This document shows, piece after piece, positions 1 to 64,000 of a DNA stretch of 64,000 bases. Below the pieces are notes generated by a model. That model saw only the letters and a list, made by a program, of their open reading frames with translations, was not told the origin of the DNA and made no database searches. Both the position numbers and the translations under genes were made by a program. Where the stretch lies: assembly GCA_030248295.1 (NCBI GenBank), contig JASANH010001727.1, forward strand, positions 659,453 to 723,452. The letters run 5' to 3'. The stretch is from Mesodorylaimus sp. YZB2_4 (taxonomy: Eukaryota; Nematoda; Enoplea; Dorylaimida; Dorylaimidae). The stretch's first letter is position 1; each line of letters opens with the position of its first letter.

Positions 1-3119
<3,119 letters not shown>

Positions 3120-3127
3120 CTGCTGCA

Positions 3128-3853
3128 GGCGTTCGCATGGGTGAGCGACAACATGGATGAGCGACACCATGAGTGAGCGATACCATGGGTGAGCGACAGT
3201 GTATAAGGGATGACCCAGGTCAATGTGGCTCAAATGAGCGACAACGAGTATATGACCAGTTTAGCTTTTGTGCGTATTATACCCGTTTGTACAGTAGGTA
3301 TATAAAATAGTCCTTGTACACCTAAACTTATTTAAATTTTGAAATTTTTGCTTTATCATCCCAGATTACAATCAGAATTATTCATTGTGAACTTAAAAAC
3401 AGCCTATAAACGGTAGACACTTGTCATGGGACTTTCAGGAGCCTGTCAGGGTCAGATTCATCAGGCGGAAAATGCGACTAAACACTCGAAGGAGGTTTTC
3501 TTCAAGAATTCAATGGTGGATAAATTAGTTTTCGCCAAGAACATGCGAGAAAACGTTTATAACTTTCGCATTCCGTCTCGTGCGCGACCCCAATTATTCC
3601 TGATCAGTGCTGCCCTTGCATTTAAGTAATTCTTCACATTTCCCTAAGACTGTTGTTTTTCGTAACTTGATCAAAAATTTTTTTCTTAAAATCTTACGTG
3701 CCTGCGCATCATACTAGAATTTCTGTATCCTACTGTAAGTTTTTCTCAGTGAATTGTCGCTCATCCATGGTGTCGCTCACTCAAGCCACGCTGACCTGGG
3801 TCAATATTATGCACTGTCGCTCACTCATGGTGTCGCTCACCCATGGTTGAGCC
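3128..3853. mobile_element. Foldback/MITE-like element with repeat-bearing inverted termini
   Basis: The segments 3128-3245 and 3755-3853 are inverted copies of each other. Both begin GGC and continue, after a short variable stretch, into CATGGGTGAGCGACA. Each arm is built of an imperfect tandem unit of about 16 bp (GGTGAGCGACAMCATG), and both share an inner TGACCTGGGTCA block. The element is flanked on both sides by the same 8 bp, CTGCTGCA (3120-3127 and 3854-3861), as expected for a target-site duplication. The middle 0.5 kb has no recognisable transposase. Eight-base duplications are typical of hAT, P and Merlin elements; repeat-bearing arms are typical of Foldback elements. The class is inferred. 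Confidence 0.7.
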
Positions 3854-3861
3854 CTGCTGCA

Positions 3862-4240
3862 TGACCTCGTCTTCTCGCTCAACTGCTCCGACGTTGTTTG
3901 CGCTTTTATAAGTTAGCTCCCAAAATTCTTCGTTTCGCAGTAGGATGTCCCCGTAGGCTAGGCATAAAATAGCACATCCTGGCTGACACACTGTGTTGGG
4001 ATTACAATGGAATTGACTGTCGTTGGATTTTGAGGTCTGAGTGATGTATAAGATCCAAAAAAGGCAAATAACGGCGCCATCAAAGATGTGTGCCGAATTT
4101 ACCTCTGAGAGATGCAACAGAGCTTAAGAGAAAATAAAAAATCTTGAAGTACCAATAAACGCTATACATTCAGGTTCTTTTTTAGCATGCCCAGATTTGC
4201 ATATATAGGCGCGAGAAGAAAGCAAAAAACATTTATATTA
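3862..4240. other. No gene recognised
   Basis: Unique-looking AT-rich sequence. A minus open frame at 3821-4117 partly covers the inverted arm of the preceding element and has no recognised motif. Confidence 0.5.
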
Positions 4241-4242
4241 TT

Positions 4243-4545
4243 ATTGAAAAAAAAAGAGCCCACCAAAGCAACGCCACACACAAAAGAAAAAACCCTTCAG
4301 TGGCCCCCCCAAAACAGATCAAAAACGAAGAAAACACACAAAAAAAAAAAAAAAAAAACAAGGGACGGCAGCGGCCACAAAAAAAAATTCCCCCCCCGAG
4401 GAAAAAAAAAAAAAAAAAAACCGCGGTGGGGGGAAGGAGCAACCCCCGCAGGAAGCACCTTGGAGGAGGGAGAACGCAGTGCGGGAAGCAGAAAGGAAAA
4501 AAAAAACAAAACAACAAAAAAAAACACCCCCCGATTGATCACACG
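4243..4545. repeat. Homopolymer-rich low-complexity stretch, probably unreliable sequence
   Basis: Long runs of A (8-18 nt) alternate with runs of C and G, quite unlike the flanks. All four overlapping open frames here are produced by these runs. The same pattern recurs at 35720-35878, where it interrupts a recognisable protein. It is probably a sequencing or assembly defect rather than biology. Confidence 0.7.
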
Positions 4546-6176
4546 TTGGTGGTTCATACAAATTGGAGCTAATTACTGCGTAAAAAATCCGACTTTTTGT
4601 TTCCTTAAAAATAAAAGCTGGTTGGTAGATGTGGTAGATAACCTCTGAGTTGGGAAGAAAAGGAAAAATGAAAGGTGATAATAAAAATACTAATTTATCT
4701 CCTAACTCAGAGGATCAAAAAACGTCTGATTAAAGTGAAAGTGAAATTGAGCATTGAGAATTGAACATTGAGCTTTTGACTGCCATGGGATACTTTTCAG
4801 TGATTAATCATGCTTTAGTTAACGCCTGAGTCATCTATCGCTAGATTTCTGCTCTAAGCTACTGCTACGCGAATAAACTGTGGTGAGTTTTGTTGTCATT
4901 GTGATTTGAAAGTGGCGCCATTATTGTCCTGCGTATCAATGATGTATGCTAGTGAGCGGGTGTGCGTACGGATGAGAGATTGTGGATGGAGTTGAAGAGA
5001 GGAAGGCAGTTGCCTCGCTCTCAGTGGCGAATCGTGCACCCGACTATAGTGTTATGTATGGTGTGTCAGTCAGAAAGCACAGAGCTCTAATCGATTTCAC
5101 CAAACACCAAACTACTAGTCGGAATGCAAAGCAAGTGCACAAAATCATACGGGCATACAGAATTAGAGGCAAAGTGCGCGGTAGGTGGAGCTAACAAGAC
5201 CAATCCGAAATAAGCATTGACGTGGTCAAGCTGTCAAGCGCTGCGCACCTACAGTACACATCATAGAGTAGTCGGGTCTTTCTTTGAGAGAGAGGAAATA
5301 AAGTCAGTCTGCACGATATCAGTACCATTCTTCTTCGGTAAGTCTGAATAGGCCATCACCAAGGTTGAGTCCCTGTACTCAGTCTAGGACGTACAGGAGC
5401 TAGGAGCCCATCCTTAGAGAAGGACCGACGTTAAGTATTCCTTCTTATAGCTCGCCAGGACCATCAACGACTCCATTGCCGACCGTACCAGCTGTACCAA
5501 TGACGAGTGGGAAAGCCCAAGTGTCCACAATGACCACAGCCACTCAGGCGCAGACGAGTGTCCATGGTCGGTCGGGTTGAGTAAAGCGAGCGCTACAGCG
5601 GTGGTGCAGGGACAGGAGGGCGGCGGATATGGGTTGCGAGCCAAGGTCCAGCCACCAGGTCGCAATGGAGTGACCCGAAGAAGTGAATTAGGAGGGTAAT
5701 GTTTAGGGCGCAACGGAAGCCATGCGTTGTACATAGTCTTTTGGGAATGGTCTAGATAGAGTGACGTGAGTGCCTTAAGTGTGGCGCGTGGGAAAGGGTT
5801 TGACTGCACGTGACAGGGTGTGAGTATAGAGTGTGTGTGCGTGTATGTGTCGACCTTCTCAGGCAGGGCAGACTGGAATATGACCAAGGCCCTATCTTTC
5901 AGACCATTTTTCAGCTCAGCCAGCTGGATATCATTCGTGATGGCAGGAACTGAACCCGCGAGATACTCGAAACTCTAAAAATATTTGTGCACGTCGTCTG
6001 CTGAGAGATTTGTCTGGCAGATTAGAACAATGATGGCCATTTTTTTTGAAGCCATGAACCTCACATCAATTTTTTCAAAACCCTTGGCTAAATTACACAA
6101 GTTTTATTTCCCTTTTAGGAAATTTATTCGTGGAATTGTTTCTTACATACAGTAGATAACGACAAGGCTTACACAC
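4546..6176. other. No gene recognised; weak Gag-like trace at 5870-5960 (-)
   Basis: A minus open frame at 5414-5887 (157 codons) is low in structure and Pro/Leu-rich. Just upstream of it, at about 5870-5960, the same strand reads a helical, charged segment containing LAELKNGLKDRALVIFQSAL, reminiscent of a retroelement capsid helix, after an in-frame stop. This is only a resemblance; no zinc knuckle or protease follows. A Kozak-less plus open frame at 4982-5194 is unassigned. Confidence 0.25.
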
Positions 6177-6546
6177 GCCAGTAAAGTTATCGCTCAAGAC
6201 TCATCCTTTGTTAGGTAGGCTTTTTGCGATGCTATGTAACAAACAAATGCCACGAATGAATTCCTCGAAGAGAGATAAAACCTGTGTAATTCAGCCTGAG
6301 GTCTTAGAAACATTGATATTGAAAGCATGGCTTTTTATATAAATCGCTTTTTGGATCCTCATCAACCAGACAAAATTCTCAGCAGCTACACGAACGTAGA
6401 GCCAGTAAAGTTATCGCTAAAGACTAAGCTTTTGTATGTAGGCTTTCCGTGATGTTATGTAACAAACAATGCCACGAATGAATTCCTAATGGGGAACAAA
6501 ACTCGAGTAATTCAGGCTGAGGTCTTAAAAACATTGATATAGAAAG
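6177..6546 (+). repeat. Pair of diverged direct repeats, about 147 bp each
   Basis: Copy 1 (6177-6325) and copy 2 (6401-6546) are in the same orientation, about 85-90% alike by eye. Both start GCCAGTAAAGTTATCGCT, share AACAAACAAATGCCACGAATGAATTCCT with one A missing in copy 2, and end in AACATTGATAT.GAAAG. They are separated by about 75 bp of unique sequence. A local tandem duplication is the simplest reading. Confidence 0.8.
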
Positions 6547-6549
6547 AAT

Positions 6550-9500
6550 AATATGGTAGGTATCGAAAGAAAAGGATTGTTTTCCAAAAAAACACAGTGG
6601 CTTCTCTGGAGTTTTTCTGTGTTATGTGATGTGTGATGAGGATCTTATGACGCATATTATGCAAACGATCGCACTCTGGACTTGTTTTCTGGCACATGTC
6701 GGCCCAGCATTTTATAAAGTGGACCAGATTGATCGCTGTATTTTGCACCAGGTGTCCTACCTGTTTTGTTCTGGACATCAGGGCCTGCTCGATGCATTCG
6801 CTCCTGTTTTTCTCGACATCCTGTTTTGCATATGCTGATCAGCTGGGTACATGCCAGTACATGCCCGCCAGTAACTTGTGTTCAGAACGACTATTTTCTA
6901 ATTCTTATTGGTGGACGCTTGGCGATTAATATAGATGGCTCGTTGGCCCACACGTCGTGTCAATACGCGTTATCAGCCCTATGGTCGTACTTTCGGTATG
7001 CTTTCATAATATCGTGGTCTAGCGTAGTTGCAATAGTATAACTGCGTTACAGATGGATAAAAGTGAGGCAGAATATGGTACTTAAAAGTGGCTCGCAGCA
7101 TTAAAATGGGTCAGATCCGTGTGAATAAATAAGGTACAGCAAATAAAAGAATCAGAAACGAAGAAAAGATAGGGGGGTTGGACATAAAATTTGTATCTAT
7201 TACTCATTGAATCTGTTGAACTTTTCAAAAATCGCTGCCGTATTTAGACGGGCTATGAATGAGGGTTTCGCTATAAAACTGCTTTCATAAATTTTTGGTT
7301 CGCTAGCCTTTTTTGCGGTCCTCTCGAAGAATGCCCTGCGATTAAAAGTTGGTTCCACCGACCTATAATTTATAAAATCTGAAATCTTACGAACAAAACA
7401 GCAGCTTCCAGAGAAAGCTTATGGTGTAGCAGACTACAATAAGTGTACCCGTTTGACAAGAAAAATACAGTTTCACAAATTGATGTATCACAATTTTATA
7501 TCGGGTATGCCATAAAGAATGATGATATGATGTGCAAGAATAAATATTTGCATTAAGTCCACATAAAAAGGAGCATGTTGAGCGCATTTTGTCATACCTA
7601 CCTGCTGTACATATGCATATTTTCAAAAATTTTGACAGCACTTTATTTATGCCACTTGTCATTTCTACCGTTATTAGTGTTCCAATGACCTGAGTTTTTC
7701 ACTGTCTGACCTGACCTTGACCGACAGTCCGTGCAACTGGGCTGGTAGGTTACCGGACGAGTAAGATGGCTGCAATAGCACAAGACTCACAATCAGCAGG
7801 GGCCAGTTTCACAGTGCCATCCTAATTTCAGGACGGGTACTTTAGCACAGCAACTTCCCTAGGACACCAATTTAGGACGTTCCACAATAGCCGTCGTAGA
7901 TTTGCCATCCATAGATTTTATTCGCGTCCCAAGACAGGTCTCATTTGATTCTTAATTAAAAAAGGATGACTAAGGACATTTTAGCAGACCACAAAATTAC
8001 CCGCGGGAAATACTCACTGTACGGGTAAGCTAGGCACCCGTTCCTGATCAAAGTTTGCTGTGCGATTGTATCTGAGTAATTTTTTGTGTCACGAGAACGC
8101 CTTGGCTAAGGCAGGCTGGTCCACATTATATGAGCTCTGTAAACGCGCCAAATTGGGTTTATTTTATAAGCTTCACCATGGGTTGTATTATTTGGGAATC
8201 CTCGTTTAACACAAAATCTGCCCGCCATGTTCATAGGCGACTCTCTGAACCACACCATTTGGTTTTTCCAAGTCATAATTTTGAGTCCACATACAGTGTT
8301 TTTTTTCTGCGACTCTTTTACGGGATCACTTGATCTCGCGTGTGAGGTTTGATTTATTTCAAGTGTGTCTCCGTCCCCTGTCAAGTGCATGTATTTGCTT
8401 GGGTAAGGAGAACAATGATGATGATGGGATTCTGTTGTCCCTTTTTGGCCTATGGCTAAATAAGGACGACAGAATTTTAGTTCAGCTGAAAAAGAACCGT
8501 TTTCGCGGGTCGAGAGAGCTAAGCCAAAGTGACAAAATCGCAAAAAAGGCAGATTGCCCTAAAAATTACTCCAGAAAGGGCAGCTCACGTTTGCCTTAGA
8601 TGAAGGGCAATTGCCCTGCGCCTGGCAGCGCTGCTGGGAAATAAAGACACCAGAAAGTGTCTTAGGACATGGTCGAGGTCGCTCTAAACTTAAGACAGCA
8701 CCAAGCTGATTGTGAAATGACTTGGGACTGTCCATGAATTTAGGACATGCCTAGGGATTTAGATCTGTGAAGCTGATCCCAAACAGGAAGGCGCGAGCTT
8801 GAAAATTTTTTCTTAACATTTCACTAAATTTACTTTCTTTCGCTGTCAAAATACTCTGACCGGGTGCAAGAAATTCTGACCTGACCCTGACCTTGACCGA
8901 CCCCTCAAAAAACTTTCTGACTTGACCCTGACCTTGACCTGGGCCCCAAAAAATTTTCTGACCTTGACCTGACTTTGACCAAGGGTCGGTCAATCAGGAT
9001 TTTGAGAGAATTCCGACCTTGACCTCGAGGTCATTTCTCATACTGACCGTTATCAAAGTCACCATTGATAATAATTGCAGAAAGTCATATCTGTCAAAGT
9101 AAAAACCCTGAGTGTGTGTTTATACCACATTATAGTGCAGTCGACGTCACCTACTTGCATATCTCTTATTCGCATGATTCGGTTATTTGCATAATATTTT
9201 CAAATTCCGATCTATTCCCTATACTGCCAGTGTCATAAGTCATCAGATAATCACATGCATCGTTTTATTGCACAGTGCACCTCACGATCAGGCCCCTTTG
9301 CATCATGGCACGTGAATGCACTTCAGATCGAATAGCGTCCTCGTATAATCGCATGCACAGAAGGACTTTTCGCTGACCCCTTGTATGGGCTAGTAGGTTC
9401 AGTTTCGAGGCACAGAGCCCGCATCAAATTGAACAGTATGCTTTAAAATTGGCTACTTTTTAGTCGCATCAAACAAAGACTTCTGAGTTTTGTTTTTTAT

Positions 9501-10600
9501 CGCATATTTCCTGACGCATCACTCATTTATGCAATTATCAGAGGTTTCAGATGATCGTAGAAAACCGGTTATCGCATAAAAATGTCTGGTCCCGAGGCTC
9601 TCCCGAGAAGTCAACTGTAACAATAAAAGCGCTCTAAATTTTCTTCTTCTTGCAGCCAATACAGGAGCGAAGGCTTGTGAGGGGGGAGGATATACAGCTT
9701 AAGATGAGGTCAGAAGCGCAATACGCTCATTCAATGGGAAGAAAACCCCGTGCAGCGATGGGCCACTTAACTGTTTGTCATACACAGTATGAGCTGAGTG
9801 ATGTGCTTGCGGATGCGTCTATTTTTTTCGGCTTGGGGGCCTGCCTGCCATCGAATTTCGTACCCAGTAATGAGCTAACTATGGAACGAGTGCTTCGAGT
9901 TCATTAGAGTTATACAGTATAAGGGCTTGTAGAACGCAACTAAAATCAGGTAAAACGAATCGTATTGATAGGGAATGGGAAAAAAGGCGCGTTAGATCTT
10001 CACAGATACGTGCGGTGAGAATCGAAATTCGGGGCCTTAATGCGGGTAGAGCGCGGAGGAAAAGCAATAACTATCTTGGGCGTCTTCACGCAGTGTTCCG
10101 GTGAAATATGTCCATCAATTTTTTAAAACAAAATCCCACATAGCCGGATGCATGCAAACTTGCAACCAATGGCAACCGTAAAATTCAAACTCGTCTCTAT
10201 CTCCATAGATATATCTGTTTGCAGCAGATATCTGCCTTGCACTAGTCTGCGCTGTGCAGTCCCAACAGTTTGTTCAGCTGGATCCGCGGGATCTCCATAC
10301 CAATCTGTTTGGTCATCCTTTCGCCCATCCAAATCGCCTGGCTGGCACCACCGCTTGGTAATGTTGTGCACAACGAAGCAAGCAAGTGTGGCTTACTACA
10401 TGTGAGCGAGATAAACTTTCAATTTCCTCATCATATTCAGTGGCACTTTTCAGGTGGAGCAGTGATGTTTTTGTAAGCCGTGCTCATTAAAAGTGTTTTG
10501 TTAGCCGTGGTGCTCAGGCCAGTTCTCGTTGTCATTACAATTATTCTTTTTTCCTTCGGTTTCCCGTACAGTGTCGCGATATCAAATCGAATGAAATAAA
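6550..10600. other. Gene-poor region with degenerate simple repeats
   Basis: No protein family recognised on either strand. From 8870 to 9040 there is a degenerate tandem of TGACCTTGACC/TGACCCTGACC, with a shorter patch at about 7695-7725. A minus open frame (8751-8993) simply translates this repeat. A pyrimidine-rich acceptor-like site precedes a plus open frame at 9650-9907, but that frame has no known motif. Confidence 0.5.
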
Positions 10601-10652
10601 CGTGTTGCCTGCTTAAGTTTCTATTCTGTGAAGAAAAATTGACTTAACAAAA

Positions 10653-13466
<2,814 letters not shown>

Positions 13467-14007
13467 GTATTTTACAGAAGTATAGATTTTCATGACCAAG
13501 ACACAATACGTACGAGGTATCATAAAAAGGGCAGAGTATGAACAGCGTCCCTGGGGTGCACTTGTGTGTCGATATGAGCATGTACCCGCAGATCACCAGT
13601 GGCGAGCAGGGGCTAAAAGCATGCTTCAATCGACTGATACATAAAGAAATCTATTATACAATAACAGGCGTCTCAAATCTACACTGAACCAGCTTTCGGC
13701 CTCAACATGTACTGGAGGAGTGTGAAGTAGCGGTTTCGAAATGATTGTTTGTTCGTTTTATCATGTTGTGCCAAAAAATTTTCCAAGATTTGGCGATCAG
13801 CGAAATAATTAATTTTTCGCCCGCCGCGTGGAAATAGCTTTCTCGTTTTTGAGTGGTCTGGTTGGAGTTGCATGGGTGTTCGCGTGGTTGGTTGCGAATC
13901 CTTTGTGGTGGTGGTCATGCCGATAGATAGATCACGCGGGGGCGTGTGCTTCGGCCTGAGAAGGGTGAAGTTGGTGTGAAATAGGCTCATGTCTTTGCTA
14001 GGAAACC
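13467..14007. other. Elp3 downstream region; no gene recognised
   Basis: Follows the Elp3 stop. Minus open frames here lack known motifs and merge into the minisatellite that begins at 14008. Confidence 0.5.
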
Positions 14008-14410
14008 AAGTTAGCTGTGCTGGCCGTTCTGGGCTTGTGCTTCTATCATGGAGTAGCAGTGGGCGGGAGCGGGGCATGAAATGGGCTGGTGGGGCTGGGG
14101 AGCCCAAGCTTGCCGTGCTGACAGTTCTGGGTATGAGCTTCTCATGAAATATCGTGGGATGGGAGTACACTGGGCTACTATTAATATTAGAGTGTGAACG
14201 CAAGTTAGCCGTGCTGACCGTTCGGGGGCTTGTGCTTCTGTCATGGAGTAGCAGTGGATATGAGTGGAGCATGAAATAGGCTGGTGGGGCTGGGGAGCCC
14301 AAGTTTGCGGTGCGGACAATTCTGGGTAGCCATTGGAGTAGTCATGGAGTAGCCATTGGATAGGAATGGAGTGCGAAATGGGCTGGTGGGGCTGGGGAGC
14401 CCAAGTTAGC
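14008..14410 (+). repeat. Minisatellite, four units of 96-102 bp
   Basis: Units begin at about 14008, 14108, 14204 and 14303, with a partial fifth at 14405. Each starts GTTAGCNGTGCTGACNGTTCTGGG (variable) and most end GGCTGGTGGGGCTGGGGAGCCCAA. The second unit has an AT-rich replacement in its 3' half. Overlapping minus open frames (13679-14319) translate the repeat into Ser/Pro/His-rich peptide and are not regarded as genes. Confidence 0.85.
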
Positions 14411-15447
14411 CCTGCAACACATTGGCACCATCATGAATAAGAGGTGATTATGACTGAAGCTTCTGGCTTCATTCACCCAAGTCACAGCACAGATGGTCGA
14501 ATGTGCATGGCTAACTTGAATTCTAGCCTAGAAGGCAATGAGGATAGGTGGGATCAGACAACAGACATGGAATGATTTTCGAAGACTCACCGCTGAAAGA
14601 ATATTTTGGACACACTGTCGGCGATCACGCTGCTTAACAAGCACGCCAATAGCAGAAACGACGATGTAGTGACCATGATCGACAAGTGGCGAAAAGGTGA
14701 AGAGGAGACCAGTATCGACCAACACACTGACCAAGAAGCATGATAGCGACTGGTATAAATATCAGCCACGAACAGGGCTTATCCGGTCTGGCAAAACAGG
14801 CTCCTCGTCATCAGCAAAATTCCCCCGTCGGTCAAGTATCTTCCTATGTCCCTTCCCATCTTCCTTCATTACCTGCTCGCCACTCCAGTCGCTCATGCCC
14901 AATGCCGATCATGCGACCCAATTTATAATCAATAATTGATCCGAAAATGTACCCATGAGTCCCGAACAAGCGAGTGTGGGTGGGCAGGGCAATGCGCCAA
15001 GGTGACGGGGATGTTCTAGTAAGTGCCAAAGCGATTCTCCAAAACAAGGTAAGGGAGGACTCGGGAGGATGGTGAATGATCTACCTGGAATAAACGTCCG
15101 GTATAATGAACACGACGATGTTTAGGCACTCCTTCTCGCACATATGATTTGGCAAAGATCTTGTGCAGGCACCCTAATTATTTTCGCTTAGGGGCGTGTA
15201 CTTGCAATTTTACGCTTCCTGTTTTTCAGCTCGCATGTCCAGTCGAAAAGGGGATGGTCATGTATACACACGGACCGAAGACTAGACGTCTGAATGCTGC
15301 TCGAGACTTGCATGTGTGGTGTCCGCTCTATTGATCATACTTGGTCTGGCAAGAGACCAGCAGATAAGGTGACCTGGAGTCACGGTGCAGATGAGAGGTC
15401 GAAGGGCATGGTGCGGTTTCTTCGGATTGCGCATTTAAACGCGAGCC

Positions 15448-15506
15448 AAATGGTTCTACCCTGCGCAATTGGGTGCCAGCAACACTAGATAATGCGCTAG
15501 AGCCCT
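15448..15506 (+). repeat. 59-bp exact repeat, copy 1
   Basis: Identical over 59 bp, in the same orientation, to 16886-16944. It starts AAATGGTTCTACCCTGCGCA and ends GCGCTAGAGCCCT. Flanks of the two copies are unrelated, so it is a precisely bounded duplication rather than part of a longer family. Confidence 0.95.
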
Positions 15507-16400
15507 TCAGTAACGACACAAAGCTCAGTTCAGCTCACCTATTCTCAAAAAAAGCTTGCAGCATCAGCATGCGATAACTGATCGCACCTGTGACACGTTG
15601 AGCGTTATCAGCGAGCTCCATGAGCTAGATCCCGCGTCACCACCCCTCGTACTAGCAGACAACTTCGGATCTGCAGGTGTGAATGCTTATGACAAAAGGC
15701 GCGAACTCGACACAGGTTTTCGGAGCACATATGATGGCGAGCTACTGTACAACATATTAGGGTTTAAATATGTCAATAAAATCTCCTAGGGAAGGTGCTT
15801 TTACGATATGAATGCTAATGTAGCTTTTGGATTATGGAGATATATCATCTAATGGACTCAGAAACAAAATCGATCATTCCACTTGCTGTTTGTCGGGCAA
15901 AAAAATTATCGATGTTGAAGCTACCGAAAATGTTTACTAAGCTTTATCACACTCTGTTAACAAATCTCAGTTAGATCAGAATTGTTTAGCCTTAATCGCA
16001 TACCATATCTCTCATCGCAAGGTATATTCTTCGTCCAAGATCTTCGTTATTCGCACGGCAATAAACTGTGCAATTTGTGCGAGTATATTTGGCAATAACC
16101 TTCGAAACAGCGACAGCTTGGTTTTACGCCTGGAAAAATTTAAGCCGGCTATGTTCCTGGTGGGATGAGAAAACAGTGAGATTCTATACTAATAGCCAGC
16201 GGAGTCCCTTGGCCAGTGAGGGATGGACTGTAAAAAGATATGTATATTGCTAACTTGAGTATTAACTAGCTTGTAAGATTTAACCAGCAGTTTTAGACAT
16301 ATAGATCAAGGCTAAATCTGGTTTTGGAGACAAAACTACAGCGGCCCTTTTTGGGCTAAATACAGTAATTTTTGAGCGCGATAACAGCGTCTCCTGGAGG

Positions 16401-16876
16401 CTATCCAATGCCATTCAGGTAGGCTAAAGTTTCTGCACCTTCATTAACCTTTACACAAATCCCAATATGGCTTCGAAGTTTGCTTTCTCCTTTGTGCACT
16501 GTGTTTAAATATGCTTCCGTTTGACTTCTCATGATAGCCGCCAGGGCCTTCAGGTTGGGGCTACCCATGGAAGCTATCATGATTGGCACACAAAAAGCTC
16601 TGGAGCTCTTTGCAATTCCTTCCTGTGACCGACTGTTTCTTTGCGAAAGTTGATTAAAATGTTTTCAGTTCGAAGTTGACTTTGACACATCATAACCACA
16701 AAATGGCCAAACACATGTGACATCTTACCGAAGAGAATAGTGCTAACTTGCTCGTCAGTCATCGGCGCTGCTCCCCAACAGTCGAACTTTGTCTGGCACA
16801 ATCTTTGACTTTGTATTGGTCGGCAATGCAAACTTGCCAAGGTCAAGATCAACAATGTGACAAAAAGCTTCATCAT
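16401..16876 (-). CDS. Possible small secreted peptide gene
   Basis: The minus-strand frame starting at 16876 (MMKLFVTLLILTLASLHC) looks like a classical signal peptide, followed by a short mature part with paired cysteines (LCQTKFDCWG). A donor-like CG|GTAAGATG lies near 16735. An acceptor-like GTCACAG near 16625 would give a short second exon with two more cysteines (NCKELQSFLC). A different frame (16401-16589) further on is also open. A pyrimidine tract, CCATTTCTTTCAG, lies just before the ATG, so the start may follow a 5' intron or a trans-splice site. No family recognised, and no homologue could be searched. Confidence 0.35.
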
Positions 16877-16885
16877 CTCTGAAAG

Positions 16886-16944
16886 AAATGGTTCTACCCT
16901 GCGCAATTGGGTGCCAGCAACACTAGATAATGCGCTAGAGCCCT
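16886..16944 (+). repeat. 59-bp exact repeat, copy 2
   Basis: Identical to 15448-15506. This copy abuts the acceptor-like CTTTCAG upstream of the possible secreted-peptide ATG at 16876, and contributes most of its pyrimidine context on the minus strand. Confidence 0.95.
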
Positions 16945-17565
16945 GGTTTCGTTCGCGGCCCTCGACTTAATTTGCTTCAATCAGACGGCAGAGCGCAAAA
17001 CTGTACGATACAATCCTTTCAAAATTGACTTCCTCTTTGCGGCCCTTCAAAACAGCCTTGTTGTCGTTTTGCTTCTATTAATTCAATTATTCCAAGTGTG
17101 CCTACTCCTCATCCATTTTATAATCGATGGACGTTCCTCGCTTGGACTGCTTCCCAGATGGGATCGAGCAAATCTTTGTATTGTTCGGGGGCGTCGCATG
17201 GTGACAACAGTCGAAGTAAGTGCTCAGATCGACGGGCTAAGAGACGGACAGAGGAGAGGGAAAGAGACGGCAAATGTGCAAAACAGTCGTACATATCGGA
17301 TATTGAAGATGCGAAAGCTTACTAAGGGTACAGCAGCTCTCTAGCCCACCAGACAAATTGCTCTTCTTCCAGGTCTTTTAAGTCTGTTATTATGCATCTG
17401 AGTGTCCCATCGGCGAATCACGACTTGGCGATTTGCCTGGCGTCATTACTGACCTCTAAACTCTTTATTGAGCTCCCAATATACGTGGGAGGAATGGTCT
17501 GGGGACGAACTGTGCGGGGACTAAAGCTGGAGGACGAACTTTTCGTAACCAATTATGCGATATAG

Positions 17566-17736
17566 CGGCTCGTGGCCTGCTGGGTTAGGCGTCTGCCTCT
17601 CACGCCAAGTGCGCAGTTACGGGCGAGTGTTTGACTGGCGGGCCGGTAAATCATTTCGTGTAAAATGTGTCCCTTCACCCTCGAGTGCGCACTAGCGTTT
17701 GGGGATGTGGTGAAACATTAACATGAACATGAAGAT
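17566..17736 (+). mobile_element. tRNA-derived SINE, full-length copy
   Basis: The head is tRNA-like: A-box region GTGGCCTGCTGGGTTAGGCG, an anticodon-loop-like CTCTCAC, and B-box-like GAGTGTTTGACTGGC. A body with CATTTCGTGTAAAATGTGTCCC follows, then the tail CCCTCGAGTGCGCACTAGCG leading into short ATGAAC-type repeats (AACATTAACATGAACATG). Two further copies lie at 34455-34572 and 53603-53726 (minus). The CTC anticodon-loop context resembles tRNA-Glu, but the anticodon stem is degraded, so the parent tRNA is uncertain. Confidence 0.8.
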
Positions 17737-17739
17737 GCG

Positions 17740-18849
17740 ATTGTGTATCACCTGGCCGAGTGTCCAGCAGTAAATGTTCCAACAATTAAGGCAATGTGCC
17801 TGATAAACAATTGAAGCCTCAGCAGAAAACAGAAACACATGGGGCTGGTTTGTGGTGATGAGTCATTAGAATATACTGTAGAATGTCCAGATGTGACCAC
17901 TCATCTCGTCGCAAGGCGGTGTGTCCGCTCGAATTAATTGTGGACTTGGGCACCACTTGGCACATAGCCCCACTTAGGACAATGTCTACAGCGGTGAACA
18001 CAACAGGGTTGATTTATCACGGAGTACAAAAATGATCACTTGCCGATTAAAGAATGGGCTCACCTGATCAAGGCAGCCTTATTGCCAATAAACTCGGTTC
18101 TGATCTCTTTGGCAGCGATGGCTGCGCAACCCACCAGCTGTGGCAGACCGTCTGCTAACTCAAAAGCTAGCGCAATTGTGGGATTACATGGAGGTGACAG
18201 GCCCTCGCACCACAAATCATCTGAGGGATACCACAACCGCCTTAATCATGATTACGGGAGCCGCACCAGCTCTCTATGCCGAACGGGTAAAGAGCGAATG
18301 GGACGATCTACTGCATCAATATCTGCGCCAAATCAAGTTCTCATTAGGAACGCTGTGAGTGCACTCGAACATATGAATGTCATTTCAGCATTCCGACTGT
18401 GAGATTTCAGGGTCATGGTAAGGGAATAAGCGAGATTATCAGAGGCACATTTAAAGGAAAGTGCATTAAGTGGCGGTATCCTTACGGGATGGGTGCTCTT
18501 ATCGTTGGACGGCGAAGTGAGGCGGTCAGACACCCTATCAGGTCATTGGAGGGATGACGGCATATTCTCAACATCGCTTATAGTACATTGGACGGCCAAG
18601 TGACACGGTTGGCCAAGTGAGACGGGCGGTCACCTGAGACAGTCGGCCAGGCGAGCCAGACCCCATTATGCAGGTACTACAGTTCTTGGCCGCGAATCGT
18701 CGCAAGGATAGTCTAGTGTGCCCTCATTTTTTAGATTCATTACAGTATCTACAGGAAGGGTACACATACAGTATCTAGGAGAAGAGAATGTGGTATTGAC
18801 AGTTTATCGTAGACCACCGCACGTCAGGCACCAGCACCAGGCTGACTTG
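17740..18849. other. No gene recognised; one plausible orphan exon
   Basis: At about 18100-18355 on the plus strand an open frame reads a helical, charged segment (LTQKLAQLWDYMEVTGPRTT, SEWDDLLHQYLRQIKFS) ending at a perfect donor-like GTGAGT. I could not assign a family. From 18585 to 18660 there is a degenerate repeat of GGCCAAGTGACACGG. The remainder is featureless. Confidence 0.3.
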
Positions 18850-19241
18850 TGAAATCCTTGGCTCGTCCTAGGGCTATCTAGGACTGACCAGAGGATGGCC
18901 CAAGTCAGGAACAGTACCACGCAGTCCACGGACACTTATTAATACAGTTTATTAGCCACCACACCAATAAGGCCGTGTAGACTCACAATTCGGGGAGCAG
19001 CCGCACGTGTCGGCCGTCAAAGGGGTTCTGACGGGCCTGAGCCCGAAGTGCTCACAGAGCAGTTCAGATCAGGTGATCCAGACTAGTTCTCAACCGATGT
19101 CTGCAATCAGACCAGACACTCGACCTCAACCTCGCTCTCGGTCTCGTGCTGGCCCTGACATAGGAGAGGCGGACCAGTTCCCTGAACCAGTACACACATA
19201 GGCCGGAGGACATAACACATGCCTAGTCCATGCCTATTACA
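18850..19241 (-). repeat. 3' LTR (392 bp)
   Basis: Sense strand begins TGTAATAGGCATGG and ends GGATTTCA. A sense AATAAA (18948-18953) offers a polyadenylation signal. It differs from the 5' LTR at four sites by eye (A/G, A/G, A/C, A/G). Confidence 0.97.
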
Positions 19242-19255
19242 TTCCTCCCCTCCTT
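19242..19255 (-). other. Polypurine tract of the LTR element
   Basis: Sense AAGGAGGGGAGGAA lies directly against the 3' LTR start. This is the expected position and composition of the plus-strand DNA primer. Confidence 0.8.
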
Positions 19256-20041
19256 AAAAGAAGCGTGACCCCACGCTTCCAGTGAAAAGTAGGGCACCTT
19301 CGATTAAGGGATCCCGGAGAAAAGTCCAGGTCGTCAGGCTAAGAAAGCAGGGATCAGAAGCTGAACCAGTGGGAGAAAGGTCCAGCAAAAGGCGAGACCA
19401 GGGCGTAACCGGAGTCAGTGGAGACCAAAATGGATAGTCCACTGCTGTCGTCCAGCGAGTCCCCTAGGTGACACATACATAAGCGACTCCCCGGACGGCC
19501 CTATGGTCTACCGAGGCGCACACCAAAGTACCTGGGTTCAGCAATGCTCAACACTACACGTCAACCCAGCCCCAATCACAACATCACAGAACATCACACG
19601 TTCTTCATGGCTGGGTGACGGCTGCTGAAAGGCAAGAGGAGCACCACCCAGGCATACTGCCAGAGAATCATCTAGCAATGGGAGACCCCGTGACCTACGC
19701 ACTACCCTGAAGCCCGAAAAGGGGTCAAGGATCGTGCACCGACACAACCAGGGATCGCCCAGAATGTGCGCAAACTCGGTGTGTGCAGAGACCAGAACAG
19801 TCCAGACTCTGCAACCCAGGCCAGATGACGAAAGACTGGGCGGACAAATAATGCAACAAACCTCAGCGAATCGAAAATAATCCCCACAAAATCTACCACA
19901 CGGCTGAGGCTGGGCCAGAAATAGTCTAGCCCATAAAGAAAACAGGACCGAAAAGAGTTCAGTCCGTAAAATACCCACGCAACACTCACACACAGGGTTA
20001 ATCCAATTAGCCACAACCCTGTTAGCCCAACTCACGACGAA

Positions 20042-20885
20042 TCATTCCACCATCGGCGCCGGGCAAGGAATCGCCTCGCCGGCCACCGAGCCGCCCCCCC
20101 CCCGCCGGGCAAGGAATCGCCTCGCCGGCCACCGGAGCCGCGACGAACTCCTCGCCATCAGCCGACATTTGAACGTCCGAAACCAAAGATTCGTCGTTAC
20201 AAAACGGGAAACCACCACTGGCCGGATCCACTCGTTGAACGAAGCAAACAGCTGACGCGACGGCCAATCCATGATTGTCCACGGCTGGTCCAAGGGGACG
20301 CCAGAGATGTCGAAAGCCGGTCGGAAAGCCGTGGGATAGTGCGGAAAATAGAAGAAGGGTTGTCGAATTACCCAACGCTTGACTCCACCGTCACCATGGA
20401 CCACAACCGCTGCCGGACAGTCGAACAATAGCTCGTAAACGTATTGAGACAAATCTTGGCCGAAACACAATGGGACCATGAACGTGTTTCGCCATTGCAA
20501 CGGAGCGACCATCGGAAACCCGAAGGGAACACCGTTCAGGTCCGCAAACCAAACCAGAGGCCACACGGCGGTCTAGTTCGGCGACTTCGCATGAACCATC
20601 TCGGATTTTAGCATCCAAGTCACGTAAACCGTTTGCAGTGTCGACGGGCAGACCCAAATATGGATCGGGAACTGCCGTATCCGAGGTACTGGCCACCGAA
20701 GCCGTAACGGGTTCAGTGCCAGGAGCCGAAATCGATGCCGAGAAAATGGGAGCACTGGCGACCGAAGCCATTGCGGGTTCAGTGCCAGGTCCCGTCGTGT
20801 CCATGACGAATGAAGAAACGTCAGCCACCGCAGCCTGTGCTGAATCGGTGCCGGACGCCGCTGACGAGATCGAAGATTGATCCAT
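20042..20885 (-). CDS. Possible third ORF of the LTR element, frame interrupted
   Basis: Between pol and the 3' LTR the sense strand has two overlapping open frames. One, from an ATG at 20885, is Ser/Thr/Ala/Pro-rich with an internal repeat (PGTEPAMASVAS, PGTEPVTASVAS). The other is open from 20572 down to 20042 and is rich in Trp, Phe and Pro. Moving from the first to the second needs a +1 shift near 20572. Neither has an obvious transmembrane segment or envelope motif. It might be an accessory protein, a decayed envelope-like gene or captured sequence. Near its end a 40-46 bp segment is duplicated in tandem with a C run between the copies (20057-20142). Confidence 0.4.
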
Positions 20886-21334
20886 CTCGATACCCGTAAC
20901 CAAAATAATACCCGAAAAATTAATTACCTGAGTACTAAAGCACTTGACCCGTACCAGTAATACTAATACCAAAATTGAGCAATTCCGATTTGGAATGCAC
21001 TGAGATTCGACGAAATAAAAATTTGAACACCGGTTCTAAAGCTCGGGATTAAAGCTCAAGAAACCGGGTCGAAAACCACCAAAACGAAAATTAGTACCAA
21101 AACTATTAGTAAGGCACTAATGGAGACCAGAAAAAACAAAAAAACCCAACACCAAACCGAAAAACCACCGATCGTATCGAAAAATCAAACGAAAATAATT
21201 CGTCGCGTCACGCGAGCCCACCTTAGGAAAATTTTCCAGGTGGCGCACATGACGAGACCATCTTGACATAGACCTACTGAGCAACGTGTTCCACCACGAA
21301 GATGCTCAGGCGCGGGAAGTTCAAATTCCGAAAG

Positions 21335-24300
21335 TCACATATCGCAGTCCAGATGCACACAGGGTGCATAGGGGCAGCGATACACTGAAGTGAATCGGAC
21401 CGGGGCTGTACCATCGTCAAGATTGGCATCTGGCAAAGTGCCAGCCAATCGCATATCTTCTATCGCACAAATCGCCTGGTGGATCGCTTCCTTCAAACGG
21501 CCCACCTTACCTTTGTGCTTCTGCGGAATAAAATTCTTCAATTTCAGCTTGGCCTGGAAGAACTGCTGATGCGTGGCAAAATCGCGTATCGCTGTTTCCC
21601 GCAGAACCGCATACTTCCCGTCGTCGTTCAGGAACTGCACCCGATATACCTGTTCCAGGTTGACCTTGGACATGGAAGACGCATGTGCCTTCTTGATCGG
21701 TGCATCGTCGAGGTCACCAGGGCACGACTCCGGGCCCAGACCTGTAATACGGCCTGGCCACCACGGAAAACCCATGACCTTCGCCCAAACGTATTGACCA
21801 ACGTGGAAAGATTGTGTGGCAGGCGGGACATTCGTCGTCGAGCTTGTATTCGAGGTAGGCTTGTCCTGTAATGGAATAGGCTGATCAGCATTATCTGCAC
21901 TACCCTCCACCTGCTCTGAAAGACCCCTGTCCTTCGTCGGTATGCGCTCTGCGTCAGCGGACACATCGTCCACTGCTGCAGCTCGTTCCAGGCGTTCCGT
22001 CGTCTTGACCAGATGCTGTGGGTGCCATCGTTCGATCGGCTTCGACGGATCCTGCAAATTGCGGATCAACACGCCCGACTCACCCATCAGCTTCACCACT
22101 TCGTATGGACCTAACCAGTGAAAACTCAATTTCCTAGAAAGGCCAGGTTTGAAGTGATAGTTCGGCTTACGAACCCAATCTCCAACTTTCAACGACAGAG
22201 GACGTGCCGTTTTATCATACTGCAATTTCTGACGAAACTGATTGAGTTCGATGTTCTGGAGTACCTTCGCATCGATACTTGCCATGCGGATCCGCAAGTG
22301 ATCCACATACTCAGTGCCTTGTACCGATTCAGTACGAGGTTGAGCGAGCAAAGTATCCAATGCCGTGGGCGGGTCCCTTCCATGCGACATGAGATACGGG
22401 GAAACACCCGTCGTCGTGTGCGGTGTATGCCGATAATGCATCATTATCAGCTGCAGTCGGTTATCCCAATCATGTTGATTAGGATGCACGTAGCATGCCA
22501 TGGAGAACCCGATTAGCTTGTTCAAATTTTCGACATTACCATTGCATTGCGGGTGATAGGGTGTTGTCGAGACTTTCTTCACTCCCAGTTCCTTGCAAAG
22601 TCGTAAAACGAGCTTCGACAAGAAATTAGAGCCCCGATCGCTAAGGAGCACCCGAGGACATCCGTGTCGAGTGATCCACCCATCGACGAGCAAGCGAGCA
22701 ATGCGTGCTGCCTTTTGATCGGGCACCGCATATGCCTCAGCCCACTTGGTGAATATGCACATAATCACAACCACGAACCTGTTACCATGATCCGAGGTTG
22801 GAAATGGACCTTGTACGTCGATGGCAATCGTGTCGAAGGGCGCTGTGCGTTTAATGATCTCCAAAGGCGGTCGTTCGTATCGATGAGGTGCCTTGAAACG
22901 AGCACACGTATTGCACTCGGCACACCAGGCCCTGAGATCGCGTCGCATCGTGGACCAGAAATACTTGATCCTCAGCGCAGAGAACAGTCGATCGAAACCA
23001 GGGTGGTTCGCGTCCTTATGGGCAGCATCGAAAATGAATCGACGCAGCTCTGACGGGACCACCACTCTGTCGTGAAGATACGTTCCTTCGACCAACCTGC
23101 TCTCGTGATGCCATCTGTGCATAAGAATGCCCTCGTCGTCCAGCAAATAGCTCTTCGCCAAGTTCGCGATTCTGGGAGGCTGAGTATAATCACCCTGCAA
23201 AAATGCAATGATACGTCCCATTTCGTCATCATCCCGCTGCATCTTCTTCAGAAGGTCCCGGGATGGTGCATCAGGAAATGCACCGGCTGCTATTTTAGCC
23301 ATGTCGATCCCCAACTCGTCCGATTCCAATTGCGTTGCTGGATCCAATTCGTCCCGCAACTCCAAATCGCATTCAGAGTCGGAGTCGTCAGAGAGATTGA
23401 CATCTGGTTGCACTTCCAATTCCAATGTGGCATCTGTATCCGGAGACCCTACTGTAGTCCAGACAGATGCTCCAACCACATGTTTCGCTTCTGCAATCGC
23501 GACGGCACATTCATTGAACATGCCCTCATATCCATCTTCATTACACTCCTCAGAGATTGAGTCTAAGGGACCAGACGATGCCAGAGCAACAAAGTGGTCT
23601 AGCCAATTGACTGGGAGAGGCACTGGTAGGACCTCACGCACTGGAGCCAACGGGATATCGTCGATAACTGCGCTTGGAGCCTCCACCACAGACTCATCCT
23701 CGCTTCCCGTATCCGTTGCTGCCGTGATGCAGATCATGGGTACATCGGGTCCCGTGACAGGAGCTTGCTCACCGTCACCCTCGGTCGCTTCGCCACCGTC
23801 GGAGATACCAGAATCCGACTCGATCGTGACTGCTTGCGGCAATAAGGCGATCAATGCGGAAGGGCCACACGTCGAACACCGTTTGGTGGGTGACAATGCC
23901 GAGAACAGCATAGCATCGGCTGCTGGCATGCGCGATAGAAAATCGGCGGCGCCATTGTCACATCCTTTCGCGTGTGTAATGCTGAAAGTATAATCTTGCA
24001 ATTGCATAAGCCACTTACCGCGACGTCCTTCCAAGTCCTTCTCCTTGTACCAGTACAAGAGAGGCTTGTGATCCGTGTACACTTCGAAGGACCGTCCGTA
24101 TAAATAATGTCGATATTGTTTGATCGCCCAATGAATAGCAAGGCACTCCCGATCGATCGTCGGGTACCTCTGCTCGGCTGGTGACAGAGTTCGCGAAATG
24201 AACCCAATAGCCCATGCGTGTTTCGGCTTCTTCGGATCGTACTGCTCCAGGACAGCACCTATGGCAAAACTACTTGCGTCAGTGCTGAGTCTGAAAGGCA

Positions 24301-26491
24301 GTGAGAAGTCAACATATCGCATGACTGGATACGTTACCAGTGCTTCTCGCAGATCTTCGAATTCTTTTTGATGTGTATCCGTCCATTCCCATCGCACGTT
24401 CTTCTTCAAGAGTTCTCGCAGAGCCTTGGTTCTACGAGCAAACCCCTCGACGAACGATCGATAGTAACTGGCCAACCCCATAAATTTGTGGAGTTGGTCT
24501 GTGTTCGTCGGAATTGGGAAATTTCGGATTTTGTCCCGCTTATCATCTGTGATCGAAACACCCTCGGCACTAATGCAATGGCCCAAGTACTCGACTCGGT
24601 CCATGCCAATAGCGCATTTGGATGGTTCAAGCATCAGATGTGCCTCTCGCAATCGTCCAAATACTGTGTTCAGGTGCTCGACATGTTCGTCCAGTGTCTT
24701 GCTGAACACGATGATATCGTCCAGATAGCATAGGGTGTAAATCCACAGCAATCCGGACAATGTCATCTCCATGCACCTTTGGAACTCCGCAGGTGCGTTG
24801 CAGAGTCCAAATGGCATGTTGACGTACTCCCAGAAGCCGAAGGGGCAAACGAATGCCGTTTTTTCAGCTGTTTCTGGGTCCAAGGGTATCTGACTATACC
24901 CCGACGTCATGTCGAACACTGAAAAATACTTCGACCCACGCAGTGCATCCAACATTTCATGAATGTTGGGCAGTGTGTGGGCGTCCTTCTTCGTTACCTT
25001 ATTGATGGCACGGAAGTCGACGCACATCCTCCAATCGCCCGTTTTCTTGCGCACCAATACGATCGGCGATGCCCATGGAGAACGTGAGGGTCGAATCCAC
25101 CCCAGGCGCAATAACTTTGCGACTTCCTCCTGGATGATTGGCTTCTGACTTTCGGCTAGTCGTCGAGGACGGGCCATGATTGGTTTTGCGTCCCCGGTAT
25201 CGATGCGATGTTGAGCCAGATGTGTGCCACCAATTTCTTCCTTTTTCAGGGCGAAGACGTCCGAATTACATGCGACCACCGCACGGACTAGCTGTTCGTC
25301 TCGCTCTGAAAGATTGCCATTTCCGAATTTGAGCTTACCCAGTAGTTCTTTCTGACGTTTCGGATCATGCCGCTCGATCGGAACTCGGTGTAGGCGATTG
25401 GGCTTCGGCCGCCCATCTTTCTTCCACTCCGTGTGCAGCCACAGTTCTTCATGCCTCACGAATTCGACCTCAGGCCTGATTGGCGTGTATGAACCAGGCG
25501 CCAACTCCGCGGGTTGATCCGAAATAACCGCCTCAATCCTCCAAAACGGAGGCGCTTTCTTGTCAAACGGAAATGGACTTGGTACTTCCCATTGTAGACC
25601 GGATTTCCCTGGATCCGTCCTCCGATTGTAACGGAATGTTACTCGGAACGGTTCCAACTCAGAGAGAAATCCCACATTCATATTTCTCGGCAGAATCTGA
25701 GCCACTTCTGCCAGATTCACTAAAGGGACCAGAAATTGTCCGGTCCTTTTATCAGGTCGTATCACAGTCCTGGGCATCATGACTGGTAGTTCCATAGGCA
25801 TCGGGTCGAAGAGCACATCGCGTCCCCGAAATCGACGAGGTGCGACGGCTGTGGTGATCACATGCCGACGAGCTCCAACCTGAGTGGCGTTAGCCATTCG
25901 AGCGGATGCTTGGAATAAATCTTGAGGCGTACGATGCACTGGTACGTCGACACCGGCCAACGCACCAGCCGTGTACCGAACTCGTTCTTTGTCGGTATCG
26001 TATTGCCATCGATGCAGACCCGTGTTGAAATCTTCTCCCAGTAGCACGGAATATTTTCCATACTCTGAAACGTAGAATGGAACATTAGGTGCAACTTTAC
26101 CACCGATTTTGATATCCAAACGAGCAATGCCAATAATTGGCATCGGTTTACCATCCCCATCAACGCAATGATCGATGTCTGGGGGCTCCAGTTTGGACCG
26201 ATCGTATCGTTTTCGTTTTATCCCTTTCATTGTTTCCTCTGAAATCAGGGTAATACTTGCACAGCTGTCCACATACGCACGAGTCCGGTGACGGCCAATC
26301 GAGACGTCAATCTGCGGGAGAGACAGACGTCCCGTTACCATCGTTCGCCCATCGCTCGCCATGCATACACCATACGGCCCGTAGCCTGCCTCTGCAAAAG
26401 ATAGTTTTACAGTGGGTACGTTCTGGGGGGAAGGGAATAAATAGTGGATAGGCGGCACACTCAGTGGTGTACCGCCTTCCTCACGTTTTTT
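21335..26491 (-). CDS. pol: Pol polyprotein: protease, RT, RNase H, integrase, PWWP
   Basis: Open from 26554, expressed by -1 frameshift at 26485-26491; residue numbers count from 26554. Aspartic protease at about 70-185 with active-site VDSCAS (Asp 96). RT at about 465-660: LPNIHEMLDALRGSKYFSVFDM, FGLCNAPAEFQRCM, catalytic YLDD 610-613. RNase H at about 750-875: STDAS (Asp 759), RECLAIHWA (Glu 803), YTDHKPL (Asp 828), GAADFLSR (Asp 871). Acidic linker at about 880-1090. Integrase: HKDANHPG..CAECNTC zinc site at 1179-1217; catalytic Asp 1246, Asp 1306, Glu 1342. GPY/F-like WLGPYEVVKL follows. The C-terminus is a PWWP domain at about 1583-1675. Pol makes and inserts the cDNA copy. No stop or frameshift in 1,739 codons. 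Confidence 0.97.
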   Translation of the reverse strand, partial: KKREEGGTPLSVPPIHYLFPSPQNVPTVKLSFAEAGYGPYGVCMASDGRTMVTGRLSLPQIDVSIGRHRTRAYVDSCASITLISEETMKGIKRKRYDRSKLEPPDIDHCVDGDGKPMPIIGIARLDIKIGGKVAPNVPFYVSEYGKYSVLLGEDFNTGLHRWQYDTDKERVRYTAGALAGVDVPVHRTPQDLFQASARMANATQVGARRHVITTAVAPRRFRGRDVLFDPMPMELPVMMPRTVIRPDKRTGQFLVPLVNLAEVAQILPRNMNVGFLSELEPFRVTFRYNRRTDPGKSGLQWEVPSPFPFDKKAPPFWRIEAVISDQPAELAPGSYTPIRPEVEFVRHEELWLHTEWKKDGRPKPNRLHRVPIERHDPKRQKELLGKLKFGNGNLSERDEQLVRAVVACNSDVFALKKEEIGGTHLAQHRIDTGDAKPIMARPRRLAESQKPIIQEEVAKLLRLGWIRPSRSPWASPIVLVRKKTGDWRMCVDFRAINKVTKKDAHTLPNIHEMLDALRGSKYFSVFDMTSGYSQIPLDPETAEKTAFVCPFGFWEYVNMPFGLCNAPAEFQRCMEMTLSGLLWIYTLCYLDDIIVFSKTLDEHVEHLNTVFGRLREAHLMLEPSKCAIGMDRVEYLGHCISAEGVSITDDKRDKIRNFPIPTNTDQLHKFMGLASYYRSFVEGFARRTKALRELLKKNVRWEWTDTHQKEFEDLREALVTYPVMRYVDFSLPFRLSTDASSFAIGAVLEQYDPKKPKHAWAIGFISRTLSPAEQRYPTIDRECLAIHWAIKQYRHYLYGRSFEVYTDHKPLLYWYKEKDLEGRRGKWLMQLQDYTFSITHAKGCDNGAADFLSRMPAADAMLFSALSPTKRCSTCGPSALIALLPQAVTIESDSGISDGGEATEGDGEQAPVTGPDVPMICITAATDTGSEDESVVEAPSAVIDDIPLAPVREVLPVPLPVNWLDHFVALASSGPLDSISEECNEDGYEGMFNECAVAIAEAKHVVGASVWTTVGSPDTDATLELEVQPDVNLSDDSDSECDLELRDELDPATQLESDELGIDMAKIAAGAFPDAPSRDLLKKMQRDDDEMGRIIAFLQGDYTQPPRIANLAKSYLLDDEGILMHRWHHESRLVEGTYLHDRVVVPSELRRFIFDAAHKDANHPGFDRLFSALRIKYFWSTMRRDLRAWCAECNTCARFKAPHRYERPPLEIIKRTAPFDTIAIDVQGPFPTSDHGNRFVVVIMCIFTKWAEAYAVPDQKAARIARLLVDGWITRHGCPRVLLSDRGSNFLSKLVLRLCKELGVKKVSTTPYHPQCNGNVENLNKLIGFSMACYVHPNQHDWDNRLQLIMMHYRHTPHTTTGVSPYLMSHGRDPPTALDTLLAQPRTESVQGTEYVDHLRIRMASIDAKVLQNIELNQFRQKLQYDKTARPLSLKVGDWVRKPNYHFKPGLSRKLSFHWLGPYEVVKLMGESGVLIRNLQDPSKPIERWHPQHLVKTTERLERAAAVDDVSADAERIPTKDRGLSEQVEGSADNADQPIPLQDKPTSNTSSTTNVPPATQSFHVGQYVWAKVMGFPWWPGRITGLGPESCPGDLDDAPIKKAHASSMSKVNLEQVYRVQFLNDDGKYAVLRETAIRDFATHQQFFQAKLKLKNFIPQKHKGKVGRLKEAIHQAICAIEDMRLAGTLPDANLDDGTAPVRFTSVYRCPYAPCVHLDCDM
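21530..21808 (-). other. PWWP domain at the integrase C-terminus
   Basis: The segment begins FHVGQYVWAKVMGFPWWPGR, with the defining PWWP box, then VYRVQFLNDDGKYAVL, the second half of the beta-barrel, and a helical tail. PWWP domains of LEDGF, DNMT3, BRPF1 and MSH6 bind H3K36-methylated nucleosomes through a Phe/Trp cage formed by this box. The position after the GPY/F region is where chromoviruses carry a chromodomain. Insertion targeting is inferred. Confidence 0.9.
26451..26491 (-). promoter_or_regulatory. Programmed -1 ribosomal frameshift signal, gag-pol
   Basis: Sense A AAA AAC (26485-26491) is in the correct 0-frame phase (tcA AAA AAC). After 8 nt comes a 10-bp hairpin: GGCGGTACAC, loop CACTGA, GTGTGCCGCC (26451-26476), with one G.U pair. 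The gag TGA stop sits inside the hairpin loop. A -1 slip here enters exactly the pol frame (KKREEGGTPLSV). Heptamer, spacer and stem match known -1 frameshift signals. Confidence 0.88.
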
Positions 26492-29400
26492 GAATCGGCT
26501 TTTCGTTCGACTTGTTCTTCCTCCTTCTCCTCCACTGGCTGTGACTTCTTCCAATGGTACGGACTTTCATCTCGGATTCTGGCGCTACACTGCATCAAGG
26601 AGTGTGACCTATCCCCACACTGACCACACGGAGAGGAGCAGTCCCGGGCATAGTGACCACTGCCCTTGCAGTTAAAGCAAACTACCTTACCGCTCTCTCT
26701 CCTGCTGTCGGACGAATACCTATCGCTGTCCTGCGCCCGTTTGTTCCAGCGAGGTGCTGGGGAATTAGGTCGGGAATCGCTGAACGATGTAGATCGGTCT
26801 CGACGATTGGACTGCCGATGTTCACTTTGGCGCGTCTTCTGCTGCCTCGAATACCGTTGCTTTTGGTCGTCGTCGCTCGATTGGTACCTCGTACTGTACC
26901 GTCCACGCCACTGGCCGCGTGAGCGCATCTGGCCACCCGAATCGAATTTCGGTCGTGACGTGGTACGATTGAAACGAGCGTACCCTTGATCGCCGTATGG
27001 ATTGGGGCGATTCTGATTCGGTCGATTTTTGTTGCCGAATCGCGACTTCGTGAATTGAACAGCAGGCATCTCATCGCTGCCTCCATCGTTCGTCGTACCT
27101 GACCCATCGTCAGCATCGAAGAATTCGCCCTCCGAACTTGATGCATCTCCGTACCTCGCACTCGCCATCATCGCCTTAGGCGTCGTACCCCTGTCAACAA
27201 GGTCAGATTTCATAAAGCTCTCTAACTCACAAGCTAGATGAACTCTTCGTTCCAAACCTGGCGGAGACTGTTCCACCAAGATTTGCTGCATCAATCGTTT
27301 CTTCAGAGGTTGCGTCAGGCCCACTGTGAACTGGAACGAGAGTTCTTCCTTCAATCGTTCCGTGTCAGATTCTGGATACAATTGGGTACCCAGATCACGC
27401 AACCGTTCCATGTATTTGATGACCGGTTCGCTCGCCTTCTGCACGCAGCTTTGGAACCTCATTCGGCGCTGCTCTGCGGATAATTGGCGATCGTAAATAT
27501 CGGCCATCGCTTTCCTTGCTTGTTCGTACGTAGATTTCTGTTCGGGCGACAATAATGCCCATGTCGTCGCCGCTGCTTCTTTCATGCAACTACCAAAGTA
27601 TGTTAGTTTAGTAGTTGCGTCAGCCGCTGCCAGTGCACTTTCGAACTGGCGTAACCAAACTCGAAATTCGCCATCCATGCCGCCCCGAAAAGGGTCGAGA
27701 CGTTGCATGGGAGGAAGTGGTAACATTGGTTTTCGCGGAGCCCATTGACGAGGTCCTCGGGGCGGATATCGTCCGCCTCCTCGTCCTCCACGTCCATCGT
27801 CGCCGTTATCCGATTCACTGGATCCGTTTCCATCGTCATCAACCAGCGGGTCACCTCGTTGACCTCCACGGTGATACTGTCTGCCGCTCGTTCGCTGGGG
27901 AGGGTAGAGATGATGTACCGTCGGTACCTGTCCCACGTGGTCGTTGACTGGCGCTGATTGACGGCCAGGTGCGTTCGCTGCCAAGTTGACCCAATGCGGG
28001 TTCCCTTGGGCGTCGTACAGCACTGTTGGTTGCTGTTGCTGTTGTGCCGACGCCTCTGAGCACCTGACGGTACCCAGGCCTGTCGACGCACGGGGGGCCA
28101 CATTCACGGTTGTCGTTGTCGTAGCAGCCTGTTGCCTCGATGTACCGATCGTATTCGCATCACGCAAGTTTGGCGGAATCGCGAATGGAAACTTGATCGG
28201 CGGATAATCTGGAAAACCAGTTTTAGGGTTAATCTGAACCTTACCTTCAGATACCAACCGCAAACGATACTGTTCCATCGCATCATGGGTACGTTGATAA
28301 TGCTTATGGAGCTCTTCCTGGTACCCTTCTGGATCGTCTCGTCGTTTCCGCAGCATTGCATCGCGTTCTTGTTGCGTGAAGAAATCGAGGAACCAGTGGT
28401 CCCACTCCGTCAGGGCGGGATACACCGGCCGTGGCTGCCGCTGTTGTTCTTTCGATTCCTGTGGCTTCATCAGATCCGCGAATCGTTGTTCCATTCGCTG
28501 GATCGATGCATTGATCTCAGCTTCCTCCAAATCTCTATTCGTCTGCGTGAACGGCGACAGTGGCCGTTCTTGGTCACCGGCCAATTCGTCATTGCCTTGA
28601 CCATTGCCACTTGCCTGTCCTTCTTTATTCGATTCCAGTGACTTCCGGATATTGGCGGCTTCATGCACCATTTCTGATAATTCTTCTTGCAGGTTGCCCA
28701 GTGGGTTGAGACCAGACACCTGCCAATTCGTTGCGGTTAGGGTGCCATTGGCGCCCAACCTTGTCGAAGTCGAAGCTTGGTCGCTTGCTGGTGAAACATG
28801 CAAGCCCACCTGCAGTCGTTGATCGTCACCAGGACCAGTAGATTGACCAGTCCTGGCCGGTGTAGTGTAGGTCAACTGGTATGCGCGTTCCGTCCACCAT
28901 TGCTGGATCGGATCCCAAATATACGCTCCAGTGACGAAAGCCAGCTGCAATGGCAAATACACGTGACAACGAGCCAAATCAAAATTACCTGACTGGGTGA
29001 AATATTCGTTCGCTGCCTCCTGGAGCCAGTCCTTCGTTGGTACCAGCAGTTCTTCGGCTTTGGTCGTCTTGGCTGGTGCTCGACCATTGGTCAGCCAGTA
29101 ATAGGCGATCGCGTGCTGGTACAGTTCACGCCGCAGGATATCGAGCAATTCGTATTTGTTCGTTTTCGTCCAGCTAGCCCGTGGCCAAACCCTGGACCAG
29201 CCCAGACACTCGATCCAATGCCGGATGGTAGCGATATCCTTGCACTGTAAGATTACTTTTCCCGTTAGACCATCAGTTCCTACGGGAGGGGCGTTCTGAC
29301 TGTCCGTCCTCATACCCGATGAGGAGGTACCAGCCGCTTGGTCTTCCACGATCGTCGCCACTGACTGTGTGCGTTCGACAACCATAGTCGGCACCGTGTT

Positions 29401-29865
29401 CGGTCTGGTGTCTTCTGTCTGATCCGCTTCCCCGGGCAATGATCTAGTACCTTTGGGGCGAGGACCCGTTGCTAAATCCCGAACCCAAGACGGTGTACTT
29501 ACTACAGTCGAAGCAACCGCTGTCGTTATCGCCGGGACGATCGTTGTTGTGGCTCTGGCAGCCTCCGTCGAAATGGCTGGCGGGCGCTGATCTGAGGCAC
29601 CCGCTCTGTTGATCGATGCCATCGTCTCACTCGTTCCACCCAGGCCGAGACGTTGTAAATGGTCTGTCTCGGTCGTCCGTTGTTCCTTCGCTCGTTGTTG
29701 TGCCATTGTTGCTTGCACAGGCAATTTCGAATGACCAGACGGAGGAGCAAGCTCGTCCATCACTCGGTCCGCACCTCGGGTAGAAGGATTGTCCACCCTT
29801 TGGCGTGTATTGTAATAATGCTTCGGTGGATGATCTCCACCTTGATTCTTCTTCGTCGGATCCAT
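26461..29865 (-). CDS. gag: Gag polyprotein with two CCHC zinc knuckles
   Basis: 1,134 residues, long for a Ty3/gypsy Gag. The first 650 or so are a Thr/Ala/Gln-rich leader with a folded-looking block (IECLGWSRVWPRASWTKTNK to WDPIQQWWTERAYQ). Near 670-850 is a retrotransposon capsid domain: FRGGMDGEFRVWLRQFESAL, ATTWALLSPEQKSTYEQAR, LSFQFTVGLTQPLKKRLMQQ. A basic Arg/Ser/Gln-rich linker leads to two perfect CX2CX4HX4C knuckles at about 1063-1076 (CFNCKGSGHYARDC) and 1080-1093 (CGQCGDRSHSLMQC), which bind genomic RNA. The ORF overlaps pol by 94 nt. The start ATG at 29865 lies 343 nt from the LTR. Confidence 0.93.
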   Translation of the reverse strand: MDPTKKNQGGDHPPKHYYNTRQRVDNPSTRGADRVMDELAPPSGHSKLPVQATMAQQRAKEQRTTETDHLQRLGLGGTSETMASINRAGASDQRPPAISTEAARATTTIVPAITTAVASTVVSTPSWVRDLATGPRPKGTRSLPGEADQTEDTRPNTVPTMVVERTQSVATIVEDQAAGTSSSGMRTDSQNAPPVGTDGLTGKVILQCKDIATIRHWIECLGWSRVWPRASWTKTNKYELLDILRRELYQHAIAYYWLTNGRAPAKTTKAEELLVPTKDWLQEAANEYFTQSGNFDLARCHVYLPLQLAFVTGAYIWDPIQQWWTERAYQLTYTTPARTGQSTGPGDDQRLQVGLHVSPASDQASTSTRLGANGTLTATNWQVSGLNPLGNLQEELSEMVHEAANIRKSLESNKEGQASGNGQGNDELAGDQERPLSPFTQTNRDLEEAEINASIQRMEQRFADLMKPQESKEQQRQPRPVYPALTEWDHWFLDFFTQQERDAMLRKRRDDPEGYQEELHKHYQRTHDAMEQYRLRLVSEGKVQINPKTGFPDYPPIKFPFAIPPNLRDANTIGTSRQQAATTTTTVNVAPRASTGLGTVRCSEASAQQQQQPTVLYDAQGNPHWVNLAANAPGRQSAPVNDHVGQVPTVHHLYPPQRTSGRQYHRGGQRGDPLVDDDGNGSSESDNGDDGRGGRGGGRYPPRGPRQWAPRKPMLPLPPMQRLDPFRGGMDGEFRVWLRQFESALAAADATTKLTYFGSCMKEAAATTWALLSPEQKSTYEQARKAMADIYDRQLSAEQRRMRFQSCVQKASEPVIKYMERLRDLGTQLYPESDTERLKEELSFQFTVGLTQPLKKRLMQQILVEQSPPGLERRVHLACELESFMKSDLVDRGTTPKAMMASARYGDASSSEGEFFDADDGSGTTNDGGSDEMPAVQFTKSRFGNKNRPNQNRPNPYGDQGYARFNRTTSRPKFDSGGQMRSRGQWRGRYSTRYQSSDDDQKQRYSRQQKTRQSEHRQSNRRDRSTSFSDSRPNSPAPRWNKRAQDSDRYSSDSRRESGKVVCFNCKGSGHYARDCSSPCGQCGDRSHSLMQCSARIRDESPYHWKKSQPVEEKEEEQVERKADSKNVRKAVHH

Positions 29866-30192
29866 GCCGATCGAATTTTACGCGTCCGTTCACTAGACAC
29901 GTCGAAAACAAAAGAATAACACGCGTGCGAGGGCTCACCTCAGCCTAACACGTGATGCTTGGCAACTCGCCAATACAAACAATACTCAAATGCACTCGAC
30001 GAGAATAATACTCGACCGAGCCTAAAACCAACTCGTGGCGATGTCCAAAAAGAGTTTAGACTTTGCACGTGCACGTCGAACGTCGACGGAATAATAATAT
30101 CGCCGGAAAATCACTATCAAGCAGTTCGGCGCTTCCCAAACCGACACGCTTGACCACTCCTGAATTGCGTTGGTAAGCTAACCCAAACGTGG

Positions 30193-30207
30193 CTGTTCGC
30201 GACGCCA
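30193..30207 (-). other. Primer-binding site of the LTR element
   Basis: Sense TGGCGTCGCGAACAG begins one base after the 5' LTR. It would pair with the 3' end of a tRNA ending CTGTTCGCGACGCCA. I did not identify the tRNA. Confidence 0.75.
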
Positions 30208-30208
30208 G

Positions 30209-30600
30209 TGAAATCCTTGGCTCGTCCTAGGGCTATCTAGGGCTGACCAGAGGATGGCCCAAGTCAGGAACAGTACCACGCAGTCCACGGACACTTATTG
30301 ATACAGTTTATTAGCCACCACACCAATAAGGCCGTGTAGACTCACAATTCGGGGAGCAGCCGCACGTGTCGGCCGTCAAAGGGGTTCTGACGGGCCTGAG
30401 CCCGAAGTGCTCACAGAGCAGTTCAGATCAGGTGATCCAGACTAGTTCTCAACCGATGTCTGCAATCAGACCAGCCACTCGACCTCAACCTCGCTCTCGG
30501 TCTCGTGCTGGCCCTGACATAGGAGAGGCGGACCGGTTCCCTGAACCAGTACACACATAGGCCGGAGGACATAACACATGCCTAGTCCATGCCTATTACA
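30209..30600 (-). repeat. 5' LTR (392 bp)
   Basis: Same length and TG..CA ends as the 3' LTR. Sense AATAAA at 30307-30312. No TATA box stands out, so the promoter may be TATA-less. Confidence 0.97.
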
Positions 30601-31433
30601 CGAGGTCACGTCGATGCGAGAAGAGTAACATGCAATAAACAAGTGTTCTTCGCATTGGAATCAAAAACTTGGCAAGTAAACGGCAGAAAATTCAGGTTAT
30701 AATTAAGGATGAAGGATGCGCCGACAAAATGTTTTCAAATGTTATGCCGTCAATGACAGCGTGCAAATGTTAGAAGAAAAAATGTTGCAAAATATTTGAA
30801 AAAACTCAATGTTAATTTTTTACTAGCGCCTTTTTAAAAAAACTAAAGCATGTACGTATTCTACAGGAAAGCTGAAATCGTGTTGGAAAGAAAGGACTTT
30901 TTTTAGTCAAGCTAATGTCACAGTGAGGGATTCAGGGGAAGATTAAGAGGAGGAAATTCAGGGGGGATTAACGGCCACGAAGAATGCCAACTGGGCGTGG
31001 AATGGCGTGCCCCACAAGCCCACGCACCCGGGGAGCACGCACGCTAGATCTGTCCGTTCATAATCATGGACGCCCAAACGAATGCCCAGTTTGTCCAGAC
31101 CGCTTATGAGGAAGTGAACAGCCACTCAAAACGAGCCAGCTCCGCCAAGAGCGATCAGAATGAAACATAGCGAGTGCAGGGATTTATTGGCCGCAATGAC
31201 AACCACTGTGATCAGACTGATCACAGACTGATCATTGCGCCTGATATGCCAATAACGATTACGCCAGTGATTAATATGGCGAAATAAGGTCCACTCGTTC
31301 CATATATATCGGTAAAGACGCATGACAACTGCATCAGTCCGAAGCTGGAAGCTGGAAGAGATCAAATAATCTTCAAGACTATTCACTCCATCGAAAATTA
31401 GCAAAGCAACTTCACCGGGATATTAACTAGGCA
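30601..31433. other. No intact gene; possible decayed 5' part of the LINE
   Basis: G-rich and A-rich patches at 30930-30970. From about 31100 the sequence may be decayed LINE endonuclease or linker (short readable pieces such as RKLAKQLHRDIN just before an in-frame stop near 31433), but no endonuclease motif is preserved. Confidence 0.4.
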
Positions 31434-33355
31434 AAAGCGACGTACATTGAGGGTAAATTTAGTAATGCTCACTCTCCGTCGGAATTCTGGGCTGTTATGC
31501 GGCGTTTCAACGATCAAAGTAGGCAAATTCCAGTCTTGACAGATCAGGATGGCACTGAACACTTCACGCCTTGGCAAAAACCAGATGCCCTGCAGAATTC
31601 ATTTTTAAGAAACTTCAACGAACTGGCCTACGACTGTTACATTCCTCCAGCACCTGACAACGACGACTTTGGGGACTACCACATCTCAGAAAAATTTGTC
31701 CAGAAAGCTCTGTGTGGGCTGCGGGCCCGCTCAGCGCCTGGGATTGACGGTTTTCTTCCATGTATTCTTAAATCTGTGGCGCAGACACTATCGCCATCAT
31801 TGACAGCTCTATTCAATCGCTCTATCGACGAGGAATGTTTCCCTGAGCAGTGGAAGGTTGCCTTAGTGTCCCCGATTCCAAAAACTGGAGACGCCTCAAA
31901 TGTAGCAAACTACCGGCCCATCTCGTTATTGCCGATATTTTCAAAAATTTTGGAAAAGCATATGCAGCATCTGATATACCCGTGGCTGAAACTCTCTCAA
32001 AATCAGAATGGGTTTCGATCGAGATACTCGACCGATACTGCACTGATTAAACTATCCGAGTCTATTCACAATTGGCTCAACTCTCCCTCTTATCGGCAAG
32101 TTGGTGGAATTTTTTTCGATATAACAAAAGCATTTGACCGTGTACCGCACGCAAAGCTACTAATGACGCTTGCAAAGTATCACAAGTTGCCAACCAAACT
32201 GACTCGATGGCTACATTCATACTTATCAGGACGGTCCCAAATGACTGTCGTCGAAGATGCTCGATCAATTCAAAGGCCAGTTTTATCGGGGGTTCCTCAG
32301 GGCTCTGTTTTGGCCCCAACGCTATTTATTGCTTTTATAAACCCACTCCTGGATGAATTTGAACGACGGTTTCCTAAACTGCTTTGCCAGGCACATGCCG
32401 ATGACATTGTTTTACTGGCCCCTGCAGCAACCGAAAGAGAGCTTCAATTCTCTATTCAGCAAGCAGTTGATTTTATTGACGACTGGGTGTCATCAATGGG
32501 CTTGGCGTTCAATCAAGAGAAAACTCAGGCGTGCGTATTTCATTTTTCTCGCCAAACCAAGGAGCCTCCCGTCATCTCGTTACGTCAGCAGCAGCTCAAG
32601 TTCGGTTATTCCGTGAAATACCTCGTTATTCTCTCGTTTAAAGTTATTCTCTCCTCTAATATGCAGTTTAACGAGCATTGCCAAACTATTGCCAGAAAAG
32701 CGAGAACTATGATGGGGTGCACCAGACGTCGATTTGGGAAATTGGCAAAGCGTGTGCTAGAAACTGTCTACTTGCAATGCGTATTGCCAGCCCTGGACTA
32801 TGGATGCACATTCTGGGCACCTATTCAGCAAATATCGATCCACGATTTAGAGAGGGCGCAAAAATTTGCTGCCTGAGTGATTTTAAATAACTGGACGATT
32901 TCATATGATGATGCTTTATCAGCCTTGCGCTTATCCACGCTACAGACTCGTCGAAGTTACTTCAAAGCGGTTTTATTTTACAAGATTTACAACAGCTATA
33001 TGGCTTATTCGAGTCGATATTTTCAGCATCAAATGGATATAGGGCTGCGCAGGAGCTCCAGGACCCTAGTCGAGCCACACCATCTGGTTGTAACGAATCA
33101 TAGGACTTCCTCCTTCACTCAGTCATTTGAACATAGTGCCCTTGTTCTATGGAACTCCTTGCCAAATGACATCGTGGTGAAAGGGCTTACAGCTTTTAAA
33201 ACAACGTTGCGTGAATTCTTGTTTTCTAAGTTTTTCAGAGCGCTTATATTCTTGTGTAGCTCGTATGTGCGTATATATATACATTGTGTGCTGCGCCCTT
33301 GAGTGCATTTTAGCGATGCTTGGCGACAGTAAAATGACATGACATGACATGACAT
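31434..33355 (+). pseudogene. 5'-truncated non-LTR retrotransposon (LINE), reverse transcriptase
   Basis: The frame 31497-32876 and the following 32877-33302 are one frame split by a single TGA at 32874-32876. RT blocks are in order: APGIDGFLPCILK, FPEQWKVALVSPIPKTGD, NYRPISLLPIFSKILEK, QNGFRSRYSTDTAL, DITKAFDRVPH, VLSGVPQGSVLAPTLFIAFI, the catalytic box HADD (usually Y/FADD), and a C-terminal SALVLWNSLPNDIV block. Coding extends a little upstream of 31497 to a stop at about 31433. The apurinic endonuclease is gone. The 3' end is CCCTTGAGTGC...GTAAAATGACATGACATGACATGAC, a short pentamer tail of the CR1/L2/Jockey kind. Inactive. Confidence 0.93.
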
Positions 33356-34196
33356 CAGTGGCGTCGGTTTCTCGCTTCTCTCTTGCCACATCCAGCTGGC
33401 GACGTGATAAAGCTGTACTGCGTATTTCACTAAAGGGTACACCTTGGTTGGAGAGAGTTGCTGTGGTGCCCTCGCACGTCGTCACGGTTTTCGGTGCCTG
33501 ATTCCACGTCAGAGCTATTTCCATGTCACTACTCAGAAACTGATTAACGTTATTCCACATTTTTCCTGCATTCTCGTTCCAGAATATGTACTCGCAGCTA
33601 GCACTTTTGTTCGGGTTCCAAATCGACAATTTCATGATCTGGGAAAGGACAGCTCCCTTTTTCGCAAACTTAGTCAATCACATCGCCCAAATTAGACTCC
33701 ATCTGACCTCTGAATGTCTGGAAGACCTTGCCTTGGTGGAGAAAACAACTGGTCGTTGTTGCGGTCATCCACTTGCAGCAATCCTAGGCATTGCCACAGG
33801 TGTGGGGCGGCTGCAACTTATTTTCAGCGAATGACGCAAGGTCTCCTCCCAAAAGAGGGCCTTCGGAACAGCGGCGGTCACGGATCATTGCTTTGAATTC
33901 GGGGTTACTGTATTATACTCATCAATCGTATCGTTATATTGAACTGTTGGACGTGGGTGGGCATATCAAAAAAATGTGTTTTTATCAATGCTGTAGCGAG
34001 ACTCGAAGCGTGAAACTATGGCCTAGTTTTTGTTTTTTATAAACAGGTCGATAATGAGTGTAGTGTAAATGAAAATCATAAATGTGAATTTTTCTTTTGT
34101 TAGTCCCAGTTTTCTACATTTTATGTGATACATGAAAAAGCACAGCGCATACTAGGGCTATCTGACGTGTAGGACGTACAGTACAAACATAAACCC
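33356..34196. other. No gene recognised
   Basis: Several plus-strand open frames of 60-83 codons, none with a known motif. T-rich at 34020-34110. Confidence 0.5.
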
Positions 34197-34964
34197 TTAA
34201 AATAATTCACTTTTCATAAAATCACGTTTCAGTTCTTTCAATAGGCGGATCGGTTGCTTGCCGGGATTGAACGATTCGTGTCGGCCGTATCCGCGATCAG
34301 TCAGGTACGATGCTATGCTGTACAGTTCCCTGGGTCTCGGCGTTTCAGCTTGTTCGTCGGTGGCTAGGAACAGTAGAACATCCACGATGGGTGTGAAAGC
34401 TCGAACGGGGTCTCCCCGGGTGGGATCATCCGTAGCGTTCGAGGAGGTTCGAGGAAGAGTGTTCGACTCGCGGGCCGTTAAATCATTTCGTGTAAAATGT
34501 GTCCCCTCACCCTCGAGTGCGCATAAGCGTTTGGCGATGTGGTAAAACATGAACATGAACATGAACATGGACATGAGAAAGATACCATTATCCAACAAAA
34601 CGATCCCAGCCTTTATGAACAGTTTGGCGATTAAAATCATTTTCTTTCTGATTTGCGTAGGAAGACTGACCATGGAAGGAATAGCGTTTTCCATTAGATC
34701 CATGTAGGGCGACTTTGTAGATGACGTTGATGATGACGATGCTACAGGAGTGGTCGCCAATGTTTTGACGCTGCCAGCCGTCGCCCTCGCCAGGCTAGGA
34801 CTCGTTGGTTTCATTTTCCTGCCAGCCCACCGCGGGCTGCTCATATCATCTAGGCTGCTATGGTTGGTCGTTTTGCCCAATCCGTGCGGCCTCGCATTTC
34901 CGAGGTCGCTTCTTTTGTAGTTGCTGATTGCGTTAGCGGCGGTCGTGAGCATATCAAACTCCTT
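34197..34964 (-). CDS. Unidentified coding segment split by a SINE
   Basis: Open through 259 codons on the minus strand to a TAA at 34197. The first part (MLTTAANAISNYKRSDLGN, then Ser/Thr/Pro-rich, then LPTQIRKKMILIAKLFIKAG) and last part (FTPIVDVLLFLATDEQAE, RELYSIASYLTDRGYGRHES) look like real protein. The middle (Met/Phe repeats to RNDLTARE) is the translated antisense of the SINE at 34455-34572. A donor-like ATG|GTATCT at about 34588 suggests the SINE sits in an intron. It directly follows the packaging-ATPase remnant on the same strand and may belong to the same viral-like element. I do not recognise the family. Confidence 0.45.
   Translation of the reverse strand, partial: KEFDMLTTAANAISNYKRSDLGNARPHGLGKTTNHSSLDDMSSPRWAGRKMKPTSPSLARATAGSVKTLATTPVASSSSTSSTKSPYMDLMENAIPSMVSLPTQIRKKMILIAKLFIKAGIVLLDNGIFLMSMFMFMFMFYHIAKRLCALEGEGTHFTRNDLTARESNTLPRTSSNATDDPTRGDPVRAFTPIVDVLLFLATDEQAETPRPRELYSIASYLTDRGYGRHESFNPGKQPIRLLKELKRDFMKSELF
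34455..34572 (+). mobile_element. tRNA-derived SINE, 5'-truncated copy
   Basis: Begins at the B box (GAGTGTTCGACTCGCGGG), continues with CATTTCGTGTAAAATGTGTCCCC and CCCTCGAGTGCGCATAAGCGTTTGGCGATGTGGTAAAAC, and ends in about four ATGAAC hexamers. The body is about 90% like 17640-17736 by eye. The B box is better preserved than in that copy. Confidence 0.8.
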
Positions 34965-35104
34965 CTGGTGGAGCAAATAAAACGTTTTGACACTTTTATC
35001 ACTGCTCGAAATGAAGCCGTGGTCGTGGTTTTACTCATTTTACCGCCACCACCCAACGTCGTCGTCGTTGCGGGAATCGGGTACACGCGTATTAGTCGGC
35101 TTAC

Positions 35105-35926
35105 CAAAGTTTCGAGCTAATCAGTCTTATCGTCGTCGAGTCGCCCTCCTCGTTTTGGTTTTTTCTCTTGCCTAGTTGAACCGCCGGGGCTTTGACAACG
35201 TTTGAACAGACGGTGAGCGAGGGATGAAGCCGAACCGAATAGTTTACTAATAAATGGGAAATCGTAGGCGGGTTTTCTTCGAAATCAGCGGCGGTTTCAA
35301 CAGCCCTATTGAAAGCTTCCAAAAGGAAAGCTTTCGGAAAGTTTGATTGGACAGCGAATGAAATTAAAGAATACTTGTCGCGCGATAATTTTGTGGATAG
35401 GAAAGCCTATAAAAACGCGGAAATGTTAGCCGTAAAACACCGATGTATACAATACACGGCTTACTTCGATTCGACATAGAATAGTTCTGGAGCATTTTTT
35501 GAAATTGTTGTAAATGGACTGGCTGAGAATGATTAGGTTACATCGACCGTGGTGCGTGCCACCTTTACTGAAAACGTTGATTTTGGGTGCATTGAAGGCT
35601 TCTCCGTCCAAATCGTCCAACACGATGCACGAATGAGGTTCTATGTACCCTTCGAAGAATTTTTGCTCGGGGACCTTGAGCAAATTTGATGCGATCTTTG
35701 AAAGATCAGAAAACATAGGAAAAAAAAAAAAAAAAAAAAAAAAAAACCCCCCCCAAGCCCCAAACAAAAAAACACGGGGGACCAAAAAGAAGAGAGGGAG
35801 CGCCCGCCCGCGCGGCCCAAGGGGGGGGGGGGGCCCCCCCAAAAAAAAAAAGGGGAACAACAAAAAAAAACCCCCCCCATGATTGCTTGAGTCGTTGCTG
35901 ATCAATTGCGTTTCTTTAAGATCCAT
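35105..35926 (-). pseudogene. Packaging ATPase (FtsK/HerA, A32-like) remnant, Polinton/adintovirus type
   Basis: Minus strand, from an ATG at 35926. After a corrupted homopolymer block (35720-35878) that covers the expected Walker A region, the frame reads a Walker B (CIVLDDL), then VFSKGGTHHGRCNLIILSQS, the sensor/arginine-finger block characteristic of double-jelly-roll virus and Polinton DNA-packaging ATPases. The frame stops at about 35426. The typical C-terminal part (DKYSLISFAVQSNFPKAFLL, then a Tyr/Leu strand block) continues in another frame at 35105-35406. Either there is an intron (acceptor TTTTTATAG at 35407) or a frameshift. Capsid, integrase and polymerase B genes were not found nearby, so it is a fragment. 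I give no reconstructed protein. Confidence 0.62.
35720..35878. repeat. Homopolymer-rich stretch inside the ATPase remnant, probably unreliable
   Basis: A run of 26 or more A, then C, G and A runs of 7-14, with flanks that read as protein on the minus strand. It looks the same as 4243-4545. Confidence 0.7.
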
Positions 35927-36054
35927 GCTCCTTCTCCACCTTCGCCAGCACCCACTTCGACACTTTGATCCTCCAACCGTAATAGGAAACCAATATTTTC
36001 ATGTTGGAAAAAAGTGACCTTAGCTTCGTCTAACGTGCATGGTTCATGCTCAGC

Positions 36055-36062
36055 CTTTTATA
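36055..36062 (-). promoter_or_regulatory. TATA box upstream of the ATPase remnant
   Basis: Minus-strand TATAAAAG lies 129 nt before the ATG at 35926, in a local GAGGGTATAAAAGGCTGAGC context. It is a consensus TATA box; its use is inferred. Confidence 0.4.
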
Positions 36063-36657
36063 CCCTCACAAATCGAGCGAGCGGGCGAGCTGATTGGGCG
36101 AGCGGGCGAATGGTGGTAAACTCTACGGTTTTGAATTTCTCTCGCACTGATTGTGAGCTAAGAAAATTATAATATTAGGAACCCTCACTGTGCGTCATCA
36201 CAGGAAGCGACTTTGGTGGTGTCATCTCTGGTGGTCGGGCGGGCTGATCAGAAGCTTTTTTAGCTTTGTCGGCTGTAATGTAGCTCATTGCTTACGTAGA
36301 CTAGTTCACGCTACTGTATTTACAGAAGTGTCATCAATTCTGTGGACAACCGACAGGCTTTCTTTTTCAGATCAAGCGAGTGCTTATCATTTTTAGCCTA
36401 CTTTCATACTGAACTGAACGACGAGGCGTGGTAACGATCGATGTGCTCGACGTTCCACCAATCGACCGTGTGTGGGCTAGCCCCACATTTTCCCATGATC
36501 CGCTGTGATGGTCGTCTCTTCAAGGTATGGAAGTTTCATACATGTTACTATTGTTGCACAAGCTTTTTTATCTCTATTCCCTTTTTTCAACTCAACACAA
36601 CTCCAACTTATTCGCACATATGTTTCTAGCGATCCTAACTATTCTCCCCGCCACTTT

Positions 36658-37051
36658 TCACCACCACTGAGGATCATCGCGATATGGATTATATACCGGT
36701 ACGTCTTCGTGCAGCGCATTCGTGGCTGCATTCTCCGTGTCGCCGATGTCGGCTCCCTCCATCGTGGCGGCCACTTGCGAATTGTCAGTAATGCTCGGCG
36801 TGGTGGAAGGATCGCTTTGGCGGGGTGGATTTATGAACTCCAAAAATAGTGTGCACTGTGTCATCCTCCGGCGTCTTGTCTACTGATATCGTGCCCGCGG
36901 CAGCAGCATTTTCGACGGCTCCAGTGGCAATGGTGGGCGCGGGCGGCATCGACGGAGCGGGCATCGGAGTATCGATTACGGGCGTTTCGATGATGGCGGG
37001 CCCGCTTGAGGTGGAGGCAATTTGACTCGAGGTAATTGTGGATGTACCCAC
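36658..37051 (-). pseudogene. Ser/Thr/Pro-rich coding fragment, frameshifted
   Basis: Two minus frames (36785-37051 and 36658-36864) both look protein-like and join by a frameshift near 36850: Ala/Pro/Thr-rich (APSMPPAPTIATGAVENAAA), then FINPPRQSDPSTTPSITDNS and a C-terminal VPVYNPYRDDPQWW. It lies upstream of the packaging-ATPase remnant on the same strand and might be another piece of that element. The family is not recognised. Confidence 0.35.
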
Positions 37052-37301
37052 TTGAGGTCTCTATGAGACGTAAGACTTATTTCATTTTCTTTTATGTAGC
37101 TAGCATTCCTGGGTCATCTCTAAGCATACAGGCTAATCCTCCCTACTTATGACAAAACTATGCTACTGTACATGGTTGTGACTTCCCATTGCTGACGCTC
37201 TAATTGTGTCAACCCTGCCCACGCGTCATGTCATACTTTATCCATAACAAGCACTATACACCGTACTTGGGACCAAGGAACATATTTGTCAGTCATTTTT
37301 T

Positions 37302-37387
37302 ACAGAGGCGGGAGTCGAACCCCCTTATAAGTTCACATCCAGCGTGGGAGATCAGCACCTTAATCCGCTAGGTCACGCCTCCCAGCC
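37302..37387 (-). tRNA. tRNA-like sequence (pseudo-tRNA or SINE head)
   Basis: Minus strand GGAGGCG..CGCCTCT gives a 7-bp acceptor helix with one G.U. ACCT/AGGT is a perfect D stem with loop AGCGGATTA, and GGTTCGACTCC is a perfect B box. However, the anticodon stem does not pair well around CTCCCAC, and the T stem overlaps the acceptor. The order and spacing resemble the head of the local SINE family, but no SINE tail follows. Probably a tRNA pseudogene. Confidence 0.4.
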
Positions 37388-37399
37388 TACCACACCTAC

Positions 37400-38149
37400 C
37401 TAAATCTTATAGGATGAACAAGCTATAGGTTCTTACTTTGACTTTATCAATTTGACTCCGCTGCTCTTTCCATCCATTTTCTGGCAATTCTGGCCATTTT
37501 GATGGGCTGACATGTATACCGTTCGCGGGTACCTTTTTCTTATGATGTCGCAGCATATGAGTGGCCCGATGCTCGAACAACATTTTATTGCACGGCTTAT
37601 TTGTTTTGACGCTCACTTGGCTAAAATGAAGGCTCATTAGTATGGTTACATGCAGGTACAGTAGTCTGCTGGTGAAATGAATGCCATAATGTGATAGCTT
37701 TGATGAGGCACAAGGACGTACACTACTGTACCGTCCGTACTTTGTAGGGTAGGGGTGATGACTGACTTACGTGCAAGAATAACCAGTGCGCTGTTTTTTT
37801 TTCGATGGCACTTGTTGATTACTCGGAGATGGATTAGGAAGCGAAGACATCTTTCACAAAACTTCGACACAGAACGAACAAAATCTCAGAAGCAGAAACG
37901 ACAAGCTCGATTTCGAATCGACGAGTGAGGGCGACGACTAGTCACCGTCCTGGAATTTTGGCGCCCCATTGCATAAAGATCCTTCAATTTTCGTAGCTGG
38001 CTTCGCCTCTTTATGAATCTGATTCGTCCGTTCCGTTCTATGATGAAGGTCGTGCCAAGTCACACGTAAGAAGGCGGACATTGACAAGACATTGCAGCTT
38101 TCGCGCCCATTGTGTCGCCCTCGTGTAGTTCGCCCAGCTTTTCTATAAA
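37400..38149. other. No complete gene; a His/Lys-rich zinc-finger-like trace
   Basis: A minus frame at 37407-37637 contains CNKMLFEHRATHMLRHHKKK, which resembles the second half of a C2H2 finger but lacks the first cysteine. Other open frames have no motif. Confidence 0.25.
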
Positions 38150-38475
38150 TCAACGGGTCAGGTTAGAGCAAGGCTCGAAGTTTTGGCGCCTTTCAGATAC
38201 TGCGTGCAGCGCTGAGCGGGAGGCTCTGGTGGATAGTGCTAAAGACGGGTGGGTTTTTTGGCGCCATCGCCCATGGGTGACACCCATGGGGTGACATCGC
38301 CCAATGCACAAATGAAGGCTGGCAACCTTTGGCTTAGATATCATATGTGTGGCGCATATGATGGTGGTGGCGACTACTGCATGACCATGAGGTTCGACGG
38401 AATTATCGAAGATGTCTGGTGTAACTCATCCTTACCAGTGTTGTGCCAGTTTCCCAGTGAGTTCGTAAAAACGGT
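38150..38475 (+). pseudogene. C-type lectin domain fragment
   Basis: A plus frame at about 38165-38294 reads GSKFWRLSDTACSAEREALV, like the GSxCY..A...C...GA.LV start of a C-type lectin domain. A second frame (38249-38485) reads GGGDYCMTMRFDGIIEDVWC..PVLCQFP, like the C-terminal GG.DC..M....W.D..C....P.VC half. The usual glycan-binding EPN/QPD and WND motifs are absent or altered. An acceptor-like CTTAG near 38336 suggests at least two exons, otherwise frameshifted. A following frame (38543-38818) has a Cys/Phe-rich patch (VRDMAACNAFCQLFSF) that might be a PAN-like remnant. Confidence 0.5.
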
Positions 38476-39178
38476 TTCAATGTGAGCTATTACGACTGGA
38501 AGGTTTTTCTTTAACACAAGATGAGTTTATAAAAACCAATGTGTGCCTGACAGAGACTCCAATCGAGACAACAAGTGCGACGCAACCGCTGGATTGCGCC
38601 AAAATATTCTGGCGAAGAGTTTGGTGTCGAAGTTTCAATTTGTCAGAGATATGGCAGCTTGTAATGCATTTTGTCAGCTGTTCTCGTTCTTAATTTTAGA
38701 CGCTTCCCCTCTTGTCCCAATTCAGTTCAAGCGCCAACTGATGCAAGCTGATCGCACTTCAACTATACGTGCCATAGAGCTGTTCCCTGTAGGGACCCAT
38801 GATATAAAACATGCGTAGTGTTTCAAGGCTTGTTGCGCTTTAGTGTTTAGAATGCATAAAATGGAATAACATTTTTGATCACTGTTTTCAATAATCTTTC
38901 AAGAAGCAGGATACATCAGATGTTTGCGTCTGATTAAAAGCCTTGAAAGTTCAAAACTAAAGTCATACCCAAAACTAAATATATTAAGCCAACGCTGCTT
39001 AATTTACCGTCAAATTTAAACTTCGAGCACTATGCCTTGGCTCTTTTTTAAAATGTGTGTGGGGTTGGTCACAAGGAAATCATAAGCTCCAATGACAAAA
39101 TAGTTTGGTTGCAGCGGCAACAGTGGCGTAGCACAAAAAAGAACGTGCTTCACATGTGGAGACATGATAGAGATTTTG

Positions 39179-39213
39179 TGTCTATCTATCATGCTTCACA
39201 TGATAGATAGACA
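39179..39213. repeat. 15-bp perfect palindrome with 5-nt loop
   Basis: TGTCTATCTATCATG, loop CTTCA, CATGATAGATAGACA. No poly-U follows. A weaker 10-bp one is at 40218-40245 (TGATAGACTG, 8-nt loop, CAGTCTATCA). Confidence 0.9.
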
Positions 39214-39308
39214 CTGAATAATGGTTGGTCTTACTAACATAACCCATCAGTGCAATATCCTGTCTATTTTCAGAAAGAGCGGAACGAGAGCGTTTACGGG
39301 TGGTGAGC

Positions 39309-40035
39309 TCAAAACTTCCACACCAGGTTCTTCTTATTAAATTCATTCGTCAGACGCCTAATAAGCGAGAAAATAATGCAATTGGAATCTATGAATTCAA
39401 GATCATAAATAGTCAATATCAAAATATAGGCATCTTTATCATCAACACGATTTGAATCAAGATGTAAAGCTTCTAAAAACTTGGCAATTTTTTGGCACAT
39501 GGTTTTTGAGCTCATTTTCTATAGTGATTGGATTTTTGTATGGGGCAAGCAAAATTAGCCATCAATATCGAACGGGGTATTTTTCCCGCGTTTTTGTTAA
39601 ACTATCATCAAAAATTTGTTTGCAAATATCTCCAAAACTCATTAGCGCATAAATCGAGTCTTAATCTATACTGTAAATATGTAAAAATGGATATGATGAT
39701 AAATCTGACTGCGCTTTACTAAAATACTAGTAGATTACCTGTTGTTAGTGGTTTCCCCAGATAGAATCCATCCGGCCATTTCGAATCTGGTATTGGTTCG
39801 TTGATGCATATTGCCTTTTTTGTCAGATGTTTAGGGTAATTCTAAAATTAGCAAAAAATCTTCGAAATGCGGATAAAAAAAGGGTGGTTGTTTCTCTAGT
39901 TTTACCTTGTTTATCGTATAATATCTCTTCGTCACTGCTCGAGGACAAGTCAGCAGGATTGTGGAGTTGTGGCGAGCTATCCATAGCCGATGCGCCATCT
40001 TTGGTGTAGGAATCGAAGGGGCTTTCAGTACGCAT
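39309..40035 (-). CDS. Unidentified multi-exon gene candidate
   Basis: Three protein-like pieces on the minus strand. First, from an ATG at 40035: acidic and Ser-rich (ESPFDSYTKDGAS, DLSSSSDEEILYDKQ) to a donor at about 39905. Second, an exon at 39739-39841 bounded by TTTTAG and GTAATC, reading AICINEPIPDSKWPDGFYLG. Third, a piece to a stop at 39309 starting after TTTTTAG (39473), reading FLEALHLDSNRVDDKDAYIL. Phases between the first and second pieces do not match, so an exon may be missing or the first donor is wrong. Splice sites resemble those of the confirmed genes nearby. No family recognised. Confidence 0.35.
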
Positions 40036-40245
40036 TGTGTTTTTTGGTATTACATCCGTCTGTTTCGAAAACTGTCCTGGTTTGAATCGCTGTAAATTTT
40101 CAAATATTCTTCGCTTTTGCGTTCTCTAAAAAATGTGGTCTGACAGGTTGTGATAAGGACACACAACAAGTTGACACGAATAACTTGTGGTCTAGCCACC
40201 CACATAGTAATTGATATTGATAGACTGTATTATCGCAGTCTATCA

Positions 40246-41210
40246 TAAAAATCGTTTCTTACAAGAAAAGCCTCGTTTCGTCGAGGTGTATGGGGGCGTC
40301 GCTGACAATTTTGACAAAAAATTCTAATACGATGTCGACATTAATAATTTGTAATCGAGCCGGAAGACAAGGTAATTATTCCCATGATGGATGAAATATA
40401 TTCGATGGTACCAATTGTCAGCGTCCTATCTTGATCTAGGTTAGTGGGAGGCGATGCGGGAGAATGTTCAATGGATTGCAACTCCCTCGTATTTATATAA
40501 AATGTACAACATTTACAATATTTACATGAAAATTCTAAAAATATTCAAATGTATAGGCCTATAAAAAAAAATTATCCATGCGGCAACCTGCTATTCACTC
40601 GGTTCGGGGCTAGGTTTCACTTGATCGAAAAAGGCTAGCCATATTCGGAGCGAGGACCAGCCTTATTGGGGACATTGAATTTGGCCAAATAGTAGACATT
40701 CTACAGAGAGTGATAAACACACACACACACATCCCCGCTTTCCTGGAATACAATGTCGAGAGTGGAGCCGTTTGTGCGCGGTTTCATACGTACTGTACTG
40801 TAAGAACCCTCCACCTACCCAGCCATTCACCCAGCCGTTCAGCCACACAAGAGCGGCCGTCAGTCACACTCGAGTCTATTGCACTAGTTCTCCCTGCTCC
40901 TGGCGTCTGCTACACTAGTTCTGTCCGCACCAGGGGTTTGTCTGTTTATCGGAAAAAGCTCCGCAGAAGGCAGAATCCGGATGGCTGTTTTGACTACCGC
41001 GTTCAAACATTATTTTGTAGCATCGCAGAAAAAACCACATTTTATTGCATCTGCATAAACATAAACAACCGCACGCTTTTATTCGACGAATGAATGAGAT
41101 TCAAAAAAACACGCATTACAGCGCACGCGAGGCTCACTGGTCGGTCCACTGGCTGACTGTGGCTGGCTAACCACTGGCTGGCTGGCTGCTGTGGCCGACC
41201 AGGAAAAGGC
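40246..41210. other. No gene recognised; short microsatellites
   Basis: A (CA)n patch at 40716-40731 and CTGG/GGCT repeats at 41135-41192. The open frame at 40710-41093 shows no motif. Confidence 0.5.
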
Positions 41211-41215
41211 GTGCA

Positions 41216-41716
41216 TTGAGGTGGTGTTTAGATGAAATTCGTGGTGGCTCTGAATTGTGTGATGACACTATCTGCTTTGTCCTTGATATTGTGAAAAATG
41301 CGTCGCCTATGCTGGACGGCTTGATCGAGCCTTCAGTTTTGGCCGTTGCGAATCAGGTTCGTCATTATCGCAGATGGGACTTTTCAAAGCCTGTGGTGTA
41401 AATTCACCATCTGCCAGGACGCTGGGTTCTTAGCTGCATTGACGACCGATCTGTGGTTCGTGTCTACGATTCGCTGGGGTCAGTATCTGGCGTGCAACTT
41501 CGATTCGACCGATGTTACGAGCTTCGTCGCCAGTTATCAGAAATGCATTATGAGCTGAAAGACGCCGATGGGGAAATAAAAGTTCACTGTTATTTGATGC
41601 CGAACCAACAAGGCCCAAACGACTGCGGCGTCCACGCGCTGGCTTACTTGTCGATGATCTCTATGAAAACGAAACCTGAATACGTTGTTCTCGATCAGGC
41701 CAAAAACTTCCCATAA
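41216..41716 (+). pseudogene. Ulp1-like cysteine protease (C48) remnant, probably inactive
   Basis: One plus frame with a single in-frame TAA at 41399-41401. Upstream part: SELCDDTICFVLDIVKN, the W/L-x-DD-x-I entry motif of Ulp1-type SUMO/NEDD8 peptidases. Downstream: GRWVLSCIDDRSVVRVYDSL and MPNQQGPNDCGVHALAYL. The Asp (VYDSL), the oxyanion Gln and the nucleophile Cys (NDCG) are in place, but the catalytic His, normally in HW, is Arg here (GRW). With the stop codon this suggests a dead copy. Such domains occur in host genes and in DNA transposons; neither context is clear here. Confidence 0.6.
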
Positions 41717-41824
41717 GACATGTACGACAAAGACCTACGCGGTTTTTGAAGACTGGAATTCAACTGTTCGTTGACTTGAGAATTTATGAAGGAAACAATT
41801 GGGTCACATACATACTGATTCATA

Positions 41825-42223
41825 TCATACCCTGAGCCGTTCAATGACCTGTTGGAAGGCTGAACCAGAGAACTCGTTATTGATGCGTAAAATTAAAGTT
41901 TCCATTTCTTCTCTTGTGAGTCCCTTTTCTTTGCCGCGATCTCCCAACGCGAACCGCAAGCAGCTTCCGCAGCTTCCTGCAAACAATGATGCGCGACTGT
42001 AATCATGTGCAGGTAATGTACAATATACCTTGTCTTCTCCTTTGCGACGAAAACTCGTTCGTGGTGGGCAACACCACGGAGTAACGGAAGCTTTGTCGTT
42101 GACTGTGACCCAGATTTTGGCAGTAAATCGTTGCGGCATGAAAGCGCAGGGGTGCAAGGGGCGATGCGCCACCTTGAGCTGACCACGTTGGATCTGCCCA
42201 ATCCTGTGTGCACCGATTTGCAC
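41825..42223 (-). CDS. Hypothetical coding segment
   Basis: A 132-codon minus frame, Cys-containing in the middle (VTPWCCPPR, AGSCGSCLRF) and helical at the end (GLTREEMETLILRINNEFSG, FQQVIERLRV). A GTATAT..TTTGCAG stretch in the middle could be a 54-nt intron, but its removal does not keep the frame. No family recognised. Confidence 0.3.
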   Translation of the reverse strand: MQIGAHRIGQIQRGQLKVAHRPLHPCAFMPQRFTAKIWVTVNDKASVTPWCCPPRTSFRRKGEDKVYCTLPAHDYSRASLFAGSCGSCLRFALGDRGKEKGLTREEMETLILRINNEFSGSAFQQVIERLRV

Positions 42224-44420
42224 GTTATAATTAAGAACTGGATGCTACAGAACCATGTAATAGTGAAAACAAGCAATGCTAGGCAAATATACGGACAATT
42301 GCGCAATTTAATAATTTCACGTTTAGGTAATTGATGCGTTATTGATTTTGTGCGCATGTTCTATTTCTTTGTGCTCCGTGATCTGTCCAAACTTGCAACT
42401 TTGAAAAAATGAGTAGATTTACACTTGCTTTCATAAACTAACTAGGTAAAGTGCCGCATTTTGACGGCCTAGAAAAACGGGCAGACGAAGACCCTGCGAT
42501 TAGTCCTCCAGCATCCTCGTAACGGGCTGATAGTGTAGGTGAAAGCCGCGCATAACTTACGTTTACCTCCCAGTGCACTGGTTCAAGCAACTGGTCTGCC
42601 TTTCCTGCCCATTCTAGATAATTAGGTCCAGGACCATCAGAACCTCCTTCACGGCCGGCGGACAGGTGTGGCCGCTCTCCAAATTGCGGTTCCAGATGGC
42701 CCTTGTGGCTGGGGTAATAAACTCTGCACGAGGTGTTGTGGGCAACGTGCTTTTCGTTACTGTTGCTAATGCCGTCCACTGGCTTGCACTAGTACTCCGT
42801 AGGATAGGCCGAGGATTTCAACAGTTTCGATAGCTGGACAAGGTTTACTGTACACAGTTTACTATGCCGAATAGCGGACACCTCCACGACGGGTTGATCG
42901 TACACGAATACACGAGCAGGAATATAGGGAGCCGAAGACTAGTAGCCAGACATGGCCGTACTAGACGGAATCACTGACGTGAGCTGAGGACTCAGATACC
43001 TCACCATGTCAGATTGGCTTACGACCTAGGACCGGCACGAGGAGATACTGGCTTGATTGGTTAGATCTGACCAGGTGCCAGAAGGACAGTACACACGGAA
43101 GTGTCACGGGCTGAAAACACACATGCCGTGCGGACAGGTGGAGAAGGAACCACTTGCACGGAGAGGTACGAGTTACAAGCGAAGTGCACTGAATGATGAG
43201 CGTAGATATCTTATGTATACCCATGCATTCTACTTCCACATCCACCTCCTCCATAATCGGCAGGTAAGAAAAAGACGGACACTGCTAGAAGGACCCGAAG
43301 ACCAGTGGTCAGAGATCAGCTAGTGAACAAGACCACAATAAAGATACACGCATACAGAGCATCCCATATATCCATACAAGCATGCAGTACACTGCCTGAA
43401 TATGTCATCTGGGTATTCGTAATGATATATCAGGTCGTCGTGCCATGGTGACGATAAGACTCTGCGAACCACACCACCTAGTCAAAGATAAACCCATTTA
43501 GGACTATTTGCCTAGCACCTCTTTGCATGGAGTGATAACCCAAATAACCTGTTTCGCACGTAAATATGTGTTTTGACTGTTGTGTGGATTCATCGTCAGT
43601 CCGTATTCCCCTTCCCCTGATGCTACATACACACCCTAGTAAGGGCAGCCCTTTCTTACCTTCGCTGACGGCATAATTCACAGTCGTTGACCGTACTGAT
43701 TTACACTGTATACCATAAAAAAACTTTCTTTGGTAAAAAACTTTTGGTTAGTATTTACTATCTTTGGGATAGAAAAACGGCAAGCCCGACATGTCAGCTC
43801 TGACCCATGGCTACCTAATAGATAGAAAGCAGGCTGATGCGTGTAGAAGAAAGGCTTTCGATTGACATGTTACCTAAGAGGCAGTGTGTGTACTTCCCGC
43901 CAGCCGTTCTCTTGCAGCCCGGCGGGCGGGGTGAAGAATTCTCGAGCTGTATCTAGCTTATCTAAAGAAATTATCACACATTTGGATTAAGCTGAAAACA
44001 CTACGCAATAAGTCCTCTTAATTTTTTCAAAAAACATTTTTAAATGTTCCCGCCACTCTGATCTTCAGGTACTAAGTGGGTTAAGTCTGCTGCAAGCGGG
44101 AAACAATGCTATCATACGCGGGTTTTCACTTTTTGAATCAGATCTAGATTTGCACTACAGTGATTCTCTGTAGTTTTTGAAATTTGGTTTTTATTCTTTG
44201 TTTCATTGATAAGTTTTCATTCTCACGCCGACTTTATTTACTATGCACTAAGCATATGTCTTTAGCGGGCAAATGCGCACATACACTTCAATCACGGAAC
44301 ATGTGTGTCGAACATTGATAAAATTTATAGTATTACGTTGAACTATGCTGCACTCCAATATCAATAATCATGATAAATCCAAACACCAGTTTCTAAATCT
44401 ATTCATTATCGACGACAAGG
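42224..44420. other. No gene recognised
   Basis: Only short motif-free open frames on both strands. The AT-rich stretch from about 43990 leads into the 3' end of the DEG/ENaC gene. Confidence 0.5.
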
Positions 44421-47400
44421 TCAAAATAGCATCTTATTCTTGCTACTCAGCTTGGCATGCGCAAATTCGAAAAGGTGTGCGATGTCGAATAAGCTCAGAA
44501 CTGACATTCCTAGGAATAGGCCTGTGATTGATGATATGTCCCACAGGAGATCAAAAATCTGAAGCAGAAAAGTGGAATTTTTAAAACACTATATATACGT
44601 TTTTACTGTTCATATGCAGCTTACAGAATATATCGGCGCCTCGCTATATTCTATGGTTATCAAGTCTCCAAAATACACGTCGATCACCGACAGATCGTTC
44701 CTCCTGAAAATTTCGAATTCGAAAATTCAGGAAATGGACTTACAGTTAATCTACTTGATTGAAGTATTTGAGGTGCCCATGAAACACATCTTCTTGCTGA
44801 CATCCTGAAAAGTTAAAAAACTTATAATAAAGTCATAATTTTCCGAGAATGATTATGCGACGCACATAAGTGTCTGACCATTTGGTATTGCTGATGGTTG
44901 TTTCGTAGATGACAGCTCTAGAATGTGCACGAGTGATTTTGGCGCTGAAATATATTCACATATTACTAGGTGGGAAAATCTTACTTGCATTCATGAGGGC
45001 ATTGGCATTCAGCTTTTGCAACAGCGAAATACGCATTCACACACTCTCCTAAATGGTTACTCTATTTAAAACGGTCACTCCAGTTTACAGAAACCTAAAG
45101 GCTTACTTTTTCTCACGTCGCAATATCCTACTGTACTATTCGGAGGGAGTGGAATCCGTGGATCACCGCATTTACATCGTTTGATAACGCTTGCTTGGTA
45201 ACAGCTTCTGAGGCATCCCTGAAATACAAGTCTCTGGACCTGCTTATGCACAGGTTGATGGAAATTGAAACCCACTTCTGTAGAGTAAGACGTTGTATTG
45301 TAGTTGTAATTCGGAACTTCCGACGGCAGGGTTGCGCATGGCCGGAAGGAGGAGGGCAGGGCATCGCTGTGAATCTTTAAAAAATTAAATCAGTTTGCAA
45401 AGAGGCTTCGCAGTGTGAGATTCGCCGTAGCTAAGCAGAGATGAAGGTTTGTGTTTGCGGGGCCGTCATGATGGAAATGCGAGAAATTTATTTATACTTG
45501 AGGTGTGGTGGGTTTTCAAAAGAGATGCAGTTGACCAAGTGTGAAGGGAAGAAGAGAATTGTGACTCCCACAATCATGCAAACACACTGAGTCTGAGGTG
45601 GCCTTTTTACTCTCATACGTAGCTTTTGCGGTCGCTAGTTCAAGCTGCCTTATGAAAGATTCTTGCTCTTTGTCTGATAAAGACCATAAATACTTATGAC
45701 ACTTACCTTTTTGATTGAAACAAATGTTTTGTATCCGCTTGGCACATTAAACCCAAGAACGTCTGGGAATATAGGCTGATTTTGATCATGTATTAAGACT
45801 CGAACGCCAGCAGATTGCACAAGAGCCATGTATTCATCAACATTTACAACATAGCCAACCGACAAGCCTAGGTAAATGGGGCGTAATAAACAATTTACTG
45901 GCGTAGGTATTATTACCTCTGCCTTCACCAGCTTGTGTAGCCACTGGTTTCTCACCATTAGCATTGAAGGTGTAGCAGTTTCCAAAGTTAGGGTCGACAT
46001 GTAGTTTAAAATCTCTGATAAGAGAAGCGAAATTAGCATTTGTTAGTCTGCCCTAAAGCTGTACCTTTACTTATACTCAACGCTACACAAAATAGTTCCC
46101 TCCAGTGAAATCAATAATGGTACTATAAATAACTTACCCATGTGAGCAAGACATGCCATTATATCTACACATCGTTACGGTCTCTGCAATGTTGTAGCCA
46201 GCGTTCACAGCCGCCTCCAAAGGAAGAGAAGAGACAGTGTAGGCAAGCATGTCTTGTGCAGTTGCGACCAAAGCGCCTGTGTCTGATTTTATCTGCAGAG
46301 CAATGATCTTTGTGTAAGCTAGGTGACAATTATCAATACTAAGCGAGCGAGGTAATAAGTTTAAAAAGTAGCTTACACTTGGATCATCAAGGGTTTCAGT
46401 GATTGTCCTCGCTATGGCTGCTGCTTTTGCTAGCTCATCCTCCGGCAAGACCTGTGCTGGATTCGTACTATTAAATTTGTCCGTCTCAAGAAATGCTGGC
46501 TTTGTCTTCAACGTTTGTAAGACCGTAACTGTTGAAATATCGATTGTCGCTACGGTCGCAGAAGCGAATTGTCTCCCATCTAGCTTTCCGAGCGAACTGG
46601 TTGAATATATTATCGTCTTATCAGTGGGTCCAGAAGAAGCTGTCGGTACAAGTCTGTCTTTGGAGAGTGTACTCATTGGTGCGTTCGGTGGTATATGAAT
46701 TGGAGTTGGAATTGTATTGTCTTCATTCTGTATGATAATATAGGCTGGAGGAGGCGAGGACTCAGTCGACAAAGGATCGCTAGGAGCCGATTTTAAAAGA
46801 CCAGTATTCGGTTGACCATAAAAACCTGACCCCTTCTGTGTATTGTTTTGGTCAGGTGCAATAATAGGGGCACGCGAGGCAACGGAGTCAGTCGACAAAG
46901 AGTAGCTATGAGCCAATGTAAAAAGATCAATATTCGGTGGAGCAATGGAACCTGACGCTGCCTCTGTAACATTCAACAAGTTTGATAGTGATGAGGAGAT
47001 GAATAATGGAAACGTGTTATTGAGTGGTGTAGGTGCAACAGGATTCATTGGCAAAAATGGTCCATCAGTTGAAAGTATAGAAGAAGTGCTTGTATGGTTT
47101 GCAGATTGAATATCAGTAAAGGGATCCGTTTGAGATATTAACTCTGTGAAATGAGTGTGGGACTGTATTTTGTTGGAGGAGCTTGAAACCTGGGCTGCTT
47201 TAATGCTCGTAAGAGATAGTGATTCCGACGACGGCATACTTGGTGAGCTGCTTGATGTGCGACTTGAGGTTGGAGCTAGATATGATGTTTCTGAATCAGA
47301 CAAGGGCTGGTCCGAAATTGAAAACCCCATGTCTAACGAGGGACTAAGTTCAGCTTCTGACTCAATCGATGAGAGTGAAGTTGAGGCAGAGATGTCTGAA

Positions 47401-50400
47401 GAAGGCAGTCTAGTTGGAACCACTTCAGAGTTGATTGTTAAACTGGCTTCAGCTGTTGTAAATTTCGACATCATGCTGCTAGATTCTGCTGTTTGGCTGT
47501 AGCTTGTGGTTGATGGGAAGTCAGCGTCGTCGGCAGATGCCATACTGAAAGAAACAGTATCAGAAGCTAGTGCTGTTACGCTTGGAGTGACTCCATTTGG
47601 TATGGGGTTGTCGCTTCCGATTATGCTCGTGAGTAGAGGAACCTTTACAGAAAAAGCAGCTGTTGATGCAGTCAATGTTGGAAGAACAGTAGTTGGTGTT
47701 GATCCAGAAATGTCTGCATTAGAAGAATATGCCTTTTTTGGCGATGAGGCTAGAGGATTTATAGAGGTTGATAAGGTGGGCGAAGCGGCTTCAGGAATCT
47801 CGGTTTCTGTTTGAATTGCATTCAAGAAAGTCGACATAAGTGAGGACGCTGGTGCAGGAGCAATAGGTTCCACAGTTCTTCCATTCGCTGCACGCGTGTT
47901 TTCATTATTATTAGTTGATACACTCTGATCGGCTGTGGTTAGTGTCGTTGTTGGTGAAACGAGTGTATTTAAAGCGTTTGTTGGAAGCGATGATGTTCTA
48001 AGTGTGCTTGTGCTAACAGTACTCATAGAACTCATAGATGCTGTTGGAGGGAAGTCTATTTCAGTATTTGTTTTGTATATCTGTTCTGCCAAGGTAATAA
48101 TTTTTTCAGGCCTTCCTTCAAGCGCAGTTGCTGTTGTGGTGGGCGAAATTGAAATACTTGCTGCATTCTTGGAAATGCTCGAGGGAAACCCCGTATCTGT
48201 AAGTGTAGTCGTTCTTGTACCGTGTGATGGGTGCATAGATGTGAAAAATGCCATTGTAGTGTGATTGTTCATGAGATCAGTAGCAGGGATCGCCACAATA
48301 CTTTGTTGAGGGAAGGTACTCCCGCTTGCATCAGCGATTTCAGTGGAGGTAGTACTTATTGGGGAAATGTTTCGAGTATCAGCTGTGAATGATGTGATAT
48401 TGCTTGCTGAAGAAAATCTTTCTGAACTTGAAGTTGATGCTGAACTGTCTGTTGCAGTTGGCCCCATGCTAGGCGTTAAAGCACCTTCATGATCTGCTGA
48501 AGCTCTTTGACTTGGCACAGAAGCTGTTTCTTGGTTTTCTGTAGTAATGGTGTGTGCAGGAGTAGCTGGATTGATAAAACTGGAAGTGCTTGTAAAAGTT
48601 GCAAAAGCAGTTGCTTGACTACTTGTAGTGGCTATAACAGCTTTTACACTTGCTTTAGGAGCTACCTTATTAAAGCCCGTAGGAGTTGAGGTTGGAGTGA
48701 TTATTTCTGTTGCTGGATAGCTTAAAGAATCTGTTGTTGAATCACTGAGAAAATTTATGGTGGCACGAGTGTTTGTCGAAGTAGCCAGAGTGGCTGGAAT
48801 GGTTGCCTTAATTGCCGAAAATGTTACAAAATCAGGAGAAGCTGTCAATGTGGACTCAACATGAGTTAAAGTTTTTGAAATGGTAGCTGCATTGGTTGCA
48901 GTACTTGTTATATACTGTGGAGTGATAATCACACCGCTCGAATCTGGCTGAACATTTACAGTGGTGTTCAAAACTGTCGAAATGGCTGCTGTTGAGGTGA
49001 CAAAACTTTTTGAAGCTGTTAAAGTCAAGTAGTCTTTTGTTAAATTACTTGTGGGGGTATCAATCCTTCTTGATATTGCAGGAGTGATTAGTGCACTTGT
49101 TTGAGCTGCTGTGGAAGCCCCTGTGCTTGTTGAGTATGTGGGGGCGGGAGGTGCAATTGTTGAAGCTATCGTAGTTGTACCAGTATTTGCTGGAGTTATT
49201 CGGGTGGTTAGTATGATTCTTGAAGCTGTCGTAATAATACCGGCGCTTTTAAGAGTTTCGGACGTTATCAGTGTACTTGCTGAAGCTGGTTCAGTGTAAC
49301 CAGTGCTTTTAGAAGTTGTGGGGCTGCTCACTGGACTTGGTAAAGGTGTTGAAGCAGTTACTGCAGGAGTGGTTGCTGTAGGTGTTGCAGCCATGTTAAT
49401 GGCCGCTACGCTTGTCGAAGTCGTAGTACTGGCCCCTGTAGTTGTCGAATTCGTTGCAGTGGGTGCTGTACTTGTTGTAGTTGAAGTTCCAGCCGATGTG
49501 CTTGTCGCAGTTGTAGGAGTAGTTGCTGCACTTTTCGAAGTCGTGGAACTGGCCGCTGTGCTTGTCGAAATTGTGGGAGTGGTTGCTGTGCTTGTCGAAG
49601 TTGTGCGAGTGGCTGCTGTAGGTCTTAGAGTTGTGGGAGTGGTTGCTGAAGTTGTCGAAAATGTGGGATTGGTTGCTGTTCCTGTCGAAGCCATTGTATT
49701 GGCCGATGTGCTTGCCGAAGTTGCGGGAGTGGTTGCTGTGCTTGTTGGAATTGTAGTGCCACCCAATATGCTTGTTGAAGTTGTGGGAGTGGCTGCTGTA
49801 GTTGTGGGAGAGGCTGCTGAAGTTGTCGAAAACGTGAGATTGGTTGCTGTTCCTGTCGAAGCCGTGGTATTGGTCGATGTGCTTGCCGAAGTTGCGGGAG
49901 TGGTTGCTGTGCTTGTTAAAGTTGTAGTGCCAGCCGATGTGCTTGTTGGAGCTGTGGGAGTTGCTGCTGTAGTTGTGGGATTGGTTGCTGTAGTTGTCGG
50001 AATTGTGAGAATTGTTGCTGCGCCTGTCGAAGCCGTGATATTGGCCGATGTGCTTGCGGAAGTTGCGGGAGTGGTTACTGTGCTCGTCGAAGTTGTAGTA
50101 CCAGCCGATATGCTTGTGGAAGTTGTTGGAGTGGCTGGTGTACTTGTCGAAGTTGTGGCAGTTTTTGCTGTACTCGCCAATGTTATGGGAGTGTTTGCTG
50201 AAGTTGTCGAAAATGTGAGATTGGTTGCTGTGCCTGTCGAAGTTGTAGTACCAGCTGATGTGCTTGTCGCAGTTGTGGGAGTGGTTGATGTAGTTGTCGA
50301 GGTTGTGGCAGTTTTTGCTGTAATTGCCAATGTTGTGGGAATGTTTGCTGAAGTTGTCGAAGATGTGGGACTAATTGCTGTGCCTCTCGTGGTCGCAGTA

Positions 50401-53400
50401 CCGGCGGATGTGCTTGTTAAAGTTGTAGGAGTGGCTGCTGTGTTCGTCGGAATTGTGGGAGTGGTTGCTGTGCTTGTCGAAATTATCGGAGTGGTTGCTG
50501 TGCTTGTCGAAATTGTGGGAGTTGTTGCTGTGCTTGTCGAAATTATTGGAGTTGTTGCTGTGCTTGTCGAAATTGTGGGAGTGGATACTGTGTTTGTCAA
50601 AGTTGTAGTACCCGCCGATTTCCTTGTTGCATTTGTGGAAGTGGTTGGTGCACTCGTCGAAGTTGTGGCAGTTATTTCTGTACTTGGCAATATCATGGAA
50701 GCAGTTGCTGTGCTTGTCGAAATTGTTGGAGTAGTTGCTGTGCTTGTCGAAGTTGTGGGAGTGACTGCTGTGGCTGCCATTATTCGTGTATTTGTAGTTC
50801 TCGATGCGCTCGATGTTGTTGTTCTTGTAGTACTACTTGCACTGATATTGATAGATGAGCTTGTCTTTGTGGTAGACGTAACTATGCTTGTGGTAGTAGT
50901 ATCAGTGGTTTTGCTAGCACTCGATGTACTGATTTTAGTGCTTGCCTTAGTTGAAGTTGAAGATGATGTTGTTTTTATACCAGGGTTGTTTGTGTGTGAT
51001 GAAACTGAAAAATCTCACAATAAGCGCTTTAATTTAGTTTAAGAAGGTTTTAGCCATACTTACACTGGCAAATCGGGTTCCGCATGCAAGAAGCGCAATT
51101 AGAATACTGGTATTTTCCACCTGAGAACCATAGAAACATCCCACCATTTCCGTTATTGCGAAGGTATGTGGTGCATAAGCTACAAAAGCTTGTCGGATTG
51201 ACGGGGGATCCTGTTTTTATTGTTGAGTCAGACATCCAATAAATACTGCCGCTGGTATAGTTCCGCATTGCGATAATGGCATATCGCATCGTATTGATTA
51301 CACCTGAAGCATTTAGCATTCCCAATACTGCTTGATTGTCAATCTTAGCTAGCTCTCCATTCGTTCCATTGGGTGCATTGATGCAACATGTGAAACCGCA
51401 TTCCCATGTTACTTCCATTGATGTGTATCTTGCAAAAGTGTAAGGCGAAATCTTCGAGTTGTATGCGAATTTAGCTGAAGTCCAGTTGCACGAACAGTTC
51501 TGCAATGGTGGGTTGCTTCTTTTTTTCCGTAAACTCATACCCTGTCTGGTCTTGTTTGTTTCGGTTTCTTTTTCCAAGTTGGGAATTGAAATTGGATTGG
51601 CCGCTTTATTTGTACCTTCTGATCCAGCGCTTTTCGAAAATGAACCTACAAGTTGTTGGACTTGTGGCAATGTGGCTAGAGCTGATGTCTTGTATGGATT
51701 CATATTGCAAATAGTGACAGCCGGGAATGGCGATCGGTTGATTTTTAACTAAAAAGAGGAATTTATAATAATATATATGGAGCAAAAAATTTGCAACCTC
51801 TTGCTAGATTCACAGTAAAAGACCAACCAATCGACCTTACATTACAATAGTCGCGAACTTTCGCGTTGTGAGTCTCTTCTGGTTTCTACACACTCTCTCT
51901 CCGCTGGTAAAAAATTATTTTGACGTCATATCACATTTTCCAAGTCATATAAGGTGGTGTAATAAGAGGACATTTAGGTCTGGGTTTAAAAAACTGGGGG
52001 ACGTAATGACTAATTCTAAGAGATTGCAAAGCGAAATTTACCGTATTTCCTAGAAATTTTTCCTGGGGGAGATATTTTTTCAAATGGGTCCCAGACGGGG
52101 TAGAATAACCAGGGGGGGAAGATTTCCAGAGGGGGAGAATAAAACTACAACATTTTCGAGATTCCAGAAAGAGACTATTCTTTAAATAGATATCAGTTAC
52201 AAAAAGGTAGACATCCTACAGCGCCTCAACAAGTACCACTTATTATGTTTATTTCAATCAATATGCACGATATCTTTGTCTTCAACCTCATCTTCATCAT
52301 CTGACTCTCCAAGGAAAACATTTCCTATCACGCTAACACTCATGTCTGTCACATTTTCCACACCTGATAATTTTGTGCGGTAATTCAGAATCGTCCCTGG
52401 GGAAGGATTTACAGAGGGGTGAGAATTAAGCTAAATCGGGGTCTAGACGAGAGGAGAATAAACAGAGGGGGAGAATTCCGAGGAAATATGGTATCATGCA
52501 TTGCCCTTTGCACGTCGAGAGCTCCTGCGGAGCCTTCATAAAAGCGAGGTCTGGCGATGAGGTCATAAATTTTCTGTAGTCAGATGTGCTCCTACATATT
52601 TTGCTATTCATTTATTCTGGTCTTATTTATTCTGGCATCATTTTCTGACAGCCTCCACTGTGCCGGGTTGGCAATAGATGCTCGCGGATGTTAAAGGTAT
52701 CGTTTCAAGTGAAAAGCAAAAATTTATTTTTGACGAAACTTATATCATATATTGACAAAGGGCTATCGAAAATAGTGTGTTTGATTGTGGTCACTGCTCT
52801 TTGCTTTACGGCCACGTTGCCTTTGGCGCATACTGTAGCCACACCTGTTGCAGTTTCATATCCATTCCGCCAGGTGATAAACCAGGCGGAGTCTCAGAAA
52901 AGAAATGACAGCTGGACAGCCAGAAAATGACAGCTGGTCTGTGATTTTCAAATCTCGCGGCTTTTTTCGTCGTTTTGCTAAAAGTGGGCAGGTGTTGGAA
53001 AAGAAGTTTGCATGGAGAGGAAGGACAAGGAGTTCTTTCGAAGAAAATCGTGACCGCAGCTAGTCCATGACAAGTAAATTAATGAAAAATGACTTTAATT
53101 AGACTGCGCCCTGCATGACTGTCTAAAGGTTGCTCTTCTTGCCTATTTGGATCTTGACCAGTGATGCTCCGGCATTCGAGCGGGAAATTTGAGAGCGTTA
53201 CAGAATAGAGGCGGTGTGAGGTGATTTTTTGACTTTAGCACAAGTTTCTGGATCTAATCGCATTGACGTATGGTCTTTTGCGATAGCTCTAAAACTGAGC
53301 GGACACCCCATCTCAGATGCGGCTGTCCGATTCGCTTGCTGCTGTTGCGACAGCCAGTCCTCCAACCAGTTCTCAATGATGTGAGCCTGCCAACTCGATA

Positions 53401-54230
53401 CAACAGCCATGCTCTAGGTGCTGAGATGTGATAATACATTCCCAAAAAACCATGCAGACTTCACTTCCTACGGCGATCCACTTACAGCAAAAAGACGCAA
53501 AAAAGCCGCGAGATTTAGAACCTTTTAAAGATGGAAATTTTTTAAAACATTTTCTGGAAATACTAAATCCCAGGCTTTGTACTGTTACAATGCTTGAGTC
53601 TCGTTTCACAACATAAACAAACACTCATGCGCACTCGATTTTCCTGACCGCGAGTCGATCACTCGCCCGTAATTGCTAATCTTGCGTGAGAGGCAGAAGC
53701 CTAGCACAGCAGTCCGCGAGCCCCCATATTGCTGCAGGCAGTCACCAGTTTAGCTTCTATGCCTGCGGCTCAAACATCAACCCGAAGGTTTGACCTCGTT
53801 CCTAGGGCCAGAGAAAAATTATTTCTCCCGCTCCTAATCGCCCTATGGAACTCTCAGAGCGAGGGTAATTTTTCTCTAATCGGCGACCCCGTAGCTTTTC
53901 CCAGAACGTGGGCCGGCCATTTTCAGGGGGTGCCTCCACTTCCCTAGCAGTCAGCATCTCCTAGCCTGCTTTTATGATTCTGGCAAAGCTCACAGCGTTT
54001 GAGGTTACCTTCACAATCAAGCCTATCACGTTTAACTCTTTAGTACTTACTTTTGTCACAACCGTGGTCTCATTGGTTAAATATTTGAGAACCAAAACTG
54101 CTGTGAAATAAAGGACTGCTACAACTGCAGCGATAGTAATAGTCGACCAAAACACTCGCGATTTCACTGTTTTCGCTTTTATGGCAAAGTTCAAGGGGTC
54201 GATTGATGTGTATTCATGTTTCGTATGCAT
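44421..54230 (-). CDS. DEG/ENaC channel with giant mucin-like ectodomain insertion (12 exons)
   Basis: Amiloride-sensitive/degenerin-type sodium channel, plasma membrane. Exons (minus): 54051-54230, 51064-51748, 46377-51004, 46138-46292, 45917-46014, 45707-45867, 45117-45374, 44985-45061, 44866-44944, 44755-44804, 44625-44703, 44421-44558. All join in phase to 2,195 residues (family usual 500-900). TM1 at about 27-51; FPAVTICN at 68-75; Cys-rich block at about 135-285; Ser/Thr mucin-like region at about 290-1800; then CRYNG..C, FGNCYTFN, a palm block ending FNVPSGYKTF, the thumb Cys array (GCLRSCYQASVIKRCKCGDP, ECQCPHEC), VYFGDLITIEYSEAPIYS, and TM2 with the G-x-S filter (GLFLGMSVLSLF). Introns are 40-332 nt except intron 1 (2.3 kb). 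The acceptor at 45375 (TTTTTTAAAG) was chosen because it alone keeps phase; the start ATG is the first in frame before TM1. Exon 3 is the weakest link because a repeat could be mis-assembled. Confidence 0.92.
49400..50760 (-). repeat. Tandem 30/60-bp coding repeats of the mucin-like region
   Basis: Imperfect units of about 30 bp (plus-strand GTGGTTGCTGTGCTTGTCGAAATTGTGGGA) alternate with longer variants carrying GCCGATGTGCTTGTCG. On the coding strand each unit gives about ten Thr/Ser/Pro/Ala residues (for example TTPTISTSTA), potential O-glycosylation sites. The units near 50440-50580 are almost identical, implying recent expansion. The same repeats leave a long open frame on the opposite strand. 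Confidence 0.85.
52039..52493. mobile_element. MITE in intron 1 of the DEG/ENaC gene
   Basis: The ends are inverted: left TACCGTATTTCCTAGAA, right (reverse complement) TACCATATTTCCTCGGAA, each starting with TA, as expected of a TA-inserting Tc1/mariner-like MITE. Just inside lie G-rich repeats (AGAGGGGGAGAAT and variants) on both arms. No transposase is present. Confidence 0.55.
53603..53726 (-). mobile_element. tRNA-derived SINE, third copy
   Basis: Minus strand: CTTCTGCCTCTCACGC, TTACGGGCGAGTGATCGACTCGCGG, then directly TCGAGTGCGCATGAGTGTTTG and TTGTGAAAC. It lacks about 40 bp of the body found in the 17566 copy and has no hexamer tail. It lies in intron 1 of the DEG/ENaC gene. Confidence 0.7.
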
Positions 54231-56220
54231 TGTCAAACTGGTAGCACGGAGAAATACCGTAAGATCCCGCGAACCCGACTAGGTTTCTACAACTCCGCAC
54301 AGCAAGACTGAATTGATTCGTGATGAAAATATTTATATTCAGTCTGAACACAGTCCACCAATCACCATGGAAGGCTCTCCTTATCATCGAGTTGGTGTGG
54401 AAGGAATTCACACCTGAATAGTTCGAACTTCACAAAGCTTCGTTCATAAAAGACCCTCCCTATTCATCAAGAAACTATTGTGTCTTTTGGCACTGATCGC
54501 GGAGGACAGCTTCCAGCACGAAAGGGCTTTAATTATTTCGCGCTTTTGGACAGAATGGTCATGCTATCAGGAATTCTTGATTCGAAAACCTCTTTTGTAA
54601 CCTGGGTTACACCAGCAAGTGCGTTTCTATCAAGGAGCTGTGTGAAAATGGATGAAGCTTCTTCCGTAAACAGTGTATACAGGCTGGATGGCGGAATGTA
54701 GCTGGGCTGGTGTAGAAGAAACATTGAGTTGCGAGGCTCGGAGCACAATAAAAAAAAATGAAAATCATGACGCTAGTTTAATGGGGCGCAAATTCTTGTA
54801 CGTTTGAGAATGTACTGCAGATTTTTGGCTCTCAAGGAGTGTCGAGCTGATCAAAAAAAATTTTCTCGGCATTAAAAGTCTGCACATTGGCGCTGATATT
54901 CAAAATATGTAATAACCTTCCACGTCAGACTATTCAGATCTACTGTAGACTCATCCGGAGAACTCCATGACCGAAATACGGTACTCATGTTTACTTGGGG
55001 CAGAAATCGGAAACGGATGTAGAACGTCTCCGGCCACACCCTCACCTAGGAAGAATTTCAGGCCCCACTCCAAGATCATTCTTTAACCATACGCGCGAGA
55101 AGAGATGCAAACTCTGACTAGAATGAGAACGATTCTAAAACGGGTGTGCGGCCAAGGGGAAATATCTAGAGAACGATTTTAGAATCATTCTCGGTTCTAC
55201 TGTAGTGCGGGGACTGCGGGGTCTCGGAGGGGATTTGCCCTTCTGCTGGGTGCGGTGTGCGGTATACAATCTAGGGGCTCGAGGTGGTGGTAACCAAATT
55301 GATATACCCCTCTTCACTGCACAAATTAAAGTCGTGTGCACTCACTTTGCTTACGCGCTATTCTAAATCTTTATGCAAACCAGGCAAAATGAAAGAGCTT
55401 CTCGCACGGGTTTCGTAGCACATTCTACGCGTACGTCGGCCTTGATTTCGATCAGCCTGAGGTGAGACGAATTTCACTGAGCAGCATCCTACAATACTTG
55501 CTAGGAATTTTGGATTAGGCACGCAGGGTGTCGCCATGCAACTGCTCCGTTCAAAACTTTCGATTTCTTTTTCACGTCTGCTCTTTCACGGCAATAAGGG
55601 TAATTTCAGCTCATAGTTTCCGTTTCGATCATCATCTCACTGTTGTACCTTTTCCAGATAATTTGCTCAGCCCAATTTAAGCTCGAAATAACTCGGCCAG
55701 TAAAAGATATTGATCTCGAAATAAAATTTCTCCGCAAAAAGAAAAATTGATCAAGTCAAACTTCTTGGCGTTGTCGCTCAATAATGAAATTTGCTTTAGA
55801 CTGTAAAAGACTGCGATGATGTAAAGCCTTGTAATCAAACCATTTTGCCTTTTTTAAAGATGCAATGCGCTTGCACCGTTTTGCTGCTTTTTTCTTGCAA
55901 GACTCAACTGGCACACGCGCTTGGGTTGCATTGTAGATCTAAGATAGCGCAAGATGTGACAAAGCAAAAACATTGCTGAATGTATTTACATTGTGCTGAG
56001 GTAAGATGAACAAAATAAAAGCTCAGAATTAATAATATCGCTTTCTTTCTGACTGCGCCCATATTATTTATAGTAAACGTCCAGTATAAGTGATGATGAA
56101 CATCACCGTTCCCCGGGGATACACAAGGATCCTATTCAGCTGCTCACGACAGTAAAGTCAGTTCCATCTAGTAAAAGTTCCCCACTGTAATAGGCGGATT
56201 AGCCCAACATTGGAGAAGAT
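54231..56220. other. Upstream of the DEG/ENaC start; no gene recognised
   Basis: A 22-bp imperfect inverted repeat lies at 55120-55200 (GAGAACGATTCTAAAA facing TTTTAGAATCATTCTC). No other structure or motif-bearing frame was seen. Confidence 0.5.
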
Positions 56221-56428
56221 ACCGCGGGGAGCGGTGCCTAGTCGTAGGTGCATCGTCGGGCACCTAGTCGTAGGTGCCCGAGACATCAACCCGACGGGTT
56301 GCAGCCTCGCCTGGAGGAGCGTATCGAGCGGCCAACGAAGGCAACTGATACGCTGTATGCGGCGGCCAGTCAAGGCAACCGCATACTGCTCCGTGTATAA
56401 GGCGGCCAGTTAAGGCAACCAGATACAC
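56221..56428 (+). other. Array of hairpins with covarying stems and conserved loops
   Basis: Successive hairpins on one strand: ACCGC/GCGGT (56221-56235); CGGGCACCTA-GTCG-TAGGTGCCCG (56257-56280, perfect 10 bp); CAACCC/GGGTTG (56287-56301); then three consecutive ones with the same 16-nt loop, CGGCCARNNAAGGCAA, but different matched stems: GCGTATC/GATACGC (56319-56353), GTATGCGG/CCGCATAC (56355-56386) and GTGTAT..GG/CC..ATACAC (56393-56428). Stem changes are compensated while loops stay constant, the hallmark of selected structure. Possible structured RNA or protein-binding DNA array; function unknown. Confidence 0.75.
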
Positions 56429-58015
56429 TACCTTCTCCACAGGCCAAACACGCCCACTACACCACTGGTGGGGGACGTCAAGGCCCCAAATGGTGAGTAT
56501 CGCATGAAACGACTGACTAAGTGACTTCTTGCCTATCTGTCTAACCTCCTATCGAAGCAGCCAAAAAGACAAAGATGAAATGATGCTATAAGTCTTGGTT
56601 TGAAGTGGAAATTTATTTCCTTGAAAGATAAAACTACAGTATTGAGCATCTTCAGTTATAAAACTTTGAAACAGGGCAAGATGAAAAGATAAATGAGTAT
56701 TTCTGAACTTCAAAGGGGGGGGGATTATTTTTATGAATTGATTACTTCTCTGTTTTTGCACTCCATTCGAACATTTATCAAAAAGCCGGGTACGGGTGAA
56801 ATTGTGAAAAATTTTTGAAAAATTACAGGTATGGGTATGGGTAAGGTACTCCAGGCACGGGTATGGGCATGGGCACACAGGTCGTCCAGTGGGTATGGGT
56901 AGGGTACGATTTGCATACCCGCGCAGGACCCTGGCCACGCGACTGGACGTTGGTAGCCGACAAGGCTGGCTCATGCTTGCTTCTATCCAGTTTATGCGCC
57001 AAGGAAAAGACAGTCACTCTTGTTTTCGACATCAAGCTGATCGGCTCTCTGCGATCACAAACCATTTATTTATAGGCCTTTGTTCAGTCTTCCAAAAATC
57101 ATGCTACTTGTCGTGTATGCATAGGCCTGCACGAGGGCATGCTTACAATAGTCCGCAAAGAAATACAGTAATATGACATAATGTATTAATGTTATGTTAC
57201 CGTCGTGTGTCACCACAACAGCAACCCAACCTGATCTTGCCTAACCTACCGTAACCTGGTGCCGCCAGGAGATTAGAAGGGTAAGCTGAGAACCCGTTTG
57301 CTATCCTCCTGATCCACTTACACACCTATCACGCTCACCGCACCGCCTTGGTGACCGCCGATCCGACGCGCACCCAAGACGCTGAGACGAGTAAAGGGCT
57401 ATGCTCGAGAGAGCCCTTGTCCCGATCCGTCACGTCCCTCACAATGCCAGCGCCACACCACACACGTGAGCCCAGTCCTCGGCCAGGTTCGCCTCGTCGT
57501 ACCGCCTGGCCGCCCGATCGCCTCGCTGATAAGGCGAATAGACCAAAACACAAGACGAACCGAATTCTTCAACTGAACTAACTAAGCCCTACAAAATCAG
57601 GCACAGCGCACGAAAAGGCGGGTCATCATCCTCCAATCCTCCAATCACGTCACATCCTTCAGGGCCTTCACTGGTAACGAGGGCCCTCTGGTCCGTCCGC
57701 GAGCGCCACCTGGCCACTGGTCTTGGCGGTACTCGCTCATCGTTTTTCTCCAAAATGTTTTTGAACGACTTCAAAAACAAAGATTAAACGATTCAGCCCC
57801 ACCTCAAGATGTTGATGGCCGAAAATCCCTCCCGTATTGGGGTGCAAATCGACTCAGCGAGGGCAGAGACTTTTCAGTGAACAAGGGGACATAGTCTTTC
57901 TAGCGTCTATAAATATACCATCGCAAAGAGAACTCGAAAACATTTTATTCGCAAAATTTTCAGCTGTGTGGTGCAGCTTTTTCTCACTGATACTGTACGC
58001 ACACCTGATTTCTCA
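56429..58015. other. No gene recognised
   Basis: A degenerate GGGTAT/GGGCAT repeat at 56825-56920. GC-rich Pro/Arg-coding frames at 57335-57780 have no motif. Confidence 0.5.
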
Positions 58016-58918
58016 CTATGGATAGAAAGAGGTTAAAAAAGCTTGACCAGTGTTCTTGTTGACAGCATAAATGTTGTATACACCAATGGCAATACTTGAA
58101 GCAGGCCCATTAAACGCAACTTTGACCCAATTATTATTTTTCCAAGCGAAAATTTCGCCAGCTCCATTGCGCATGACAACACGCGTCTCGTTGTATGCTG
58201 CGACTTGAACTGGGTCGTTGCCCGGTTGTTGGATCCAATAGCCATCGATATATGAATTTATGTTTTCATTATATTTCCATCTATATAACTTATTATCGAC
58301 TCCAATCATCCAGACATCCTTATTCATCGCACCACCGCTCGAAAGAACGCTGTCGGGCAGCCGTTCCCATCCAGCCCAGTCAAAGTATCTGAACATCTTA
58401 TTGGTTGCGGTGACTACATCAGCAGTAGAAACCGAAATGCCGACGACACTGATGGGATTTTCGCATGGAGGATTGGGTATTTGTTTCCAATCTTTTTCAT
58501 ATGGTGATCGAAACCACAGCATGTACTTGACGCAGCAAGTCTGAAAAAGGCGTTAAATGCTGTTAAAGAAGAGTTGAGGATGCACTTCCCCGAAGTCAAT
58601 GTGTGCATGCACTGTGCACTGTACTGCCAGAGTGAGGGAAAGTTATTTTTAATTCTTATGTACATCACCAGACGGAGTTGATTTCGACAACGCCCACACT
58701 CCCATTATTTCACTTGGAGACGCGTCAAATCCCCAGCCGCCCAAACTTTTATCAAAATTTGTGCCATTCCATTCGGCTAAGAAACCATCAGTTTGCACAA
58801 CCCACACACTACGAGAGTTGGCTGAAATCGACTTGACTGTCGCTCCGGGAAGAAGAGTCCATTGCCGGGTCACTGACGGGACGACAAAGCCTAGGACCAG
58901 TGGGATGAACTCGAGCAT
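58016..58918 (-). CDS. Secreted tectonin-repeat protein (two exons)
   Basis: Exons 58664-58918 and 58016-58540 (intron 58541-58663, ending TTTTTCAG) join to 259 residues. An N-terminal signal peptide (MLEFIPLVLGFVVPS) is followed by tectonin-type beta-propeller blades: RQWTLLPGATVKSISANSRS VWVV..GFLAEWNG, then WKQIPNP..VVGISVS, WERLPDS..KDVWMIGVDNKLYRW, WIQQPGNDPVQVAAYNE and IFAWKNNNWVKVAF. This fold is known from tachylectin-1/L6, fish-egg lectin and Physarum tectonin, which bind sugars or LPS, so an innate-immune or egg-coat lectin role is likely but inferred. The donor GTACAT was chosen because it keeps phase. It is the divergent partner of the gene at 63848. A CAG just before the ATG may mark a 5' splice junction. 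Confidence 0.8.
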
Positions 58919-59590
58919 GGCTGATGCTGATCCTGTTACAATGTGCAAGGCCAAATAAAGAATCACAACTCTGGAATCGATGTCAGAATATTTGAAAAAG
59001 AGTATGAGATAGTAGTTTCCACGTCTTATAGGGGTAGCCAAATTTCTAAACCTCTTGTAAAGAAGTCGAAATTCTTAATTGCAAAGGAGGGTCCATGAAA
59101 TAAAAATTTTGGCCACTAAAATGATTCAGATAGCGGCCGAACTTTTGCCTACAACCTATAATACGTCAGTGTTGAATCTGAATATCATACTCTTTTTTCA
59201 ATATCCCAACATCGATTTCAAAGCGCACTACGTCTTTAAATATGCGTCAGTTTATGTCATCTTGTGCGGGGGAAGCAGTTTCCAACACGTTTTTTTCGAC
59301 ACGTCTTTCTGAAGCGCCTGATTCTGTTTGGTTACACCCAAAAAAAAACCAAGCACCGCTCGCATTTAAGTTTCTGGAGAAAGATTTACAGTAATCTGTG
59401 TTATTTCTATGTCTCAATAGCGCATTGGAAAAAACTATTCTAGTGTCCACAGTCTGGTCTATCTATCTCCTGTATTCCATGGAAAAACAGTGTGTGCCAA
59501 CATTTTCGATTCGAGTACAGATACAGTATATTCAGCGTTTTTGTTTTAATGTCCTCTCATTTTGTCTTTGATAATCTTGTTTCCTTATGC
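58919..59590. other. Upstream of tectonin gene 1; no gene recognised
   Basis: AT-rich, with no motif-bearing frame. This is the start of the 4.9-kb divergent interval between the two tectonin genes. Confidence 0.5.
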
Positions 59591-59596
59591 TTTAGA

Positions 59597-59700
59597 AGTG
59601 AGTGCTTTCTGAGGGTCTGTGGGCCTGATGAAGTGAACAATGACATGCAGTGCGCGCCAAACCTGTCCGTAATTCTTTGCACCCTGATGCTGTGTCCTGA
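59597..59700 (+). CDS. Orphan Cys-rich exon candidate
   Basis: Bounded by an acceptor TTATGCTTTAG and a donor GAG|GTAAGA. One frame is fully open: SECFLRVCGPDEVNNDMQC, then LSVILCTLMLCPE, with five cysteines. No partner exons or family found; it may be a remnant. Confidence 0.3.
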
Positions 59701-62700
59701 GGTAAGATCTCAATTCTGTGGCTGCGGGGCAGCCATGAGCCTTTATTCTGAATTTGACCCGTTTTATTTTTACACCCTTTTTCACCAGAATCTTCTATCA
59801 TCTTCGCACCCATGGGCTGACAGGCTCATTTTCGTAGTCTTGCCTCGCGTTCGCGGCAACATACAGTGTAAGTAAGTACTGTAGTGTAAGATATTCTCTC
59901 AACGACGCATTTTAATATGTTCTATAAGTTAGCCAAAAAATGTGTCCTGATAGTTCGAAAATAGCGTTGTCTAGCAGATGTTGCCGAATAGGGCTGTTTT
60001 GAGCAAGACTGTTGCAAAGAATGGATAATATTTTCTATTCCACCATCCAAAGACCGTAGTATCCGTTTTTCATTCTGTTGCTGCGCATTTTTAGAAAACT
60101 CCTTTGGCGAAACGATTTCTTAAATTTACAGACCATATTTTTTCACGACAAAGGCAAAATAATAAAGGCATGAAAAGTGGTTTCGGAATCATTCGACGAG
60201 AAAAATACCGCGAGCACATACTAGAACACCCCGACCCGAGAATAATCACGTCAACTGTGACTCCGAAACATGCATGAGTATAATTATGTTTTTATTCCTC
60301 AAAACTTCGACATGATTGTACAACACCAAATAACATTTTTTTTCATCAGTCGCTCTTCCTTTGAGTCAGTGAGAAAGCCCGCCCCCCCCCCCCCCTTTGC
60401 GCATCTTAGTGAATCCGGGAACTTATACGGTTTTCTGGCAGCTCTATCGTATACTCTTCCGAAAATGGTTAATAATGGACATATGTTCAGGTATCTGACT
60501 AGAAAGTGTGCTTTACCTCGTGTCTTCTTGCGATGGGGATCGAAGGCCAAAGCTGGCTGGCTCATTTTTTGTGTAGTTATTGCAACATCATGCTGCAGGA
60601 AATTCTTGGTTCTTTGTCATGGATGAACTGTATTAATCAGCACAAAAGCAGACTTAAGCAGGGGGCAATTCTAACTGCTTTTTTCTCTTTGTTGACATTC
60701 ACCAGGCTGTCAATTTTTTATCCAAAGCTTTCACCCCTATCCATGGGGGGCGCGGTAGCGTCCCCTATGTACAGTAGTAGATGTGCCACACCAACAACGA
60801 TATCTCAACAGCCTGATATCGTAAGGCAATGAAAATTTGTTTCTTAGCGTAACTTTACACTAGATTGAGCACTTTAGAAGGAATTTCCAAAATCTCTATC
60901 CGTTCGGGCTCCACTCATACTAAGCGTGCGAGGGCGAAAATTCCGACTGGTTTTTTATTTTCGCTATAACTCGCGGACCGTGCGGCTAAAACTGATGAAA
61001 TTCGGTACGTATATGAGGGACTAGTTGGGGAAGGTGTGTACTGAAAATCTTTTCAAAATCTTCACTGGTTATTCTTCTATGAGCAGAAACGTGTCCGCGT
61101 CATATATGTATGTATGTATGTATGGACCCGATAGATCACAACGCCCATCTGGAGCTGCGTGAGAGCGGGGGATTCAACAGCTATATGCTCAAACGACAGG
61201 GTAACATTTCTGCTGGTGCCTTTTGGCATTTTTCTGACCAGATATTGCCCCAGATTGCTGTAGGGTCCTCAGAAGGGGGTCCACTCGGGCAAAATTATCA
61301 TTTTTTGCACTTCCGGACCTCATAAAAACCATCTGGAGAGGCGCGGGGCAACTTTTTATGGCTCAATCGAGTCAGGGAGGGACGGGGAGCAATTCCTGAC
61401 CAAAAAATGTCACTTGTTACAAAAGTTAAAAGTTTTGGTTTTTGTTGGGGGTCCATTTGAACAGAAAAACTCGAAAAATTTGAAAACGCAGAAAAATTGT
61501 GCTCGAACGCGGCCAGTCCTCGAGGGGGTATATTAGGTGGGTGGAGAAGAGTCAGGACCGGAAAAGGAGTGAAACTAGCAAAAAATTCATGAAATGAAAC
61601 TGGGAAAGGTAGTACATGTGTTTGATGCGCCTTTTGAGCAGGCCAGTCCAGGCTGACAAAAGGTGATCAAGGAAGATCCTGCCTGGCTACTGGCTGGTCA
61701 CATGTACTCGCGGTTTTAGGGATGACAAGTAGACCACAACAACTAGCCTTATTTATGTCACCGGCCATGCCAGATGCTACTCTGAGCAATTCTGATGCGT
61801 TAAGGTATTGTTCCAGAAGCAGCGGATTCTGCTTGATGCTTTCGTGATCGCGATAAAGTCAAGCACGAGAAGCAAGTCCGGCACCTCATTTCGCATTGCC
61901 TATCCAGACATCAGGGAATGCGCAATAAATAGGGACTGAGCTGTCATTTCCCATTTTTATCAAATATATTCTGGCCGAATGTCCTTTTGCTGTCTCTGAA
62001 TGCCAAGGATATGCGAATCTTGCAATACAGCGTCTGGCGCCAGGATGATGATCCCTCCAGCTATTCGCAATAGACCCCAAAAGGTGCACAGCCGTTTAAC
62101 TCTCCGAAAATGTCAGGGCCTCAAGAATGGGTAGCTACTGTAGATCTAGCTGGGAGGCTTCTGCTGACCAGGCGTATAAATCTCGCAGGTAGGTACTCAA
62201 GTAAAACTTTCCCGCAAAGCATAATGGCTTAGGGACTTTAGAGGGAGCTTGTTTCACGACTTCCAAATGCTTTATTATGGACTCGATTACAAGTTCATGA
62301 AATTACAGCGTGTTAGCTTTGAGCTCCAGAGTTCATTGGGCGACGCATGCAATAATTGAAAACTGGGTTATCCACTGCAAAAGGTAATATAGATCAGGAA
62401 AAGAAGTTTATCCTGTCTTATCGACTCCCCACCGACACGAGGCAACAGAAAGACAGAGCGCGTTTGCGATCCAAAAGCAGTGTCAGCAAAAGCTAGCGTG
62501 GACACATCGACAGGTCCACGCGTTCTTGCCTGAATTTGCAAATCTCAGTTTTTAGGCAATCTAGCAGACGACAGAACTCACGACTCACTGATTCACGACA
62601 AAGAGCTAAAACTCTGAACACTGTTTTAAGAATATGCCCAACTGGGACTGACCGTGAGAAAAAAGTCTTCCTGTACCGGTATGTAAATTGAAATATATAC

Positions 62701-63847
62701 TGCCACTATACACTTGTGTGTTCAACATTCCGGGCATGTGTTACCTGGGCTCCTTGCCCTATCGGCTAACTGCTGGATAATCTGAGGATATGTGGAGAAC
62801 ATCTGCAGCAGGAGAAAACCAGTGCTCACTGAATTCCTCTGCAGACCCAAAATCCATCCATGGATGTCACCGAATTCATCTTCACTTTGAAGTAATATTT
62901 ATAAGCACTCATAAATTTCATGAATTAGGTCAAAAGCGCCAGGCACGCAAAACATCCCATTGTCTGAATTTCGTTGTGCCCCATTGCTGCAAGACTGTCT
63001 TACGAAGCTGCAAATTCATCAAAATTCCAGCCTGAGTAGGAGATTGCGCAATTGAAAGAGAGACCTGTCCTGCAAGTATAATAACATTTTTCACAACACA
63101 GTCCCTGAAATATCCACTATAATACAAGAGCTGCAGATGTGAGCATTTTCTAGCAGCCACCTTCCCCAAGCTGGTGACATAAATGAGGCTAGTTGTTCTG
63201 GTCCAACTGTCTACCCTAAAACCGCGAGTACATGTGACCAGCCGGGTGACGGGCCGTACGTGCTGCAGCATATAATTTTTGGTGATCATTAACCTCAAGA
63301 ACCAGAGCTAGATCATTAGGCATACAGAATGCAAACTCGACCACTCATCAAATACAAGGTGGGTACGTCGACTGAAGAAGAAGTTTTATGAAGCCTTGCT
63401 AAACCTAACACGCTTCTTACAAGTCGTCAGAGAAATTCCTAATAGGTGAAGCGACCAGGAATTTTTTTAAATTCATAATGTCTCCTTACTTCATAGCCTT
63501 GTTCAGGTGTGAATTGATGCTCCTTCAATTCATCACGCTGCGCCTGATTACACCGCATTTTTTGCTCCAGACACAACACGAGAAAGCAACACCTGCCGCA
63601 TCAACCATAAATCATAAAAAATAATTGGAACAGACAAAGTGAGACACGGAAGTTCGGGAGCTCCTGCACTGGTATTACTGTATTCTCGATTTAAAGCCCA
63701 CTTTTAACTTGTTTACGCTGTGTTTATATACAGTTAGTTCATTTGTATGCAGTTTTTGTTCCACAGCATATGCTGGACTTATCATTTATAGGTATATAAC
63801 AGGAAAACCAAGCAAGTCCGACAGTGCAGTTGTGCTACGCTGTGATC
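59701..63847. other. Divergent intergenic region; repeats, no firm gene
   Basis: C-homopolymer at 60380-60397. A (TATG)n microsatellite at 61107-61123. Two inverted copies of a 72-bp block (61693-61764 and 63171-63243). A minus frame at 62930-63298 containing the second copy looks mildly protein-like (VTCTRGFRVDSWTRTTSLIY) but has no known motif. Confidence 0.45.
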
Positions 63848-64000
63848 ATGTCTTTGTCGAGTCTTATCCTCTTCACCTTCATCCCTCGAATTATCGCCCA
63901 GCAATGGACAAAGATGCCTGGCACTGCTACCCAAATATCGACCAATGTCGACACTGTCACCATGGTCGACACCGCCGGATACATTCACACATGGAATGGC
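63848..64000 (+). CDS. Secreted tectonin-repeat protein, paralogue, 5' end only
   Basis: 51 codons to the window edge. Signal peptide MSLSSLILFTFIPRIIA, then QQWTKMPGTATQISTNVDTV and GYIHTWNG, the first tectonin blade. It aligns position for position with the first exon of the gene at 58918 (RQWTLLPGATVKSIS..GFLAEWNG). A TATA-like TTTATATAC lies about 125 bp upstream (63722-63730). Same family as its divergent neighbour, about 5 kb away. Confidence 0.8.
   Translation, partial: MSLSSLILFTFIPRIIAQQWTKMPGTATQISTNVDTVTMVDTAGYIHTWNG

Follow-up and report, generated by a model that had tools for sequence, protein, structure and literature searches.

The window, the whole stretch of 64,000 nucleotides analyzed here, comes from contig JASANH010001727.1 of Mesodorylaimus sp. 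and carries an LTR element at 18849-30600 on the minus strand (Table 1). The two LTRs differ by three transitions and one transversion, with zero gaps. A tRNA scan of the window found none to match the probable primer binding site. The gag frame, in which a PNMA match (0.0041) stayed below the cut-off, overlaps pol in a different frame. The first start-like codon of pol is TTG, and pol probably starts by frameshift from gag. The RT, RNase H, zinc finger, and integrase core models all passed their Pfam cut-offs. A second protease model scored below its cut-off like the first (20.4 versus 24.3 bits), and the protease motif read directly in pol is D-S-C instead of D-S/T-G. The CAEC of the integrase zinc finger was also read directly, and the GPY/F module is separated from the PWWP domain by roughly 60 linker residues. 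Protease, reverse transcriptase (RT), RNase H, and integrase follow one another in this order in pol (the protease at its usual place, with models scoring below cut-off), and the element also has an LTR pair, a polypurine tract, and a gag with a zinc knuckle. These features mark it as an LTR retrotransposon of the Ty3/gypsy order.

Table 1. Features of the Ty3/gypsy element in the window, listed from its 5' to its 3' end
Feature	Position in window	Strand	Evidence
5' LTR, 393 bp	30208..30600	-	389 of 393 sites the same as in the 3' LTR
Probable primer binding site, starting with TGG	30191..30207	-	Directly after the 5' LTR; read directly
gag ORF, 1134 aa, with CCHC zinc knuckle	26461..29865	-	PF00098, 5.1e-6, over the cut-off
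pol ORF, 1739 aa	21335..26554	-	Open for 1739 codons
Protease-like region, active-site motif D-S-C	26027..26311	-	PF13975, 25.9 bits against a cut-off of 28.2
Reverse transcriptase (RVT_1), YLDD	24578..25054	-	Pfam, 1.6e-34
RNase H (PF17919 and PF17917)	23990..24385	-	Pfam, 8.1e-34 and 6.1e-35
Integrase zinc finger H2C2	22889..23059	-	Pfam, 2.1e-15
Integrase core rve (D,D35E)	22550..22843	-	Pfam, 2e-10; D-35-E read directly
GPY/F module, GPYEV at residue 1482	22001..22207	-	Read directly; limits approximate
PWWP domain, residues 1586-1695	21470..21799	-	PF00855, E = 1.6e-10, 41.8 bits against a cut-off of 25.6
Possible third ORF, 174 aa, between pol and 3' LTR	20042..20566	-	Codon comparison of copies
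Polypurine tract AAGGAGGGGAGGAA (element's strand)	19242..19255	-	Precedes the 3' LTR
3' LTR, 393 bp	18849..19241	-	Compared with the 5' LTR

No target-site duplication was seen around the window copy, whose flanks differ. Recombination or the assembly may be the cause; the duplication is a feature of single copies more than of a family. Because of the missing duplication and the D-S-C protease motif, the window copy may be inactive. The gap between pol and the 3' LTR measures 2.1 kb and contains open frames, including one at 20391-20972 on the minus strand. The 174-aa frame is listed as a possible third ORF because pN/pS was 0.22-0.33 in four of the six comparable copies (L008 left out); the values in the other two were 1.30 and 1.94, both copies losing many codons to gaps. 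One stop was present in four of the six, and a Pfam scan of the frame gave no match.

The domain scan of the surroundings covered 10 of the 189 flanking open frames. Roughly 0.8 kb separate the 5' LTR from a LINE-type reverse transcriptase ORF (31431-32873, plus strand; RVT_1, 2e-33), and an Elp3-like Radical_SAM_C exon (12292-12870, plus strand) has its end some 6 kb away from the element. Farther out are a Thr/Ser-rich ORF of 1548 aa (46134-50780, minus strand) and an amiloride-sensitive channel exon (51053-51748, minus strand). The element is flanked on both sides by a 113-bp direct repeat (17625-17737 and 34457-34569, 91% identical), which looks like a short interspersed repeat. COX1-like matches, which are probable mitochondrial insertions, occur in the assembly at C73:253316-254668 and in 14 other places, many of them broken; the best copy (C73:253316) fits mitochondrial code 5, with AGA/AGG as Ser, TGA as Trp, and AAA as Lys.

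The preliminary description of this DNA had claimed that a Ty3/gypsy pol here ends in a PWWP domain, and the profile search of the pol C-terminus bore this out, with PF00855 well over its curated cut-off. The domain had been placed at 21530-21808 (residues 1583-1675); it is found there, but its extent had been drawn too short, as the domain continues for about 60 bases. When a 130-aa PWWP piece was scanned alone against PF00855, the E value was 1.2e-12, and all 17 family tails matched PF00855 alone at E ≤ 1 (best 3.9e-17). At E ≤ 1, a phmmer search of PDB sequences with the window tail listed 57 different sequences. DNMT3B (6r3e; 1.2e-6, the sum of two domains) came first, and NSD3 (1.2e-4, whole domain) and NSD2 were among the further top matches. 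A profile built from the 17 tails matched 73 PDB sequences at E ≤ 1e-3; among the best 60 of these, MSH6 was the best single whole domain (2.1e-15), followed by HDGF, NSD3, LEDGF, and DNMT3. In a profile-profile comparison, the tails of families A-C matched those of families D-G with a probability of 97.5 (E 8.6e-12). Two single-sequence AlphaFold runs of the window tail, made without an alignment, had mean pLDDT values of 35.4 and 34.3. The Pfam scan of the window pol found no chromodomain (PF00385). At the level of sequence comparison, it is thus confirmed that the integrase of the window element ends in a real PWWP domain.

To place this domain in its genome, the window's own assembly (145 Mb, 1067 contigs) was searched. 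The 221-residue tail had 70 matching places. Fifteen of them, each on a different contig and the window among them, matched the tail in its full length at 92-100% identity. From 863 candidates, of which 118 were scored, the integrase core of the window gave at least 120 matches, and 84 of the 120 listed were followed on their own strand by a PWWP match. The distance was 102-531 bp in 82 of these 84; one of the others lay 765 bp from its PWWP match (its other half at 259 bp) and another at 2831 bp. The domain is not missing from the other family members either, an absence that the preliminary description had named as refuting its claim: all 16 integrase matches with 96-100% identity over the whole query had a PWWP match 256 bp downstream, including C68 with a shortened match of 27.4 bits. 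No PWWP match was listed for shorter integrase pieces of the family (e.g. C814, C41, C553, and C778).

PF00855 itself had at least 146 matches in the genome (150 scored of 173 candidates), 83 of them paired with an integrase match. Among the 58 of the 63 unpaired matches that were read, 54 resembled families A-J at E 1e-17 or better, three of which (L101, L111, and L112) are the references G4, G6, and G5 themselves. Two of the 58 represent a further tail type K and are their own references (K1 L125, K2 L140), and L028 (C1), an unpaired match read in addition to the 58, showed GPY/F plus PWWP. Altogether, 138 of the 146 matches were located in retroelement tails or resembled them (four of the 146 left out). 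The last two of the 58, L139 and L143, look like host genes in their sequence, as just 23-26 residues were alike (E 1.3e-7 and 3.7e-10); L143 would pass the looser rule of the sorting script. A survey with the zinc finger PF17921 (H2C2; 150 scored of 691 candidates), which is less tied to the window than the integrase-core survey, found PWWP within 2.5 kb downstream of 49 of the 150 matches and a chromodomain within 3 kb of none of the 150. The genome also holds gypsy elements of another kind: the open frames of L081/L084, L085, and L086, read to the end, had no PWWP, and the printed part of the interrupted L082, L083, and L088 was likewise without it. L075 ends at a contig end.

The PWWP-tailed elements of this genome form at least ten families (A-J), the window belonging to family A, and a single-copy capture of the domain was rejected. 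In all ten families, the predicted PWWP domain sits where chromoviruses have their chromodomain. Integrase identity among A, B, and C was 77-85%, D, E, and F make up a second group, family G comprises several subfamilies, and H, I, and J stand on the side of A-C. In a family D member, L091 (23-6337), gag and pol share one frame of 2104 aa, in contrast to the two overlapping frames of family A. An integrase tree of 41 rows, from which 14 references had been dropped (long branches among them), recovered a clade of A-C with H, I, and J (97/94), a D-F clade (100/99), and a G clade (100/100), and uniting all 19 PWWP rows cost 0.64 log-likelihood units (AU p 0.29). Three changes of the PWWP state were needed in the integrase tree with 55 rows and two in that with 41 rows, and PWWP-less families stood between the PWWP groups with weak support.

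The RT comparison was made without named reference gypsy clades. In its tree of 26 rows, the window and family D were sisters (96/90) and lay outside a seven-row group (100/99) containing all four chromodomain rows. Placing the PWWP pair inside this group was rejected (p 4e-4), and a position as its sister was compatible with the tree data (p 0.18). A single RT clade of PWWP and the four chromodomain rows had p 3.6e-102, and the four rows alone, p 7.5e-5; the latter were rejected as a clade because three other references nest among them. From the integrase and RT trees together, one gain with later losses is the simplest reading. Several independent gains of PWWP may have taken place, as far as the trees can tell. 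The two type K tails, K1 (L125, C108) and K2 (L140, C216), carry PWWP in frames of about 600 aa. In K2, a stretch resembling an integrase tail precedes the PWWP domain, and the domain may for this reason have arisen in elements more than once; about 860 bases read upstream in K1 had no clear stretch of this kind. The reading as a chromovirus with a diverged chromodomain was unsupported, given a pol free of PF00385, no chromodomain near any of the 150 zinc finger matches, and an RT outside the chromodomain group.

To assess selection on the tail, codons were compared within and between families. Seven copies of the family A tail had dN/dS values of 0.02-0.19 against the window, at pS 0.05-0.14, and the family A PWWP tail is under purifying selection. 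Between families, dN/dS of the PWWP piece was 0.13-0.20 in 7 of the 14 pairs, some of them near saturation; dS of the piece was saturated in the other seven. The tail evolves faster than the integrase, with A-B identities of 50% and 85%, respectively. In family I, the copies L072, L073, and L074 have nearly the same integrase, and the tail of L073 is of very different age. The dS between L072 and L073 was 0.15 in the integrase versus 1.39 in the PWWP piece, which points to an exchange of tails by recombination.

The methyl-lysine cage of PSIP1/LEDGF consists of M15, Y18, W21, and F44, as given in a published study, where W21 and F44 also belong to the core, M15A and Y18A lose specificity, and the PWWP domain binds an H3K36me3 peptide very weakly (KD 17 mM), DNA contacts being needed (PMC3663649). 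Alignment by eye put V1593, F1596, W1599, and F1641 of the window at these four positions. F1596, W1599, and F1641 fit the cage, and V1593 stands at the position of M15. The F/W/F set was unchanged in all eight printed copies of family A, among them that of the window, and family B too keeps it. Of the 17 tails, again aligned by eye, 15 have W at the W21 position (G1 has L and J has A), 14 have F at the F44 position (C and G5 have L and K2 has Y), and 6 have M at the M15 position. At the Y18 position, F or Y was confined to four of the 17 tails (A, B, C, and J), and the residues seen there include F, Y, I, V, L, H, Q, and N. In the 17-tail alignment, W8 and P18 were invariant, and A9 and A108 nearly so. 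The window tail has a longer stretch ahead of the third strand than the tails of families D-J. Judged from these residues, the cage is likely intact in A and B, partial in C to I except G1, and W-less in G1 and J.

We put the probability that the PWWP tail tethers the intasome to H3K36-methylated nucleosomes at roughly 55%. Once the DNA copy has been made, two parts of the integrase's PWWP domain, its methyl-lysine pocket and a surface that binds DNA, would contact nucleosomes. They would probably do so where the bodies of transcribed genes carry H3K36me2/3, and the bound domain would then hold the intasome at such chromatin. In families with a degraded cage, the domain may still grip nucleosomal DNA with less or no preference for the mark, and PWWP domains can also bind DNA without mark reading. 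The PWWP match over the cut-off in pol, its recurrence downstream of the integrase, the purifying selection, the F/W/F cage, and an RT outside the chromodomain group would argue for tethering. The uneven retention of the cage among families, the V in place of M15, the faster divergence of the tail than of the integrase, the possible inactivity of the window copy, and the unrejected sister position of the PWWP elements to the chromodomain group would argue against it. The host has candidate parts of an H3K36 methyltransferase, a premise of tethering: a candidate SRI domain at two places 45 bp apart, one of them containing TAG, and two candidate AWS matches, all of them single short pieces, unassembled. 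SRI and AWS are domains expected of SETD2/NSD-type enzymes. For the LEDGF PWWP domain, binding to H3K36me3 and a role as a tether of HIV integrase are described in the available part of a published account (PMC8149907).

The drift of the cage positions across families, set beside the invariant W8 and P18 and the nearly invariant A9 and A108, would suit a tail that serves as a general nucleosome or DNA anchor (in intasome assembly, nuclear retention, or target capture) and is blind to H3K36 methylation. The weak peptide binding of the PSIP1 domain and its need for DNA contacts, in the study cited above (PMC3663649), fit such an anchor as well. We regard it as unlikely, while giving it serious weight, as F/W/F is kept in families A and B without change in the family A copies printed, and the W21 position in 15 of the 17 family pieces. 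A methyl-lysine reader could also be retained for another ligand, be it a non-histone protein or a different mark such as H4K20me or H3K79me. It would then direct the element to other chromatin, perhaps away from genes. Not every PWWP domain is an H3K36 reader, and the variety at the Y18 position would suit a range of ligands; the best whole-domain PDB matches of the tail profile, however, include MSH6, HDGF, NSD, and DNMT3, whose PWWP domains are H3K36me readers, and we think this possibility rather improbable.

A captured host PWWP exon that persists without a role in integration would explain why the tail evolves faster than the integrase and why several gypsy families of the same genome do without it. 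The low dN/dS of the tail, within family A and in half of the family pairs, makes this hard to hold, and the same position of the domain in at least ten divergent families also speaks against it, leaving the reading very improbable. We give practically no credence to a host PWWP gene wrongly fused to pol in assembly or annotation. Four of the 20 element regions fetched do run into a contig end (C166, C53, C432, and C702), but the near-identical whole tails lie on 15 contigs and the same order recurs in many different families; with so many copies and families in agreement, artefact or chance was rejected. The proposed tether to H3K36-methylated nucleosomes is the reading that we prefer.

As in chromoviruses, the window element has a reader domain of the same superfamily in the same place, after GPY/F at the integrase C-terminus. 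Unlike them, it carries a PWWP domain instead of a chromodomain, in the tree of 26 rows its RT branches apart from the chromodomain group, and the expected mark would be H3K36me where theirs is H3K9me. Some chromovirus groups keep the aromatic residues of the cage and others lose them, a further likeness: in the accessible part of one study, chromodomain group I keeps Y-W-Y and group II is usually without the first and third residues (PMC3605345). HIV-1 integrase with LEDGF/p75 (PSIP1) offers a second parallel, in that a PWWP domain is linked to an integrase and a connection to H3K36me chromatin is proposed, with the difference that HIV-1 borrows its PWWP from a host protein, by way of the integrase-binding domain, whereas here it lies within pol. 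MSH6, NSD2/NSD3, HDGF, and DNMT3 contain the same domain by sequence, but are host chromatin proteins without an integrase. The PWWP-less gypsy elements L081/L084, L085, and L086 share the integrase core and a GPY/F-like module with the window element; unlike in the latter, their open frame stops after the module or continues without PWWP.

Searches beyond this genome were made with the tail and the RT. Against 5.8 billion proteins, the family A tail gave no hits at E ≤ 1e-3 (214 candidates) and the family D tail none at E ≤ 10 (490 candidates); these searches depend on shared exact words and similar length, and zero hits do not equal absence. At E ≤ 1e-20, the window RT matched 7519 proteins and is related to the RTs of gypsy-type polyproteins. 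Identity among the 120 listed was 33-47%, and they carry RVT_1 and RNase H; inspection of these 120 by eye found PF00855 in none and PF00385 in nine. The viral contigs searched for relatives gave no match. In the full-text literature searched, outside which lie Repbase, preprints, and most subscription journals, no description of PWWP in the pol of an LTR retrotransposon was found. The nearest by wording, in the portions available, were a paper on chromo-like domains with a chromodomain Ty3 element in Anabaena (PMC5906684) and a Magnaporthe study in which the PWWP belongs to a host gene (PMC3978060). A Ty3/gypsy integrase with a chromatin reader is known, and a PWWP domain as the reader may be new.

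We tentatively suggest, at somewhat less than even odds, that these families represent an old and diversified Ty3/gypsy lineage, defined by its PWWP domain and parallel to the chromoviruses, which would target H3K36-methylated active genes in cis, its families partitioning chromatin through diverged cages. Retroelements place their insertions by a borrowed host tether, as HIV does with LEDGF, or by a reader of their own, such as the chromodomain. A lineage with a built-in PWWP domain would combine in one protein what HIV and LEDGF do as two. The genome offers a natural experiment, as its gypsy families range from those whose cage is likely intact, through those with a partial or a W-less cage, to those with no PWWP at all, and a comparison of their insertion sites would test whether the reader decides where an element lands.
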